Below are positions 1-64,000 of a DNA stretch of 64,000 bases, piece by piece; within the stretch, counting starts at the first letter, position 1, and every line of letters begins with the position of its first letter. The stretch lies in the NCBI GenBank assembly GCA_028690035.1, contig JAQVCA010000004.1:186001-250000 (forward strand), written 5' to 3'. A program made the position numbers and the translations under genes. Below the pieces are notes generated by a model. It was not told the DNA's origin, did not search any database, and saw only the letters and a list, made by a program, of their open reading frames with translations. The stretch comes from Comamonas sp. Lineage in GTDB: Bacteria > Pseudomonadota > Gammaproteobacteria > Burkholderiales > Burkholderiaceae_C.

Positions 1-498
1 CGCGTGCGCCGCCTGGTGCTGATGGGCAGCGTGGGCGTGCCCTTTGCCATCACGCCCGGGCTGGACGCTGTGTGGGGCTACACCCCGTCGGTGGAGAACA
101 TGCGCGCCATCATGGATTACTTCGCCTTCAACCAGGGCCTGATGAGCGACGACCTGGCGCGCCTGCGCTTTGAGGCCAGCGCCCGCCCCGGCGTGCAAGA
201 GTCTTACGCCGCCATGTTCCCCGCCCCGCGCCAGCGCTGGATTGAAGCGCTGGCCAGCGCCGAGGCCGACATCCGCGCCCTGCCGCACCAAGCCCTGGTC
301 ATCCATGGCCGCGAAGACCGCGTGATCCCGCTGAGCACCTCGCTGACGTTGTCCAGCTGGATTCAGCGCTCCCAACTGCACGTGTACGGCCAATGCGGCC
401 ACTGGACGCAAATTGAACACGCCGCGCGCTTTGCCCGCTTGGTGGGCGACTTCCTTGCTGAAGCGCACCCCGACGAGCCGCTGCCGCTGCAGCCCTGA
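1..498 (+). CDS. dmpD: 2-hydroxymuconic semialdehyde hydrolase, 3' part (DmpD/XylF type)
   Basis: Cytoplasmic alpha/beta-hydrolase of the meta-cleavage pathway. It splits 2-hydroxymuconic semialdehyde (or its methyl homologue) into 2-hydroxypenta-2,4-dienoate and formate. The frame is open from the first base, so the N-terminal part with the nucleophile elbow serine lies outside the window; only about 165 C-terminal residues are seen. The acid of the triad is visible in HGREDRV (Asp codon 316-318) and the catalytic His in CGHWTQIE (codon 400-402). The stretch VRRLVLMGSVGV through DAVWGYTPS is characteristic of DmpD/XylF. It is the first gene seen of a plus-strand operon; the hydratase that takes its product starts 36 bases downstream. 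Confidence 0.9.
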   Translation, partial: RVRRLVLMGSVGVPFAITPGLDAVWGYTPSVENMRAIMDYFAFNQGLMSDDLARLRFEASARPGVQESYAAMFPAPRQRWIEALASAEADIRALPHQALVIHGREDRVIPLSTSLTLSSWIQRSQLHVYGQCGHWTQIEHAARFARLVGDFLAEAHPDEPLPLQP

Positions 499-534
499 AC
501 GACTTTTCTGAACACCCTCGCCAAAGGAACCCCC

Positions 535-1323
535 ATGACCATGACCCCTGCCTTGATCGAGCAACTGGGCGACGAGCTGTACCAAGCGCTGACGCAGCGC
601 CAGATGCTCGAGCCGCTGACCAACCGCCACGCCGACATCACCATCGAAGACGCCTACGCCATCCAGCAAAAAATGCTGGCACGCCGCTTGGCCGCCGGTG
701 AAAAAGTGGTGGGCAAGAAAATTGGCGTGACCAGCCAGGCCGTGATGAACATGCTGGGCGTGTTCCAGCCCGACTTTGGCTGGCTCACCGATGGCATGGT
801 GTTCAACGAAGGCGAGGCCGTGCCCGCCAACACGCTCATCCAACCCAAGGCCGAGGGCGAGATTGCCTTCGTGCTGAAGAAAACCCTCAAAGGCCCGGGC
901 GTCACCGCCGCCGACGTGCTGGCCGCCACCGAAGGCGTGATGGCCTGCTTTGAAATCGTCGATTCGCGCATCCGCGACTGGAAGATCAAGATTCAAGACA
1001 CCGTGGCCGACAACGCCAGCTGCGGCGTGTTCGTGCTGGGTGACCGCCTGGTCGATCCGCGCGACGTGGACCTGGGCACCTGCGGCATGGTGCTGGAAAA
1101 GAACGGCGAAATCGTTGCCACCGGCGCTGGCGCTGCGGCCCTGGGCCACCCCGCCAACGCCGTGGCCTGGCTGGCCAACACGCTGGGCCGCCTGGGCATT
1201 GCGCTGGAAGCGGGTGAAGTGGTGCTGTCGGGCTCGCTGGGCATCATGGTGCCGGTGCAAGCGGGCGACAACCTGCGCGTGACCATTGGCGGCATCGGCG
1301 GCTGCTCGGTGCGCTTCGTTTAA
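535..1323 (+). CDS. dmpE: 2-oxopent-4-enoate (2-hydroxypenta-2,4-dienoate) hydratase
   Basis: Adds water to 2-hydroxypenta-2,4-dienoate to give 4-hydroxy-2-oxovalerate, the step after DmpD. The protein has 262 residues, the usual length for DmpE/XylJ/MhpD. Family landmarks are KKIGVTSQAVMNMLGV near residues 59-75, the acidic metal-site segment KAEGEIAFVL and the core FEIVDSRIRDWKIKIQDTVADNAS. The start is the ATG after AAAGGAA; a second in-frame ATG lies two codons later. It is paralogous to the decarboxylase at 5693-6481 in the same cluster, which has the same length and the same IVDSR and VADN landmarks; the INPK/HPK and metal-site context favours hydratase here. It abuts the SDR gene, so the two are probably co-translated. 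Confidence 0.9.
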   Translation: MTMTPALIEQLGDELYQALTQRQMLEPLTNRHADITIEDAYAIQQKMLARRLAAGEKVVGKKIGVTSQAVMNMLGVFQPDFGWLTDGMVFNEGEAVPANTLIQPKAEGEIAFVLKKTLKGPGVTAADVLAATEGVMACFEIVDSRIRDWKIKIQDTVADNASCGVFVLGDRLVDPRDVDLGTCGMVLEKNGEIVATGAGAAALGHPANAVAWLANTLGRLGIALEAGEVVLSGSLGIMVPVQAGDNLRVTIGGIGGCSVRFV

Positions 1324-1333
1324 GGAGCACGGC

Positions 1334-2128
1334 ATGGACTTGCAACTCAGCGGCAAACGCGCCCTGGTCACCGGCTCCACCGCAGGCATTGGCTTTGCCA
1401 TTGCCACCGAGCTGGCGCGCGAAGGCGTGGCCGTGGTGCTCAATGGCCGCAGCAACGAGCGTGTAGCCCAGGCCGTGCAGCGCCTGCTGACTGCCGTGCC
1501 GCAGGCCCAGGTGCGCGGCGTGGCCGCCGATGTGGCCAGCGCCGCCGGTTGTGAGCTGCTGGCCCAGGCCAGCGCGGGTGTGGACATTCTGGTGAACAAC
1601 TTCGGCATCTTCGATCCGCAGCCCTTCGAGGCCATCGACGACGCCCAGTGGCAGCGCTTTTTTGATGCCAACGTGATGAGCGGCGTGCGCCTGACGCGCG
1701 CGCTGCTGCCCGCCATGCAAGCCGCAGGCTGGGGCCGCGTGGTGTTCATCAACAGCGAGTCGGGCGTGAACCCGCCCACCGAAATGGTGCATTACGGCAT
1801 GAGCAAGGCGGCGCAGCTGTCCGTCTCGCGCGGGCTGGCGCAGCACTGCGCAGGCACGGGCGTGACGGTGAACGCCGTGCTGCCCGGCCCGACCCGCACC
1901 GAGGGCGTGGGCGATTTCTTCGCCAAGCTGGCCGCCGACCAGGGCGTGGACCTGGCCGAGGCCGAGCAGCGCTTTTTCACCAATGCACGCCCCACCTCGC
2001 TGCTGCGCCGCTTCATCGAACCTTCCGAGGTCGCCGCGCTGGTGGCCTATGTGTGCAGCCCCCGTTCCGCCGCCACCAACGGTGCGGCGCTGCGGGTCGA
2101 GGGCGGCATCCTGTCTTCGATTTGCTGA
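1334..2128 (+). CDS. Short-chain dehydrogenase/reductase inside the meta-cleavage operon
   Basis: A 264-residue classical SDR. The Rossmann cofactor motif TGSTAGIG is at residues 13-20, the NNFG stabilising motif follows in the middle, and the active site has Ser in INSESG and the Tyr-x3-Lys of YGMSK. The start is the ATG at 1334, preceded by AAGGAG that overlaps the hydratase stop; an upstream in-frame start would run into the hydratase. Its place between hydratase and acetaldehyde dehydrogenase, with gaps of 10 and 23 bases, indicates co-transcription with the meta pathway. No SDR step is part of the textbook pathway, so the substrate is unknown. It could oxidise an aldehyde/alcohol side product or an upper-pathway diol. 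Confidence 0.85.
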
Positions 2129-2151
2129 CCCTTTTTTCCAAAGGACTTCCT

Positions 2152-3060
2152 ATGAGCCAAAAAATCAAATGTGCCCTGATCGGCCCCGGCAACATTGGCA
2201 CCGACCTGCTGGCCAAGCTGCAACGCAGCCCCGTGCTCGAACCCGTGTGGATGGTGGGCATTGACCCCGAATCCGACGGTCTCAAGCGCGCCCGCGAAAT
2301 GGGCATCAAGACCACCCACGAAGGCGTCGATGGCCTGGTGCCCCACATGAAGGCCGACGGCGTGCAAATCGTCTTTGACGCCACCAGCGCCTACGTCCAC
2401 GCCGAGAACTCGCGCAAGGTCAACGCGCAAGGCGCGCTCATGATCGACCTGACGCCCGCCGCCATTGGCCCGTACTGCGTGCCGCCCGTGAACCTCAAAG
2501 AGCACGTGGGCAAGGCCGAGATGAACGTGAACATGGTCACCTGCGGTGGCCAGGCCACCATCCCCATGGTGGCGGCCATCAGCCGTGTGCAGCCCGTGGA
2601 ATATGGCGAAATCATTGCCACCGTGTCCAGCAAATCTGCAGGTCCCGGCACACGCAAGAACATCGATGAGTTCACGCGCACCACGGCCGGTGCCGTCGAG
2701 CGTGTGGGTGGCGCCAAGAAGGGCAAAGCCATCATCATCATCAACCCTGCCGAGCCACCGCTGATCATGCGCGACACCGTGCACTGCCTGGTCGAAGGCG
2801 AGCCCGACAAGGAAGCCATCACCAAGAGCATTCACGACATGCTGGTCGAGGTGCAGAAGTATGTGCCTGGCTACAAGCTGGTCAACGGCCCGGTGTTTGA
2901 CGGCAACCGCGTCTCGGTCTTCTTGGAAGTCGAGGGCCTGGGCGACTACCTGCCCAAGTACGCGGGCAACCTGGACATCATGACCGCCGCCGCCGCGCGC
3001 ACCGCCGAAATGTTTGCCGAAGAAATTTTGGCTGGCAAGCTCACCTTGCAAGCTGTCTGA
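2152..3060 (+). CDS. dmpF: Acetaldehyde dehydrogenase (acylating)
   Basis: Converts acetaldehyde, CoA and NAD+ to acetyl-CoA and NADH. It works as a complex with the aldolase encoded next, which hands acetaldehyde over through an internal channel. The N-terminal NAD-binding motif GPGNIGTDL starts at about residue 11, and the catalytic cysteine is Cys131 in VTCGGQAT. The protein has 302 residues, within the normal range for the family. The ATG at 2152 follows AAGGAC at the expected distance; longer in-frame extensions overlap the SDR gene and are rejected. The stop is 11 bases before the aldolase start, so the two subunits are likely made in equal amounts. Confidence 0.95.
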
Positions 3061-3071
3061 GGAGTATTGAG

Positions 3072-4103
3072 ATGACACAAAAGAAGATCACCCTGCACGA
3101 CATGACGCTGCGCGACGGCATGCACCCCAAGCGCCACCTCATGACGCTGGAGCAGATGAAGTCCGTGGCCCAGGGCCTAGACGCCGCCGGTGTGCCCCTG
3201 ATTGAAGTGACCCACGGCGACGGCTTGGGCGGCGCTTCGGTGAACTATGGCTTTCCGGCGCACAGCGACGAGGAGTACCTGGGCACTGTGATTCCACTGA
3301 TGAAGCAGGCCAAAGTGTCGGCACTGCTGCTGCCGGGCATCGGTACCGTCGATCACCTGAAGATGGCGCATGGCCTGGGCGTGCACACCATCCGCGTGGC
3401 CACGCACTGCACCGAGGCCGACGTCTCTGAGCAGCACATCACCATGGCGCGCAAGCTGGACATGGACACGGTGGGCTTTTTGATGATGGCGCACATGAAC
3501 GATGCCGCTGGCCTGATCAAGCAGGCCAAGCTGATGGAAGGCTATGGCGCCAACTGCATCTACGTCACCGACTCGGCAGGCTACTTGCTGCCCGACCAAG
3601 TGAAGGAGCGCATTGCCGCCGTACGCGCCGCCTTGAAGCCTGAGACCGAGCTGGGTTTCCACGGCCACCACAACCTGGCCATGGGTGTGGCCAACAGCGT
3701 TGCCGCCATCGAAGCCGGTGCCAACCGCATTGATGCGGCAGCGGCAGGTCTGGGCGCAGGCGCCGGTAACACGCCGCTGGAAGTGCTGGTGGCCGTGCTG
3801 GATCGCATGGGCATCGACACGGGCGTGGACGTGTGGAAGATCCAAGACGTGGCCGAAGACCTGGTGGTGCCGCTGATGGACTTCCCCATTCGCATTGACC
3901 GCGATGCGCTCACGCTGGGCTACGCCGGCGTGTACGGCAGCTTCTTGCTGTTTGCCAAGCGCGCGGAGAAAAAGTACGGCATCCCGGCGCGCGACCTGCT
4001 CGTGGAGCTGGGGCGCCGTGGCATGGTGGGTGGCCAGGAAGACATGATTGAAGACACCGCCTTGACCATGGCGCGCGAGCGTGGGCTCAAGCTGCCCGCC
4101 TAA
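3072..4103 (+). CDS. dmpG: 4-hydroxy-2-oxovalerate aldolase
   Basis: Cleaves 4-hydroxy-2-oxovalerate to pyruvate and acetaldehyde, the last carbon-carbon cleavage of the meta pathway. It has 343 residues, standard for the HMG-CoA-lyase-like TIM-barrel family. [10 protein letters not shown] at residues 13-22 supplies the catalytic Arg and the Asp metal ligand, and GFHGHHN gives the two metal-binding histidines. The C-terminal region is the communication domain that docks on DmpF. A GGAG motif lies about 7 bases before the ATG. The gap of 127 bases that follows, before the chemoreceptor gene, is the largest inside this operon and holds no obvious terminator. Confidence 0.95.
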
Positions 4104-4230
4104 GGGGCGCAGGGGGCTGCTCCCTTTCGGGGGACGGCCCACGATACTGGGCGCTGGCCCCTTCTCATTGGTGGGTGCGATCCCTTGGGTGCGCACCACC
4201 GCCTTCAACCCTTGAACCAGGAGTGGTGCA

Positions 4231-5649
4231 ATGCAAATGCTGGCATGGTTGAACCCCGCTGCGGGTCTGGGCTTTGCACTGGGTGCGCTGTGTACGGCGG
4301 GCCTGGCAGGGGCAGGATGGTGGTGGTCGTTCGGGCGTCGCCAGGGCGCAGCGCACAGCGCCATGCTGGCGCAGATCGACCAGCATGCGCTGGACGTGAT
4401 CGTCAACAACGCCAGCATGCTGTCTTCCTTCACCCGCGTGGTGGCCTTTTCGCGCGCCCAGTCCGGCAGCCTGCAGGCGCTGGAGCAAAGCGTGCAAGGG
4501 CTGTCGCACAGCGTGGCCACGGTGGTGCAGTCGGCCGACATGTCGCGCCAGCAGGCGCAGTCCATGTATGCGCTGGCCCTGGATGGCGATCGGCTGCTGC
4601 GCGAAACCGCCGCCCAGATCACCGCCCTGGGCAGTTCGGCCCATGGCCTGGATGCGCGCTTTGACGAAGTGCGCCAGCACACGCAGGCGATTGCCGGCAT
4701 TCTGGTCATGATCAAGAACGTGGCCATGCAGACCCATCTGCTCTCACTCAATGCCGCCGTGGAAGCGGCGCGCGCCGGCGAGCAGGGGCGCGGCTTTGCC
4801 GTCGTGGCCGATGAGGTGCGCAAACTTGCGGCGCGCACCAGCGAGGCGACGCAGCAAATCCAGCACATGATTGCCGGCATCACCAGCAGCACCCAGGCCG
4901 CCGACCAGTTTCTGCAAACCGTGCTGCAGGGCATGGATGGCGGCGTGGCGCGCACCCAGCAAACCAGCGGTGCGCTGGCCGACATCCGTGCGCGTGCCGA
5001 GCAGGCGCTCACCGCGACCAGCGCCATGGCGCAGGCCGTGCAGGAGCAGGCGCACTGGGGCGAGCGCCTGATGCAGCAAACCCAAGAGCTGTCCAGCGCG
5101 GCGCGCGAATCGGTCGAATGGATTGGCAAAAGCAACATCCAGGTGCGTACCGTGCAAGGCATGGTCGGCCAGCTCAAGCGCGAAACGGCGGCCTTGCAGC
5201 CCCGGCGCCAGCCCCTGGAGGTGATGGACGACTGCGTGGAAGAAATGCGTGCCTGCAACATCCTCATCATGAACGCCGATGCCTGGAGTGAGGTGGCCAG
5301 CGTGGCCGCACGCATTGCCGAGCTGGACGCGCTGCTGCAGCGCGCCTGGAGCGCCCTGGGCGCGCTGCATGCCGGTGCTGCGGGGCAGGCATTTGGCCGT
5401 GCGCTGGAGCATTACCGCAGCGTGCGCACGCGGATGCTCGAGCATGCCCGCCAGGGCAATTTTGAAGACATCCGCCGCCTGGTGCCCGAGCAGGTGCGCC
5501 CGGCCTACGACCAGGTGAAAGCCTGTCTGGGCGCCCTGCGTGGCAGCACGGGGCGCCATGTCCCTGCCACGGAAAGCGCCCAAAAAGCGCCGACCTCTAC
5601 GAACACCGTCTCAGGCGCAACGCTGCCCACTGCGCTGGGTATTTCCTGA
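4231..5649 (+). CDS. Methyl-accepting chemotaxis protein with C-terminal helical bundle
   Basis: A 472-residue chemoreceptor-type signalling protein. One hydrophobic segment lies at about residues 10-34 (rich in Gly, Ala and Trp). There is no periplasmic domain, no second membrane segment and no recognisable HAMP. The conserved MCP hairpin tip is intact at about residues 163-205 ([20 protein letters not shown] core). After about residue 325 the remainder ([21 protein letters not shown] to about 445) is helical and resembles a four-helix-bundle MCP sensor placed after the signalling domain. It sits between the aldolase and decarboxylase genes, so it should be made with the aromatic pathway and may couple taxis to aromatics or their intracellular products. 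MCP assignment is firm; ligand and topology are inferred. Confidence 0.85.
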
Positions 5650-5692
5650 GACATCTTTTGATCCTTGTTTTTCATTTTTTGGAGAAATCACC

Positions 5693-6481
5693 ATGGCCCT
5701 GTCCCCCCAAACCATTGCCCAACTGGCCGAGCACCTGGAAAACTGCCAACTGCAGGCCAAAGACACCCCCAAGATCACCAACGACCACCCCGACATGGAC
5801 TGGGACGATGCCTACGCCATTCAGGACGTGATCCTGCAGCGCAAGCTGGCACGCGGCGCGCGCGTGGTGGGCCTGAAAGCGGGCCTGACCTCGCACGCCA
5901 AGATGAAGCAAATGGGCGTGACCGACCCGGTGTTCGGCTTCCTGGTCGATGAGTACGTGGTGTCCGAAGGCGCCACGGTGAACGTCTCGGAGCTGATCCA
6001 CCCCAAAGTGGAGCCCGAAATTGCCTTCGTGCTCAAGCATGCGCTCAAAGGCCCAGGCTGCCACATTGGCGCTGTGCTGGCAGCCACCGAGTTTGTGATG
6101 CCCGGCATTGAAGTGATTGACAGCCGCTACCGCGACTTCAAGTTTGACCTCAAGAGCGTGGTGGCCGACAACACCTCGGCCGCGCGCTTTGTCGTCGGTG
6201 GCCAGGCCATCCGCCCCGAGCAGGTGGACTTGCGCACCGTGGGCGTGGTGCTGGAAAAGAACGGTGAACCCGTCGCCCTGGGCGCTGGTGCGGCCGTGCT
6301 GGGCCACCCCGCCGCCGCCATTGCCATGCTGGCCAACCACCTGGGCCGCCGTGGCCAGGAAATCCCCGCAGGCAGCCTGATTTTGTCGGGCGGCGTGACC
6401 GAGGCCGTGGCCGTGAATGCGGGCGACAACGTCACACTGCGCGTGCAAGGCATGGGCAGCGTGGGCCTGCGTTTTGCCTGA
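5693..6481 (+). CDS. dmpH: 4-oxalocrotonate decarboxylase
   Basis: Decarboxylates 2-oxo-3-hexenedioate, made by the tautomerase, to 2-hydroxypenta-2,4-dienoate. This is the dehydrogenase branch of the meta pathway that avoids DmpD. It has 262 residues. Family landmarks are the DAYAIQD segment, KAGLTSHAKMKQMGV, HPKVEPEIAFVL with the metal-site acids, and EVIDSRYRDFKFDLKSVVADN. The ATG at 5693 is preceded by GGAGA. It is a clear paralogue of the hydratase at 535-1323, as expected because the two enzymes are known to form a complex. The next gene is the tautomerase that supplies its substrate, so the pair reads as a DmpHI unit. Confidence 0.92.
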   Translation: MALSPQTIAQLAEHLENCQLQAKDTPKITNDHPDMDWDDAYAIQDVILQRKLARGARVVGLKAGLTSHAKMKQMGVTDPVFGFLVDEYVVSEGATVNVSELIHPKVEPEIAFVLKHALKGPGCHIGAVLAATEFVMPGIEVIDSRYRDFKFDLKSVVADNTSAARFVVGGQAIRPEQVDLRTVGVVLEKNGEPVALGAGAAVLGHPAAAIAMLANHLGRRGQEIPAGSLILSGGVTEAVAVNAGDNVTLRVQGMGSVGLRFA

Positions 6482-6521
6482 GACACTCCCCCCTACTGAC
6501 CCCATCCTCAGGAGATAAAAC

Positions 6522-6713
6522 ATGCCTTTTGCCCAGATTCACATGATCGAAGGCCGCACCGAAGAGCAGAAAAAAGTGGTGATTGAAAAAGTCTCGCAGG
6601 CTCTGGTCGAGGCCACAGGCGCCCCCATCGCCACCGTGCGGGTGTGGATCACCGAAGTACCCAAAGAAAACTGGGGTATTGCGGGCGTCAGCGTCAAAGA
6701 CTTGGGGCGCTGA
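6522..6713 (+). CDS. dmpI: 4-oxalocrotonate tautomerase
   Basis: A 63-codon gene for the small hexameric tautomerase that converts 2-hydroxymuconate to 2-oxo-3-hexenedioate. After removal of Met the protein begins with the catalytic Pro1. Arg11 (EGRTEEQ) and Arg39 (TVRVW) are both in the canonical places. Position 50, usually Phe in the classical enzyme, is Trp here (KENWGI). AGGAG lies 8 bases before the ATG. It is the last gene of the meta operon; only 4 bases separate its stop from the converging sensor-kinase gene, with no room for a dedicated terminator. Confidence 0.93.
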   Translation: MPFAQIHMIEGRTEEQKKVVIEKVSQALVEATGAPIATVRVWITEVPKENWGIAGVSVKDLGR

Positions 6714-6717
6714 TCGT

Positions 6718-7983
6718 TTATAGGCTGGGCGCCTGGCACGCATGGCGCGCTGGGGCCACCCAGGGCAGGCGCAGTTCAAAACAGGCCCCCGCGGCGCCAT
6801 CGCTGCGGCCCAGGCAGCGCACGCTGCCGCCGTGATGTTGGGCAATCGAGCGCACCAACGCCAGCCCCAGGCCCACGCCCCCAGCGCGTTCGCTGGCACC
6901 GGGCAGGCGGTAGAACTTTTCAAAGATGCGCTCGCGCTGCTCGGGCGGCACACCAGGGCCGTGGTCTTGCACGCGCACCACCGCCCAGCCTTCCTCGTGG
7001 GCCAGCTCCAGCGTGATAGCACCGGCGCTGTAGCGGCGCGCGTTTTCCAGCAGGTTGCGCACGGCGCGGCGCAGCAGCTTGGCAATGCCGGGCACCTCCA
7101 GCGCATCGACGTGCAGCAGCAGCTCGGCGTCCACGCGTGCGCATTCTTCGGCGGCCAGCCCGATCAGGTCCACCGCTTCGCTGCTGCCCACATCCACATC
7201 GGGCTGCTCCAGGCGGCTGGCCAGCAGGATTTCATCGACCAGCTGATCCAGCTCGGCAATGTTGCGCTGGATTTCTGCTTTGGCGCTGCGCTGCTCGGGC
7301 GCATCGCCCATCAGCTCCAGCCCCATGCGGATGCGTGCCAGCGGCGAGCGCAGCTCGTGCGAGGCATTGGCCAGCAGGCTTTGGTGCGATTGCACCAGCG
7401 TCTGGATGCGCTGCGCGGCGGCGTTGAACTGGCGCGCCAAGTCGGCCACCTCGTCTTGCCCCTGCGTGGAGGCGCGGATGGACAAGTCGCCCTCACCAAA
7501 GCGCTGCACGCTGCGCTGCAGGTTTTCCAGGCGTTGGAGCAGGCGGCGAATGATAGGGAACACCCCCAGCGCCACGCCCAGCCCGACCAGCGCCAGCAGC
7601 CAGACAAAGCCCAGCGGTGGGCGCAGCCAGAAATCCAGCGTCGGGTGCTTGGGTGGCGGCGGGGTGCCACGGCCTGGACGCGGCGTCATCTCCAGCAGGT
7701 AGCGTTGGCCATCGCTGCCCTGAATGCTGAACTGCAGCCCCTCGCCCTGGCGGCGGCGCTGGCGCTCGAACGGGCCTTGCAGCAGTACCTGGCCCTGAGC
7801 GTCGGTGAGGGTCAGCTCACGCGCCAGGGTGCCTTGCACGGTGGCGTTGCGTGCGTGGTAGTCCTCAGAGGCCTGCCAGGCCCAGCCGACCAGCAGGGTC
7901 AGCACGGCCACGCCGCCGACCACAGCCAGCCAGATGCGCAGGTACAGGCGCTGGGCAAAGCGCCGAACAACGTGGTGCAGCAT
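6718..7983 (-). CDS. Two-component sensor histidine kinase (HAMP, HisKA, HATPase)
   Basis: A 421-residue membrane sensor kinase. TM1 is at about residues 17-36 and TM2 at about 125-142, with a Pro-rich periplasmic part of about 88 residues between them. A HAMP linker follows. The phosphoacceptor is His209 in ASHELRSPL. The ATP-binding boxes follow in order: N box LLENARRYS, G1 DHGPGVP, F box IFEKFYRLPG, G2 GGVGLGLALV. The ATG at 7983 sits 37 bases after the response-regulator stop; a longer upstream frame is a shadow of that gene. The pair RR-HK is co-transcribed. It converges on the meta operon, but there is no direct sign that it controls it; the periplasmic domain suggests an envelope signal. 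Confidence 0.9.
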   Translation of the reverse strand: MLHHVVRRFAQRLYLRIWLAVVGGVAVLTLLVGWAWQASEDYHARNATVQGTLARELTLTDAQGQVLLQGPFERQRRRQGEGLQFSIQGSDGQRYLLEMTPRPGRGTPPPPKHPTLDFWLRPPLGFVWLLALVGLGVALGVFPIIRRLLQRLENLQRSVQRFGEGDLSIRASTQGQDEVADLARQFNAAAQRIQTLVQSHQSLLANASHELRSPLARIRMGLELMGDAPEQRSAKAEIQRNIAELDQLVDEILLASRLEQPDVDVGSSEAVDLIGLAAEECARVDAELLLHVDALEVPGIAKLLRRAVRNLLENARRYSAGAITLELAHEEGWAVVRVQDHGPGVPPEQRERIFEKFYRLPGASERAGGVGLGLALVRSIAQHHGGSVRCLGRSDGAAGACFELRLPWVAPARHACQAPSL

Positions 7984-8020
7984 GTGCGGTGACCTCGGAT
8001 GTGCCTGGGCCTGCTGGGGC

Positions 8021-8743
8021 CTAGTCCTGTTGCTTGGCAAACACGTAGCCCACGCCGCGTACGGTGAGGATGCGCTTGGGGTTTTTGGGGTCGGCCTCGA
8101 TGGCGGCACGAATGCGGCCCATGTGCACGTCGATGCTGCGGTCAAAAGCCTCCAGCTCGCGCCCGCGCACCGCTTCCATGATCTGGTCGCGCGTGAGCAC
8201 GCGCCCGGCGCGCTCGGCCAGGGCCACCAGCAGGTCAAACTGGTAGCTGGTCAGCTCGGCAGGCGCACCGGCCACGTGGACGGTGCGTGCATCGCGGTCG
8301 ATCTCCAGACTGCCAAAGCGCAGGCTGTGCGTCGGTGCCAGCGTGGCCGCCAGCGCGCCACGGGCCTGGCGCCGCAGCAGGGCGCGGATGCGTGCCAGCA
8401 GCTCGCGCGGCTCAAAGGGTTTGGGCAGGTAATCGTCGGCACCAATTTCCAGGCCGACCACGCGGTCCATCGGGTCGCCCTTGGCCGTGAGCATCAGCAC
8501 CGGCACCTGCGCCGCAGCGCCGGGCAGAGCGCGCAGGCGGCGGCACACTTCCAGGCCATCCAGGTCGGGCAGCATCAAATCCAGGATGAGCAAGTCCGGC
8601 AGCGCAGCCTGCTCCAGCACCGCCAGACCGCTGGCCGCATCGGGGCAGTGGCGCACGGCCAGCGCGTTCTGGCCCAGGTAGGTGACGACCATGTCCGCCA
8701 GACGGTGGTCGTCCTCAATCATCAAAAGCTGGTGGGTGTGCAT
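8021..8743 (-). CDS. OmpR/PhoB-family response regulator
   Basis: A 240-residue transcriptional regulator. The receiver domain occupies about residues 6-115, with the acidic pocket EDD at 10-12, phosphoacceptor Asp55 in LILDLMLPD, Thr86 and Lys108 in LPKPF. The C-terminal winged-helix domain covers about residues 140-235 and has the usual features: LTSYQFDLL, RVLTRDQIMEAV, RSIDVHMGRIRAAI and the VRGVGYVF wing. It is first in the operon with the cognate kinase downstream. Its RstA/OmpR-like layout is clear; target genes are not visible. Confidence 0.92.
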   Translation of the reverse strand: MHTHQLLMIEDDHRLADMVVTYLGQNALAVRHCPDAASGLAVLEQAALPDLLILDLMLPDLDGLEVCRRLRALPGAAAQVPVLMLTAKGDPMDRVVGLEIGADDYLPKPFEPRELLARIRALLRRQARGALAATLAPTHSLRFGSLEIDRDARTVHVAGAPAELTSYQFDLLVALAERAGRVLTRDQIMEAVRGRELEAFDRSIDVHMGRIRAAIEADPKNPKRILTVRGVGYVFAKQQD

Positions 8744-9140
8744 GCGCGGCAGTGTAGGGGCTGTGCATGTCGGCCAAGTAAAGCCATGGTAAACATAAAA
8801 AAGATAGCTACTTGCGCTTGATAGAACTTGTTTTAATCAAGAAAACTATATTATTTCTTTGATTGGTAGGCGGTTAAAGCTATTTTTATAGTAGCTGAGA
8901 AATGCAGCGTAGCAGTGCTTCTGACAGGCGGTAAGCCTTGATTTTTAAGGGTTTTTACCCAGAGGTGCGCGCGTGCTTCTGTCTTAGACTCGCCCAGCTT
9001 TTCGGTAAGCACGCATTTTTGCAATGGCATAGGTACTGTTTCCCAAAAATTAAGCACCTTTGCTCAAGGAGATGACCATTCAAGCCCTGCGCGCGCACCC
9101 TGCGTTCCCTATCGCTCCTATTGCCCCTTGCAGCGATCGG
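8744..9140. other. Intergenic region between response regulator and BenR-type gene
   Basis: About 400 bases without a convincing gene, much richer in A+T than the flanks. It must hold the promoter of the minus-strand two-component operon and that of the plus-strand AraC-family gene. It contains one interspersed AGCTAT-ended repeat (8797-8891). At 9066-9071 there is AAGGAG directly against an in-frame ATG (9072), which is too close to act as its ribosome site. No full TGCA-N6-GGNTA box was found here. Confidence 0.6.
8797..8891. repeat. Interspersed AGCTAT-ended repeat, copy 1
   Basis: AT-rich element with inverted ends: a 5' AAAGATAGCTA and a 3' TAGCTATTTTTATAG-like end. A further imperfect internal inverted pair lies around TTGATAGAAC and TCTTTGATTGG. 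It is a divergent member of the family seen again at 21095, 26283, 28985, 46991 and 54071. Confidence 0.55.
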
Positions 9141-10109
9141 ATGATTCGCTGCTTTCCGTTTCTCAAGGAAAAGAGCACGGTATTTCAAGGCGCCCACCCG
9201 TTTGCGGTGTCGGAATACGTCAACGAGCATGTCGGCACCCATGGCTTGAGCCTGCGTTTGAACCTGGGCGGCACGGCCGCACTGGCGCACCGCAAGTTTG
9301 GCAACATCGACCTGTGTCGCCTGGCGTATGGCAGCCAGGCGCGCGTGGTTTCCGATCGCCTGCACGACATTTACCACCTGCAGTTCATCCTGCGCGGGCA
9401 GTGCCGCTATGAGCTGGGCCACAGCAGCATCACCTTGCAACCGGGGCAGTTGCTGCTCATCAATCCCGACGATCCCATCGATTTGACCTACTCGGTCGAT
9501 TGCGAAAAATTCATCCTGCGCCTGCCCACCTATCTGCTGCACAACACCTGCGCCGAGCACCAGTGGCAGCAACCGCAAGGCGGCATCCGCTTCAAGCCAG
9601 TGCCTTATCGGGTGGAAGACCTGGAAAGCCTGCTCTACCTGCTCAATCTGGTGTGCCAAGAGGCTGAGTCCGACCTGCTGCAGCCCCAGCTGCTGAACCA
9701 CTACAGCCGCGTCATCGTCACCAAGCTGATGACCATGCTGGACCACAACGTCTCGCTGGAGCAGCCCACGCTGATCGATGTCTCATTCGAGCGCTTGGTG
9801 CATTACATCGAAGAGAACATTAAAAACGACCTGTGCGTGAAAAAACTGGCGCACCAAGCGCACATGAGCACGCGCTCCATTTACCACCTGTTTGAAAAGC
9901 AGGCCAAGACCACGCCCAAGCATTTCATCCGGCAGAAAAAGCTGCAGGCTGTGCATAAGGTGCTGATGGATCCCAGCACGCAGGTGCCTAACATCACGGC
10001 GCTGGCGCTGGAGTACGGCTTCACCCACCTGGGACGCTTTGCCGAGGTGTACCGCGAAACCTTTGGCATGCTGCCCTCGGATGTGCTTAAGCGTCGCCAA
10101 GCACACTGA
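9141..10109 (+). CDS. benR: AraC-family activator, BenR/XylS type
   Basis: Transcriptional activator of benzoate catabolism. From the ATG at 9141 it has 322 residues, almost exactly the length of XylS, and it aligns from the first residues (LKEKSTVFQGAHPFAVSEYVN against the XylS/BenR N-terminus). The effector domain has GNIDLCRLAYG, YHLQFILRG, LLLINPDDPIDLTYS and CEKFILRLP. The AraC double helix-turn-helix lies at about residues 215-320, with ALALEYGFTHLGRFAEVYRE as the second motif. In-frame starts further upstream (TTG 9060, ATG 9072) would extend it without family support. Perfect BenR/XylS operator pairs are present 7 kb away between livK and benA, so that region is its likely target. Benzoate is the expected effector. 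Confidence 0.92.
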   Translation: MIRCFPFLKEKSTVFQGAHPFAVSEYVNEHVGTHGLSLRLNLGGTAALAHRKFGNIDLCRLAYGSQARVVSDRLHDIYHLQFILRGQCRYELGHSSITLQPGQLLLINPDDPIDLTYSVDCEKFILRLPTYLLHNTCAEHQWQQPQGGIRFKPVPYRVEDLESLLYLLNLVCQEAESDLLQPQLLNHYSRVIVTKLMTMLDHNVSLEQPTLIDVSFERLVHYIEENIKNDLCVKKLAHQAHMSTRSIYHLFEKQAKTTPKHFIRQKKLQAVHKVLMDPSTQVPNITALALEYGFTHLGRFAEVYRETFGMLPSDVLKRRQAH

Positions 10110-10141
10110 TCAGTACCAATACTGCAACACTGCAAAATACC

Positions 10142-10185
10142 GCCGCCCGTCATACCCCAAGAGGCATGACGGGCGGCAGTTTTTT
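10142..10185. terminator. Rho-independent terminator after benR-like gene
   Basis: A perfect 12-bp GC-rich stem (GCCGCCCGTCAT at 10142-10153 with its complement at 10166-10177) has a 12-base loop and is followed by six T residues. It lies between converging benR-like and benE genes and could stop plus-strand transcription; the minus-strand side lacks a long T run. Confidence 0.85.
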
Positions 10186-10211
10186 ACCGGGCAGCATGCG
10201 GTTTTTCAGCG

Positions 10212-11372
10212 TCAGCGTCGCTGTGGGCGCAGCAGAAAATGTGCTGCCAGGCCAATCACCACCCCCCAGAATGCCGAGCCCAGCCCCAGCCAGCTCATGC
10301 CCGAGGCGGTGGCGACAAAGGTGATGACAGCAGCCTCGCGCTGATCGGCCTCGCCCATGGCTCCGGCCAGGTTGGCGGCAATCGCTCCCAGCAGCGCCAG
10401 ACCGGCCAGCACGGCAATGAAGACCGAGGGCAGGGCGGCAAACAGTCCGATGATGGCGCCGCTAAAGCAGCCGCCTATTAGATAGAACAGGCCATTGGCG
10501 ATGCCGGCGATGTAGCGCTTGCCTGGGTCGTCGTGCGCCTCTTTACCGGTACACAGAGCGGCGGTGATGGCGGCAATCACGATGGTGATGCCCCCCACCA
10601 GCGCCACACCTAGCGATGCCAGGCTGGTGACGGCCACGATCGGCTTGGCTGGGGTGGGATAGCCCGCGCCGTGCAGGATGGCCATGCCGGGCAAAAACTG
10701 CCCGGTCAGGCTGACCAGTACCAGGGGCAGCGCCAGGCTCAGGATAGCCCCGCCATGCCACTGCGGCGCAATGAAGATCGGCCAAGTGGGTGATAGGTCG
10801 ATGCTGCCCAATGCCAGGCCGCCTGTGCTGACGGCGCTCAGTGCCACCCCGGTGAGCAGCACCAGCACCAGGAAATAGCGCGGAAAGAAACGCTTCCACA
10901 GCAGGTAGGCCAGCAACATGCCAAAGGTGAGCAGTGGCATGCTGGCCGCGGAGCGGAACGCCCCCACGCCAAACTGGAACAGGATGCCCGCCATCATGCC
11001 AAAGGCAATGCCCTTGGGAATGCGGCGCATCAGCCAGTCGAAACTACCCGACAGCCCAATAACCAGCAAGATGAGCGCCGCCACCAGATAGGCCCCCACC
11101 GCTTGGTTCAGGGTGACGTCCGGAAACAGCGTAATGAGCAGCGCCGTGCCCGGGGCCGACCAGGCGGTGATCACCGGCACGCGCAGCCACCAGCTCAGCA
11201 CGATGCCTGAGATGGCTGCGCCCATCGAGATGCCCCAGACCCAGGAAGCCATCATCGCAGGCGAGACCCCGGCCGATTGCCCCGCCTGGAAGAAGATCAA
11301 TAGCGGCCCGGAGTAGGAGATCAAAACGGCCAGAAAACCCGCTGTCAGTGCCGACACCGAGACGTCGCGCAT
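10212..11372 (-). CDS. benE: BenE-family benzoate/proton symporter
   Basis: Inner-membrane transporter of about 386 residues, hydrophobic almost throughout, with about 11-12 predicted membrane helices. It has BenE family features: ITAWSAPGTALL near residues 65-80, GIAFGMMAGILFQFGVGAF, PALPLVLVSLTGQFLPGMAILHGAGYP-like core and the CTGKEAHDDP loop. The ATG at 11372 is used here; a GTG at 11390, one base after the upstream stop, is an equally possible translationally coupled start. It is the last gene of a minus-strand run beginning at livK, so the strain encodes two unrelated benzoate-type uptake systems in one transcription unit. Substrate specificity is inferred from family and context. Confidence 0.88.
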   Translation of the reverse strand: MRDVSVSALTAGFLAVLISYSGPLLIFFQAGQSAGVSPAMMASWVWGISMGAAISGIVLSWWLRVPVITAWSAPGTALLITLFPDVTLNQAVGAYLVAALILLVIGLSGSFDWLMRRIPKGIAFGMMAGILFQFGVGAFRSAASMPLLTFGMLLAYLLWKRFFPRYFLVLVLLTGVALSAVSTGGLALGSIDLSPTWPIFIAPQWHGGAILSLALPLVLVSLTGQFLPGMAILHGAGYPTPAKPIVAVTSLASLGVALVGGITIVIAAITAALCTGKEAHDDPGKRYIAGIANGLFYLIGGCFSGAIIGLFAALPSVFIAVLAGLALLGAIAANLAGAMGEADQREAAVITFVATASGMSWLGLGSAFWGVVIGLAAHFLLRPQRR

Positions 11373-11391
11373 CCAGGATGGGGTTGCCACG

Positions 11392-11838
11392 TCAGGCACC
11401 TGCCGATTTGCGCCGCAGCACCAGAGGGCGCCCGCCGTGGCTGCGCTGCACCAGCCAGGCCGCCAGGGACGAGTCCAGGTGCTGCACGTGGCCGGGGAAC
11501 CAATCCTGTAGTGCCAGCGCCAGCTCGCGACACAGCGCCACATCGCCTTGCAGCAGGGCTTCGCGCACGGCATCGACCGAGGCCAGCACCTTGGCGTGCT
11601 CATCGATGTGGCAGTCGCCCGGTGGAAAGTTGCTGCTGCGCATCCATTCGTCTTCTTCGCCAAAGTGCGCACGCGCATGCGCGGCAAAGGCGTCCAGCGC
11701 GGGCAGCAGTTCGTCGTCGGGCGCTTGCAGCAGGCGTGTCACGCACTCGACAAACTCGCGGTGGGTGTCGTCCATGGTCGAATGCCCGACCAAGAACTCA
11801 TCGTTCCAGACGAAGGATGTGGGCACGGTTATATTCAC
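11392..11838 (-). CDS. Bacteriohemerythrin
   Basis: A 148-residue hemerythrin-type diiron O2-binding protein. Iron ligands are visible in order: His in VGHSTMDDTHREF, His and Glu in HARAHFGEEDEW, and the His pair in CHIDEHAKVL. There is no signal peptide or fused domain, so it is a free cytoplasmic protein. The start is a GTG at 11838 with AGGAG about 7 bases upstream; it overlaps the stop of the preceding HHE gene by GTGA, which indicates translational coupling. It lies between a second hemerythrin-fold gene and benE in the benzoate uptake operon. An O2 storage, delivery or sensing role for the O2-dependent benzoate pathway is inference. Confidence 0.85.
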   Translation of the reverse strand: MNITVPTSFVWNDEFLVGHSTMDDTHREFVECVTRLLQAPDDELLPALDAFAAHARAHFGEEDEWMRSSNFPPGDCHIDEHAKVLASVDAVREALLQGDVALCRELALALQDWFPGHVQHLDSSLAAWLVQRSHGGRPLVLRRKSAGA

Positions 11839-12419
11839 GAAGCAGCTCCTAGGCCCACTGGTGCGGGGGCCATGTTGACAATTTTGGAAAACAGCGCCTC
11901 GTACTCGCCGCGGCGCCCCTGCCAAGGATTGTCGTTCGCCGTGAAGGCTGCTTCAATGATTTTCCAGTCTTCTGGCAGCAGATGTTTGCGTGCCAGCGGA
12001 AACACCTCGTGCTCTTCGGTGTTCATGTGCTGCCACTCATCGGCCACGTAGTTGTTGAGCGCGGCAAAAAAACCGGCAAAGCCCGTATCGCCCACGGCCC
12101 GGTAGTTTTCCAGTGCCGCGCGCAGGGTGTGGATGCGCTGGTGGCCCGCCTGGTGCTCGGTTTCCAGCCGCACCAGGATGGGGTTGGCCTCTGCGGTGCG
12201 CAGGCGCAGGCGCGCAAACAGGTATTCGTTTTCCTTGGGGTGGTGCAGCTTTTCGGGCACCTCCTCCATGTAGCGAATCATGTCGGCGTAGAGACTGAAA
12301 TCGACCTTTATCCGCCCATCGCGAATGCCCATGGCAATGGTGCGCATACCGTTGAGCATGGCCGCCAGCGCACGGTGTTCCTCGTGAATGATGTCCAGCG
12401 CTTTGGCTTGGTGTTGCAT
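11835..12419 (-). CDS. Hemerythrin HHE cation-binding domain protein
   Basis: A 194-residue protein with the hemerythrin-like HHE four-helix fold. Candidate metal ligands are HEEHRAL near residue 12, KLHHPKENEYLF near residue 60, ETEHQAGHQRI near residue 87 and EEHEVFP near residue 137. The motifs are the HHE family type rather than the O2-carrier signature, so it may bind iron for redox, nitric-oxide or oxygen sensing. AGGAG precedes the ATG. It begins 27 bases after the livF stop and overlaps the bacteriohemerythrin gene by four bases. The two hemerythrin-fold genes are thus a coupled pair embedded in the aromatic uptake operon. Confidence 0.85.
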   Translation of the reverse strand: MQHQAKALDIIHEEHRALAAMLNGMRTIAMGIRDGRIKVDFSLYADMIRYMEEVPEKLHHPKENEYLFARLRLRTAEANPILVRLETEHQAGHQRIHTLRAALENYRAVGDTGFAGFFAALNNYVADEWQHMNTEEHEVFPLARKHLLPEDWKIIEAAFTANDNPWQGRRGEYEALFSKIVNMAPAPVGLGAAS

Positions 12420-12446
12420 GTGGATCTCCTTGGTCCGTCGTGCGGC

Positions 12447-13160
12447 TCAGACGCCCAGATGGGTTTGAATCAGGGTGGGGTCGCTTTGCACTTCGGCGCT
12501 GGTGCCGTCAAACACCACCTGGCCCTTCACCAGAATCATGGCCCGGTCGCAGATGCTGGTGACCGCGCCATGGTTTTTATCCACGATCACGGTGGCAATG
12601 CCGGTCTTGCGGATCTCTTTGATGATGCGCCAGATCTCCATGGCAATCAGCGGCGCCAGACCCTCGGTGGCCTCATCCAGAATCAGCAAATCGGGGTTGG
12701 TCATGAGCGCGCGGCCAATAGTGAGCATCTGCTGCTCGCCACCCGAGAGCTGCCAGCCACCGTTGTTGATGCGCTCGCCCAGACGCGGGAAAGTCTCCAT
12801 GACGCGGTCGAACGTCCACTCGCGCCGCCCATCGACACCGGCGCGTGCCGACATCTGCAGGTTTTCGCGCACCGTCAGGCTTTTGAAGATGCCGCGCCCT
12901 TCGGGCACATAGGCAATGCCTTGTTGGGCGATCTGGTAGGTGCGCGCCTTGCTGCGGTCATCGCCACGCACCAGCACGCGGCCATGGCGCGGACGCACCA
13001 CGCCCAGCATGCTCTTGATGAGCGTGGACTTGCCCATGCCGTTGCGCCCCATCAGGGCAATGCCCTCGCCTTCGCGGATATGGAAGTCGATGCCGTGCAG
13101 GATGTGGCTGGCACCGTAGTAGGTGTGGATTTCCTTGGCTTCAAGCAGCATGTTAGACAT
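12447..13160 (-). CDS. livF: Branched-chain-type ABC transporter ATPase LivF
   Basis: A 237-residue ATPase subunit of a LIV/HAAT-type importer. Walker A is GRNGMGKST at about residues 38-46, the Q-loop region is YVPEGRGIF, the signature is LSGGEQQM and Walker B with its following Glu is LLILDEATEGLAP. The end of the H-loop region reads VDKNHGAV rather than the common VEQN. The gene overlaps livG by 8 bases. Together with LivG it should energise the LivHM pore. Placement next to benABCD under shared BenR boxes suggests an aromatic acid such as benzoate as the cargo rather than leucine; this is inference, since LIV-type importers also serve amino acids and amides. Confidence 0.92.
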   Translation of the reverse strand: MSNMLLEAKEIHTYYGASHILHGIDFHIREGEGIALMGRNGMGKSTLIKSMLGVVRPRHGRVLVRGDDRSKARTYQIAQQGIAYVPEGRGIFKSLTVRENLQMSARAGVDGRREWTFDRVMETFPRLGERINNGGWQLSGGEQQMLTIGRALMTNPDLLILDEATEGLAPLIAMEIWRIIKEIRKTGIATVIVDKNHGAVTSICDRAMILVKGQVVFDGTSAEVQSDPTLIQTHLGV

Positions 13161-13929
13161 GGAAACTCTCCTCCGTCCCCAGATAGGCTTGTTGCACGGC
13201 CACGCTGGCCTTGATTTGTGCCGGTGGCCCGCATTCGAGCAACAGACCGTTGACCATTACGGTGATCATGTCGGCCACGGCAAACACGGCGTCCATGTCG
13301 TGCTCGACGAGCAAGATGCCGCGCGTCTGGCGCAGGCGTTTGAGCACTTCCACCATACTCGCCGATTCTTCCGAACCCATGCCTGCCAGCGGCTCATCGA
13401 GTAGCAGCACCTGCGCATCGGTGGCCAGCACCATAGCGATTTCCAGCTGACGCTGCTCGCCGTGGCTGAGCACACCCGACACCCAATCGACGCGTTTGCC
13501 CAGCCCCGCCTCTTCGATGCAGGCGCGTGCTTTTTCCAGCGCCCACTGCTGTTGCATGGCCTTGCTGAAAATGAGCCAGGGCTGCTGGCGGCGCGACTGC
13601 GCGGCCAGGCGCACGTTCTCTAGTACGGTGAACTGGGGGAAGATGTTGGTGCGCTGGTAGCTGCGCCCAATACCCACCTGCGAGCGCTGGGCGGCCGTCA
13701 GGTGCGTGATGTCCTTGCCCATGAACTCGATCTTGCCCTCGCTGGGGGGCAGGTCGCCCGAGAGCATGTTGATGCAGGTCGATTTGCCTGCCCCGTTGGG
13801 GCCCAGCAGCACATGGATCATGCCGCGCTCCAACGTCACATCCAGGTTCTGGTTGGCCACCAGACCGCCAAAGCGGCGCGTCAGTTTGGTCGCTTGCAGC
13901 AGCACCTCTTTGCTTGCGTTTGTGCTCAT
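13153..13929 (-). CDS. livG: Branched-chain-type ABC transporter ATPase LivG
   Basis: A 258-residue ATPase subunit. Walker A is LGPNGAGKST at about residues 42-51, the signature region is LSHGEQRQLEIAM (SHGEQ variant common in LivG), Walker B is VLLLDEPLAGM and the switch region is LVEHDMDAVF. The protein ends with a short C-terminal extension typical of LivG. Both flanks overlap: four bases (ATGA) with livM and eight bases with livF, so the ATPases and permeases are translationally coupled. It acts at the inner face of the membrane with LivF. Confidence 0.92.
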   Translation of the reverse strand: MSTNASKEVLLQATKLTRRFGGLVANQNLDVTLERGMIHVLLGPNGAGKSTCINMLSGDLPPSEGKIEFMGKDITHLTAAQRSQVGIGRSYQRTNIFPQFTVLENVRLAAQSRRQQPWLIFSKAMQQQWALEKARACIEEAGLGKRVDWVSGVLSHGEQRQLEIAMVLATDAQVLLLDEPLAGMGSEESASMVEVLKRLRQTRGILLVEHDMDAVFAVADMITVMVNGLLLECGPPAQIKASVAVQQAYLGTEESFHV

Positions 13930-14897
13930 TTGGCTTCTCCTCCCCCTTGCAGGGCACGCTGGATGCGGCCCGGCACACCGGCCAGACCACCGGGCAGGAA
14001 CAGCACCACACCCACAATCACGCCGCCCATCAGCAGCTGCCAGTATTTGGTCAGGTCGGCAAACACTTCGCGCATGGCTTCAAAAGCAAAGGCCCCGACC
14101 ATAGCGCCGCCCAGGTTGCCCATGCCGCCCAGAATCACCATCAGCAGCACGTTGCCCGACTCGTGCCAGGACAGCAGCTCCGGTGTGACAAAGCCCAGCA
14201 GCACGGCGTACAGAAAACCGGCCAACCCACCCAGCGCACCGGCCAGCGTGAACGCGCCCAGCTTGTAGCGGAAGGTGAAATAGCCCAGCGACTGCATGCG
14301 ATGTTCGTTGCTCTTGATGCCAACCAGCACCCGGCCAAAGGGCGATTGCAGCACGCGCCCCAGGAACAGATACACCAGCACCAGCGTGGCCAAAATGAAG
14401 TAGAACAAATGCACTTCATTGCTCAGGTCGAACGGCTCCCAGCCGAAGATGGACGCCGAGGGCTTGTTGTTCAGGTACATCCCGTCCGAGCCACCGCCCA
14501 GGGGCGTGTCGTGGAAAATGAAGTACGCCATCTGCGCAAAGGCCAGCGTCACCATGATGAAGTAGATGCCCTTGGTGCGCAGCACAAACAGGCCGATCAC
14601 CAGCGCAGCCAGCGCCGACACCGCGACCGAGGCGGGCAGCGCTAGCCACAGGTTGGCCGTTTCATAGCGCACGGTCAGCAGCGCGGCGGCGTAGGCCGCA
14701 ATGCCAAAGTAGGCGGCGTGGCCAAAGCTGACCAGGCCGGTAAAGCCCACCAGCAGGTCCAGACTCATGGCAAAGATGGCCATGATCAGCACCTTGGCGA
14801 TGATCTCGATATAGAACGACTCGCCCGACAGCGGCACGCAGGCAATGGCGGCCAAGGCGATCAGTTTGACGATCAGGGAAGCGTATGTGTTGTTCAT
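13926..14897 (-). CDS. livM: Branched-chain-type ABC transporter permease LivM
   Basis: A 323-residue inner-membrane permease with about 8-10 hydrophobic segments. Family landmarks are SLDLLVGFTGLVSFGHAAYFGIAAY near residues 43-67, the RTKGIYFIMVTLAFAQM segment, GRVLVGIKSNEHRMQSLGY and the EAA-like loop. The start is an ATG four bases after the livH stop. It pairs with LivH to form the pore. The last four bases overlap livG. Confidence 0.92.
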   Translation of the reverse strand: MNNTYASLIVKLIALAAIACVPLSGESFYIEIIAKVLIMAIFAMSLDLLVGFTGLVSFGHAAYFGIAAYAAALLTVRYETANLWLALPASVAVSALAALVIGLFVLRTKGIYFIMVTLAFAQMAYFIFHDTPLGGGSDGMYLNNKPSASIFGWEPFDLSNEVHLFYFILATLVLVYLFLGRVLQSPFGRVLVGIKSNEHRMQSLGYFTFRYKLGAFTLAGALGGLAGFLYAVLLGFVTPELLSWHESGNVLLMVILGGMGNLGGAMVGAFAFEAMREVFADLTKYWQLLMGGVIVGVVLFLPGGLAGVPGRIQRALQGGGEAK

Positions 14898-14901
14898 GGC
14901 G

Positions 14902-15768
14902 TCAAGCTTTCTTCAGGATGCCTTCGGGGCGCCAGAGCAGTACCACGGCCATCACCACATAGACCACGATGCCCGACAGCTCGGGAATCAGCACCTTGCC
15001 GAAGGTGTCGGCAAAACCCACGATCAACGCCGCCACCAGCGCGCCCCAGACCGAACCGATGCCGCCGATGACCACGATCACGAACGAAATGATCAGCACA
15101 TGGCTGCCCATGTTGGGGAACACCGAAGAAATGGGCGCCGCCAGCATGCCCGCCAGCGCGGCCATGGCCACGCCCAGGGCAAACACCACACGGTAGATCA
15201 TGTCGATGTTGATGCCCAGCGACTCGACCATGCCGCGGTCGTCGTTGCCCGCGCGGATCATCATCCCCAGGCGCGTGCGCTGGATCAGGTAGTACAGCGC
15301 CACGGCCAGCACGATGCACACCGCCGAAATGGCCAGGCGATAGACCGGGTAGCTCATCACCTCGGTCAACTGGATCGATGCGTCCAGAAAGGCCGGAATC
15401 GGCACCCCATGCACGTTGTCGCCCACCAGCAGCGCGCGCAACTGTTCAAAAATCAGGATCAGCCCGTAGGTCAGCAGCACCTGCTCCAGGTGGTCGCGCT
15501 TGTACAGGTGAGAAAACAGCGCCCATTCCAGGAAAGCGCCAAAAAGCAAAGCCAGCGGTATGCCCAGCACCACCGCCAGCACCAGACTGCCTGTGGCGCT
15601 GGTGAGTACAAAAGCCAGATAGGCGCCGATCATGTAGAAGCTACCGTGCGCCAGATTGATGATCCCCATGATGCCAAACACCAGCGTCAGCCCGCTTGCC
15701 ACCAGGAAAAGGAGCAAACCGTACTGCAGCGAGTTCAGCGTCTGGATCAGGAAGTTTGCGAAATCCAT
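14902..15768 (-). CDS. livH: Branched-chain-type ABC transporter permease LivH
   Basis: A 288-residue inner-membrane permease with about 8 predicted helices. Landmarks are the N-terminal LNSLQYGLLLFLVASGLTLVFGIMGIINLAHGSFYMIGAY segment, the RAGNDDRGMVESLGINIDMIYRVVFALG loop and the C-terminal GTFGKVLIPELSG-like region. It is separated from livK by 83 bases holding a GC-rich hairpin, and its stop is four bases from the livM start. It forms the pore together with LivM. Confidence 0.92.
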   Translation of the reverse strand: MDFANFLIQTLNSLQYGLLLFLVASGLTLVFGIMGIINLAHGSFYMIGAYLAFVLTSATGSLVLAVVLGIPLALLFGAFLEWALFSHLYKRDHLEQVLLTYGLILIFEQLRALLVGDNVHGVPIPAFLDASIQLTEVMSYPVYRLAISAVCIVLAVALYYLIQRTRLGMMIRAGNDDRGMVESLGINIDMIYRVVFALGVAMAALAGMLAAPISSVFPNMGSHVLIISFVIVVIGGIGSVWGALVAALIVGFADTFGKVLIPELSGIVVYVVMAVVLLWRPEGILKKA

Positions 15769-15780
15769 GACTATCCCCCG

Positions 15781-15804
15781 CCCGGCAGGACAGCGCCTGC
15801 CGGG
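15781..15804. other. Intercistronic hairpin between livK and livH
   Basis: A perfect 9-bp inverted repeat, CCCGGCAGG (15781-15789) and its complement (15796-15804), with a 6-base loop. It has no T run on the minus strand, so it does not look like a full terminator. It may protect livK mRNA or reduce read-through, giving more binding protein than permease, a common arrangement in ABC operons. Confidence 0.6.
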
Positions 15805-15851
15805 ACGACAAAAACTTTAGGTATTAAAGGTGTGGAGAGAAAGCCAGTGGC

Positions 15852-17021
15852 TTACAGCTTGCAGCCGCGTGCCGGGTCTTCCAGCTTGGGCGACACCACT
15901 TCTAGCATGATGTTGCCGCCGCTCTTGACCTGGCGCATGTAGATGTCCTGCACCGGGTTGTGTGCGCGCGACAGGGTGAACTTGCCGCGTGGGCTGTCGA
16001 TGGTGGCCGACTCCATGCCCTTGATGACCTCTTCCTTCTTGGTCGGGTCGCCACCGGCGGCGCGCAGGCCCGCTGCATACATCTGCGCCGCGTCGTAGCC
16101 CTGCATGGCGTACACGTCGGGCTGGATCTTGTGGTTGGTGACGTATTTGGCGCGGAAGGCCACATCCTTGGGATTGGTCAGGCCGTCGGCATAGTGCAGC
16201 GTGGTCAGCAAGCCTTCGCCAGCGGTGCCCATCGCGTCCAGGTTGCCATCGGTCAGGAAGCCGGGGCCATACAGCGGGATGCTGCTCTTGAGGCCTGCAG
16301 CTGCGTAATCGCTGACAAACTTGGCCGCGCCTGCGCCCGCAAAGAAGACAAACACCGCATCGGGCTTGAGCGAGGCAATCTCGGTCAGGAAGGGCTGGAA
16401 CTCCACGTTCGGGAAGGGCAGGGTCATTTCCTTAACCACCTTGCCGCCGCCTTTTTCAAACGCTTCCTTGAAGCCGGCCACCGACTCTTCGCCGAAGGAA
16501 TACTTCCAGGTCACGGTGGCGATGTTCTTCAGCCCCTTCTTGGCCAGTGCCTCGCCCATGGCGTAGGACGGCTGCCAGGCCGAGAACGACGAGCGGAAGA
16601 TGTACGGCGAGCACAGCGAGCCGGTCAGATCGTTGGCGCCCGCATTGGAGACGATCATGATCGTCTTGCTGTCGCGTGCCACCTTGGCCATGGCCATCGC
16701 CACACCCGAGTGGGCGGTGCCGATCAGCACGTCCACCTTCTCGCGCGACACCAGCTTGCGCGCATTCTCGGTGGCCTTGGCCGGGTTGGACTCATCGTCC
16801 ACCACGGCGTACTCCACCTCGCGGCCACCCAGCTTGCCGCCGTTTTCTTCCACGTACTGCTTGAAGCCATTGGTCATGGCGGTGCCCAGCGCGGCGTAGG
16901 TGCCGGTGTAGGGCATCATCAGGCCGACTTTGATCTTGTCGCCTGAGGCATGGGCGCCCCCGGCCAAGCAAGCCAAGGACAGGGTCGTCAATAGCGCAGT
17001 GGTCTTCAGTTTGAATGCCAT
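15852..17021 (-). CDS. livK: Periplasmic substrate-binding protein of LIV-type ABC importer
   Basis: A 389-residue type I periplasmic binding protein. A signal peptide is evident (basic start, hydrophobic core, cleavage near AGGAHA-SGD at about residue 26). The mature part begins with KIKVGLMMPYTGTYAALG, the usual LivK start, followed by NGFKQYVEENGGKLGG, VVDDESNPAKATENARKLV and the lobe-crossing VSNAGANDLTG. Known binding proteins of this subfamily carry amino acids, amides, urea or aromatic acids. AAGGAG lies 7 bases before the ATG. The gene is the first of its operon and is transcribed divergently from benA with paired BenR-type boxes aimed at it, so an aromatic acid ligand is the best guess. 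Confidence 0.9.
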   Translation of the reverse strand: MAFKLKTTALLTTLSLACLAGGAHASGDKIKVGLMMPYTGTYAALGTAMTNGFKQYVEENGGKLGGREVEYAVVDDESNPAKATENARKLVSREKVDVLIGTAHSGVAMAMAKVARDSKTIMIVSNAGANDLTGSLCSPYIFRSSFSAWQPSYAMGEALAKKGLKNIATVTWKYSFGEESVAGFKEAFEKGGGKVVKEMTLPFPNVEFQPFLTEIASLKPDAVFVFFAGAGAAKFVSDYAAAGLKSSIPLYGPGFLTDGNLDAMGTAGEGLLTTLHYADGLTNPKDVAFRAKYVTNHKIQPDVYAMQGYDAAQMYAAGLRAAGGDPTKKEEVIKGMESATIDSPRGKFTLSRAHNPVQDIYMRQVKSGGNIMLEVVSPKLEDPARGCKL

Positions 17022-17059
17022 GGGTGTTGTCTCCTTGAGTAATTTGAAGTAGGCAGCGT

Positions 17060-17065
17060 AGGTTA
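17060..17065 (-). promoter_or_regulatory. Candidate -10 element of livK promoter
   Basis: Reading the minus strand, TAACCT lies 22 bases after the proximal BenR box and about 39 bases upstream of the livK start. This is the same geometry as on the benA side within one base. The match to the sigma70 consensus is weak, as is usual for XylS-family promoters. Confidence 0.5.
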
Positions 17066-17087
17066 GGGGCTAGCCGCCCAGACCGAA

Positions 17088-17124
17088 TATCCATTTCCTG
17101 CACGATCCGTATCCACTTCATGCA
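17088..17124 (-). promoter_or_regulatory. Paired BenR/XylS boxes directed at livK
   Basis: Two perfect matches to the known XylS-family half-site TGCA-N6-GGNTA are read on the minus strand. The distal one is at 17124-17110 (TGCATGAAGTGGATA) and the proximal one at 17102-17088 (TGCAGGAAATGGATA). They are direct repeats with a 22-base period. Orientation and position upstream of livK predict activation of the liv-hemerythrin-benE operon by the BenR-type regulator. Confidence 0.82.
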
Positions 17125-17137
17125 AAACCACAATTTC

Positions 17138-17174
17138 TGCACAGAACGGATATGTATCGTGCAGAAAACGGATA
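17138..17174 (+). promoter_or_regulatory. Paired BenR/XylS boxes directed at benA
   Basis: Two perfect TGCA-N6-GGNTA half-sites lie on the plus strand: 17138-17152 (TGCACAGAACGGATA) and 17160-17174 (TGCAGAAAACGGATA), with a 22-base period. This closely resembles the XylS operator of the TOL Pm promoter. Together with the mirror pair at 17088-17124 it forms a symmetrical divergent control region. Confidence 0.85.
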
Positions 17175-17195
17175 TTTCGACACTTTTACCGCACC

Positions 17196-17201
17196 TAACA
17201 T
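17196..17201 (+). promoter_or_regulatory. Candidate -10 element of benA promoter
   Basis: TAACAT begins 21 bases after the proximal BenR box, the same distance as the -10 element in the TOL Pm promoter. The predicted transcript would begin near 17208, leaving a leader of about 32 bases before the benA ATG. Confidence 0.6.
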
Positions 17202-17239
17202 GGCCGCTCCATTCCACCAAAAACCAGGAGACCGTGACC

Positions 17240-18592
17240 ATGGGCATCACCAAGGAATATCTCGATTCGCTCATCGAGAAAGACAAAGTCAAGGGCAACT
17301 TCCGCTGCAAGCGCGAAATGTTCACCAGCCCGGAATTGTTCGAACTGGAGATGAAGCACATCTTTGAAGGCAACTGGGTGTACCTGGCCCACGAGAGCCA
17401 GCTGCCCAAGATCAACGACTACTACACCACCAAAATTGGTCGTCAGCCAGTCTTTATCACGCGCAACAAGGACAACCAGCTCAACTGCTTCATCAACTCC
17501 TGCGCGCACCGTGGTGCCACGCTCACGCGCTTCAAGCATGGCAACAAAGGCAGCTTCACCTGCCCCTTCCACGGCTGGACATTCAACAACTCGGGCAAGC
17601 TGCTCAAGATCAAAGACCCCACCGACACCGGCTACCCTTCCAGTTTCAATTGCGAAGGCTCGCACGACCTGAAGAAAGTCGCGCGCTTTGAGTCCTACCG
17701 TGGTTTTCTGTTTGCCAGCCTGAACGCCGACGTGCAGCCCCTGGAAGAGTTTCTGGGCGAAGCCAAAGTCATCATCGACATGATCGTGGACCAGTCGCCC
17801 GAAGGCCTGGAAGTGCTGCGCGGCTCTTCTACCTACGTCTATGAAGGCAACTGGAAGCTGCAGGCCGAAAACGGCGCCGACGGCTACCACGTCACCGCCA
17901 CGCACTGGAACTACGCCGCCACGCAAGCGCAGCGCAAGAGCCGCGACAGCGGCGACGACATCAACGCCATGAGCGCCGGTGGCTGGGCCAAAAAGGGCGG
18001 CGGTTCCTACTCGTTCGAGAACGGCCATCTGCTGCTGTGGACACGCTGGGACAACCCCGAAGACCGCCCCCTCATGGAACAGCGCGAACGCCTGGTCAAG
18101 GAATTTGGCGAAGCCAAGGCCGAGTGGATGATCAACAACTCGCGCAACCTGTGCCTGTACCCCAACGTGTACCTGATGGACCAGTTCAGCTCGCAGATCC
18201 GCGTGTTCCGCCCGCTGTCTGTCGACCGCACCGAAGTCACCATCTACTGCATCGCCCCCAAGGGCGAGTCGCCGGAGGCACGCGCGCGCCGCATTCGCCA
18301 GTACGAAGACTTCTTCAACGCCTCGGGCATGGCCACACCGGACGACCTGGAAGAGTTCCGCGCCTGCCAAGAAGGCTTTATGGGCCGTGCGCTGGAGTGG
18401 AACGACATGTCGCGCGGTGCTGAGCACTGGGTCGAAGGCCCCGATGCCGAAGCCGACAAGATCGGCCTCAAGCCCATCCTGTCGGGCGTCAAGACCGAAG
18501 ACGAAGGCCTCTACGTGGCCCAGCACAGCTACTGGCTGGAGCAAATGCGCGCCGCCGCTGCCGCTGAGTCCGACGAACCTGCCGCCAAGTAA
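17240..18592 (+). CDS. benA: Benzoate 1,2-dioxygenase, large (alpha) subunit
   Basis: Catalytic subunit of the Rieske non-heme iron dioxygenase that converts benzoate, O2 and NADH to the cis-1,2-dihydrodiol carboxylate. It has 450 residues, like BenA/XylX. The Rieske cluster ligands are Cys88-x-His90 (SCAHRGATL) and Cys108-x2-His111 (CPFHGWTF). The mononuclear iron histidines are His217 and His222 in [14 protein letters not shown]. The ATG at 17240 follows CAGGAG at 9 bases; the longer upstream frame would run through the operators. benB follows 26 bases later. Toluate or anthranilate oxygenases are close relatives, but the linked BenD, BenE and BenR types favour benzoate. Confidence 0.93.
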
Positions 18593-18618
18593 GCCCAAGC
18601 CCCAAGGAGACCATTGCT

Positions 18619-19107
18619 ATGTCGATTTCTTACGAAAACCTGTGTGCCTTCCTGTACCGCGAAGCCCGCTATCTGGATGAGCGCGATTGGGACAGCTGGC
18701 TGGCCCTGTACGACGAAAACTGCACCTTCTGGGTGCCCGCCTGGGACGACGATGGCGAGCTGACCGAAGACCCGCAAAGCGAAATCTCGCTCATCTGGTA
18801 TGGCCGCCGCGCCGGGCTGGAAGACCGCGTGTTTCGCATCCGCACCGAGCGCTCCAGCGCCACCATTCCCGACACCCGCACCAACCACCACATCAGCAAC
18901 ATCGAGGTGCTGGAGCAGGACGAGAAAACGGTCAAGCTGCGCTTTAACTGGCACACCATGAGCGTGCGCTACAACCACACCGACCACTTCTGCGGCACCA
19001 GCTTCTACACGCTGGACTTGACCTCGGGCCAGCCCATCATCCGTGAGAAGAAGGTGGTGCTCAAGACCGACTACATCCGCCACGTCATCGACGTTTATCA
19101 CATCTAA
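18619..19107 (+). CDS. benB: Benzoate 1,2-dioxygenase, small (beta) subunit
   Basis: A 162-residue beta subunit of the alpha3beta3 oxygenase. The family pattern is clear: N-terminal LCAFLYREARYLDERDWDSWL, the YDENCTFWVPAW strand, ISLIWYGRRAGLEDRVFRIRTERS, the TRTNHHISNIEV stretch and the C-terminal KKVVLKTDYIRHVIDVYHI. AAGGAGA precedes the ATG. It has a structural, fold-stabilising role and no catalytic metal of its own. A 124-base gap to benC follows. Confidence 0.93.
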   Translation: MSISYENLCAFLYREARYLDERDWDSWLALYDENCTFWVPAWDDDGELTEDPQSEISLIWYGRRAGLEDRVFRIRTERSSATIPDTRTNHHISNIEVLEQDEKTVKLRFNWHTMSVRYNHTDHFCGTSFYTLDLTSGQPIIREKKVVLKTDYIRHVIDVYHI

Positions 19108-19231
19108 CCCCTGTCCTAGCGGCACTGTCTGCCGCCGCTTGCGGCCCACGCGCCCACATCCCCAGCCTCGTGCACCTCTTTGTTCTGGGGGGCGTGGTGT
19201 GCGGGCCGCATTTTTTCTGGAGACGACCATC

Positions 19232-20242
19232 ATGACATTCAAGATTGCCCTGAACTTCGAGGACGGCGTCACCCGCTTCATCGACTGCAACGCGACCGAA
19301 ACCGTTGCCGATGCCGCTTACCGCCAGGGCGTCAACGTGCCCATCGACTGCCGCGATGGTGCCTGCGGCGCTTGCAAATGCCAGGCCGAATCGGGCCAAT
19401 ACGAACTGGGCTTCTATATTGAAGACGCCATGAGCGAGGAAGAAGCCCGCTTGGGCCAGGTGCTCACCTGCCAGATGTTCCCCAAGAGCGACTGCGTGGT
19501 GAACGTGCCCGTGTCCTCTGACGTGTGCAAGATCCGGCAAGCCACCCTGAACGCCACCGTCCAAGCCGTGCACCAGCTCTCGCCCAGCACCATCAGCCTG
19601 GTGCTGCAAGGCCCCAGCCTGAACAAACTGTCTTTCCTGCCCGGCCAATACGCCAACCTAGAAGTGCCCGGCACCACCCAAACGCGTGCCTATTCCTTCA
19701 GCTCCATGCCGCACGACGGCAAGGTGAGCTTTCTGATCCGCAACGTGCCCGATGGTCTGATGAGCGGCTACCTCACTGGCCGTGCCCAGCCTGGCGACAC
19801 CATCAAGCTCGCGGGCCCGATTGGTAGTTTTTACCTGCGCGACATCGTGCGCCCCGTGCTGATGCTGGCCGGCGGCACCGGCCTGGCTCCCTTCCTGGCC
19901 ATGCTCGACAAGCTGGTGACACAAGGCGGCGGCAGCCACCCCATCCACTTGATTTACGGCGTGAACACCGATGCCGACGTGGTCGAGCTCGAGCGCCTAG
20001 ACGCCTTCCAGCGTGCGCTGCCCTCGTTCAGCTACACCGTGGTCGTGGTGGCCGACGACAGCCGCTGGCCCAAGAAAGGCTACGTCACCCACCACCTGGA
20101 GCCGGCCCTGCTGCACGATGGCAACGTGGACATCTACCTGTGCGGCCCGCCGCCCATGGTCGAAGCCGTGGCGCAGCACCTGCGCACGCACCAGATCGAG
20201 CCCAAGAGCTTCCACTACGAAAAATTTGCCGCCAGCGTCTGA
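19232..20242 (+). CDS. benC: Benzoate 1,2-dioxygenase electron-transfer reductase
   Basis: A 336-residue reductase that passes electrons from NADH through FAD and a plant-type [2Fe-2S] centre to BenA. The ferredoxin domain is N-terminal: Cys40, Cys45 and Cys48 in CRDGACGACKC, with the fourth Cys in VLTCQMF. The FAD domain follows with RAYSFSSMP, and the NAD domain with LAGGTGLAPFLAML and the C-terminal YLCGPPPMVEAV. This order is that of BenC/XylZ. The ATG at 19232 is preceded by GGAGACG; an earlier in-frame start lies within benB and is rejected. It shares its transcript with benAB and benD. Confidence 0.93.
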   Translation: MTFKIALNFEDGVTRFIDCNATETVADAAYRQGVNVPIDCRDGACGACKCQAESGQYELGFYIEDAMSEEEARLGQVLTCQMFPKSDCVVNVPVSSDVCKIRQATLNATVQAVHQLSPSTISLVLQGPSLNKLSFLPGQYANLEVPGTTQTRAYSFSSMPHDGKVSFLIRNVPDGLMSGYLTGRAQPGDTIKLAGPIGSFYLRDIVRPVLMLAGGTGLAPFLAMLDKLVTQGGGSHPIHLIYGVNTDADVVELERLDAFQRALPSFSYTVVVVADDSRWPKKGYVTHHLEPALLHDGNVDIYLCGPPPMVEAVAQHLRTHQIEPKSFHYEKFAASV

Positions 20243-20280
20243 GCTGCCGACCCGTCCGCCCATCCCCTGAAGGAGCGACT

Positions 20281-21063
20281 ATGAGCAACCGTTTCAAGAA
20301 AAAAGTGGCCGTCATCACCGGTGCCGCACAAGGCATCGGCAAACGCGTGGCCGAAAAAATGGCCAAGGAAAAAGGCACCCTGGTGCTGGTGGACCGTTCG
20401 GAATTGGTGCACGACGTGGCCAAAGACATCGCCAGCAGCACCAAGATGGATGTGCTCAGCCTCACCGCCGACCTGGAAAAATTTGCCGAGTGCCAGCGCG
20501 TCATGGACGCCGCCGTCGATCGCTTTGGCCGTCTGGACATCCTCATCAACAACGTCGGCGGCACCATCTGGACCAAGCCCTTCGAGCACTACGCCGAAGC
20601 CGAGATCGAGGCCGAAGTGCGCCGCTCGCTCTTTCCCACGCTGTGGTGCTGCCGCGCCGCCATCACGCACATGCTGGCCAATGGCAAAGGCAGCATCGTC
20701 AACGTCTCCTCGATCGCCACGCGCGGTGTCAACCGTGTGCCCTACGGCGCGGCCAAGGGCGGCGTCAACGCCCTGACCGCCTGCTTGGCCTTTGAAAACG
20801 GCGAGCGCGGCATCCGCGTCAACGCCACTGCCCCCGGCGCCACCGAAGCCCCCCCGCGCCTGATTCCGCGCAACAGCGCGCAGCAAAGCGAGCAGGAAAA
20901 AGCCTGGTACCAGCAGATCTACACCCAGTCGGTCGACAGCAGCCTGATGAAACGCTACGGCACGCTGGACGAGCAGGCCGACCCGATCCTGTTCCTGGCC
21001 TCGGACGATGCCTCCTACATCACCGGCACGGTGCTGCCCGTGGGCGGGGGCGACCAGGGCTGA
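20281..21063 (+). CDS. benD: cis-1,2-dihydroxycyclohexa-3,5-diene-1-carboxylate dehydrogenase
   Basis: A 260-residue SDR that oxidises and decarboxylates the benzoate dihydrodiol to catechol with NAD+. The cofactor motif TGAAQGIG is at residues 14-21, NNVGG follows, and the active site has Ser in VNVSSIATR and Tyr-x3-Lys in YGAAKGGVN. The tail LPVGGGDQG matches BenD/XylL. AAGGAG lies 5 bases before the ATG. It completes benABCD; the product catechol would enter the meta operon at 1-6713 once ring-cleaved by a dioxygenase not seen here. A strong hairpin with T-rich tail begins 30 bases after the stop. Confidence 0.93.
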   Translation: MSNRFKKKVAVITGAAQGIGKRVAEKMAKEKGTLVLVDRSELVHDVAKDIASSTKMDVLSLTADLEKFAECQRVMDAAVDRFGRLDILINNVGGTIWTKPFEHYAEAEIEAEVRRSLFPTLWCCRAAITHMLANGKGSIVNVSSIATRGVNRVPYGAAKGGVNALTACLAFENGERGIRVNATAPGATEAPPRLIPRNSAQQSEQEKAWYQQIYTQSVDSSLMKRYGTLDEQADPILFLASDDASYITGTVLPVGGGDQG

Positions 21064-21094
21064 ACCGCGCAGGGCCAGAGGGTGGGCGCTCTTA

Positions 21095-21186
21095 ATAAAA
21101 GAGCTGCTGACGCTGATTAAAAAAGGGTTTCAGGTGCTTTTGTGCCTGAAACCCTTTGTTTATGGGCGGGAGCAGCTATTTTTATC
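21095..21186 (+). terminator. Interspersed repeat copy 2, acting as terminator of benABCD
   Basis: The core is a perfect 13-bp stem, AAAGGGTTTCAGG (21122-21134) with its complement (21145-21157) around a 10-base loop, followed by TTTGTTT. The outer ends carry GAGCTGCTG and AGCAGCTATTTTTAT. It is more than 85 percent identical by eye to the copy at 26283-26373. Confidence 0.8.
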
Positions 21187-21629
21187 ATTGTCCTGGCGCT
21201 CAGCTTCGTATTGCTGGTCGCGGGCGCGGTGCAGCTGGCGATCCCTGCTGCAGCCCTTGGGCACAGCCCTGTGCGCGACAGGATAGCAGGACAAAAAACG
21301 GGTTTTTTGTGCCCAGTGCTCAGAGCGCCGCAGCAGGTTGTTTGCCATCCAGCACCAGTTCTGTATGGGACTGTGCTAAAGCGTGGATGTATAAATTTTT
21401 TTGCGCTGAAAAAAGCCTTTTTGCTTGATTCTTCAGAGATTGCATCTTTGTGCGCTGGATGTGTGCGCTGCGTCTGTGTGGGGTGTGGCGGTTGTGGCAC
21501 TCTGGGGGCTGCAGGGTGCGCCATGGCGAGCCACGAAAACGGTGCTCCACCGAGGCCTGTGTGGCTGGCGCGCCAAACCGGCATACGATTGGCCAGCGGG
21601 TTTCCCGTGGTTTTTACGGACAACATAGC
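21187..21629. other. Non-coding stretch upstream of TauD-like dioxygenase gene
   Basis: About 440 bases without a credible gene. A plus-strand open frame (21142-21633) begins inside the repeat hairpin and encodes Cys/Gly-rich sequence with no family character; it is treated as spurious. An AT-rich perfect 9-bp hairpin (ACAAAAAAC at 21291-21299, complement at 21302-21310) is the only marked structure. The promoter of the next gene must lie here. Confidence 0.6.
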
Positions 21630-22625
21630 GTGAGCATCATTCTTCAAACTCCCCTGACCGGTAACGCTGCATGGCGCGGCGAAGACTTGGCCGGTGATAC
21701 CTCTTGGATTCACCATCTCAGCGCCGAAAGCATCCGCGCGCTGGATGCGGCACTGGCGCATGTGAAGTCGCTGGGCCTGAGCTTTCCTGATTTCGAGCAA
21801 GAGCATTTCCCGCTGCCCGAGGCCCTGCGCGCCGAACTGGCCCAGCAGGCCGATGCGCTGGAAAACGGTCTGGGCTTTATCGTGCTGCGTGGCCTGCCGG
21901 TGGAGCGCTACACCGAAGACGAGATCAACACCCTGTACTACGGCGTGGGCCTGCACCTGGGCCAGCCCGTGCGCCAGAACCCGCGCGGCGATGTGCTCGG
22001 TCTGGTGATGAATGTGGGCGACAAGTCGCTCAAAACCACCCGCGTGTACGAAACCAACAACTACCTGCCCTACCACACCGACCCGTCGGACGTGGTGGGC
22101 CTGCTGTGCGTGCGCAAAGCCAAGGAAGGCGGCCTGTCCAGCCTGGTGAGCGTGGGCGCGGTGTACAACGAAATTTTGCGCACCCACCCCGAGCTGCTGG
22201 GCCTGTACTACCGCCAGTGGTACTGCGCCCACCTGTGCGAGCAAGGCACAGAGCCGGGTTTGACCCCCATCTTCAGCTACCACCAGGGCAAGCTGACCTG
22301 CCGCTATCTGCGCCAGTACTTTGAGCTGGGCCACGAGATGAAGAACCTGCCCCTGACGCCCGTGGAAGTGCAGGCGCTGGATGTGTTTGACCAAGCCATG
22401 TATGCGCCCGGCCTGCGTCTGGACATGATGCTCGAACCCGGCGACATGCAGTTTGCCAACAACTACGCGGTGCTGCACTCGCGCAATGGCTTTGAAGACC
22501 ACGACGAACCCGCGCTGCGCCGCAAGCTGCTGCGCCTGTGGCTGAAGATGCCCAACGCACGCGAGCTGGCGCCCGAGTTCCCGGGCCGCAACGGCTTTCC
22601 CAAGCAGGTGGCCGTCGCCGCCTAA
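21630..22625 (+). CDS. TauD/TfdA-family Fe(II)/2-oxoglutarate dioxygenase
   Basis: A cytosolic non-heme iron oxygenase of about 331 residues that would couple 2-oxoglutarate decarboxylation to substrate hydroxylation. The metal site is visible as the His-x-Asp of YHTDPSDVVG and the distal His of NYAVLHSRNGF, with the 2-oxoglutarate-binding Arg in the following LRRKLLRLWL. The best start is a GTG at 21630; upstream in-frame ATGs add Cys/Trp-rich sequence without family support, and no strong ribosome site helps decide. It stands alone between the ben operon terminator and the converging CysB-type regulator gene. Nearby SsuD suggests sulfonate metabolism, but the sequence is closer to the general TauD-like group than to true TauD, so the substrate is unknown. 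Confidence 0.8.
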   Translation: MSIILQTPLTGNAAWRGEDLAGDTSWIHHLSAESIRALDAALAHVKSLGLSFPDFEQEHFPLPEALRAELAQQADALENGLGFIVLRGLPVERYTEDEINTLYYGVGLHLGQPVRQNPRGDVLGLVMNVGDKSLKTTRVYETNNYLPYHTDPSDVVGLLCVRKAKEGGLSSLVSVGAVYNEILRTHPELLGLYYRQWYCAHLCEQGTEPGLTPIFSYHQGKLTCRYLRQYFELGHEMKNLPLTPVEVQALDVFDQAMYAPGLRLDMMLEPGDMQFANNYAVLHSRNGFEDHDEPALRRKLLRLWLKMPNARELAPEFPGRNGFPKQVAVAA

Positions 22626-22668
22626 GGCGCGCAAAGAGCCCAATCCCCCTCAAGAGGCGCTCGCCGCG

Positions 22669-23604
22669 TTATGCGTCGTGCGCCTCTTGCAGTTTTTGCC
22701 GCACCACATCCTTGGTCAGCGTGGGCACAAAGCTTTCGATGAAGTCGTAGGCGTAGTCGCGCAGCAGCACGCCCCGGCGCACGGCGATGCGCGTGAGGTT
22801 GATCTCAAACAGGTGGCGGGCATCGATGGCGCTGAGCAGCCGGTCGCGCTCGGGATCGAACGCGATGGAGGCAACGATGCCAATGCCCATGTCCAGCTCG
22901 ACATAGGTTTTGATGACGTCGGCATCCATGGCGGTGAGCACGATGTTGGGCACCAGACCCTCGCGCCCAAAGGCTTCGTCGATGTGCGCGCGGCCAGTGA
23001 AGCCGTGCTCGTAGGTGATGATGGGGTAATGCGTCAGGTCTTCCAGCGAAATCGGCGCCTCTCGGTGCAGCAGCGGGTGGCCCGGCGGCACGATGACGCT
23101 GTGCGACCAGCGGTAGCCGGGCAAAGACAGCAGCCGCTCGTAGTTGGCCAGCGCTTCGGTGGCCACGCCAATATCGGCTTCGCCACAGAGCAGCATGTCG
23201 GCAATCTGCTGGGGCGAGCCTTGGCGCAAATGCAGCGTCACGCCCGGGTACATCTGCCGAAAATCGCGCACCACGGCCGGCAGCGCATAGCGCGCTTGCG
23301 AGTGTGTGGCGGCCACAAACAGCGTGCCCGAGTCTTTCTCGGTGAAATCGCGGCCCGCGTTCTTGAGGTTGTCCGCCTCCAGCAGCAGGCGCTCGATCAG
23401 GGGTAGCAGCGTCTGCCCCGGTGAGGTCAGGCCCGTGAGGCGCTTGCCTACGCGGGTGAAAATTTCCACGCCCAGCTCTTCTTCCAACTCACGAATCTGG
23501 CGGCTGATGGACGGTTGGGAAATGAACAGCAGCGCCGCCACTTCGGTCAGGTTGAACTGATGGCGCGCCGCTTCGCGGATGGAGCGCAGTTGCTGGAAAT
23601 TCAT
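22669..23604 (-). CDS. LysR-family regulator, CysB/Cbl/SsuR type
   Basis: A 311-residue LysR-type regulator. The N-terminal helix-turn-helix covers residues 1-60 (MNFQQLRSIREAARHQFNLT, AALLFISQPSISRQIRELEEELG), and its wording is specific to the CysB/Cbl subgroup. The effector domain has VAATHSQARYALP and HPLL, typical of proteins that sense sulfate, adenosyl phosphosulfate or O-acetylserine. The ATG at 23604 lies four bases after the VOC gene stop, so the two form a coupled pair. It is divergent from ssuD and probably controls sulfonate use under sulfate limitation. The effector is inferred from subgroup membership. Confidence 0.88.
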   Translation of the reverse strand: MNFQQLRSIREAARHQFNLTEVAALLFISQPSISRQIRELEEELGVEIFTRVGKRLTGLTSPGQTLLPLIERLLLEADNLKNAGRDFTEKDSGTLFVAATHSQARYALPAVVRDFRQMYPGVTLHLRQGSPQQIADMLLCGEADIGVATEALANYERLLSLPGYRWSHSVIVPPGHPLLHREAPISLEDLTHYPIITYEHGFTGRAHIDEAFGREGLVPNIVLTAMDADVIKTYVELDMGIGIVASIAFDPERDRLLSAIDARHLFEINLTRIAVRRGVLLRDYAYDFIESFVPTLTKDVVRQKLQEAHDA

Positions 23605-23608
23605 GGCG

Positions 23609-23974
23609 TCAATGGCTTTCGAGAAATTCCAGCTGATGGCCCGCAGGGTCTTTGACATACACCTGCTGCGCCTGCAATCCGGTGGACGACGGCTGGGTGG
23701 CAATGAAATGCCAACCAAATGCCTGAAAACGATTTTTCAAATCGTCGATGCCCTGAACATTGAACGCCACATGCTGGCAGGCGCTGCGCGGGGCAGGGCT
23801 TGCAGCCGGGCTAAAGCACAGCAGCTGCTCGCCCACGGCAAATTGCAGCAGCTGGCGCTGGTGTGGCACGGGCAGTTCCTGTGCGCCCAAAACGGTGCTG
23901 TAAAAAAAGCGCAAGTCTTCGGTGGACTGGGCCGGAAACTGCAATTGGATATGGTGAACCGAGGTGATGCGCAT
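23609..23974 (-). CDS. VOC-superfamily (glyoxalase/dioxygenase-like) protein
   Basis: A 121-residue single-unit vicinal-oxygen-chelate protein with the beta-alpha-beta-beta-beta repeat pattern. Candidate metal ligands are His7 or His8 in SVHHIQL, His in CQHVAFNV and the C-terminal Glu in HQLEFLE. It would work as a dimer. It is translated just ahead of the CysB-type regulator and divergent from ssuD. It could be a lyase or isomerase that handles an aldehyde released from sulfonates, but its reaction cannot be read from sequence. Confidence 0.8.
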   Translation of the reverse strand: MRITSVHHIQLQFPAQSTEDLRFFYSTVLGAQELPVPHQRQLLQFAVGEQLLCFSPAASPAPRSACQHVAFNVQGIDDLKNRFQAFGWHFIATQPSSTGLQAQQVYVKDPAGHQLEFLESH

Positions 23975-24276
23975 GCCTGAAAAATACTTTTCAGCACCAG
24001 GGGAGGGCTTGGTCTGAAAAGCGGAGTTGTTGTTATGGCGCGTTTATAAGCAGAGTGCTTTATAAGAACAATGACTTTTTTATTGATTTCAAATAACCAA
24101 AATATATTTGAAGGTACTGGCAAGCCCACCACACCCTTGCACAGCACAAGCGCAAAAAACGCATAAGCACCTGCACTTTCCCGCCTTCCTGCAGGTCGCG
24201 GCCAACGCCTGTAATGGCGGCATGCAGGCACCAGCGTGCCTTGCTGCCCCCATTGATCCATTGCGAGGAATTTGCC
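23975..24276. promoter_or_regulatory. Divergent control region of VOC-LysR and ssuD
   Basis: 302 bases, AT-rich in the middle. Two exact direct repeats TTTATAAG (24043-24050 and 24059-24066) lie 16 bases apart and are followed by an AT tract to about 24110. This is a plausible binding area for the adjacent CysB-type regulator. No gene is seen; a plus-strand frame here reads as non-coding. Confidence 0.45.
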
Positions 24277-25422
24277 ATGAGCACCCCTGCCAGTCCCGAC
24301 ATCTTTTGGTTCCTGCCCACCTCGGGCGACACCCGCTACCTGGGCACCTCCGACTTTGGCCGCCCCGCCACCAACGAATACATGCGGCAAATTGCCGTCA
24401 CCGCAGAAAGCCTGGGCTACGACGGCCTGCTCATTCCCACCGGCAGCTCCTGCCTCGACCCCTGGGTGACGGCGGCCAGCCTGGTGCCCGTCACCCAGCG
24501 CATCAAACTCCTGGTGGCGCTGCGCACCTCGCTGGGTGCACCCGTGGCCAGCGCGCGTCAGGCGGCCACGCTCGATCAAGCACTCAAAGGGCGCTTGCTG
24601 CTCAACGTCGTGCCCGGCGGCGATGCCACCGAGCTGGCCGCCGATGGCATCCACCTGGCGCACGATGAGCGTTATGCCAACGCCGATGAGTTTTTGACCA
24701 TCTGGCGCCGCCTGCTTTCTGGCGAGACGGTGGACTTTGACGGCAAGCACTACCAAGTCCAGCAAGGGCGCAACTTCTTCCCGCCGGTGCAGCAGCCCTA
24801 CCCGCCGCTGTACTTCGGCGGCTCGTCTGAGGCGGCGCACGAGCTGGCGGCCAAGCATGTCGATGCCTACCTCACCTGGGGCGAACCGCCTGCCGCTGTG
24901 GCCGAGAAGATTGCCGACGTACGCAAGCGCGCCGCCAAGCATGGCCGCACCGTGCGCTTTGGCGTGCGCCTGCAAGTCATCGTGCGCGAGACCAACGCAG
25001 AAGCCTGGGCCGCCGCGCAGCGCCTGATCAGCAAGCTCACCGACGAAGACATCCAAACCGCGCAGGCCAACTTTGCCAAGATGGATTCCGTCGGCCAAAA
25101 ACGCATCACCGCCTTGCACGGCGGCGACCGCAACCAGCTGGAAATCAGCCCCAACCTGTGGGCCGGTGTTGGCCTGGTGCGTGGCGGTGCAGGCACGGCG
25201 CTGGTGGGCGATGCACAGACGGTGGCCGCGCGTCTGAAGGAATATGCCGATCTGGGCGTGGACAGCTTTGTGCTCTCGGGCTACCCCCACCTGGAAGAAG
25301 CCATCCGCTTTGCCGAACTGGTGTTCCCGCTGCTGCCAGGCAAACAGCCCGTGACGCTGCGCGACCAGGCCATGACCGGCGGCGCCTTCGATGTGCGTGC
25401 CACAGAAAGGAAAGCCGCATGA
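24277..25422 (+). CDS. ssuD: FMNH2-dependent alkanesulfonate monooxygenase
   Basis: A 381-residue two-component monooxygenase that releases sulfite and an aldehyde from alkanesulfonates, using FMNH2 and O2. The length equals that of E. coli SsuD. Shared stretches run along the protein: FWFLPTSGD at residues 10-18, LIPTGSSC with the active-site Cys region, [50 protein letters not shown] and [18 protein letters not shown] lies 9 bases before the ATG at 24277. No SsuE flavin reductase or SsuABC transporter adjoins it. Its stop overlaps the next gene by ATGA, so the two proteins are coupled. Confidence 0.93.
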
Positions 25423-26264
25423 ACGTCATCGACCTGCGCTGCCGCCCGGCGTTTTTGCACGACTTTTTTGGCGCCACGCCCGGCTCGCCCGAGCACGCCA
25501 CGGCGCGCTGGCTCAACCGCCGCGTGGGCACGCGCGGGCCGGACCACCACTTTGAAAAATCGCTCACGCAAGAAGGATTTTTGCAGGAGGTGCGCGCTGC
25601 CGGACTGCGCAAGGCTGTGGTGGTGGGCCGCCACACGCCCGCGCAGCACCTGCCCAACGAGCGCATCCACCAGATCGTGCATGGGCACGACGAGCTGCTG
25701 GGCATTGCCGGTATCGACCCCGTGCTGCAAGGCGAGCAAGCCGCCCTGGCCGAAATGGAGCGCGCCGTGCGCGTGCTGGGCCTGCGCGGCATCGACCTGG
25801 AACCTGGCTTTGGCGCCCCGGCGCGCCACCCCGACGATCCCGTGTACTGGCCGGTGTACGAGCTGGCGCGCGATCTGGGCGTGCCGGTGTTTTTGATGAG
25901 CGGCCCCACCACCCCCGACCCCCGCTACAACGACCCGGCGCGCCTGGCCAAAGTGGCGCAGGCCTTCCCCGATCTGCCGCTGGTCGTGTACCACGGCTAC
26001 TGGCCCAATGTGCAGCAGGCCATTGGCCTGGCCTTTCGCTACGAGAACGTGTACCTGGTGCCCGACATGTACCTCTTCCAGCCCGGCAGCGCCGCCTATG
26101 TGCAGGCGGCCAACCAGTTCCTGGGTGACCAGTTGCTGTTTGGCTCGTCCTACCCCTTCCGGCCCATTCGCCAGAGCATCGACGACTTTGGCGCGCTGGG
26201 CTTTGACGATGCCGTGCTGCCGCGCCTGCTGCACGACAACGCGGCGCGCTTGTTCAAGCTGTAA
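25419..26264 (+). CDS. Amidohydrolase-fold protein (COG2159-like) coupled to ssuD
   Basis: A 281-residue TIM-barrel protein of the amidohydrolase_2/ACMSD type, recognisable from its N-terminal NVIDLRCRP strand, [23 protein letters not shown] and [11 protein letters not shown]. The usual metal-binding His-x-His of the first strand is replaced (DLRCRP), and the catalytic Asp of the GSDYP motif is Ser here (GSSYP). Only the barrel His of VYHGYW remains. Metal dependence is therefore doubtful. Its ATG overlaps the ssuD stop (ATGA), implying a joint role in sulfonate breakdown, perhaps on the aldehyde or lactone product. The function is not established. Confidence 0.78.
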
Positions 26265-26282
26265 ATTCGCTGGTGCTCTTGA

Positions 26283-26373
26283 TATAAGAGCTGCTGGCGC
26301 TTATTAAAAAAGGGTTTCAGGTACTTTTGTGCCTGAAACCCTTGCTGAATCAGCGGGTGCAGCTATTTTTATA
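26283..26373. repeat. Interspersed repeat copy 3, convergent terminator
   Basis: Nearly identical to the copy at 21095-21186. The stem AAGGGTTTCAGG (26310-26321) pairs with 26332-26343; the outer ends are AAGAGCTGCTGG and GTGCAGCTATTTTTATAG. It lies between converging genes, and its right end supplies the last codons and stop of recQ. Confidence 0.8.
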
Positions 26374-28246
26374 GCTTGGTCCCCGGCGCAATCACGCGCA
26401 GCACTTCGGCGCCATAGGCTTCGAGCTTTTTGGCACCGATGCCGCTGATGCCGTGTAGATCGGCCAGGGTCTGCGGGTTGCGCTGGGCAATGGCCACCAG
26501 CGTGGCGTCGTTGAAGATGACGTAGGCGGGCAGGTCGTGCGCCTTGGCCACCTCGCTGCGCCAGGCTTTGAGGTTGATAAAGCGCGCCTGTGCGTCTGGC
26601 CCCAGGTCTTGCGCGGCCACATTGGTCGGGGTGGCTTTGGGGCGGCGCGTGCGCGCGGCGGCCACGCTTTCGCGCAGCAGTACCTGCACCTGGCCTTGCA
26701 GCACGGCGCGCGAGGCGTCGGTGAGCGTCAGCGTGTCGAACACATGGCCGTGGTTTTCGCTGGTGACTTTGTGCAGGCCCAGCGCGCCTGTGGCCAGCAG
26801 CTGGCGCATCACGGCTTTGAGCTGCGCCTCAGAGTACTGCGCGCCCACGCCAAAGGTGGACAGGGTGTCGTGCGCGTACTGCTGCACCTTGTCGGTGCGC
26901 TGGCCGCGCAGCACATCCATGATGTGCCCGGCGCCAAAGGTGAGGGCGCTTTTTTGGTGCACGCGGTAGATGGTCGAGAGCAGCTTGCGCGCTGCATCGG
27001 TGCCATCCCACAGCGCGGGTGGGTGCAGGCAGTTGTCGCAATTGCCGCAGGGCGCGCTGGCTTCGCCAAAGTAGGCCAGTAGGCGCTGGCGGCGGCAGTC
27101 GGTGGCCTCGGCCAGGGTGAGCAGGGCATCGAGCTTGCCGCGCAGAATGGCTTTGAATGGCTCCTCGGCCTCGCCCTCGTCGATCATGCGCCGCTGGTTG
27201 ACCACGTCGGCCAGGCCGTAGGCCATCCACGCCTGCGCGGGCAGCCCATCGCGCCCGGCGCGGCCGGTTTCTTGGTAGTAGCTTTCGATGTTTTTGGGCA
27301 TATCGACGTGCGCCACAAAGCGCACATCGGGCTTATCAATGCCCATGCCAAAGGCGATGGTGGCCACCATCACCACGCCCTCTTCGCGCAAAAAGCGGTG
27401 CTGGTGGCTGGCGCGTACCTCAGACGGCAGCCCGGCGTGGTAAGGCAGGGCGTGGATGCCTGCGTGCTGCAGCTTCTCGGCCAGCTCTTCCACACGGCGG
27501 CGCGACTGGCAATAGACCACGCCCGCATCGCCTGCGTGCTCGTGCTGGATAAAGCGCAGCAGCTGGGCAAAGGCGTCTTTCTTCTCGACGATGCGGTAGC
27601 GGATATTGGGCCGGTCAAAGCTGCTGATAAATAGGCGCGCTTCCTGCAGCTGCAGCCCCTGGATCATGTCGGCGCGCGTGAGTTCATCGGCGGTGGCGGT
27701 GAGTGCAATGCGCGGCACGCCGCGAAAGCGCTCGTGCAGCATCGCCATCTGGCGGTATTCCGGGCGGAAGTCGTGGCCCCATTGGCTGACGCAATGCGCC
27801 TCATCAATGGCAAACAGGCCCAGCTGGCCCTGCGCGTACAAGTCGTCCAGCAGGCCCAGAAAGCGCGGCGTCACCAGCCGCTCGGGGGCCACGTACAGCA
27901 AGGTGAGCTGCCCGCTTTGCAGGCGCCACTCCACCTCTTGCGCCTGCTCGTAGGAGAGCGACGAGTTGAGAAACGCCGCTTCCACCCCCGCCTCGTGCAG
28001 CGCGCCCACCTGGTCGTGCATGAGCGCAATCAGCGGCGAGACCACGATCGCGCAGCCCAGCCCCTGCCGCTGGCGCACGATGGCCGGAATCTGGTAGCAC
28101 AGGCTTTTGCCGCCGCCGGTGGGCATGAGCACCAGCGCATCGCCACCCGCCGTCACGTGCTCGACGATGGCCTGCTGCGGGCCGCGAAAACTGTCGTAGC
28201 CAAAAACGTCTTGCAAAACGCGCTGGGTGGGGTGGAGGTCAGACAA
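26369..28246 (-). CDS. recQ: ATP-dependent DNA helicase RecQ
   Basis: A 3'-5' SF2 helicase of about 625 residues acting in recombination and fork repair. Domains in order: helicase core with Walker [13 protein letters not shown] in [23 protein letters not shown]-like LTATAD, motif V/VI with [13 protein letters not shown] zinc site CGNCDNC near residue 385; winged helix; C-terminal HRDC with [13 protein letters not shown] and LHGISGIG. Family alignment favours the TTG at 28246 (then [10 protein letters not shown]); a GTG at 28276 would add ten residues. The last codons are contributed by the interspersed repeat at 26283-26373. Confidence 0.93.
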
Positions 28247-28437
28247 GGTGCAACCGCTTTCAAAAACAACGCACACCAGGCTGGGGGCATGGCCGCGTGC
28301 CGGGCTAAGGACGGGAAGAAGGGCGTATTTTCAGGGCTTTCGCGCCGCCCGTGCGCACTGGCGGCGCCGGGGTAGGGCTTATCCTGCTCCCGGGTTTCGG
28401 TTATTTTCAATAACAAAGGCAAGAAAAGGACTTCACC

Positions 28438-28980
28438 ATGTCAACCATGAAAACCCTGGCGGCCCTGTCGCTGTGCGTCGCCCTGACGGCCCCCGGCGCT
28501 CAGGCGCAGGAGCGCATGCTGTACCTGCAAGCCGGTGTGGGCGAGCAGGCAGCCCGCGCTGCAGGCGTGGGCATCACGCTGCCGTGGAACTGGTCGCGCA
28601 CCCTGGGCAGCGGCGCCCTGACGGGGCACTGGGATTTCTACCTGGGCGGCCACCGCGTGCGCCCCGATGGCGGGCAGCGCCTGAACCTGTGGGCCATCAG
28701 CGCCGGCCCCAGCCTGCGCTGGCGCGGCGCGCAGGGCGCATCGCCCTGGTTTGTGGAAGCGGGCACGGCGGTGATGCTGCATGATCGGCGCTACCACAGC
28801 GCCGACCGGCTGTTTGGCACGCGCTACAACTTTGCCTCGCATTTGGGCGTGGGGCGCAACTGGGGCGCGCAGCAGCAGCACGAGCTGTCGCTGCGCGTGC
28901 AGCACATCTCCAACGCCGGCATCAAGAAACCCAACCCGGGCGAGAACCTGCTGCTGCTGCGCTACGGCCATCGGTTCTGA
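28438..28980 (+). CDS. pagL: Lipid A 3-O-deacylase, PagL type
   Basis: A 180-residue outer-membrane beta-barrel enzyme that removes the 3-O acyl chain of lipid A. A signal peptide with cleavage after GAQA (about residue 23) is followed by alternating strands. The catalytic region is the conserved C-terminal HISNAG with His156 and Ser158, followed by PNPGEN carrying a candidate third residue Glu169. The C-terminus ends in Phe after a final strand (LLLLRYGHRF), as outer-membrane barrels do. AAAGGA precedes the ATG. It is a single gene divergent from recQ; the neighbouring control sequences are unremarkable. Confidence 0.88.
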   Translation: MSTMKTLAALSLCVALTAPGAQAQERMLYLQAGVGEQAARAAGVGITLPWNWSRTLGSGALTGHWDFYLGGHRVRPDGGQRLNLWAISAGPSLRWRGAQGASPWFVEAGTAVMLHDRRYHSADRLFGTRYNFASHLGVGRNWGAQQQHELSLRVQHISNAGIKKPNPGENLLLLRYGHRF

Positions 28981-28984
28981 TATG

Positions 28985-29078
28985 GAAAAAGTAGCTTCTA
29001 CCGCTTGTAATTGCTGGTTTCCAAGGGTTTTTCTGCTTAAAAACACCTACTGACAAGTGGTACAAGCTAGCCTTTTTC
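28985..29078. repeat. Interspersed repeat, copy 4
   Basis: Imperfect long inverted repeat: AAAAAGTAGCTTCTACCGCTTGT at the left pairs with ACAAGTGGTACAAGCTAGCCTTTTT at the right, with a second inner pair around TTTTTCTGCTTAAAAACA. It lies between the pagL-like gene and the FAD oxidase gene and may act as terminator of the former. Confidence 0.6.
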
Positions 29079-29111
29079 AAAAACACCCCCCTCTCTACGA
29101 AGAATCGCGCC

Positions 29112-30494
29112 ATGACCGCTGCCGTTGTCTCCCCACAATTTCTTGATCTTCTGCGCCAGCGCTTTGGCGCGCAATGCTCCACCGCCGAAGCCGTGCGTGC
29201 CCAGCACGGCACCGACGAAGGCGCCATCAGCGCCCCACCGCCCGCCGCCGTGGTGTTCGCCGAAAACACCCAAGACGTGCAAGACGCCGTGCGCCTGTGC
29301 AACGCGCACGGCGTGCCGCTGATCCCCTATGGCGCGGGCACCTCGCTCGAAGGCCACCTGCTGGCCGTGCGCGGTGGCATCAGCCTGGATGTGAGCCGCA
29401 TGAACCAGGTACTGCGCATCAACGCCGAAGACATGACCGCCACCGTGCAGCCCGGCGTGCGCCGCAAGGCGCTCAATGAAGCGGTGAAGGACTTTGGCCT
29501 GTTCTTCCCCATCGACCCCGGGGCCGACGCCAGCATTGGCGGCATGGCCGCCACACGCGCCAGCGGCACCAACGCCGTGCGCTACGGCACCATGCGCGAA
29601 AACGTGCTGGAGCTGCGAGTCGTCACCGCCAACGGTGAAGTCATTCGCACCGGCAACCGCGCCAAGAAAAGCGCCGCAGGCTACGACCTCACGCGCCTGA
29701 TGGTCGGCAGCGAAGGTACGCTGGGCATCTTTACCGAGATCACCGTGCGCCTGCACCCGCTGCCCGAAGCGGTGCGCGCCGCCACCTGCACCTTCCCCAG
29801 CATTGGCGATGCGGTGCGCGCCGTGATTGCCACCATCCAGATGGGCGTGCCGATTGCCCGCGTCGAGCTGCTGGACGCCACCACCGTGGGCATGGTCAAC
29901 CGCTACAGCAAGATGAGCCTGCGCGAAGCGCCCATGCTGCTGATGGAATTCCACGGCTCGCCCGCCGGTGTGCAAGAGCAAGTGGAGCTGGTGCAAGACA
30001 TTGCCGCCGAGCACCAAGGCCAGGACTTCGAATGGGCCGAAACCCCCGAAGAGCGCACGCGCCTGTTTACCGCGCGCCACAACGCTCTGTTTGCCGGTAT
30101 CCAGAGCCGTCCCGGCTGCCGCTGCATCTCCACCGATGTGTGCGTGCCGATCTCGGCGCTGGCCGATGCGGTGCTGGACGCTGTGGACGATGCCCAGGCC
30201 AGCGATATTCCCTGCTTCCTGGTGGGCCACGTGGGCGACGGTAACTTCCACTTTGGCTACCTGATCGACCCCCACGACGACGGCGAGCGCGCACGCGCCG
30301 AGCAGCTCAACGAGCGCCTGGTGCGCCGTGCCATCGCTGCCGACGGCACCTGCTCGGGCGAGCACGGCGTGGGCATCCACAAGCAGCAATTCCTGCGCGA
30401 GGAATGCGGCGAAGGCGCCATCGCCGTGATGCGCGCCATCAAGGGCGCGCTGGATCCCAACAACATCCTGAATCCGGGCAAGATTTTTTCTTGA
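29112..30494 (+). CDS. FAD-linked oxidase, D-lactate dehydrogenase (cytochrome)/GlcD type
   Basis: A 460-residue flavoprotein of the VAO/PCMH family. The N-terminal FAD-binding domain shows PYGAGTSLEGH (near residue 75), DPGADASIGGMAATRASGTNAVRYGTMRENV and YDLTRLMVGSEGTLGI. The C-terminal FAD-oxidase domain has the substrate and metal segment GHVGDGNFHF and EHGVGIHKQQFL. This matches D-lactate dehydrogenase (cytochrome-linked) and relatives acting on 2-hydroxy acids such as glycolate or D-2-hydroxyglutarate. There is no Fe-S partner gene next to it. The start is the ATG at 29112 at the beginning of the recognisable domain. A small unknown gene follows 15 bases later and is likely co-transcribed. 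Confidence 0.88.
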   Translation: MTAAVVSPQFLDLLRQRFGAQCSTAEAVRAQHGTDEGAISAPPPAAVVFAENTQDVQDAVRLCNAHGVPLIPYGAGTSLEGHLLAVRGGISLDVSRMNQVLRINAEDMTATVQPGVRRKALNEAVKDFGLFFPIDPGADASIGGMAATRASGTNAVRYGTMRENVLELRVVTANGEVIRTGNRAKKSAAGYDLTRLMVGSEGTLGIFTEITVRLHPLPEAVRAATCTFPSIGDAVRAVIATIQMGVPIARVELLDATTVGMVNRYSKMSLREAPMLLMEFHGSPAGVQEQVELVQDIAAEHQGQDFEWAETPEERTRLFTARHNALFAGIQSRPGCRCISTDVCVPISALADAVLDAVDDAQASDIPCFLVGHVGDGNFHFGYLIDPHDDGERARAEQLNERLVRRAIAADGTCSGEHGVGIHKQQFLREECGEGAIAVMRAIKGALDPNNILNPGKIFS

Positions 30495-30509
30495 TGAAGG
30501 AGCTGTGCG

Positions 30510-30773
30510 ATGAATGAGCCGGAGTATTTGAGTCTGTTTTCCAACGACGGGCCAGGGCGTGTGAAGGTGCGCTTTGTGGGCCACCCAGGCCAGATTGCCG
30601 AGCAGGCATTCGCCCCGCGCGAGGTGCTGGCCCTGATCGACTCCCGTAGCCAGCGCTTTCATCGCCTGATGCGCTTTGACGATTACTTGTTCGAGGTGCA
30701 CAAGTACGAAATCGACCCGCGTACCCAAACCCTGACCATCGTGGCGGGTGAGGTTGTCGGGGGCAAGGGTTAA
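30510..30773 (+). CDS. Small conserved-looking hypothetical protein
   Basis: An 87-residue soluble protein that I do not recognise. AAGGAG lies 8 bases before the ATG, 15 bases after the oxidase stop, so it is probably the second gene of that operon. The sequence is balanced in charge, with VKVRFVGHPGQ, a central AFAPREVLALIDSRSQRFHRLMRFDDYLFEVHKYEID and a C-terminal TLTIVAGEVVGG strand, suggesting a small alpha/beta fold. There are no cysteines or membrane segments. A strong terminator repeat follows. Confidence 0.7.
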   Translation: MNEPEYLSLFSNDGPGRVKVRFVGHPGQIAEQAFAPREVLALIDSRSQRFHRLMRFDDYLFEVHKYEIDPRTQTLTIVAGEVVGGKG

Positions 30774-30786
30774 AAATTTGAGGATT

Positions 30787-30868
30787 TTTGGCCTCTATCC
30801 CTTATCCAGCAAGCGCTGATAGCTATGAAAAAACCCCGGCTCCGCATTCGCGGAGCCGGGGTTTTTTT
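30787..30868. terminator. Repeat-linked bidirectional terminator, copy A
   Basis: A conserved 45-base lead (GGCCTCTATCCCTTATCCAG then CAAGCGCTGATAGCTATG) is joined to a perfect 12-bp GC stem (30834-30845 with 30850-30861, loop ATTC) flanked by A6 and T7. It can terminate both the oxidase operon and the converging AAA+ operon. Near-identical copies lie at 34906 and 36906 in the same orientation. Confidence 0.9.
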
Positions 30869-30911
30869 ATGTGATTCAAACAAATGACGGGTGATGAATT
30901 TTCAAGATCAA

Positions 30912-32396
30912 TCACGACGCGGATTTGATTTTCATCTCAGCAAACCGGTCTTTGTATTGTTTGACTTTGTCTTTCATCACCATGCCCAGCGGGTGAGTGG
31001 ATGCAATCACTTGCATCAGGCGCTGCGTGCTGAGAGGGGAACAGTCATCCAAAAAGGCAAGTTCAATGCCTTCTTTGACGATGGACTCAATATCTGCGCC
31101 GGAATATTGATTGGTCGCTTTGGCTAGTTTTTGGAGGTCAATGTCAGGCGTCAATTTTTTGCGCTTTTGCAGATGCACCTTAAAGATGGCTTCGCGCTCT
31201 TGTTCGTTGGGGAAATCAACGTAAAACACCTCATCAAATCGCCCTTTGCGCAGCAATTCAGGCGGGAGTGCGGAAATGTCATTGGCAGTTGTCACTACAA
31301 AAACTTGGGTGGTTTTTTCCTGCATCCACGTCAAAAAATAACCAAACAAGCGCGTAGCGACTTCTGAGCCAGCACCGCCACTGCCAATGCCTGCAAAGGC
31401 TTTTTCCACCTCATCCACCCATAAAACACATGGGCTGACGGCTTCCGCCACTGCAATGGCGCGGCGCATATTGGCTTCGCTTTCGCCTACATATTTGCCC
31501 ATCATGGAGCCAATGTCCATTTTCAGCAATGGCAAGCCAAATTGGCTGGCGGTAGCCTTGGCGGTGAGCGATTTGCCGCAGCCGGGCATACCGACAATCA
31601 TCACGCCCTTGGGTGATTCGACACCAAAATCTCGCGCAGCGGGCCAGTTGGAAAAAATTTGAGATTTTTGCACCAGCCAAGGCTTGAGTTTTTCTAAGCC
31701 GCCAATGTCATTCAAATTTTCTTGCAGCTTGACCATTTCTAGCAGGCCGCTTTTTTGGATGATTTGAGACTTTTCTGCTTGCACCAATTCAATATCTTTG
31801 GCACCGATCATGCCGTCTTTTTGGTAGCCCCGATTGATCAATTGGCCAATCTCGTAACGGCTCAAACCCTGAAAAGCCAAGCACAGTTTTTTCAGCCCAT
31901 TTTCATCCACGGTCACGCCGTAGGCATCGGCGTATTCGGTAATGATGGTGCGGATGGCGGTTTCATCGGGCAGCGGCACTTCAAACAGCGTGATGAATTT
32001 TTCCAGCTCGCGCGGCACGCATTTTTCCGAAGACACCAAAATAATGGTGACTTCCATCTCCGTCGATTCGAGGATTTTGGTGGTCAGCGCTTTGAGCCGT
32101 GCCACGGCCAGCGGCTGATCGCGCAGGCCCATATGGGCATCACGGATAACGATGAAATGGTGGGTCAGCTCTTGATCCAGCAGGTTGTCCAGCGCACCCG
32201 CCAAATCGCACCAGGCCATCAGCGGCTGCTTGTTGTCAAAACGAACCAAGCCACGCGCCATATTCCATTCGATGATTTTGCGCTCGGGCTCAATCTGTGT
32301 GATCAGGGTATCCACCTCGGCATCATCGTGGGTGATGATGTGCAGAATGGGGTAATGCGAGAGCGCGTGTGCGCGGAGGGTTTCTGGGATGTGCAT
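30912..32396 (-). CDS. AAA+ ATPase, Ycf46 type
   Basis: A 494-residue cytosolic AAA+ protein. Residues 1-230 form an N-terminal region with a degenerate P-loop-like fold ([38 protein letters not shown]) as in the Ycf46 family. The C-terminal AAA+ module has Walker A GMPGCGKS (269-276), Walker B VLWVDEVE (324-331), sensor 1 VTTAND, the arginine finger segment RKGRFDEVF and the [12 protein letters not shown] lid. The ATG at 32396 is the first in frame without a clear ribosome site. It ends a minus-strand run of four genes bounded by identical terminator repeats. Its role is unknown; such ATPases remodel protein partners, here probably those encoded upstream. Confidence 0.82.
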
Positions 32397-32451
32397 TTTG
32401 AATCGGGTCAACCGCGATTAGTCATATCTCACTTGGGCGTTGCCAGTATTT

Positions 32452-33120
32452 TTATAGAAATAAAAGTTCTAATTTTTTGTTCAGAAGAGAAACTAAAATT
32501 GGATATTCGCCATCGTAAATTTCCGAATTTATCAAATGACCTATGTCCACAACAGTCACTGTGGTGACATTGTAAGTGTCGCCTGCATTGAATGCGGCGC
32601 TGAATTTTTTGGATTCATAGCAATCTATAATATAGTCAAGCCTCATCTTTCCTTCAAGACTATCAGGATCTTTTTTGTCTCTAAAATTGTCCCGTAAATG
32701 CTTTATGTAGTTAATAAGTTTGTCGCCTCGGCAATTTTTCTCTGTAGATTTAAAGGTGCACAGTGTTATTATAAAGAATTTATTTTCGCAGATATTTTTA
32801 ATATCGGAAACTACTTGAGGATCATCCAAAATATCAAAATTTAGTGGTGCATAAGACTTGGAACTACCATGTGAGTTTAAGACATTGACTTTCCTGCCTG
32901 TGAAGTTTGCGTAGGTAACGATGGGAGCCGGTTCGGCAAAGGGAGATTGTTGAAATTCATAGTCAATGAGGCTGTTAAGAACGCTCAAGAGACTCAGATA
33001 CGCATGGTTCTTATGTTTAATCCAGTAGGGTTCTTCTGCTTTATGGTAGGCTGAACCATTGGTGTTGCTAATAAACATTCCCAATATAGCAGGTGGAATA
33101 GAAGTGTAGTGTTTTTTCAT
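32452..33120 (-). CDS. Hypothetical protein of low-GC origin
   Basis: A 222-residue protein not recognised. Its DNA is strikingly AT-rich (many A/T third positions) compared with both neighbours. It has no signal peptide or membrane helix. Features are an N-terminal PPAILGMFISN, aromatic-rich YLSLLSVLNSLIDYEF, a Lys/Cys-rich middle and a C-terminal TVTVVDIGHLINSEIYDGEYPILVSLLNKKLELLFL. The pattern with alternating strands and a late Asp/His pair could fit a nuclease-like or sensor domain, but no motif is decisive. It lies between the AAA+ gene and the 119-residue gene, 55 bases from the former, so it may be an inserted specificity gene. Confidence 0.65.
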   Translation of the reverse strand: MKKHYTSIPPAILGMFISNTNGSAYHKAEEPYWIKHKNHAYLSLLSVLNSLIDYEFQQSPFAEPAPIVTYANFTGRKVNVLNSHGSSKSYAPLNFDILDDPQVVSDIKNICENKFFIITLCTFKSTEKNCRGDKLINYIKHLRDNFRDKKDPDSLEGKMRLDYIIDCYESKKFSAAFNAGDTYNVTTVTVVDIGHLINSEIYDGEYPILVSLLNKKLELLFL

Positions 33121-33227
33121 TTTAATTAAGCCTATGAAAGCAGTGTGGAGTTTTTTCTATATTTTTAGTGAGGCTGATTCTGTTCAGGTTACTGGCGGCT
33201 GCTCGTAGGTTCTCTTGGTCATGGGAA

Positions 33228-33587
33228 TCAATTTTGGGGTTGTTCCACAGCTAATATTCGTATGGGAGAAAAATATTTCCTTCTTTTGATGGCCAGCCCC
33301 GCTTTGGGCGGTGCATCAAAAATCGCGCTGATATCGGCGGGATAAACCTCCACTTCCAGCACTTCGCACAGCGCCAAAAACAGCGCCTTGTCTTCGGCGT
33401 GCTCTGCAACGGCAGCGGCCACGGCCTGGGCCAGTTCCTGCATTTGCCGCGATTTGAACCAGCGCTCCAATTGCCCCGAGCGTGCCAGCTTGACGATTTC
33501 ATCTGTCAGGTTGTCGCGCAGCGCTTCCAGCGTGGTGACTTTGGTGCCGTTGATAGGCAAGTCGAATTTGATGATCTTGATGGCCAT
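33228..33587 (-). CDS. Small hypothetical protein of the AAA+ module
   Basis: A 119-residue protein of unknown function. AAAGGAA lies 6 bases before the ATG at 33587. The first half is distinctive: KIIKFDLPINGTKVTTLEALRDNL, then DEIVKLARSGQLERWFKSRQM, which looks like a protein-protein interaction module; the second half, LFLALCEVLEVEV, is helical. The last residues are basic. It lies 16 bases after the 373-residue gene and before the AT-rich gene, in the same orientation. I believe this N-terminal pattern recurs in small proteins near Ycf46-type ATPases in other proteobacteria, but this is memory, not a search. Confidence 0.7.
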   Translation of the reverse strand: MAIKIIKFDLPINGTKVTTLEALRDNLTDEIVKLARSGQLERWFKSRQMQELAQAVAAAVAEHAEDKALFLALCEVLEVEVYPADISAIFDAPPKAGLAIKRRKYFSPIRILAVEQPQN

Positions 33588-33603
33588 GTTTTTTCCTTTG
33601 CAA

Positions 33604-34725
33604 TCAGAACCAAGAGGGCAGGAGGGATTTCGCGAAATTGACAACGCCCTGCGCAGCATTTTTGACGGCAGACACCACCGCCCGTGCCCCGGACTTGACC
33701 AGTTCCACGCCTTGGTGAATCACCTTGCCGGCGGCGCTGCCCGCCAGTCTGCCCACGGTATCGCCCAAAAATTCCCCCACCTTGCGCCCCAGCGGCGCGG
33801 CAAAGGGCGCCAGAAACGGAATCTTGGCGCCCACGGCCATGCCCAGCTTGTGGCCCATTTCGCCGCCAATTTTTCGGCACACCACGCGCGTGGTGCTGAC
33901 CAGCGCGGCGGTGGCGGTTTCGGCCATGCGGTCGATGGCCTCGCTGGCGTCCAGCTGGCCGGTGCCCACCGCGTACAGGGTGCGGGCGTTTTCGGTGCCA
34001 ATAAAGGTGTTCTGGGCAAACCATTCGGGAATCAGCTCGCCGCGCTCTTGGGCTTGGCGCAGGTCGCCGCCCAGCAGGCCCTGGCGGGTGGCAATGTCGG
34101 TGGCAATGGCCAGCGTGGCTTGCAGGCCGGTCGCGCTGTTTACATCCAGTTCGCCGCGCAGCAGTTTTTGCGCCAGTGCGGCGCTTTGGGGTTGCTCTTG
34201 CAGCCACACGTCCACCGCGCTGCTGGCCCATTGGCGTGCGCCGTCTTCCAGCACACTGCCTGCGGTGTGCAGCAGTTGCTGCTGCTCCAGGTCTTTGGCA
34301 AAGGCGATGCGGCTGATGTCGTTCCAGTCGCGTGGGCTGGTGGGCATGTCCTCCGGGCTGGTTTGGCCCGACAGCAGCGCACTCAGCGCAGCCACGTCGG
34401 TGGGGCTGGCTTGGTGGTCGCTGGCAATGCGTTCAATCTGGCGGGCAATCCAGCTGCTGCGCGACTTACCTTGTTCCACATGGGCACGCAGATCGGTGCG
34501 CAGGTGGTGGCTTTGTTGCAGGTAGCTGGTGATGCTATCGGCAGTGGTGCGCGCGGCTTCGGGGCTTGCGCCGGTGCGCTGTACCAGTGCATTGGCCAGC
34601 CAATCGTTCAGCGTCTGGCTGGTATCGCGTTGGGCGTACTGCAAGACCATTTCGGCCAGCAGGGCTGCCACGGGCTGGGCGGAAGGGGCGTTGTTCGGGG
34701 TGCTGGGGGTGGATGCAGTGGCCAT
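33604..34725 (-). CDS. Hypothetical protein with C-terminal glycine-zipper-like segments
   Basis: A 373-residue protein that I do not recognise. It is first in the AAA+ module. Residues 1-220 are helical and polar (Gln, Ala and Asp rich). Residues about 275-350 carry repeated small-residue spacing, including GGEMGHKLGMAVGAKIPFL, PLGRKVGEFLGDTVGRL and GSAAGKV, like glycine-zipper regions that insert into or associate with membranes. The C-terminal tail NFAKSLLPSWF is hydrophobic. No enzyme motif is seen. The ATG at 34725 lacks a good ribosome site; a GTG at 34821 in the same frame is an alternative. A membrane-acting effector or scaffold is possible. Confidence 0.7.
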   Translation of the reverse strand: MATASTPSTPNNAPSAQPVAALLAEMVLQYAQRDTSQTLNDWLANALVQRTGASPEAARTTADSITSYLQQSHHLRTDLRAHVEQGKSRSSWIARQIERIASDHQASPTDVAALSALLSGQTSPEDMPTSPRDWNDISRIAFAKDLEQQQLLHTAGSVLEDGARQWASSAVDVWLQEQPQSAALAQKLLRGELDVNSATGLQATLAIATDIATRQGLLGGDLRQAQERGELIPEWFAQNTFIGTENARTLYAVGTGQLDASEAIDRMAETATAALVSTTRVVCRKIGGEMGHKLGMAVGAKIPFLAPFAAPLGRKVGEFLGDTVGRLAGSAAGKVIHQGVELVKSGARAVVSAVKNAAQGVVNFAKSLLPSWF

Positions 34726-34905
34726 GGCGTTTTCGAAGAGTTTGGGCTTGGGGTTCGAGCTTACCCGAGCGACTACGACAGATAGTGTCGTTGCAGGGCT
34801 GGATCGCAGTGCCTGCGCCACCTTTTATTTGGCGGTTTTTCAAATTTGAAGTGCTGTTGTTCCGGTGGATTCAAGAGAAACAGCATCAAAATTTTTCAGC
34901 CTTTT

Positions 34906-34984
34906 GGGCCTCTAGCCCTTATCCAGCAAGCGCAGATAGCTATAAAAAACCCCGGCTCCGCATTCGCGGAGCCGGGGTTTTTTA
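34906..34984. terminator. Repeat-linked bidirectional terminator, copy B
   Basis: The lead GGCCTCTAGCCCTTATCCAG is followed by CAAGCGCAGATAGCTATA and a perfect 12-bp GC stem (34950-34961 with 34966-34977, loop ATTC) with A and T runs. It lies just downstream of the minus-strand gene ending at 34993. Confidence 0.9.
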
Positions 34985-34992
34985 TCTCTGAC

Positions 34993-35736
34993 TTACACGC
35001 ATACGCTGTACTCAGCCAAGATACTGTGCCCTGTAAGCGTTCGGAAGGGGCGGAGCACATCGAGCTGTGTTGTCTCGTTGTTCGATCCCTTCGGCAAAAC
35101 GACCAGACTTTTGGGTTCTTCAGGTGGTCGAACTAAAACGCCCAGAAGATCAAAGGATGCTGATCCGTTGGGTGAGTCGAAAGACACCGTCATCCAGTCT
35201 CTGAACTTGGCTCTGTGCCACATGCCATGGCCCAAAAATGGCTGCAGGAGCGGTGAGTGGTCGGTGGTGTAGGACATGGGCGAAGCGGCGATTGGCAAGA
35301 GCTGCCGCATAAAGGAGCGGTCATTTACGCACTCGTAATTTCCACCTTCGCAGCAGCCGTCGCAAATGCCCACAAAGTGGTGGACTTGCAGGTTGGCATG
35401 GGCCAAGCGATCTCGCACCAGATTGTTGTCTTCCCAAATCAACACCCCGGTTTTTTCACCGCTGCGAAACATCACAAAGTCCTCGGTCTGTTCGAGCAAA
35501 TCCAGCGGCTGTTGATAGGCAGAAAAATCCTCTGCCACCATCTCCCAGGAGCTGTATTTTTTGTCGTTGTCTGAGAAAACGAACAGATCGCAGTCGAGCT
35601 GCATCACTGCCCAGAGCAAAGATGCACCGCTGCTGGGATAAAAGCACAGCCGCTGGTGTGGAGGAAATGCAAGGCGAAAGTCGCGGGGCTGGCGGTCTGC
35701 TCTGGATGCGCGGGGATGTCTGCGGTTGAATGTCAA
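34993..35736 (-). CDS. Hypothetical protein, second accessory module
   Basis: About 247 residues, not assigned. A strong GAGGAG lies six bases before a TTG at 35736 (then TFNRRHPRASR); an ATG at 35757 in frame has no ribosome site, so TTG is preferred. The N-terminal region LCFYPSSGASLLWAVMQLDCDLFVFSD resembles a Rossmann-like strand-loop-helix followed by an acidic strand end, as in nucleotide- or SAM-binding folds, but the glycine pattern is incomplete. A Cys/His-rich patch CDGCCEGGNYEC in the middle could bind metal. It is third in a minus-strand module with the peptidase-like and 107-residue genes, 59 bases after the former. Confidence 0.68.
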   Translation of the reverse strand: MTFNRRHPRASRADRQPRDFRLAFPPHQRLCFYPSSGASLLWAVMQLDCDLFVFSDNDKKYSSWEMVAEDFSAYQQPLDLLEQTEDFVMFRSGEKTGVLIWEDNNLVRDRLAHANLQVHHFVGICDGCCEGGNYECVNDRSFMRQLLPIAASPMSYTTDHSPLLQPFLGHGMWHRAKFRDWMTVSFDSPNGSASFDLLGVLVRPPEEPKSLVVLPKGSNNETTQLDVLRPFRTLTGHSILAEYSVCV

Positions 35737-35795
35737 TTTTGTCTCCTCGGTGTGCATATTGATCTGGCTACTGCTGCGCTTTCAACTTCGCTCCC

Positions 35796-36356
35796 TTACA
35801 GCCCCCTCGGGTGATCCGCAGGCACCACCCGAAACATTCTTTTGACGTATCGATCCAAGTATTCGTATTTGCTCAGCGGAATAGGGTCATCAAACTGGGT
35901 GTCGTACACCATGTCGCGATGCACCAGCACGAAGTGTGAACCGCAGATCCAGCCCGATTCATCGGGGGGCAGGCCAATCTGGTTAGCGTTGCTGGGTGAA
36001 TAGATGCTGACGGTGAACAAGTCGTCATGTGCCAGTAATTCATCGACGTAGTAGCGCAACCGGCGTAAATCGGTGGAGCAGTAGGCCAGCTTCATGCCGT
36101 GACGCTGGAGATAGCGCGACCAGCTGACGGGGTCCTGTGTGTTGACGTGGGCGCGAACCTCAAGGGGCTCTTCGCGGGTGAGCAGGCTCAGGCCCGTAGG
36201 GACACAGCTGCCCCCGACTTGCACACGTGGTGTCAGGCGTAAATGGTGAAAAAAAGCCGGTTCAGGCGATGACCAAAACGCACTGCTATGGTCAAAAACA
36301 GGGCGTGCAGAGGTTGCAGGGGCTGCGGCTGGGGAGTTGGCGGTGTGGTTGGTCAT
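35796..36356 (-). CDS. Candidate papain-like (C39/C70-like) cysteine peptidase
   Basis: A 186-residue protein. After a flexible, Ala/Pro/Ser-rich N-terminus of about 45 residues comes a small domain with the arrangement of papain-fold peptidases. Cys51 lies at the start of a helix (GGSCVPTGLSLL). His141 lies in a strand (GSHFVLVHRDMV) and Asp152 at the end of the next strand (VYDTQF). Between them, SIYSPSN and GWICGSHF give the typical core. No signal peptide is present, so it would act in the cytoplasm. It is middle gene of the minus-strand module 34993-36746. The peptidase call is inferred from motif order alone; a transglutaminase-like fold is an alternative. Confidence 0.6.
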   Translation of the reverse strand: MTNHTANSPAAAPATSARPVFDHSSAFWSSPEPAFFHHLRLTPRVQVGGSCVPTGLSLLTREEPLEVRAHVNTQDPVSWSRYLQRHGMKLAYCSTDLRRLRYYVDELLAHDDLFTVSIYSPSNANQIGLPPDESGWICGSHFVLVHRDMVYDTQFDDPIPLSKYEYLDRYVKRMFRVVPADHPRGL

Positions 36357-36422
36357 GGTGGTACGCAGTGATGGCGGGGGCTTTGTGCTCAGGGGCAAAA
36401 ACAGGGGGCGGAAAGCTGCGTT

Positions 36423-36746
36423 TTAGTCCTCGTCCTCATCCGTGCCCGACAGCTCATCGGCATGCATGAACTCTCTGAGGATGGATTTAGGAACTGGGCG
36501 GTAATTCATCATCACCTTGTGATCGACCACCGCGAAGTAGTCCCCCAGGTCGGCCATGATGAAGCCCAGCTCCAGCGCTGCATCCTTGATTTCTTCGATC
36601 GCTATGTCGTCCAAGCGGCGGCGCTGGGCAAGCTGGCGCAAGGTACTGCGGGCAATCTTGAAGCGCCCCCGGTTCTTACCGCCGAACTCCCTGTCGTAAA
36701 TTCTCTTGATCAACAGTGCGATCTCTTCGGGCATTTTTGCTTCCAT
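36423..36746 (-). CDS. Small hypothetical protein with acidic tail
   Basis: A 107-residue protein, unassigned. TAGGAG lies 8 bases before the ATG at 36746, so the start is well supported. A basic helical stretch (IKRIYDREFGGKNRGRFKIARSTLRQLAQRRRL) is followed by AIEEIKDAALELGFIMADLGDYFAVVDHKVMM, which looks like a winged-helix or small adaptor fold, and then by the acidic tail ELSGTDEDED. It is the first gene of the second accessory module, with an AT-rich upstream region, and could be a regulator of it. A DNA-binding role is possible but unproven. Confidence 0.68.
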   Translation of the reverse strand: MEAKMPEEIALLIKRIYDREFGGKNRGRFKIARSTLRQLAQRRRLDDIAIEEIKDAALELGFIMADLGDYFAVVDHKVMMNYRPVPKSILREFMHADELSGTDEDED

Positions 36747-36905
36747 AGCTTCGACTCCTAAAAATTGTCCATGGGTTTGTATAGTGATCTATGGAGAATT
36801 TTAGTTAAAAAATTATCCATTTCTAATTATTTTGATCTTTTTTTGGTGCGCAAATCAAATGCAACATTGAAGTTTTCAAATTTTTGGACATCTTTTTTTT
36901 GTCTT

Positions 36906-36985
36906 TTTTGGCCTCTAGCCCTTATCCAGCAAGCGCAGATAGCTATGAAAAAACCCCCGGCTCCGCATTTGCGGAGCCGGGGGTT
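36906..36985. terminator. Repeat-linked terminator, copy C
   Basis: Same lead as copy B (GGCCTCTAGCCCTTATCCAG, then CAAGCGCAGATAGCTATG) with a 13-bp GC stem (36954-36966 with 36971-36983, loop ATTT). The A run is intact; the opposite T run is shortened to TTGTG. Transcription arriving on the minus strand from the FAD hydroxylase gene would see the stem followed by T6. Confidence 0.88.
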
Positions 36986-37014
36986 GTGTGTGCTAGCGCG
37001 GTGCTCAGTTCGCT

Positions 37015-38292
37015 CTAGTCGCGTAAAAACGGCGGGCGTGGCAGCTGGCTGCGCAGCAGGCGCCAGGGGCTGCGCCCGGTCAGCTGGGCCACGATGGCCG
37101 CTTTAAGCGGGGGCAGGTGCTGCGCCCCGGCCAGGACGGCTTGGCGCAGCAGGCGCGGGCCGGGGTGGGCGTTGGTGAACAGTTTCACCACGGTGTTGGT
37201 GCCCTGGAAGATGGGCCAGGCGTGCAGGTGCTGGGCGCGGGCATAGGGTTGCAGCACGCTGGCGCTGCCCCAGTCGATGTCGGCATGCCAGGCGCCGACG
37301 ATGGCGGCGCTCAGGCGCTCGACCCCGGCCAGCCCCAGGTTGAAGCCGTGCGCGGTGACGGGGTGCATGCCCACGGCGGCATCGCCCAGCAGGGCAAAGC
37401 GCTGGCCGCTGAAGCGCTGCGCGTAGGTGGCCACCAGCGGGTAGTGGTGGCGCTCGCCCACCAGCTCCATGGGGCCCAGGCGGTGGTCGAAATGTTCTTG
37501 CACCTGCGCGGTGAAGTCTTCGGGGCTCAGCGCCAGCAGGCGCGCGATGTCGGCGCTGTCGCTGGTGACGACGGCAGAGCACAGCAAGTCGCCGGTATCC
37601 GGGTCGGGCTGCAGCGGCAGGATGGCCAGGGTGCGTTCGTAGCCAAAGCATTCGTGCGCGACGTCGTGGTGCTCTAGGGTGTGGCGCATGCGGCAGACGA
37701 TGACGCTGCGGCCAAAGTCGGTCAGCTGCGCGCCTACGCCCAGCATGCGGCGTACGCTGGAAAAGCGGCTGTCGGCGGCCACGACCAAGGGCGCGCGCAG
37801 CGGTGCGGCGTCGATGCGCATGCCGTTGTCTTGTACTTGGTAGTGGACCTGGGCGCAGTCGGGCAGCATCAGCACCTGGGTGACAGTGGCGTCGGTGAGC
37901 AGCTGCAGGCCCGGGGTGCCTTGTGCCTCTTCGTAAGCGCTGCGGCGCAGGGCGTGGTTGGGCACGATGCGGCCCAGCACGTCCATGTCGCTGCCGATGG
38001 TGTCGATGTCCAGCGTGGGGCGCGCACCCACAGGGCCATCGTGTACCACCGCTTGGCGGATGGCACCGCGCTCGTGCGGCAGCAGGCGCTGCCAGGTGCC
38101 CAGGCGCTCCAGGGTGGCAACGCTGGGGTGGGTGAGGGCGATTTCGCGCCCGTCGGGGGCCGGGTGGGCCAGTTGTGCTTCGGACTGCTGCTCCAGCACC
38201 GTAGCGTGCAAGCCCGCTTGGGCCAGGGACAAGGCCAGCGACAGACCCGCTGGGCCTGCACCCACAATCAGAACATCGGTATGCATGGACAT
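37015..38292 (-). CDS. UbiH/UbiF/VisC-family FAD-dependent hydroxylase (UbiM-like)
   Basis: A 425-residue flavoprotein monooxygenase. FAD-binding is shown by VLIVGAGPAGLSLALSLAQAG at residues 6-26 and by the GD motif FALLGDAAVGMHPVTAHGFNLGL. The latter's HPVTAHGFN wording is that of ubiquinone-pathway hydroxylases, especially UbiM. The likely job is hydroxylation of the ubiquinone ring, but UbiF and aromatic hydroxylases are close. Two ATGs lie at 38292 and 38286; neither has a good ribosome site. It is divergent from minC and is followed by terminator repeat C. Confidence 0.82.
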   Translation of the reverse strand: MSMHTDVLIVGAGPAGLSLALSLAQAGLHATVLEQQSEAQLAHPAPDGREIALTHPSVATLERLGTWQRLLPHERGAIRQAVVHDGPVGARPTLDIDTIGSDMDVLGRIVPNHALRRSAYEEAQGTPGLQLLTDATVTQVLMLPDCAQVHYQVQDNGMRIDAAPLRAPLVVAADSRFSSVRRMLGVGAQLTDFGRSVIVCRMRHTLEHHDVAHECFGYERTLAILPLQPDPDTGDLLCSAVVTSDSADIARLLALSPEDFTAQVQEHFDHRLGPMELVGERHHYPLVATYAQRFSGQRFALLGDAAVGMHPVTAHGFNLGLAGVERLSAAIVGAWHADIDWGSASVLQPYARAQHLHAWPIFQGTNTVVKLFTNAHPGPRLLRQAVLAGAQHLPPLKAAIVAQLTGRSPWRLLRSQLPRPPFLRD

Positions 38293-38342
38293 AGGAAAGA
38301 AGGTGGAGGTGGGCGTGCATTGTCGGCCCTTCTTTGACACGG

Positions 38343-38389
38343 TTGCGCAACTTGGCGCAAAGCCATATACCCCTGCCGTGGTTGCGCAA
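38343..38389. promoter_or_regulatory. Paired TTGCGCAA palindromes between ubiM-like gene and minC
   Basis: Two perfect 8-bp palindromes, TTGCGCAA at 38343-38350 and 38382-38389, with a near copy TGGCGCAA at 38353-38360. They lie in the 172-base divergent intergenic region and could be an operator. No regulator is assigned. Confidence 0.4.
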
Positions 38390-38464
38390 GGCCGTCAAGG
38401 TACACTCGCGCCCCTGCGTGACTGTTTTTTGAACTGCCCTTTTCTGCTTACTTTCCTTTTTGCC

Positions 38465-39217
38465 ATGGCCGTCGATTCACAGGGCGTTGCCCGCTCCAGC
38501 TTTGATCTCAAAAGCGCGCAGTTACCGGTCTTGGCCATTCTGCTGCGGGATGTGGATGTCACCACGCTGATTGCCGATCTGGCCCAGCGCTTGGCTGACG
38601 ATCCCGACTTCTTTGACAACGATCCGGTGCTCATCGACTTGCACTTGGTGCAGGACGCACCCGAGCCGATCGATTTTCCCAGGCTGCTGCAGGCATTGCG
38701 CCACCACCACACCTGCCCCGTGGCAGTGCGCGGTGGCTCGCCTGCGCAGATGCAGGCCGCCCAGGCTGCAGGGCTGGCCGTGGGCGACGATGCCGTGGTG
38801 GCGCGCCCGCCGGTGCGCGAGGTCGAGGTGGTGCGTGAAGTGCGCGTGGAGGTGCCGGTGCAGGTGGCTGTGGAGGCCCCGGCACGCCAGGCGTTGGTGA
38901 TCGACAAGCCTTTGCGCTCGGGTCAGCAGGTGTACGCCAAGGGCAGCGATCTGGTGGTGTTGGCCATGGTCAGCTTTGGTGCCGAGGTGATTGCCGATGG
39001 CAATGTCCATGTTTATGCACCGCTGCGTGGTCGCGCGGTGGCTGGTGCGCGCGGTAACACCGAGGCACGCATCTTCAGTACCTGCATGCAGCCGCAGCTG
39101 CTGTCGATCGCGGGCAGCTACCGTGCCCTGGAATCGGACCTGCCCCCGAACGTGGCAGGCAAACCCGCGCAGGCACGCCTGGATGGTGATCGCCTGGTGA
39201 TTGAGCCCCTGACCTGA
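38465..39217 (+). CDS. minC: Septum site-determining protein MinC
   Basis: A 250-residue inhibitor of FtsZ polymerisation, kept at the poles by MinDE. The N-terminal FtsZ-binding domain covers about residues 10-115. A linker carries the VREVEVVREVRVEVPVQV repeat. The C-terminal MinD-binding beta-helix (about 145-245) has RSGQQVYAKGSDLVVLAMVSFGAEVIADGNVHVYAPLRGRAVAG. The ATG at 38465 begins the recognisable domain, but no ribosome site precedes it. It leads the minCDE operon; minD follows 56 bases later. Confidence 0.92.
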   Translation: MAVDSQGVARSSFDLKSAQLPVLAILLRDVDVTTLIADLAQRLADDPDFFDNDPVLIDLHLVQDAPEPIDFPRLLQALRHHHTCPVAVRGGSPAQMQAAQAAGLAVGDDAVVARPPVREVEVVREVRVEVPVQVAVEAPARQALVIDKPLRSGQQVYAKGSDLVVLAMVSFGAEVIADGNVHVYAPLRGRAVAGARGNTEARIFSTCMQPQLLSIAGSYRALESDLPPNVAGKPAQARLDGDRLVIEPLT

Positions 39218-39273
39218 GCCTGCATGCCCAGCCCCCAGATTTCGGATATCGGATTGCTAAGGAAAAAGACCTT

Positions 39274-40086
39274 ATGAGCAAAATTATTGTTGTGACCTCC
39301 GGCAAGGGCGGCGTGGGCAAAACCACGACCAGCGCCAGCGTTGCCACAGGTTTGGCGTTGCGTGGCAAGAAAACAGCGGTGATCGATTTCGACGTGGGCC
39401 TGCGCAATCTGGACCTGATCATGGGCTGCGAGCGGCGCGTGGTGTACGACCTGATCAACGTCATCCAGGGCGAGGCCAACCTCAATCAGGCGCTGATCAA
39501 AGACAAGCAGTGCGAAAACCTGTTTGTGCTGGCCGCTTCGCAGACGCGCGACAAGGAGGCGCTGACCGAAGAGGGCGTGAAAAAGGTGCTGGACGATCTG
39601 ACCGAGATGGGCTTTGAGTACATCCTGTGCGACTCTCCGGCAGGGATCGAAAGTGGTGCGCTGCTGGCCATGCGCTACGCCGAGGAGGCCCTGGTCACGA
39701 CCAACCCCGAGGTGTCGTCTGTGCGCGACTCGGACCGTATTCTGGGCATGCTCAGCTCGCGCACCGATCGTGCCAAGCGCGGCGAGAGTGTGAAAGAGCA
39801 TCTGCTCATCACGCGCTACAACCCGGCGCGCGTGGAGGAGGGGCAGATGCTGTCCATCAAGGACATCGAGGACATTCTGCGCATCCCGCTGATTGGGGTG
39901 ATTCCTGAGTCGGAAATCGTGTTGCAGGCCTCCAACCAGGGCATTCCGGTGATCCATATGAAAAGCTCAGATGCCGCCCAGGCGTATGAGGATGTGGTGG
40001 CCCGTTTGCTGGGTGAAACACGCCCGATGCGTTTTACCGAAGCGGTCAAGCCCGGGTTGCTCAAGCGTCTTTTTGGTGGGAGGTAA
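39274..40086 (+). CDS. minD: Septum site-determining ATPase MinD
   Basis: A 270-residue membrane-associated ATPase. The deviant Walker A is KGGVGKTT at residues 11-18, switch regions are DFDVGLRNLDL and CDSPAGIE, and the C-terminal amphipathic membrane-targeting helix ends in GLLKRLFGGR. AAGGAAA precedes the ATG. It recruits MinC to the membrane, and MinE drives its oscillation. Confidence 0.97.
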   Translation: MSKIIVVTSGKGGVGKTTTSASVATGLALRGKKTAVIDFDVGLRNLDLIMGCERRVVYDLINVIQGEANLNQALIKDKQCENLFVLAASQTRDKEALTEEGVKKVLDDLTEMGFEYILCDSPAGIESGALLAMRYAEEALVTTNPEVSSVRDSDRILGMLSSRTDRAKRGESVKEHLLITRYNPARVEEGQMLSIKDIEDILRIPLIGVIPESEIVLQASNQGIPVIHMKSSDAAQAYEDVVARLLGETRPMRFTEAVKPGLLKRLFGGR

Positions 40087-40092
40087 ATCAGC

Positions 40093-40356
40093 ATGTCCAT
40101 TCTTTCCATGCTGCTGGGGGAGAAAAAAACGTCTGCCAACGTGGCGAAAGAGCGCCTGCAAATCATTTTGGCGCGCGAAAGCACCGGCGGCCCACGCACC
40201 CAGCCCGACTATCTGCCGGCACTGCAAAAAGAGTTGATGGCGGTGGTGTCCAAGTACGTCGAGATCAACCTGAACGATATCAAGGTCAACTTTGAGCGTC
40301 AGGACAATCTGGAGGTGCTGGAAGTCAAGGTGGAATTGCCCGACAGCGCACGCTAG
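40093..40356 (+). CDS. minE: Cell division topological specificity factor MinE
   Basis: An 87-residue protein that stimulates MinD ATPase. It has an N-terminal membrane-targeting segment ([13 protein letters not shown]), the MinD-contact helix [15 protein letters not shown] and the dimerisation domain [29 protein letters not shown]. The ATG is six bases after the minD stop. A GC-rich terminator follows 38 bases after its stop. Confidence 0.97.
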
Positions 40357-40393
40357 GTGCCGGGAGGCAGGTGTATGGCATATCCCAACACAT

Positions 40394-40421
40394 AAGGCGG
40401 CCTGAAAGGCCGCCTTTGTTT
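40394..40421 (+). terminator. Terminator of minCDE
   Basis: AAGGCGGCCT (40394-40403) pairs perfectly with AGGCCGCCTT (40407-40416) around a 3-base loop and is followed by TGTTTTTG. It serves minE and may also act for the converging flavin reductase gene. Confidence 0.88.
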
Positions 40422-40451
40422 TTGATCGTGGCGCCCAGGATGTGCGCCAAT

Positions 40452-40985
40452 TTATGTGGGCTGTGGGGCCAGCTGCAGGCCCAGATGTCCGCCGTGGTAG
40501 AGCAAAGGGGCTGCGGGTTGGTGGCGGCACTGCATCACCTGACCGAGCATGATCATGTGGTCGCCGCCGTCGTAGCGGTTGCGCAGCACGCACTCAAAGA
40601 CCGCTGCCGCACCGTCCAGGATGGGCACGCCCTGGGCGTTGGGTTGCCAGGCGACATGATCAAAGCGATCGGACATTTTGGAAGAAAAGCGCAGCGCCAA
40701 GTCGATCTGGTTCAGCGCCAGCACGTGGATGGCGTAATGCTGGCTGCGCTCAAACACCGGGCGCAGTGCCGTGGCGCGGCCCAGGCACCACAGCACCAGC
40801 GGTGGTGCCAGCGATACCGAACTGAACGAACTGACCGTCATGCCCACGGGCTGGCCCTGGGCATCGGCGGTGGTGACGATGGTCACCCCGGTGGCAAATT
40901 GCCCCAGGGCATCGCGCAACTGGCGCTCGGTAAACGGGACGGGGTGTGGGTTGGGGGGAGCGGTGGTGGTGGGCAGGGTGGTCAT
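40452..40985 (-). CDS. Flavin reductase-like protein (HpaC/NtaB type)
   Basis: A 177-residue FMN/FAD-binding split-barrel protein. Landmarks are RDALGQFATGVTIVT near residues 24-38, GMTVSSFSSVSLAPPLVLWCLGR, the FAVHVLA-like AIHVLALNQ and the C-terminal LLYHGGHLGLQL. Such enzymes supply reduced flavin to two-component monooxygenases. None adjoins it; SsuD at 24277 is the only such oxygenase in the window. It converges on minE and is divergent from the metallo-hydrolase gene. Confidence 0.85.
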   Translation of the reverse strand: MTTLPTTTAPPNPHPVPFTERQLRDALGQFATGVTIVTTADAQGQPVGMTVSSFSSVSLAPPLVLWCLGRATALRPVFERSQHYAIHVLALNQIDLALRFSSKMSDRFDHVAWQPNAQGVPILDGAAAVFECVLRNRYDGGDHMIMLGQVMQCRHQPAAPLLYHGGHLGLQLAPQPT

Positions 40986-41176
40986 GCAAATAGTGGCGGG
41001 TGACGCCAGCGTGCGTGCGACAAGAGGCGCAGGCTGATTCAGGAGATGGGCGCGATTATCCTGTTTGTCACAAAGATGGTGTATGCCATGGCCATCTGGC
41101 GCGCATGGGGTGATTTGTTGGTAACTTCTGCGCCTGTTCCTGTTTGCCTTGAAACCGTGAAAGAAAGCGACTTGCC

Positions 41177-41815
41177 ATGCTGCATTACCACACCATCCCC
41201 GTGACGGCTTTTCAACAAAACTGCTCCCTGCTGTGGTGCGACCAGACGCACGAGGCGGCGGTCATCGATCCCGGCGGCGATCTGGACACCATCCTGGCCC
41301 AGGTGCAGCAGCGTGGCCTGCACCTGGTGGCGATCTGGCTGACGCATGCGCATATCGACCATGCCGGTGGCACCGCCGAGCTGAGCGCGCGCCTGCAGCT
41401 GCCTATCGTGGGCCCGCACCAGGGCGACCAGTTCTGGATCGATGGCCTGCCCCAGCAAAGTATCCGCTTTGGTTTTCCGCCTGCAGGCGCTTTCGTGCCC
41501 ACGCGCTGGCTGCAGGATGGCGACACCGTGCAGGTGGGCCAGGAGGTGCTGCACGTACGCCATACCCCGGGCCACACACCTGGCCACGTGGTGTTCCACG
41601 CGCCGCAAATCCAGCGCTGCTTTGTGGGCGATGTGCTGTTTGCGGGCAGCATCGGACGCACGGATTTTCCGCAGGGCAACCACCAGCAGCTCATTGACAG
41701 CATCACCCAGCGTCTGTGGCCCATGGGCAATGAGACGGTGTTCATCCCCGGCCATGGCCCCGAGAGCAGCTTTGGCCACGAGCGGCGCACCAACCCGTTT
41801 GTGGGCAATACCTGA
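41177..41815 (+). CDS. Metallo-beta-lactamase-fold hydrolase (glyoxalase II/YcbL type)
   Basis: A 212-residue dinuclear metal hydrolase. Metal ligands are seen in order: THAHIDHAGG (HxHxDH, residues about 56-61), HTPGHTPGH and the GDVLFAGSIGRTDFP Asp, then the final His in FIPGHGPESS. The short length without the C-terminal helical domain of true GloB matches the YcbL group that hydrolyses thioesters such as S-lactoylglutathione. The ATG at 41177 begins the domain. It is followed by a 51-base gap to the GGDEF-EAL gene. Confidence 0.88.
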   Translation: MLHYHTIPVTAFQQNCSLLWCDQTHEAAVIDPGGDLDTILAQVQQRGLHLVAIWLTHAHIDHAGGTAELSARLQLPIVGPHQGDQFWIDGLPQQSIRFGFPPAGAFVPTRWLQDGDTVQVGQEVLHVRHTPGHTPGHVVFHAPQIQRCFVGDVLFAGSIGRTDFPQGNHQQLIDSITQRLWPMGNETVFIPGHGPESSFGHERRTNPFVGNT

Positions 41816-41866
41816 TAGTGGGAGGCGCTGGCGCGGTGTAGGCTGGTGTGGATGCAAGGACAGCTC

Positions 41867-44689
41867 ATGACGACGCACAAGACGCATATCGCCTGGGGGT
41901 ACCCATCCAGCGCCATGGTACTGGGGGGAATCACCCTGTTGTTGGGACTGGTCTTGACCTATGTCTTGGTGCAGCAGCAGCGCGTGGCCGATGCGGCCTT
42001 GGCGGAGGTGCGTTTTGTGGAAGAGGTGCGCTCGTCCACCGATGCCCTGTACCAGCGCATCGTCACGCAAACCGAGGTGGTGGCGGGCCTGCGCGATCTG
42101 TTCATCATCAACCCCTATCTGGATTTTGCGCAGTTCCAGCAAGTGGCCGATGCCCACGATGTGCGCCACCATTACCCGGAAATACGCTACCTGTCCTTCG
42201 TGCGCCACGTGCAGGCGCCGCAGTTGTCCGCCTACGTGCAGCGCATACGTGCCCAGGCCACCTACCGGGGACACAGCTTGCCCAGCCTGCCCACACCAGA
42301 GGTGGCATTGACTGCCGATGCAGGGAGTGAGGCTGGGGAGGGTGGTGAGGAGCGCACCTACTTTTTGCTGGAATACCTGTGGCCCTGGGAAGAGTCCCGG
42401 GTCGTTTGGGGCATGGATCTGAGCGCGCAGCCGGCCTTGCTGTCGGCGCTGCAGTCCTGCCGCGCCCGTGCTGGCCCGGCGGTATCGTCGCCGGTGGATG
42501 GGGCGCAGGCACGCGCGGATGCACCTGCCTTCATGCTGTGTCTGCCGGTGTTTGCGCCGCCCAGCTCGCCCTGGGAACTGGAGGCACCCTTCCTGGGCAT
42601 CGTCGCGGCGGTGGTGGATGTGCATGGCGTGCTGGCCAGCGTGCAGCAGCAGGGGTTTTTGCGCGGTATTGCCGTGCAGTTGGAGGATGTGGGTGAGACC
42701 GCGGCGGCGTTCCATCCCAGCCAGTGGCTGGGTGCATCGGACAACTTCGCCTTGGCCTCCGCGCGCCAGTACGCACAGCCGCAGGTGCGCCTGCTGCAGA
42801 TCCACGACCGCTACTGGCGCCTGCGTTTCATGCCCACCCAGCCCCTGCTGTCCGAGGCCGAACGCCTGCTGCCCTGGTCCATCGCCGGGGGTGGCACGAC
42901 GCTGTCGGTGTTGCTGGCCGTCGGTCTGTGGTGGCTGCTGCGCCGCCAAGTCCAGCAAGCCGAATCCCTGAACCAAGCGCAGCAACGCAGCATCTTGGAG
43001 CACCTGCCTGTGGGCGTGAACCTGATGCTGCCCGACGGGCGCTTCAGCTACCGCAATCCCGCCTTTCTGCAGATCACGGGCTACGATTTGCAAACCGTGC
43101 CCGACATCACCACCTGGTGGCTCAAGGCCTACCCCGACCCGGCCTACCGCCAGCATGTGCGCACGCGCTGGAACACCCTGGCCGAGCAGGCGCGCCAGAG
43201 CAACGGGCTGATTGCGCCGCAAGAGTGCATCGTCACCCATGCCGACGGGCAGCCGCGCACGCTACAAATCTCGGGTGCGCTGCTGGGCAGTGGCGAGCTG
43301 GTGGTGCTGCAAGACCTCACCTCCTACAAAGTGGCCGAAGCCAAGATCAACTACCTGGAGTTTTACGACGCACTGACGCAGCTGCCCAACCGGCGCTTGA
43401 TGCTGAAAAACCTGCAGCAGGCGCTGATTGCCAGCAGCCGCCAGGGCGATTACGGCGCCGTGCTGATGCTGGACATCGACCACTTCAAGACCGTCAACGA
43501 GACCCTGGGCCATGAATCCGGCGATGCCCTGCTGCGCCAGGTGGCCGAACGGCTGCACAGCTGCACCCAAGAGCGCTACGTGGTGGCGCGCCATGGCGAC
43601 GACGAGTTCGTGATCTTGCTCGAAGACCTGGCCCCCCAGGTGGGCCAAGCCGTCACTTTGGCCGAGGCCTTTGGGCGGCGTGTGCTGGAGGCCTTCCAGG
43701 CGCCCTTTGTGCTGGGCCAGCGCCCGCAGCACTGCACCGTCAGCATCGGCATCGCGCTGTTTCAGGGCGAGGGCGATAGTGCCGACGAGCTGCTCAAACG
43801 CGCCGATCTGGCGATGTACCAGGCCAAGGTGGCCGGGCGCGATACGCTGCATTTCTATTCGCCCAGCATGCAGGCCAGCGTCCAGGCGCGGGTGCAGCTG
43901 GAAGCGGCGATGCGCCAGGGGCTGGAGCAGCAGCACTTTGAGCTGCACTTCCAGCCCCAGATACACCATACCCGGGTCATTGCCTGTGAAGCGCTGTTGC
44001 GCTGGCGCAGGCCGGAGCACGGCATGGTTTCCCCCGCTGAATTTGTGCCGCTGGCTGAGGCTACCGGCCTCATCGTCCCTCTGGGCCACTGGGTGCTGCA
44101 CGCCGCCTGCGCGCAGCTGGTGGCCTGGGCCGATCAGCCCCATTTGGCACACCTGCGCATTGCCATCAACGTCAGCGCCCGGCAATTCCACCAAAGCGAT
44201 TTTGTGCAGCGCGTGCTGCACGCCATTGCCCATACTGGCGCCGATGCGCGCAAGCTGGAGCTGGAGCTGACCGAAGGCCTGCTGCTGCAGGATGTGGAAG
44301 ACACCATCGAGAAGATGCTCGAGCTCAAGCGCCACGGCATCTCGTTCGCGCTGGACGACTTTGGCACCGGCTACTCGTCGCTGGCCTACCTCAAGCGCCT
44401 GCCGCTGGATCAGCTCAAGATCGACCAGGGCTTTGTGCGCGACATCCTGACCGACGCCAACGACGCCGCCATCGCCCGCACCGTGGTGGCGCTGGGCACC
44501 AGTTTGGGGCTGCATGTCATTGCCGAAGGCGTGGAAACGGTCGCGCAGCGCGACTGCCTGCAAGGCTATGGTTGCCTGATGTGGCAGGGCTATCTGTTCA
44601 GCCGTCCATTGCCTGCCACGCAGTTTGCCGACTGGGTGCAGCAGTTTGAGGCGCAAGCGCCGTCGCAATCCAAGCCCATGTCGGACTGA
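41867..44689 (+). CDS. CHASE-PAS-GGDEF-EAL cyclic-di-GMP signalling protein
   Basis: A 940-residue inner-membrane protein. TM1 at about residues 13-33 is followed by a periplasmic CHASE-like sensor (DLFIINPYLDFAQFQQVADAH, FVRHV), TM2 at about 340-360, a PAS domain, then GGDEF and EAL. The diguanylate cyclase motif is altered to GDDEF at residues 577-581 (second Gly to Asp), so cyclase activity is doubtful. The phosphodiesterase site looks intact: Glu708-Ala-Leu in CEALLRWRRPEHG, DDFGTGYSSL, LKIDQGFV and EGVET. The most likely net activity is c-di-GMP breakdown regulated by a periplasmic signal. AAGGA six bases upstream favours the ATG at 41867 over in-frame GTG 41846. Confidence 0.92.
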   Translation: MTTHKTHIAWGYPSSAMVLGGITLLLGLVLTYVLVQQQRVADAALAEVRFVEEVRSSTDALYQRIVTQTEVVAGLRDLFIINPYLDFAQFQQVADAHDVRHHYPEIRYLSFVRHVQAPQLSAYVQRIRAQATYRGHSLPSLPTPEVALTADAGSEAGEGGEERTYFLLEYLWPWEESRVVWGMDLSAQPALLSALQSCRARAGPAVSSPVDGAQARADAPAFMLCLPVFAPPSSPWELEAPFLGIVAAVVDVHGVLASVQQQGFLRGIAVQLEDVGETAAAFHPSQWLGASDNFALASARQYAQPQVRLLQIHDRYWRLRFMPTQPLLSEAERLLPWSIAGGGTTLSVLLAVGLWWLLRRQVQQAESLNQAQQRSILEHLPVGVNLMLPDGRFSYRNPAFLQITGYDLQTVPDITTWWLKAYPDPAYRQHVRTRWNTLAEQARQSNGLIAPQECIVTHADGQPRTLQISGALLGSGELVVLQDLTSYKVAEAKINYLEFYDALTQLPNRRLMLKNLQQALIASSRQGDYGAVLMLDIDHFKTVNETLGHESGDALLRQVAERLHSCTQERYVVARHGDDEFVILLEDLAPQVGQAVTLAEAFGRRVLEAFQAPFVLGQRPQHCTVSIGIALFQGEGDSADELLKRADLAMYQAKVAGRDTLHFYSPSMQASVQARVQLEAAMRQGLEQQHFELHFQPQIHHTRVIACEALLRWRRPEHGMVSPAEFVPLAEATGLIVPLGHWVLHAACAQLVAWADQPHLAHLRIAINVSARQFHQSDFVQRVLHAIAHTGADARKLELELTEGLLLQDVEDTIEKMLELKRHGISFALDDFGTGYSSLAYLKRLPLDQLKIDQGFVRDILTDANDAAIARTVVALGTSLGLHVIAEGVETVAQRDCLQGYGCLMWQGYLFSRPLPATQFADWVQQFEAQAPSQSKPMSD

Positions 44690-44712
44690 ACCCGCATGCC
44701 CCGATCGAGGGG

Positions 44713-45423
44713 TCAGGGTTCGGGAAAGAAATACCCCGATTTGTGCGGGTTGCGGCTGCTGCCCAGGCACAGCTTGAGGCGCGCTTCCATGTACTGGCGC
44801 ACCTCCATACGGTCGCACATCTGTGCCAAGTCTTCCCAATACAGCAGACTGGTGAAGACGGGTTTGGCGGCTTCAGCAGCCTCGGGCGCAGCGCTGGCCT
44901 CGGCCTCCTGCGGCGCGGCAGCGGGCAGCGGTGTGTGTACAAACAGCGGCGTCGTGACCGGCGTGTAGTGCTGCACAGGCCGGTCGGCGGCCTCTTCCTT
45001 GCGCTTGGAGGTCAGCACAAAGTAATGGTGCTTGGCATTGAGCAGGTGCGGTTTTTTCGTGGTGTCGAACACCTTGTCCAGGCGCTCCTGGGTTTTGGCC
45101 ACATCGGCGGCGTAGCTCCAGTGCGTCAGGTACTTGGTTTCGATGAACAAAAACACCTTGTGCGCCGGGTCGCAGATCAGCACGTCCGAGAGCTTGCTGC
45201 GCAGGCGCTCGTGCATCAGATAGGCATGCGTGTCGAACGACAGCTGGGGCGTGTGCACCCGCAGGTCTTCGCGGCGGGCCGCTTCCTGGATGTAGCGATT
45301 GAACTGGACGATGCGCTTGGAATACCCCGGCGTAAATTCGTTGAAAAAATAGCCAGCGAAAAACTTGGTGCAGAGGTTGCGCTCTTTTTCCGATTCGATG
45401 AGGGGAGCGTTCGCGAAGATCAC
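44713..45423 (-). CDS. Hypothetical protein with PD-(D/E)XK nuclease-like motif
   Basis: A 236-residue protein, not assigned to a known family. A GTG at 45423 with AGGA about 8 bases upstream is the best start. Asp80 (RSKLSDVLI) and Glu95-Thr-Lys97 (FLFIETKYLTHW) lie on adjacent predicted strands 15 residues apart, the arrangement of PD-(D/E)XK nuclease active sites. An Ala/Glu-rich linker (about residues 175-200) separates a C-terminal segment of conserved look (LLYWEDLAQMCDRMEVRQYMEARLK). It is a lone gene between a GGDEF-EAL gene and gatB. Catalysis has not been shown; a restriction or repair nuclease is possible. Confidence 0.65.
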   Translation of the reverse strand: MIFANAPLIESEKERNLCTKFFAGYFFNEFTPGYSKRIVQFNRYIQEAARREDLRVHTPQLSFDTHAYLMHERLRSKLSDVLICDPAHKVFLFIETKYLTHWSYAADVAKTQERLDKVFDTTKKPHLLNAKHHYFVLTSKRKEEAADRPVQHYTPVTTPLFVHTPLPAAAPQEAEASAAPEAAEAAKPVFTSLLYWEDLAQMCDRMEVRQYMEARLKLCLGSSRNPHKSGYFFPEP

Positions 45424-45473
45424 AAAAATTTTCCTGAGCAGGCAGCAGCGTAACGACGGCAAGACAACAAAGC

Positions 45474-45526
45474 TGCAGGCATGTGCTGCCTGCGGCCTTC
45501 AGCACCAGGCATCCCAGGCGGGATGC
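45474..45526 (-). terminator. Two hairpins downstream of gatB
   Basis: A 7-bp stem GCATCCC/GGGATGC (45509-45515 with 45520-45526) lies seven bases after the gatB stop, and a second, GCAGGCA/TGCCTGC (45475-45481 with 45487-45493), is followed on the minus strand by AGCTTTGTTGTCTT. Together they are a plausible though weak terminator. Confidence 0.5.
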
Positions 45527-45532
45527 ACCGCT

Positions 45533-46978
<1,446 letters not shown>

Positions 46979-46990
46979 GGGAGCCTCTTT

Positions 46991-47084
46991 AAAAAAGTGA
47001 GCTGGTGGCGCTGATTGGGTAAAGGTTTCAATGTGTTTTGTTGTTGAAAACCTCTTCCAATAAGCGCTAGCAGCTATAAATTTG
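46991..47084. repeat. Interspersed repeat, copy 5, inside gat operon
   Basis: Ends GAGCTGGTGGCGCTGATTG and AATAAGCGCTAGCAGCTATAA with an inner stem AGGTTTCAA (47023-47031) / TTGAAAACCT (47044-47053). It is in the gatA-gatB gap and could form an RNA hairpin that alters GatB expression. Confidence 0.7.
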
Positions 47085-47088
47085 TGAT

Positions 47089-48579
47089 TTACCGCGTGGC
47101 CGGGGCGCGCAGGTGGAAGTCGGTGGCCAGCTGCAAGCGGTGCGCGGCCTGCAGCAGGCGCCCTTCCTGGAAGTAGTTGCCAATCAGCTGCAGGCCCACG
47201 GGCAGACCCTCGGCGCCGCTGCCGGCGGGCAGGCTCATGGCGGGCAGACCCGCCAGCGAGGCGGGCAGGGTGAACACGTCGGCCAGGTAGTTGCTCACCG
47301 GATCGGACAGGGTGCCCAGCTTCCAGGCCACGCTGGGCGCCACCGGGCCGGCAATGACGTCGCACTGCTGGAAGGCGGCCTGGAAGTCGTTGGCGATCAG
47401 GCGGCGGATTTTTTGCGCCTTCAGGTAGTAGGCGTCGTAATAGCCTTCCGAGAGCACGTAGGTGCCGATCATGATGCGCCGCTGCACCTCTTCGCCAAAG
47501 GCCTGGCTGCGCGTCTTTTTGTACATGTCGTTCAGATCGGTGTACTCAGGGGCGCGGTAGCCGTAGCGCACGCCGTCCAGGCGCGAGAGGTTGGAGCTGG
47601 CTTCGGCCGGGCTGATGATGTAGTAGGCGGGCACGGCCAGGGGGCTGTGCGGCAGTTGCACCGGCACCAGCGTGGCACCCAGTTTTTCGTATTCCTTGAG
47701 CGCGGCATCCAGGGCGGCGCGCACATCGTCGTGCAGGCCTTCGCCAAAGAACTCGGTCGGAATGCCGATGCGCAGCCCCTCAATGCCGTTGCCCAGTGCG
47801 CGGGTGAAGTTTTCCTCGGGCACATCCAGGCTGGTGGCATCGCGCGCGCCATCGGGGCCGCACACCAGCGACAGCAGCAGCGCGCAATCTTGGGCGCTGT
47901 GCGCCATGACCCCGGCCTGGTCCAGGCTGGAGGCGTAGGCAATCATGCCGTAGCGGCTGGCGCGGCCATAGGTGGGCTTGATGCCGGTGATGCCGCAAAA
48001 CGCCGCAGGCTGGCGGATCGAGCCGCCGGTGTCGGTGCCGGTGGCCGCGGCCACCAGGCGCGCGGCCACGGCAGCGGCGCTGCCACCCGACGAGCCGCCG
48101 GGCACGCGGCTGGTGTCCCAGGGGTTGAGCGCGGGCTGCGCGGTACTGGCGCCCACGGGGGGCACGGCGGTGCTTTCGTTGCCATTGCCCATGGCAAATT
48201 CGTCGCAGCTGAGTTTGCCCAGCGTCACGCAGCCGGCATCGGCCAGGCGCGCCACCACGGTGGCATCAAAGGGCGAGCGGTAGCCTTGCAGCATGCGGCT
48301 GGCCGCGCTGGTGGGAAAGTCGCGCGTGACGAACACGTCTTTGTGGCCAATCGGCACGCCGGCCAGAGGGCCTGCCGTGCCGGCGGCCACAGCGGCATCC
48401 TGGGCGCGGGCCTGGGCCAGGGTGACGTCTTCGTCCATGGCCAGGAAGGCCCCCAGCGCCTGCTGCGCCTTGGCGCGTTGCAGGAAGTGCTGGGCCGCTT
48501 CCACGGCAGAGACTTGCTGGTTGCGAATGCGGGCGGCCAGCTCGGCCACGCCCAGTTGGTGCAGATCGGGAGTGCTCAT
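47089..48579 (-). CDS. gatA: Asp-tRNA(Asn)/Glu-tRNA(Gln) amidotransferase subunit A
   Basis: A 496-residue amidase subunit that releases ammonia from glutamine or asparagine. The Ser-cis-Ser-Lys catalytic set is visible: Lys in PIGHKDVF near residue 78, the Ser of GGSSGGS, and the Ser of [15 protein letters not shown]. The ATG at 48579 starts the conserved domain; an earlier ATG six codons upstream is possible. GatC lies 70 bases upstream. Confidence 0.95.
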
Positions 48580-48649
48580 GGGTGTTCTTTGGTGCAAAAG
48601 GGCAGGGGCGCAGACCGGGGCACAGCCCCGCGCAGCGGTGGCGATGGGG

Positions 48650-48949
48650 TTATTCGATCACCTTGGGCACCAGGAACAGGCCCTGTTCGGCCGCCGGTGC
48701 ATTGCGCAGGTAGGCCTGGCGCTGGTTGGCTTCGCTGACCACATCCTCTTGCAGGCGCAGCTGGATGTCCTGAATGACCGAGACCGGGTGCGTCAGCGGT
48801 TCCACGCCCGTGGTATCGACGGACTGCATCTGCGCGACCATGCCAAAAAAGTCGTTCAGCTGGGTGAGCATGCGCGCGCTGTGCTCGGGGCTCAGTTCCA
48901 GGCGTGCCAGGTTGGCGATGCGGTCGATGTCTTGGGAGGTAAGTGCCAT
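48650..48949 (-). CDS. gatC: Asp-tRNA(Asn)/Glu-tRNA(Gln) amidotransferase subunit C
   Basis: A 99-residue small subunit that clamps GatA to GatB. The pattern [17 protein letters not shown] near the N-terminus and VEPLTHPV in the middle is diagnostic. GGGAGG lies 7 bases before the ATG. It leads the minus-strand gatCAB operon and is divergent from mreB. Confidence 0.95.
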
Positions 48950-49034
48950 GGTGCGATGCCGGTCAGAAACCGGATGTAAAGCTGGTGGACTGTGGTGTAC
49001 AGGCCTAAGTGTTTCATAGGGATGCGTTATTATC

Positions 49035-49063
49035 TTGCCTTTGCGCGTACGCCGGTTTATATG
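49035..49063 (+). promoter_or_regulatory. Candidate mreB promoter
   Basis: TTGCCT (49035-49040) and TATATG (49058-49063) are spaced by 17 bases, a reasonable sigma70 arrangement, about 105 bases upstream of mreB. Confidence 0.4.
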
Positions 49064-49085
49064 GCAACCGCAAAACGCAAAAACA

Positions 49086-49101
49086 TCCCCCCCACCCCCC
49101 C
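49086..49101 (+). repeat. Poly-C tract in mreB leader
   Basis: Two runs of C (seven and seven, interrupted by one A) lie between the candidate promoter and the mreB start. Such tracts are prone to slippage; here it lies outside the coding sequence. Confidence 0.75.
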
Positions 49102-49167
49102 TGTTTGTACCCTATCAGCCCCGGCGACGGCCCGCCGAAGCGCATGCCGTGCCGTAAAGGATTTTGA

Positions 49168-50211
<1,044 letters not shown>

Positions 50212-50235
50212 GCACCCCAGAGCCTTGGCGCTGGC

Positions 50236-51240
50236 ATGAGCCTGCGAACGCTGGAGCGCGATGCTCCCTCCCTGTTCAAGAAAAGCCTGCCCGAGCCGGT
50301 GCAGTTGGTGGTGCTGTGCGTGCTGGCGCTGGTGCTGATGCTGGCCGATGCGCGCCTGCACATCACCAACCCGGTGCGCCAGGCGATTGCCACGGTGCTC
50401 TTTCCGGCGCAGTGGGCCTTGCTGCAGCCGCTGCGTGCGCTGGGCGATGGCTTGCACTACATGGAAACCGTGCAGGTGGCACAAAGTGCCGCCCACGAAG
50501 CCCAGCGCCAGCTGGCCGCCATGAGCCTGGAGGCGCGTCAAGCCCAAGAGCTGGAAGAAGAAAACCGCCGCTTGCGCGCCTTGCTGGAGTTGCGCCCGCG
50601 CTTGCAAGTGCCCGCCCTGGCCGCTGAGGTGGTTTATGAATCGCCCGACAGCTACACGCGCCGGGTGATTCTGGACAAAGGCCAGGTGGCTGGCGTGTTG
50701 CCCGGCAGCCCCGTGGTCGATGAGCGCGGTGTGCTGGGGCAGGTGGTGCGCGTGCAGCCCTTCACCAGCGAGGTGCGCCTGCTCGTGGACCGCGATCTGG
50801 CCATTCCCGTGCTCATCGAGCGCACGGGCGTGCGCGGCATTGTCTATGGCCGTGCCTCCAACTTGGGGGCCGATGTGGTGGAGCTGCGCTATATCTCCGG
50901 GGATGTGGATATCCAAGAAGGCGATGTGCTGCTGACCAGCGGCATCGATGGCGTCTATCCTGCCCGACTGCCGGTGGCGCGCATCATGGTGGTCGAGCGC
51001 CAGGGTGCGACCGCGTTCCTGCGTATCGATGGCGAGCCCATGGCGCGCATGCAGGGCGCGCGCCATGTGATGGTGCTGGCCCCCTGGCAGGAAGCACTGG
51101 CGGCGCAGCTGCCTGCGGCCGCCGAGCTGCGCGCGCTTGTTGCACCCCAGGCCGATGCCGCCCAGCAAGCGCGTGAGGACAAGTCTGCACAGCGCCGCGC
51201 CGGCGGCAGTCTGCCCGGACAGAAGGAGTCTGCCCCATGA
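50236..51240 (+). CDS. mreC: Rod shape-determining protein MreC
   Basis: A 334-residue bitopic protein linking MreB to the periplasmic wall synthases. One membrane segment lies at about residues 21-40 (QLVVLCVLALVLMLAD), a coiled coil at about 80-115 (AQELEEENRRLRALLEL), then two beta domains with VVDERGVLGQVVRVQPFTSEVRLLVD. The C-terminal tail is Ala/Gln rich. Its stop overlaps mreD by ATGA. Confidence 0.95.
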   Translation: MSLRTLERDAPSLFKKSLPEPVQLVVLCVLALVLMLADARLHITNPVRQAIATVLFPAQWALLQPLRALGDGLHYMETVQVAQSAAHEAQRQLAAMSLEARQAQELEEENRRLRALLELRPRLQVPALAAEVVYESPDSYTRRVILDKGQVAGVLPGSPVVDERGVLGQVVRVQPFTSEVRLLVDRDLAIPVLIERTGVRGIVYGRASNLGADVVELRYISGDVDIQEGDVLLTSGIDGVYPARLPVARIMVVERQGATAFLRIDGEPMARMQGARHVMVLAPWQEALAAQLPAAAELRALVAPQADAAQQAREDKSAQRRAGGSLPGQKESAP

Positions 51241-51755
51241 TCATGCCGCGCGGCGAACAGCTGTTGCTGCCCGCCAGCCCCTGGTTCATTGCGCTGAGCA
51301 TTCTGTGTGCTCTGCTGCTCAATCTCTTGCCCACCGGCAGCTGGGTGGGCATGCCCGACATGCTGTTGCTGGTGCTGGCCTTCTGGGGGGTGCACCAGCC
51401 CCGGCGTGTCGGGCTGGTCTGGGCCTTTGCGCTGGGGCTGTCCATGGATGTGCAGCACACGGCCTTGCTTGGGCAGCATGCCTTGGCCTATGTGCTGGTG
51501 ATGTATGTGGCCCAGCACAACAGCCGCCGCTTGCTCTGGTTTTCTGGTTGGTACCAGGCGGTGCAGATGCTGCCCCTGTTTGTCATGGCGCACGGCTTGC
51601 AGTTGCTGACGCGCCTGGTGGCGGGCGATATGTTTCCTGGTCTCTGGCTGGCATTGGCGCCTTTGCTCGAAGGCTTGCTGTGGCCGCTGGCAGTGGCTTT
51701 GCTGCTGGCGCCCCAGCGCCGCGCCCCGGTGAGCGACGATGAACGACCCCTGTAG
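51237..51755 (+). CDS. mreD: Rod shape-determining protein MreD
   Basis: A 172-residue inner-membrane protein with about five membrane helices (LSILCALLLNLLP, MLLLVLAFWGVH, VGLVWAFALGLSMDVQHT and others). The SMDVQHTALLGQHALAY stretch is the usual MreD signature. The start overlaps the mreC stop; mrdA follows 60 bases later. Confidence 0.93.
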   Translation: MIMPRGEQLLLPASPWFIALSILCALLLNLLPTGSWVGMPDMLLLVLAFWGVHQPRRVGLVWAFALGLSMDVQHTALLGQHALAYVLVMYVAQHNSRRLLWFSGWYQAVQMLPLFVMAHGLQLLTRLVAGDMFPGLWLALAPLLEGLLWPLAVALLLAPQRRAPVSDDERPL

Positions 51756-51815
51756 AACCCATCCGGGCGGCCAGCATGGCGGTGGGCGTCGCGTGCCCGC
51801 CTGCGGAGGGCGCCC

Positions 51816-53966
51816 ATGAGGGTGCGTGGGCGCAGCCTGTACACCTTCGCGCAGGAGCAAGGCTTTCGCTGGCGCGTGGGCACCCTGGCCGTGGTCGTGC
51901 TGCTGCTGTTCCTGCTGCTGGCCTACCGCCTGTACGTGCTGCAGGTGCAGCGCCACGAGGTCTTTGCCCAGCGCGCCGAAAGCAACCGCACGGCGGTGGT
52001 GCCCATCGTGCCCAATCGGGGTCGCATCGTCGATCGCAACGGTGTGGTGCTGGCCACCAACTACGCGGCCTACACCCTGGAGATCACGCGCTCCAAGGTC
52101 GATGACCTGGAGGGCACCATCGACGCGCTGGCCGGGCTGCTGCCCATCAGCGCGCGCGATCGGCGTCAGTTCAAGCGCCTGATGGCCGACAGCAAGAGCT
52201 TTGAATCCATTCCCCTGCGCACCCGCCTGACCGATGAAGAGGTGGCGCGCTTTACAGCGCAGCGCTGGCGCTTTCCCGGGGTGGACATCAAGGCGCGGTT
52301 GTTTCGCTCCTACCCCCTGGAAGATGCCGCGGGCCATGTGGTGGGTTACATCAGCCGCATCAACCAAAAAGAGAAAGAAGCGATTGAGGACTCGGAGGAC
52401 GCCGCCAACTACCGGGGCACCGAAGTCATTGGCAAGCTGGGTATCGAGCAAAGCTACGAGCGCCATTTGCATGGCCAGACCGGCTGGGAACAGCTGGAAA
52501 CCACGGCCGGTGGCTACGCGGTGCGCCGCCTGAGCAGCCGCAGCGCCACATCCGGCAGCACCGTGGTGCTGAGCCTGGACATTGGGCTGCAGAAAATGGT
52601 CGAAGACCTGTTTGGCGAACGCCGTGGCGCTTTGGTGGCCATTGATCCCAACAATGGCGAGGTGCTGGCGTTTGTCAGCAAACCCACCTACGACGTGAAC
52701 CTGTTCGTCGGCGGCATCGACCAAGAAAACTGGGACGCGCTGAACACCTCCATCGACCGCCCGCTGCTCAACCGCGCACTGCGCGGCACCTATCCCCCCG
52801 GCTCCACCTACAAACCCTTTATGGGCCTGGCCGGTCTGGAGTCGGGCAAGCGCAAGATCAACACCATCATCCAGGACAACGGCAGCTGGACCTTTGGTGG
52901 CCACACCTTCCGCTCGGGCCACCCCAATGGGCCGACGGATCTGCGCCGCTCCATCATCAAATCCTCCAACGTGTACTACTACATGCTGGCCAACGACATG
53001 GGCGTGGACATGATCCACGACTACCTCTCGCCCATGGGTTTTGGCGAGCGCACGGGCATCGATCTGGAAGGGGAAGCCCGTGGCGTGCTGCCCAGCATGC
53101 AGTGGAAGCGCGACACCTACAAACGCCCCGAGCAGAAAAAATGGTACGCCGGCGAGACCATCTCCTTGGGCATTGGCCAGGGCTACAACCACTTTTCCAT
53201 GCTGCAGCTGGCCCATGCCACGGCCATGCTGGCCAACAGCGGTGTGAAACACCGACCCCACCTGGGCCTGGGCCTGATCGACCCAGTCACGCGCCAGTAC
53301 CAGCCCCTGCCTCAGCCACCCGGTGTCGATCTGGGGTACCAGAGCGAGCATGTGCAGGCCGTGCGCGATGCGCTGCACGCCGTCACCACCGAGGGCACAG
53401 CACGGCGCGTCTTTGCGCGTGCGCCCTACACCTCGGCCGGCAAGACCGGCACGGCCCAGGCCGTCACCATTGGCCAAAAAGAGCGCTACAACGCAGCCAA
53501 ACTGGCCGAGCACCAGCGCGACCATTCGCTCTACATTGCCTATGCCCCCGCCGACAAACCGCAGATTGCCGTGGCCGTGATCGTGGAGAACGCCGGTTTT
53601 GGCGCTGCTGCCGCCGCCCCGTTGGCGCGGCGCGTGTTTGATTACTGGTTGCTGGGCCATTACCCCAGCGAGCAGGACATGACCGCCATGCGCCTGGGGC
53701 AGGTCGGCGCGCCCTTGGGCACGCCGCGCCGCGCCGCTGACATGTTGGCCAACTTTGAGTACATCGAGATCCCGGGGCTGGCACCTCGCGTCTTGCCCTG
53801 GGTACCTCCGGAAGGTGCGCAGGGCAGCAGCCTGGCAGACCCTACGGCAGATACCGTCGCCGATATGCAGGCAGATGCCGAAGCCGCAGACCCCGAAGCT
53901 GCCGAAGCAGTCCAGAGCACGCCAACCCTGCTGCCTGCACCCGAAGGCCTACCAGCCGCAGACTGA
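51816..53966 (+). CDS. mrdA: Penicillin-binding protein 2
   Basis: A 716-residue class B transpeptidase needed for rod elongation. One N-terminal membrane helix (about residues 25-45) is followed by the PBP dimer domain with NRGRIVDRNGVVLATN and the transpeptidase domain. The active site motifs are SxxK in PGSTYKPFMG, SxN in KSSNVYY and KTG in GKTGTAQ. The C-terminus is longer than usual by an Ala/Glu-rich tail. AGGG close to the ATG at 51816 acts as ribosome site. In this neighbourhood rodA normally follows mrdA; here it does not, and an interspersed repeat and a polysaccharide cluster begin instead. Confidence 0.96.
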   Translation: MRVRGRSLYTFAQEQGFRWRVGTLAVVVLLLFLLLAYRLYVLQVQRHEVFAQRAESNRTAVVPIVPNRGRIVDRNGVVLATNYAAYTLEITRSKVDDLEGTIDALAGLLPISARDRRQFKRLMADSKSFESIPLRTRLTDEEVARFTAQRWRFPGVDIKARLFRSYPLEDAAGHVVGYISRINQKEKEAIEDSEDAANYRGTEVIGKLGIEQSYERHLHGQTGWEQLETTAGGYAVRRLSSRSATSGSTVVLSLDIGLQKMVEDLFGERRGALVAIDPNNGEVLAFVSKPTYDVNLFVGGIDQENWDALNTSIDRPLLNRALRGTYPPGSTYKPFMGLAGLESGKRKINTIIQDNGSWTFGGHTFRSGHPNGPTDLRRSIIKSSNVYYYMLANDMGVDMIHDYLSPMGFGERTGIDLEGEARGVLPSMQWKRDTYKRPEQKKWYAGETISLGIGQGYNHFSMLQLAHATAMLANSGVKHRPHLGLGLIDPVTRQYQPLPQPPGVDLGYQSEHVQAVRDALHAVTTEGTARRVFARAPYTSAGKTGTAQAVTIGQKERYNAAKLAEHQRDHSLYIAYAPADKPQIAVAVIVENAGFGAAAAAPLARRVFDYWLLGHYPSEQDMTAMRLGQVGAPLGTPRRAADMLANFEYIEIPGLAPRVLPWVPPEGAQGSSLADPTADTVADMQADAEAADPEAAEAVQSTPTLLPAPEGLPAAD

Positions 53967-54248
53967 TGGCAAAAAAGCGGGCCACCATGCGCACCCCCTC
54001 GACTTGGATGACGATGCCTTGAACGCAACCAAAGAAATCGCCCGCGCGGAAAACACCAGCCATGCTCACTTAATACAAGCGCTTCCCGCTTAAAAACAAA
54101 CGGTTTCAAGCACTTTTGATGCTGAAACCCTTATACATCAAGCGCCTGCAGCTATCTTTTACAGCCCCTTACAACCCGAATAGCCCTAATGCCATCTTGG
54201 CAATGGCTTTTGCGTTTTGGCGGCAAACGCGCTCTTACACTGCGGCGC
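53967..54248. other. Junction between mrdA and polysaccharide cluster
   Basis: About 280 bases with no convincing gene. It contains interspersed repeat copy 6 and, after it, a short stretch that could be read as an N-terminal extension of the next gene (from ATG 54189). No transposase or tRNA remnant was seen. Confidence 0.6.
54071..54162. repeat. Interspersed repeat, copy 6
   Basis: Ends ACAAGCGCTTCCCGCT and TCAAGCGCCTGCAGCTATCTTTTA with an inner stem GGTTTCA (54102-54108) / TGAAACC (54123-54129). Placed 105 bases after mrdA, it may serve as its terminator. Confidence 0.7.
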
Positions 54249-55577
54249 ATGCACGCATTACCTCTTTCTCCGGCACTGACTTTGTTGCAAGAGCGCCTGG
54301 CCCAAGGGCAGGCCGTGGTGGGCATTTACGGACTGGGCTACGTGGGCCTGCCGCTGGCGCTGCGCTTTGCGCAGGCGGGCATCCAGGTACTGGGTTTTGA
54401 TATTGATCCGGTCAAGGTGGAAACGCTCAACCGGGGCGGCAGCTATATCGAACGCTTAACGCCCGATGTGATCGAGGAAGCGCGTGCGCGTGGCTTTGCT
54501 GCCACCACCGACTTTGCCCGCACCCAGGAGGTCGATGCCCTGATCCTGTGCGTGCCCACGCCGCTGGACGCGCACCGCGAGCCGGACCTGAGTTTCGTCG
54601 TCGCCACCATCGAGGCCGCACTGCCGCACATGCGCCCCGGCCAGATCGTCAGCTTAGAAAGCACCACCTGGCCCGGCACCACCGATGAAGTGCTGGCCCC
54701 ACGCATGGCAGCGCGCGGTTTGGTGCCCGGCGACCACTGCGCTCTGGTGTATTCGCCCGAGCGCGAAGACCCCGGCAACCCGCACTACGGCACGCGCAAT
54801 ATTCCCAAAGTGATCGGTGGCAGCACCCCCGCCTGTCTTGCGCTGGGCCAGGCGCTGTACCGCCCGGCCATCGACCAGCTGGTGCCCGTCAGCTCCACGC
54901 GCGCGGCAGAAATGACCAAGCTGCTGGAGAACATCCACCGCAGCGTCAACATCGGTCTGGTCAACGAGATGAAAATCGTCGCCGACAAAATGGGCATCAA
55001 CATCCACGAGGTGATCGCCGCTGCCGCCACCAAACCCTTTGGCTTTGTCGCCTACCAGCCCGGCCCCGGCCTGGGTGGGCACTGCATCCCCATCGACCCG
55101 TTCTACCTGACCTGGAAAGCGCGCGAATACGGCGTCAACACCCGCTTTATCGAGCTGGCCGGTGAGATCAACCACCACATGCCGCACTGGGTGGTGGGCA
55201 AAGTGATGGACGCGCTCAACGACCGCAGCAAGGCGCTCAAAGGCAGTCGCATCCTGGTGCTGGGCCTGGCCTACAAAAAAAACATCGACGACACGCGCGA
55301 ATCGCCCGCCGTGGAAATCATGGATCTGCTGCAAGCCAAGGGCGCGCACATCGACTACAGCGACCCGCATGTCCCCACCTTCCCGCGCAAGCGCGACTAC
55401 CACTTTGACCTGCAATCAGTGGCGCTGACACCCGAGAGCATCGCCAGCTACGACTGTCTGGTGCTGGCCACCGACCACGATGGGTTTGATTACCAGCTGT
55501 TGGTGCAGCACGCCCGCTTGATCGTGGATACGCGGGGGCGGCTGGGGGTGGGGGCAGGGAATGTAGTGGCCGCCTAG
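54249..55577 (+). CDS. wbpA: UDP-N-acetylglucosamine/UDP-glucose-type 6-dehydrogenase (WbpA/TviB family)
   Basis: A 442-residue NAD-dependent nucleotide-sugar dehydrogenase that makes the uronic acid form of a UDP-sugar. The N-terminal Rossmann motif is [20 protein letters not shown]. The middle domain includes [10 protein letters not shown], and the catalytic Cys lies in [14 protein letters not shown]. The C-terminal domain has [17 protein letters not shown], wording typical of WbpA/TviB, so UDP-GlcNAc or UDP-GalNAc is the likely substrate. The ATG at 54249 matches the family start better than the one at 54189, whose extension is basic and Trp-rich. It opens the surface polysaccharide cluster and may work with the WecB-like epimerase at 60064. 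Confidence 0.88.
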
Positions 55578-55597
55578 ACGATGCCGCCGTGATAGCC

Positions 55598-57046
55598 ATG
55601 CACCTTGAAGAACTCCAGCACATCCTGGCCTGTGGTGAAGACAGCCAGCACCAGTTCAAGCGCGAAATCACCCACCCAGACAGCTTGGCCGCCGAACTGG
55701 TGGCCCTGTCCAACAGCGGCGGTGGGCGCATTTTCATCGGCGTGGAAGACGATGGCCGTATCAGCGGTTTGAGCCCGCAGCAGGTGCGCGCCTTCAACCA
55801 GCAACTGAGCAACGCCGCCAGCAACAACGTGCGCCCGCCCATCCACCCCACCACAGAAAACATCGCCGCCGAGCAGGGCATCGTCATCGTGGTCACGGTG
55901 GCTGATGGCCTGAACAAGCCCTACATGGACGTGCAAGACCGGGTGTGGGTCAAAAACGACGCGGATAAACGCCACGTCACCTCGCGCGAAGAAATGCAGC
56001 GCATGTTTTTGAACGCGGGGCTGGTTCAGGCCGACACCCTGCCCGTGCCGGGCACCAGCATGGCCGATATGGATTGGGCCGCTTTTGACGCCTACTACCG
56101 CAAACGCTTTGGCCAACCCTGCCCCGAAGCCGAGCACACCGCCAGCCTTGCCAGCCTGGGCCTGCTCAAAGACCAGCAACTGACCTTGGCCGGAGTGCTA
56201 CTGTTTGGCCTGCAGCCCCAGCGCTGGTTGCCCGTGTGCATGGTCAAAGCCGTGGCGTTCTATGGCAACTCGATTGGCGATACCCAGTACCAAGACAGTG
56301 AAGACATTGACGGCACCCTGAGCGAGCAGTTTCAGCGCAGTTTTGCCTTTATCAAACGCAACCTGCACCACGTGCAAAACGGCAGGGGCTTCAACACCCT
56401 GGGCGAGCTGGAAGTGCCGCCCATCGCGCTGGAAGAGCTGTTGGTCAACGCCCTGATGCACCGCGACTACTTTGACAGCGCCTCCATTCGCCTCCTGGTG
56501 TTTCGTGACCGCATTGAAATCATCAGCCCCGGCCACCTGCCCGGCAACCTGAGCACCGAGGACATCCAGCACGGCAAAACCAAGCGCCGCAACCCCATCT
56601 TGAGCGAACACGCCGCCCACCTGCTGCCCTACCGGGGGCTGGGCAGTGGCATTCACCGAGCACGGCAAGCCTGGCCGCAAATTGAGCTGCAAGACCACCG
56701 CAGCGGCAATGAATTTAGGGCCGTGGTGGCGCGGCCACAGGTGGCAGGACAAACGCCTGCACCTGCGGATGACACCTCCATCCTGCAACGGCTAGAGTCG
56801 CGGCTAGAGTCGCGGCTAGAGTCAAAACTGGCAGCCAAGGTGCTCATGCACCTGACCACCCAGCCCATGGGTAAGGCCGATTTGGCCAGGGCACTGGGCC
56901 ACGCCACCGTGTCGGGCGAATTGCACAAGCAAATTCGCCGTCTGCTGGACTCAGGGCACATCGAAATGACCCTCCCCGACAAACCCACCAGCCGCCAGCA
57001 GCGCTATCGGCTGACCGAAGCGGGGCAAGCGCTGTTGCAGCAGTAG
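55598..57046 (+). CDS. AlbA_2 (Schlafen-like) ATP-binding putative transcriptional regulator
   Basis: A 482-residue protein of the RecG-like/ATP-dependent regulator group. The N-terminal AlbA_2 domain (about residues 10-130) has QFKREI, ELVALSNSGGGRIFIGVEDDG and RVWVKN. A middle domain resembles HATPase_c_4 (LVNALMHRDYFDSASIRLLVF, PGHLPGN, RRNPILSEHAAHLL). The C-terminus has a winged-helix-like segment (KADLARALGHATVSGELHKQIRRLLDSG). Between them are three tandem copies of a 4-residue repeat (RLES). The ATG at 55598 follows a GTG at 55589. It sits oddly inside the polysaccharide operon, 20 bases after the dehydrogenase. Some relatives act in phage defence or toxin-type systems; its function here is unknown. 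Confidence 0.78.
   Translation: MHLEELQHILACGEDSQHQFKREITHPDSLAAELVALSNSGGGRIFIGVEDDGRISGLSPQQVRAFNQQLSNAASNNVRPPIHPTTENIAAEQGIVIVVTVADGLNKPYMDVQDRVWVKNDADKRHVTSREEMQRMFLNAGLVQADTLPVPGTSMADMDWAAFDAYYRKRFGQPCPEAEHTASLASLGLLKDQQLTLAGVLLFGLQPQRWLPVCMVKAVAFYGNSIGDTQYQDSEDIDGTLSEQFQRSFAFIKRNLHHVQNGRGFNTLGELEVPPIALEELLVNALMHRDYFDSASIRLLVFRDRIEIISPGHLPGNLSTEDIQHGKTKRRNPILSEHAAHLLPYRGLGSGIHRARQAWPQIELQDHRSGNEFRAVVARPQVAGQTPAPADDTSILQRLESRLESRLESKLAAKVLMHLTTQPMGKADLARALGHATVSGELHKQIRRLLDSGHIEMTLPDKPTSRQQRYRLTEAGQALLQQ
56791..56823 (+). repeat. 12-bp tandem repeat in AlbA_2 gene
   Basis: Three in-frame copies of GCTAGAGTCGCG (the third incomplete) encode the RLESRLESRLES linker. Gain or loss of a copy would lengthen or shorten the protein by four residues without frameshift. 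Confidence 0.9.
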
Positions 57047-57051
57047 CGCCT

Positions 57052-58212
57052 ATGACCCAACCCCGCATCCTGCACATCACGCGCAACCTGCCGCCACTGG
57101 TCGGCGGCATGGAGCGCTTGAACTGGCACATCGCTGATGAGCTGTCGCGCTATGCCCAAGTAGAGTTGATTGGCCCCAGTGGCGCTGCCGCACTACGTCC
57201 GTCAGCTGTGCCAGTGACCGAGGTTCCGTTGCGCCCACTGCCTCGCTTTTTGCTGGCCTCTGCCTGGCAGGCGGTGGTCGTGGCGCGGCGGTTCAAACCG
57301 CATATCGTGCTGGCTGGCAGTGGCCTAACCGCGCCTGCTGCGTGGCTGGCCGCGCGTGCCAGTGGGGCATGTGCCCATGTGTATTTGCATGGGCTGGATG
57401 CCGCCGTACAACACCCCGCTTACCGCGCCGTGTGGCACCCGGCCATCCGGCGTATGGACGGAGTGATTGCCAACAGCCAGCCCACCGCCGAGCTGGCACG
57501 CAGCCTGGGCGTGACGGCAGAAAAAATCCGCATCATTCACCCTGGGGTGACGCTGCCTGCGGCACCCCAAAGCGCCTCAGCGTTGCAGGATTTTCGGCAA
57601 CGCCATCAATTGGGTGACAGGCGCTTGCTGCTGTCCGTGGGCCGCCTGACCACCCGCAAAGGCTTGCGCGAATTTGTGCAGCAAGCCTTGCCCGCTATTG
57701 TTCAGGCAGCACCCGATACCCTACTGGCCATCGTGGGGGAGGCCCCAGCCCACTCGCTGCACGCCAGCGTGCAAACTCGCGCCAGCATCCAAGCAGTGGC
57801 CGATGCAGCGGGCATTGGTCAGCACCTACGCTTTCTGGGTGTGATTACCGACCCGCAAGAACTGGCCTGCGCCTACGAAAGCGCTTCGCTGCACATCTTC
57901 CCTGTGCGTGAACTGCCCGGCGATCCAGAAGGTTTTGGCATGGTGGCGATTGAAGCTGCCGCCCACGGACTGCCCACTGTGGCATTTGCCACTGGCGGTA
58001 TTGTGGATGCCGTGGCGGAGGGACAGTCTGGACATCTGCTTGCACCCAACGACTACCCAGCGCTGGCCCAAGCCGCGTTGCAAATCCTGGCCGATGACCC
58101 CGGCGCATGGCAAACACGCGCCAGTGCCTTTGCAGCGCAGTTTGCATGGTCAGTAATAGGTCAAAAGCTATGGCACATGCTGGCGAAGGACACTAACTCA
58201 TTGGATTATTGA
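57052..58212 (+). CDS. Glycosyltransferase family 4
   Basis: A 386-residue GT-B glycosyltransferase. The N-terminal part shows ILHITRNLPPLVGGMERLNWHIADELS, typical of GT4. The donor-binding C-terminal domain has VGRLTTRKGLREFV and the EGFGMVAIEAAAHGLP motif with the E-x7-E arrangement, followed by VAFATGGIVDAV. There is no membrane anchor. It probably adds a sugar to the lipid-linked repeat unit of the polysaccharide. The ATG at 57052 lies five bases after the previous stop, so it is coupled to the regulator gene. Donor and acceptor are unknown. Confidence 0.88.
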   Translation: MTQPRILHITRNLPPLVGGMERLNWHIADELSRYAQVELIGPSGAAALRPSAVPVTEVPLRPLPRFLLASAWQAVVVARRFKPHIVLAGSGLTAPAAWLAARASGACAHVYLHGLDAAVQHPAYRAVWHPAIRRMDGVIANSQPTAELARSLGVTAEKIRIIHPGVTLPAAPQSASALQDFRQRHQLGDRRLLLSVGRLTTRKGLREFVQQALPAIVQAAPDTLLAIVGEAPAHSLHASVQTRASIQAVADAAGIGQHLRFLGVITDPQELACAYESASLHIFPVRELPGDPEGFGMVAIEAAAHGLPTVAFATGGIVDAVAEGQSGHLLAPNDYPALAQAALQILADDPGAWQTRASAFAAQFAWSVIGQKLWHMLAKDTNSLDY

Positions 58213-58222
58213 GGAGCATTTT

Positions 58223-59314
58223 TTGAAGCTCTTATTCATTGGAAAACGCTTTAATACCAACCGTGACGCCTTGCTGGAAAAATTTGGCCGCAATTACCAA
58301 TTCCCTCTGCACTTGGCGCAGCGCCACAGCGTGACCTTGTGGCTGGTGGATTACCACAGCAAAACCACCATCCAGTGCAGCGATGGGCCACTGACCATCA
58401 CCTCCACCCCTGTTAAAAATCTGGCCGTATTCAAGCACTATCTGCTGGGCACTTATCAAACTACCCAGCCCATAGACATGGTGATTGCCAGTGGGGATTG
58501 CTACATAGCCCTGATGGCGCATCGCATCGCCAAAAAGCTCCAGGCTAAATTCATATTTGATGTGTATGACAAATATGAAGAATTTGGCGGCTATGTACGG
58601 CCTTTTGGTTTTGATCTGTTTGGTTATCTACTGAAAAAAGCCGACATGCGCCTGTTTGCCAGCCATGCGCTGCTGCATAGTCTGGGCCAGCCTGAGCGCG
58701 ATGCGATATTAAGCAACGGGCTGGATGCCAACCACTTTCGCCCCATAGACAAGCTCGAAGCGCGGCGCAAACTGCAACTACCTGCCGATGCCACCTATGT
58801 AGGCTATTTTGGCAGTATGGAGCCAGACCGGGGCGTGCAAGACCTTATTGCCGCCGTGCAAATCCTGCGTGAACAAGGGCAGAGCATAGAACTGCTGTTG
58901 GGCGGCAAAGCCCATGACAGCCTGCAGCTTGATCAACCTGGCATCTGTTACCTGGGCAATGTGCCCTTTGCCGATGTGCCCTATGCGCTGGCGGCCTCTG
59001 ATGTGTTGGCCATCCCCTACCGCCGCTCACCATTTATGGATGCTGGCGCATCCAACAAAATTGCCGAGGCCATGGCCTGCCAGCGTCCCATTGTTGCCAC
59101 CCGTTCGCCCAATCTCACGGCGAACTTCCCGCAGCAGGCGCAAGAGCTAGAGCCATATTTGGCTGATTCTGGTAGTACAGTCAGCCTAGCTGAAGCAATA
59201 AAGAAGCAAATCAATAATCGTTTTTTGGCCAGCCAACCAGATAAAATTTATTGGAAAGATATTTCTACGAATATCAATATTTACCTAAAGGAGATTCATC
59301 ATGAAAACAGATAA
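58223..59314 (+). CDS. Glycosyltransferase, GT4-like
   Basis: A 363-residue GT-B-type transferase. The start is a TTG at 58223 with GAGGAG six bases upstream, a strong case for a non-ATG start. Landmarks are LKLLFIGKRFNTNR, VIASGDCYIALMAHRIAKKL, FDVYDKYEEFGGY, YFGSMEPDRGVQDLIAAVQIL and DAGASNKIAEAMACQRPIVAT, where E in the last motif is the expected donor-binding residue. Its last bases turn AT-rich and overlap the methyltransferase gene by 14 bases. Sugar specificity is unknown. Confidence 0.82.
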   Translation: MKLLFIGKRFNTNRDALLEKFGRNYQFPLHLAQRHSVTLWLVDYHSKTTIQCSDGPLTITSTPVKNLAVFKHYLLGTYQTTQPIDMVIASGDCYIALMAHRIAKKLQAKFIFDVYDKYEEFGGYVRPFGFDLFGYLLKKADMRLFASHALLHSLGQPERDAILSNGLDANHFRPIDKLEARRKLQLPADATYVGYFGSMEPDRGVQDLIAAVQILREQGQSIELLLGGKAHDSLQLDQPGICYLGNVPFADVPYALAASDVLAIPYRRSPFMDAGASNKIAEAMACQRPIVATRSPNLTANFPQQAQELEPYLADSGSTVSLAEAIKKQINNRFLASQPDKIYWKDISTNINIYLKEIHHENR

Positions 59315-60062
59315 GGACTGGGAGAAATGGGGTGCATCAGACCCTTATTTTGGTGTTATTTCAAACGATAAATACAGGAGGAATAATCTTACCAATGATA
59401 GCCGTGAAGATTTTTTTTCTTCAGGGGTGGAACATGTCAGCTATTTATGTGGGTTGATAAATAAAAATTTTAATCAAAATTTTGAGCCAAATTCTGTTTT
59501 AGATTTTGGATGCGGCGTGGGGCGATTAGCGATTCCTTTCGCGAGCATTGCCAAAAGTGTATTAGGAGTTGATATCTCTCCATCAATGCTGGAAATTGCT
59601 AAGAAAAACTCAGTAGATAAATCTGTTAAGAACATAAAGTTTGTTATTTCGGATGATGCATTATCAAAAGTTATTGGTACTTATTCTTTGATACACTCAT
59701 ACATTGTTTTTCAGCATATTCCTAAGAGTAGAGGGCATAAAATAATACTCCGTCTGGCTGAAAAAGTTGAGGTTGATGGTTTTCTGGCTCTCCACATTTT
59801 TACAGCTTCGCAAGCAAGCGCATTGGTCAGAGCCTTGGTTCGCTTGCGCTACAATTTCCCACCAATTCAGTGGGGGTGGAATTTATTAAAGAAACGCCCG
59901 TTTTTTGAGCCACCGATGCAATTAAATTGCTATGACGCTAGCTACTTAGAAGTAAATTTAAAAAAACTAGGATTTGCCGAAGTGAAATTTATTGAAGTTC
60001 CTTCTATCGAGGGATTTACAGGCGTTTTCATGATTGCCAAACGCCTCTCAAATAAAAGCTGA
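59301..60062 (+). CDS. Class I SAM-dependent methyltransferase
   Basis: A 253-residue methyltransferase with SAM-binding motif I VLDFGCGVGRLAIPFA near residue 66 and motif II VLGVDISPSML. The middle SLIHSYIVFQHIPKSRG is the motif-IV-like substrate region, and an aromatic C-terminal half follows. The DNA is strongly AT-rich compared with the dehydrogenase and the first GT gene, indicating a different origin. It overlaps the upstream GT gene by 14 bases. Methylation of a sugar or lipid intermediate of the polysaccharide is inferred from context. Confidence 0.85.
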   Translation: MKTDKDWEKWGASDPYFGVISNDKYRRNNLTNDSREDFFSSGVEHVSYLCGLINKNFNQNFEPNSVLDFGCGVGRLAIPFASIAKSVLGVDISPSMLEIAKKNSVDKSVKNIKFVISDDALSKVIGTYSLIHSYIVFQHIPKSRGHKIILRLAEKVEVDGFLALHIFTASQASALVRALVRLRYNFPPIQWGWNLLKKRPFFEPPMQLNCYDASYLEVNLKKLGFAEVKFIEVPSIEGFTGVFMIAKRLSNKS

Positions 60063-60063
60063 T

Positions 60064-61149
60064 ATGAAGAGAAAAATTATTTGTGTTTTTGGCACTCGGC
60101 CCGAAGCCATCAAAATGGTTCCGGTCATTCGCGCCCTGCAAAGCAGCAACTGGGCGCGCTGCATCGTTGTCGTCACTGCCCAGCACCGAGATTTACTCGA
60201 TCAAATGCTGACCCGTTTTGGCATTGCCGTGGATTACGACCTCAACATCATGCAGCCCAAGCAAAGCCTCAATAGCGTACTGGCCCGCATGCTGCCCGAG
60301 CTGGAAGGCATCATTCAAACTGAACAGCCCTACGCTGTGCTGGCCCAGGGCGATACCGCCACCGTGTTTGGCGCGGCGCTGGCGGCTTTTCATGCCCAAG
60401 TGCCTTTTGGTCACATCGAGGCGGGCCTACGCACCCATGATTTGCAGCACCCATTCCCTGAAGAGGGCTATCGCCAAATGGTCTCACGCATCACCCAGTG
60501 GCACTTTGCACCCACTGAGAATGCAGCCCAAGCCTTGCAGCAAGAAGGTATAGACCCCAGCAAAATCCATGTGGTCGGTAACACCTGTATAGACACACTG
60601 CTGCAAACCGTGGCTCAAATGCCGGCGCCCAGCCAACAAACAGGTCGTCTTATCTTGCTGACCGCCCACAGGCGCGAAAACTTTGGCCAGCCGCTACAAA
60701 ACATTTTTAACGCTGTGCTGCAAATCTTGGAACAACACCCCGATGTGCGCGTGCTCTACCCCGTTCACCCTAACCCCAATGTGCAGCAGCTTGCCCGCAC
60801 CATGCTCAGCAAGCACCCCAGAATTGAGTTGGTCGCACCGCTGGATTACTTTGACTTTGTGGCCGTCATGCAAGCTGCCCACCTGATATTGACGGACAGC
60901 GGCGGCGTGCAAGAAGAAGCTCCTGCCTTGGGAAAACCTGTTCTGGTACTGCGCCAAACCACTGAGCGCCCAGAGCCAGTGGTTGAGGGCGTCGCTAAGT
61001 TGGTCGGTACAGACCAAGCAGAAATAGTACGACAGGTAGAACGCCTACTGAATGATGCTGATCACTACCAAAGTATGGCCAGAGTGTGCATGCCCTACGG
61101 TAATGGGACGGCAGGATATTCAATAAGCAAACACCTTATTACAAATTAA
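60064..61149 (+). CDS. wecB: UDP-N-acetylglucosamine 2-epimerase (non-hydrolysing)
   Basis: A 361-residue GT-B-fold epimerase that converts UDP-GlcNAc to UDP-ManNAc. Landmarks are VFGTRPEAIKMVPVIRAL near residue 6, VLAQGDTAT, HIEAGLRTHDL, the TAHRRENFG motif and LTDSGGVQEEAPALG. The ATG at 60064 lies one base after the methyltransferase stop; an upstream start inside that gene is rejected. With the dehydrogenase at 54249 it could supply an N-acetylmannosaminuronic acid-type sugar to the polysaccharide, as in WecBC systems. Confidence 0.9.
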   Translation: MKRKIICVFGTRPEAIKMVPVIRALQSSNWARCIVVVTAQHRDLLDQMLTRFGIAVDYDLNIMQPKQSLNSVLARMLPELEGIIQTEQPYAVLAQGDTATVFGAALAAFHAQVPFGHIEAGLRTHDLQHPFPEEGYRQMVSRITQWHFAPTENAAQALQQEGIDPSKIHVVGNTCIDTLLQTVAQMPAPSQQTGRLILLTAHRRENFGQPLQNIFNAVLQILEQHPDVRVLYPVHPNPNVQQLARTMLSKHPRIELVAPLDYFDFVAVMQAAHLILTDSGGVQEEAPALGKPVLVLRQTTERPEPVVEGVAKLVGTDQAEIVRQVERLLNDADHYQSMARVCMPYGNGTAGYSISKHLITN

Positions 61150-61318
61150 TAATTTATACTCTAAGAGAGAAAATAAAATTTCAAACCACATGGAAACCTA
61201 ATTTTATTATAATTCATATTGTGGAACAATATTTAAAATTAAACATGGATAATTATTTAAAAAGACAACCTAAAAAATAATGTTTCTTGATATTTAATAC
61301 AATTGAACACCAATAATC

Positions 61319-62344
61319 ATGATAACAACAATTATTCCAACCTATCGACGCCCAATTTTTCTTCGTCGTGCCATAAAAAGCGTATTGGAGCAAAAAAACG
61401 CATCATTCCAAGTTTGTGTTTACGATAACTGCTCCGAGGACGAAACTGAGGCAAATGTTCGTGAATTGGCAAAAAACGACGAACGTGTTTTATATTATCG
61501 CCACTCAAAAAATATAGGTGGTTTGGCAAATTTTTTGCACGGTATGTCTCGGATAGAAACAGATTTTTTTTCTTTTCTTTCAGATGACGACTATCTTTTG
61601 CCAGGATTTTACCAGCGCGCGCTTGCTGCCTTAGATCGCCACCCCGAAGCTATGTGCTGGGCCGGCATGACTTTGAATGTGGATGAAAAAAATTTGATCT
61701 GGGATGCCCGTGCACGCCAATGGCCACGTGAAGGTTATTTTGAACCCCCGCAGGGATTTATGGCAATGACTGGGGGTATGGCTCCTGCATGGACAAGCAT
61801 CTTGTTTCGCAAGGACGTTCTTAAAAATGTTGGATTCATTGATCCAGAGGTTCTGGGGCCATCCGATTTGGAGTATTGCCTACGATTGGCAGCGCGCTAT
61901 CCCTATATCTTCGAAAAATACCCAGCAGCTGTTCTGACACTGAACAGCCAGTCGTTCAGCGCAACCCAGCCGATGGCATCTTTCTGGCCCGGCTGGAAAC
62001 GTATGTTTGAAAAAATATCGGCTGATCCGGGTTTATCCACCGATTTCAAACAGACAGCACTGGCCGCATTGCACCGGGATGGACGCAAGATGTTGTTTCG
62101 GCGTGGAGCCAATGCGCTGGCGGCCGGACGTTTGGATTTCGTGCGTGATGCTGCTGATGCTCTGGCAAGTGATTGCGATGAATCAGCGCGGGCATTTTTG
62201 TTGCGCTCGCTTGTTGCAGGCTGCTCACACAGTTCTAATTTGCAACGCATATACACCTCGGCCTACCGCTGGGCAGAACGGCGCATCGTCGATTCGCGCC
62301 AAGACTTGCAGGCTGCTTATGGCCATTTGCTGAAACCCATCTAA
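61319..62344 (+). CDS. Glycosyltransferase family 2
   Basis: A 341-residue GT-A-type transferase. The N-terminal domain has TTIIPTYRRPIFLRRAIKSVLEQ, VYDNCSEDETE and the metal-binding SDDDY at about residue 88, followed by the acceptor part GMAPAWTSILFRKDVLKNVGFIDPE. The start ATG at 61319 comes after 169 AT-rich non-coding bases. The gene's composition changes from AT-rich to GC-rich along its length. It converges with the flippase gene five bases away. Acceptor and donor are unknown. Confidence 0.88.
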   Translation: MITTIIPTYRRPIFLRRAIKSVLEQKNASFQVCVYDNCSEDETEANVRELAKNDERVLYYRHSKNIGGLANFLHGMSRIETDFFSFLSDDDYLLPGFYQRALAALDRHPEAMCWAGMTLNVDEKNLIWDARARQWPREGYFEPPQGFMAMTGGMAPAWTSILFRKDVLKNVGFIDPEVLGPSDLEYCLRLAARYPYIFEKYPAAVLTLNSQSFSATQPMASFWPGWKRMFEKISADPGLSTDFKQTALAALHRDGRKMLFRRGANALAAGRLDFVRDAADALASDCDESARAFLLRSLVAGCSHSSNLQRIYTSAYRWAERRIVDSRQDLQAAYGHLLKPI

Positions 62345-62348
62345 CCAG

Positions 62349-63872
62349 TCATTGGATCGGTTTACAACTTGATGCAGGGCGATGCTGCGCACACCATTTT
62401 CCTGCCATGGCCCTAACAGCCGGGGCTACCAAAGCACAAGCAAGCAGCGTCCCACCACTTGCTAACCCCATCCATGTAAACCCTGCCAAGTCGCGTGTCA
62501 GAGTGGGCAGAAGCGCGTGCAACGCCAGCGCCACACCCGCACCCGCCAGCAGCGGCGGCAGGTTGTCCTGCAAGTACCAGCACAGGGCTTGGCCCGGCAA
62601 CAAGCGCCGGTGCATCCAGGGAATGCCCACCGCCACCGAGACCAGGTTGGCCAGCAGCCAAGGCAGTGCGGCACCTGCAATGCCGTAGCGCTCTACCGCC
62701 CACAGGCACAGGGGCACGCCCAGAGCCAGCGATACGGCATTGAGTCCGGCGGCCAGCCGCGTCCAGCCATGGGCCAGTTGCAGCGCGTACGGTATGTTCA
62801 TCAAGCCATTGAGAGCCGACCCCAGCACCAGCAGCTTCAGGGCAGGGGCCACCTTGGCGGCCAGAGCTGCATCGCCAGTCCACAAAAACAGTACCTCATG
62901 CGCAAACACCACCAGCACCGCCGCCACGGCGGCAATCACCACGGCCAGGTACTGGCTGCTCAAGTGGTACAGCATTAGCAGACCTGCATCATCGTGCTGC
63001 GCCACTTGGCGGCTAAAGCGCGGGTACAGCGCATTAAACATGGGCTGCACCATGCGCCCCAGCCCAGCGGCCACGCTCAGCGCCAAGGTGTAGTAGCCCA
63101 TCTCCTCCAGCGGGCGCACGCTGGTCAGCACCAGGCGATCAACTTGGCTCACGCCCAGCGCCAACACACCAATGGCAAACAGCCCGCCGGCAAAGCGGCT
63201 GCTACCCTGCCAGGCCTCGCGCGTGAAGCGCGCCGTGCGCAGCCCTGGCGGCAAATATCGCCAAACCATCCATGCCGTGACCAGCGACTGCGCTGCACCC
63301 ACCAGCGCATGCCAGCACAAAAACGCTTCTATGCTGGGCAGCACCCACAGCACAGGCAGCACACCCGCATAGCGCAGCGTGGCAAACACCGCGAGGATGG
63401 CATTCAACTGGGGTTGGCGCTCCAGGCCCGAGAGGCAGTTGGCGTAAAAGGTGCTGGGCCACAGCAGTGCAATGGCCACCCCCATGATGGCAATTGCAGT
63501 GCCTGCCTGCCCGGGGGTGATGCTGCGCAGATGGAGCCAATGGTTCGCCAGCAGGCCGCTGGCCAGCCACATCAACACCGCTACCGCAGCAGCCAGCAAC
63601 CAGATCACCACTTCTGATGTGCGCACCAAATCGCGGCTGCCGTCACCCAGTGCCGGGTTGTGCGCGCGACGTGCCAGCTCGCGGTTGGTGGCACCGCCGA
63701 TGCCAAAGTCAAACAACTGCAAGATGGCCTGAAAGCTCAACATTAAGCCCACTAGGCCAAATGCTTCGCCGCCCAAAATGTGCAGGTACTGCGGCAGAAA
63801 AATGACGGCCATCGCCGCTATCCAAATCTGGCCCAGGTAATTGGCCAGTATGTTTCTGCGCAACGCTGCCAT
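62349..63872 (-). CDS. Wzx-type polysaccharide flippase
   Basis: A 507-residue inner-membrane protein of the MOP/PST flippase family with about 12-14 hydrophobic helices. The N-terminus (NILANYLGQIWIAAMAVIFLPQYLHILGGEAFG) is typical of the Wzx family, as are the charged loop RELARRAHN and the paired bundles separated near residue 230. It would flip the lipid-linked repeat across the membrane. It starts nine bases after the stop of the CmcI-like gene, so the two are co-transcribed from outside the window. Confidence 0.88.
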   Translation of the reverse strand: MAALRRNILANYLGQIWIAAMAVIFLPQYLHILGGEAFGLVGLMLSFQAILQLFDFGIGGATNRELARRAHNPALGDGSRDLVRTSEVVIWLLAAAVAVLMWLASGLLANHWLHLRSITPGQAGTAIAIMGVAIALLWPSTFYANCLSGLERQPQLNAILAVFATLRYAGVLPVLWVLPSIEAFLCWHALVGAAQSLVTAWMVWRYLPPGLRTARFTREAWQGSSRFAGGLFAIGVLALGVSQVDRLVLTSVRPLEEMGYYTLALSVAAGLGRMVQPMFNALYPRFSRQVAQHDDAGLLMLYHLSSQYLAVVIAAVAAVLVVFAHEVLFLWTGDAALAAKVAPALKLLVLGSALNGLMNIPYALQLAHGWTRLAAGLNAVSLALGVPLCLWAVERYGIAGAALPWLLANLVSVAVGIPWMHRRLLPGQALCWYLQDNLPPLLAGAGVALALHALLPTLTRDLAGFTWMGLASGGTLLACALVAPAVRAMAGKWCAQHRPASSCKPIQ

Positions 63873-63881
63873 GGGCCAAAC

Positions 63882-64000
63882 TCAACGGTGGCGCAGGTAA
63901 CCGCCGGGGGCCACGGTAATCAACAGCTTGGCCTCCATCTCCTCATCCACTTCAAAGTTCGGGTTTTGCGTCAGGTACTCGCACACGGCTGTTTTGGGGT
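63882..64000 (-). CDS. Cephalosporin hydroxylase (CmcI)-like protein, C-terminal fragment
   Basis: Only the last 38 residues are in the window (frame read on the minus strand from base 64000). The tail TAVCEYLTQNPNFEVDEEMEAKL with a final GGYLRHR matches the C-terminus of the CmcI/rhamnosyl O-methyltransferase family, where a short helix and a final strand close a SAM-binding fold. These proteins are often found in polysaccharide clusters as methyltransferases. The start and catalytic part lie beyond the window, so the call is tentative. Confidence 0.6.
   Translation of the reverse strand, partial: PKTAVCEYLTQNPNFEVDEEMEAKLLITVAPGGYLRHR

Follow-up and report, generated by a model that had tools for sequence, protein, structure and literature searches.

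Control of benzoate oxidation by AraC-type activators is best compared with the XylS/Pm system of TOL plasmid pWW0. There, a single direct repeat of TGCA-N6-GGNTA half-sites faces one direction, with a period of 21 bp and a -10 element 21 bp downstream. XylS is described as binding Pm as two monomers on the direct repeats, bending the DNA and touching RNA polymerase, and Pm as using sigma-32 or sigma-38 polymerase (PMC5481539). In Pseudomonas fluorescens, BenR is required for induction, and strain MB214 has a 5-bp spacer (PMC1360089). BenR control of benABCD together with a divergent operon has been predicted for D. aromatica RCB and Thauera sp. MZ1T (Suvorova and Gelfand 2019, PMC6449761). 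As set out in that source, a COG3945 hemerythrin-like gene accompanies a benzoate ABC transporter in the divergent operon; a part in uptake had been predicted for transporters of this kind but not demonstrated, and protection or oxygen handling was suggested for the hemerythrin-like gene. A related aromatic-acid ABC importer of Rhodopseudomonas palustris, HbaE/RPA0668, is encoded between the bad and hba operons of anaerobic degradation (PMC3223731).

Here, we analysed a 64,000-nucleotide stretch of a Comamonas sp. genome (the window). On sequence grounds, the region between livK and benA holds two Pm-type operators back to back, one facing benABCD and the other livKHMGF-HHE-hemerythrin-benE, each with a conserved -10-like hexamer. 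We put the probability that BenR activates transcription in both directions from this region, thereby coupling benzoate import to oxidation, at roughly 85%; the mirror operator itself is real and very probably functional. The locus has the composition of the BenR divergon predicted in PMC6449761, that is, benABCD divergent from an ABC transporter and an HHE-domain gene with BenR sites between them. It differs from the described examples in that the operon of D. aromatica RCB and Thauera sp. MZ1T also holds COG4231 and aph, whereas here livK comes first and benE lies in the run.

Four perfect TGCA-N6-GGNTA half-sites occur within 87 bp. Two face benA on the plus strand, a distal site TGCACAGAACGGATA (17138..17152) and a proximal site TGCAGAAAACGGATA (17160..17174), and two face livK on the minus strand, a distal site TGCATGAAGTGGATA (17110..17124) and a proximal site TGCAGGAAATGGATA (17088..17102). 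Both pairs have a period of 22 bp, and a 13-bp centre (17125..17137) separates them. A -10-like TAACAT lies 21 bp past the benA-proximal site (17196..17201, plus strand), and a TAACCT lies 22 bp past the livK-proximal site (17060..17065, minus strand). The first-pass annotation of this DNA had reported four perfect half-sites in 87 bases, two per strand with a 22-base period, and candidate -10 elements at 21 and 22 bases; the former is correct to the base, and the latter are the two hexamers just given. It had also likened the layout to Pm, which holds for the -10 distance and fails for the period. With proximal sites at the -35 position, these -10 distances are those of an XylS/BenR-type operator, and the two direct pairs present its repeat structure twice. 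The XylS model is not copied exactly, because the period is 22 bp here and in all 21 mirrored loci measured, against 21 bp in Pm and in 27 of 29 Pseudomonas pairs; there is one more base between the repeats, and the pairs are mirrored. Note that a 21-bp period is not strictly diagnostic, given that the other two Pseudomonas pairs have 22 bp and that MB214 has its 5-bp spacer. We infer that the mirrored promoters share the sigma preference of Pm.

The plus-strand genes are those of benzoate dioxygenation: benA, encoding the large subunit of benzoate 1,2-dioxygenase (17240..18592; TIGR03229, 888 bits over a cut-off of 781), benB (18619..19107; TIGR03232, 278 over 226), benC (19229..20242, with its start within the frame; NF040810, 534 over 430) and benD (20275..21063; NF040811, 442 over 380). 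Following benD is a sulfonate-type cluster, named by eye (21450-25422), with a TauD-like dioxygenase, a LysR-type regulator and an SsuD-like monooxygenase; it contains no perfect BenR half-site. In Comamonas denitrificans, a porin-like gene (by eye; locus L076, 1545-2630) sits between benC and benD.

The minus-strand run starts with livK (15852..17021), followed by livH-like (14902..15768) and livM-like (13926..14897) permease genes (both PF02653) and livG-like (13153..13929) and livF-like (12447..13160) ATPase genes (both PF00005). Two hemerythrin-like genes then lie between the ABC importer and benE (11392-12419): an HHE protein gene (11835..12419; PF01814) and a second gene named by eye (11392..11838), whose GTG start overlaps the stop of the preceding gene. 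The run ends with benE, for a benzoate membrane transport protein (10212..11390; PF03594, E = 3.8e-142), the start of which is unsure (GTG at 11390 or ATG at 11372). From livK to livF, the genes are separated by 83 bp, 4 bp and two overlaps; livF and the HHE gene are 27 bp apart, the two hemerythrin-like genes overlap, and benE follows after 1 bp if its GTG start is used. Because of these short gaps and overlaps, the whole run from livK to benE is likely a single transcript, with room for another promoter in the 83-bp gap between livK and livH. We counted 20 terminator-like sites in 8750-21600 against 11.5 in shuffles, several of them on the minus strand inside the liv run, all being consensus matches only.

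Among the six relatives that we mapped, the divergent operon always carries livK. It is the first gene in C. denitrificans and in a further genome of the genus (G1132), as in the window. In Thauera sp. 28 and a Zoogloea, livK is second, behind a catechol 2,3-dioxygenase gene, while several genes precede livK in Dechloromonas hankyongensis and Thauera aminoaromatica, including homologues of ferredoxin, catechol 2,3-dioxygenase and semialdehyde dehydrogenase genes; these meta-pathway names rest on genes left of the window that were named by eye. With other genes before livK, the minus promoter of several relatives cannot be seen primarily as that of livK. All four mapped loci that reach past livF (L135, L136, L139 and L140) have the HHE gene after it, and benE belongs to the minus-strand run only here and in C. 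denitrificans among the mapped loci.

The first-pass annotation had predicted that shared control would make the importer an aromatic-acid transporter, and sequence comparison supports this. LivK is 52% identical to the benzoate/4-hydroxybenzoate binder RPA0668 and has the same fold; 4EVQ is its best match by both sequence and fold, placing it closest to proven aromatic-acid binders and making it a probable benzoate/hydroxybenzoate binder. The presence of benE in the same run points the same way. We also considered a branched-chain amino acid importer, which is less likely because the sequence evidence leans towards aromatic acids. The NCBIfam branched-chain model gives LivK 76 bits against a cut-off of 477. 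Judging from homology, the importer would carry benzoate or a close aromatic acid. The R. palustris importer stands beside anaerobic operons, as far as PMC3223731 describes it, whereas this one stands beside ben dioxygenase genes.

The arrangement recurs in other species. We scanned about 85,000 genomes for two whole sites plus the TGCA box of a third, allowing a centre of 3-33 bp. Of the 54 stretches returned, 19 adjoin benA and carry the full quad, no site having more than one mismatch: seven from Thauera, three from Zoogloea, two from Dechloromonas, and one each from Azoarcus, Azonexaceae, Zoogloeaceae, a betaproteobacterial MAG, an Oxalobacteraceae MAG, C. denitrificans and Marinobacterium. 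We set aside 33 matches as chance, there being no ben gene in the fetched DNA (shortest 565 bases), and excluded two others, L047 and L078, from the quad set. L047 (Pseudomonas sp. SJZ079, 2865-2908) has a forward pair of period 22 at benA with a perfect reverse half-site 3 bp upstream, and is possibly a half-way form. The 8 kb of DNA fetched for L078 (Oceanobacter mangrovi) contain benE clustered with livKHMGF homologues and a partial BenR-like match, but include no benA.

Geometry was measured at 21 loci: the window, 18 of the 19 scan loci and two from the family of the Thauera sp. 28 genome (G786). The Marinobacterium locus (L074) was left out because its spacers differ. A 7-bp spacer occurs in both pairs at all 21 loci. 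The benA-side hexamer fits TANNAT at every locus and the livK-side hexamer is TAATCT or TAACCT at 20, departing only in L068; the C residues just before the -10 are kept in both mirrored promoters, as in Pm. Across nine dereplicated loci, all picked for a 13-bp centre, the core site positions are 95-100% identical (fully identical in the benA-proximal site, 95% in the livK-proximal one). All 20 genomes searched, which were 18 of the 19 quad genomes and those of L047 and L078, have a benR-like gene; the match in L095 and L096 includes one stop codon, perhaps from running past the true start. The recurrence of the operator and both -10 elements alongside benR supports the earlier proposal that one BenR/XylS-type activator serves both directions, as far as sequence comparison can speak to it.

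The centre is 13 bp long in 18 of the 21 loci (11, 12 and 14 bp once each), yet its sequence has a mean identity of only 28% in the nine dereplicated loci. The benA leader varies more at the same 21 loci, with seven values from 60 to 72 bp by script. Thus, the centre is kept somewhat more tightly than the neighbouring stretch. This would fit a reading in which the four sites form one cooperative unit, with two BenR dimers touching across the centre and both promoters firing together. We consider it a tentative and rather unlikely reading. The leader of 72 bp, in L033, probably reflects a wrong start; an earlier start gives 63 bp and leaves six values of 60 to 66, so the contrast with the centre shrinks. 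Descent, or the avoidance of collisions between polymerases, could also account for the kept length, and shared descent may explain part of its conservation, the loci being mostly of one clade. Furthermore, Marinobacterium departs from the rule. We know of no structure of a BenR tetramer.

In that Marinobacterium locus (1471-1522), a mirrored quad with spacers of 6, 12 and 5 bp lies between livK and a cluster with benA. This quad may have arisen independently, given a BenR-like protein of 37% identity and a BenA placed outside the mirrored clade.

The mirrored form is sparsely distributed around Comamonas. Allowing at most three mismatches and a fixed 13-bp centre, we found the quad in 3 of 53 genomes of the genus: the source genome, one with an operator matching that of C. 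denitrificans, and G1132, with one mismatch. In the order, the fixed 13-bp pattern was found in 1 of 399 genomes, many of them without benA, the source genome being the only one. Within the same family, none of the 29 benA loci examined, out of 38 other matches, has the quad, and five loci have one or two single one-mismatch sites within 500 bp. By comparison, 7 of 19 benA loci in the G786 family carry the quad, five of which were already in the scan set. Among the 12 that lack it, three have a single one-mismatch site (L124, L127 and L131) and L134 has perhaps a degraded forward pair.

We placed these loci on a quick BenA tree of 98 rows, built without the truncated BenA of L061 and L065. Marinobacterium aside, the mirrored loci make up one group of 25 (SH-aLRT 88), and the window and C. 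denitrificans lie inside a group of 17, mostly Thauera and Azoarcus (SH-aLRT 97). This nesting suggests that the Comamonas locus was acquired by lateral transfer from a Thauera-like donor. The symmetrical region had been called unusual at first pass, and in our samples it is rare, occurring in only one of the order genomes and at none of the Pseudomonas benA loci. However, one BenA clade has it as a rule, and joint control by BenR had already been predicted in 2019.

Pseudomonas Pben differs from the two-way operator. At 29 of 30 loci examined, out of 31 matches, benA is preceded by a forward pair whose sites each have one mismatch or none, and the remaining locus shows a single site; the mirrored pair occurs at 0 of 30. 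Single reverse sites are present at three loci (perfect in L147, one mismatch each in L160 and L165). That one forward pair and no mirrored pair accompanies Pseudomonas benA (22 of 23 plus 7 of 7 loci) would suit an arrangement here in which only the benA-facing pair is active, the livK-facing pair is an upstream helper or decoy for benA, perhaps raising the local BenR concentration, and livK is read from another promoter. We find this improbable: a helper site would have no use for a -10 of its own, yet 20 of 21 loci retain one on the livK side, at 21-22 bp from the site. Consistent with this, a consensus scan of 10.2-17.3 kb found no sigma-70-like promoter, although the same scan misses the benA promoter too.

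For the bidirectional BenR operator, the candidate activator is the benR-like AraC/XylS gene at 9141..10109 (plus strand, convergent with benE). Its product has an AraC-type ligand domain and a helix-turn-helix (Pfam AraC_binding_2 and HTH_18), and it is a close relative of XylS, as expected of the BenR family. It is 56-61% identical to its aligned counterparts in Thauera, Dechloromonas and Zoogloea. A different AraC-type or LysR-type protein could act in its place, since 7 kb separate the 9141 gene from the operator and AndR, its best NCBIfam match, scores below the cut-off (115 against 350 bits). We regard this as very unlikely: the best plasmid-borne relatives of the protein are XylS proteins (about 50% identity over 90% of its length), and its gene ends the same cluster, as in C. 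denitrificans, with benR lying beyond benD in the mapped Thauera, Dechloromonas and Zoogloea loci. No perfect half-site was found near the regulator gene in the window scan.

The motif is loose, with eight fixed bases, and the genome (2,915,786 bases scanned in 22 contigs) holds 72 perfect half-sites, against 24 for a reversed control pattern. The window has five, against a shuffle mean of 1.52, and 1 of 100 shuffles reached five. We nonetheless reject a chance cluster, which we consider practically negligible, since four sites within 87 bp are expected about 1e-7 times per genome by Poisson at the genome density, no equally good tandem pair of 22-bp period was found genome-wide, and the same arrangement stands at the same place in other species. 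All other neighbouring perfect sites in the genome are at least about 680 bases apart. Tandem 22-bp pairs with at most three mismatches number 17 genome-wide, and only these two have none; the search for other BenR targets by the 22-bp pair thus returned 15 further matches across the whole genome, none with fewer than two mismatches. The fifth perfect half-site of the window (60771-60785, minus strand) has a degenerate partner at a 21-bp period, with two mismatches overall; it was the only match in a 21-bp period search of the window.

Under bidirectional control, benzoate-bound BenR from the gene at 9141 would sit at the -35 position, as a dimer on each direct-repeat pair, and would recruit RNA polymerase to both promoters. 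Import, through the ABC importer and BenE, and ring oxidation would then switch on together. The resulting catechol probably enters a meta-cleavage route left of the window. The genes there (L093, G000:C11:168001-187000), which extend as far as the window, look by eye like those of a phenol hydroxylase operon and a meta-cleavage pathway with a DmpR-type regulator, and the only catechol 2,3-dioxygenase matching the L033 query (C11:181690-182613) sits in this apparent phenol hydroxylase/meta-cleavage cluster.

The idea of two-way regulation is not new, having been predicted in PMC6449761. In the accessible open-licence literature we found no description of the mirror geometry, and that source alone comes close to a two-way BenR region. 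What is new is the mirrored layout and its conserved centre length, the near restriction of this layout, in our samples, to one BenA clade, and the position of livK as first gene in Comamonas. With livK as the first gene beyond a textbook BenR operator and benE further along the run, this locus is a clean test case, and the 87-bp element might be used as a compact benzoate switch that works in both directions. The kept centre also offers a simple way to test whether dimers of the XylS family cooperate between two promoters. If the four sites do act as one cooperative unit, the region would be a single switch that locks the ratio of benzoate import to oxidation.
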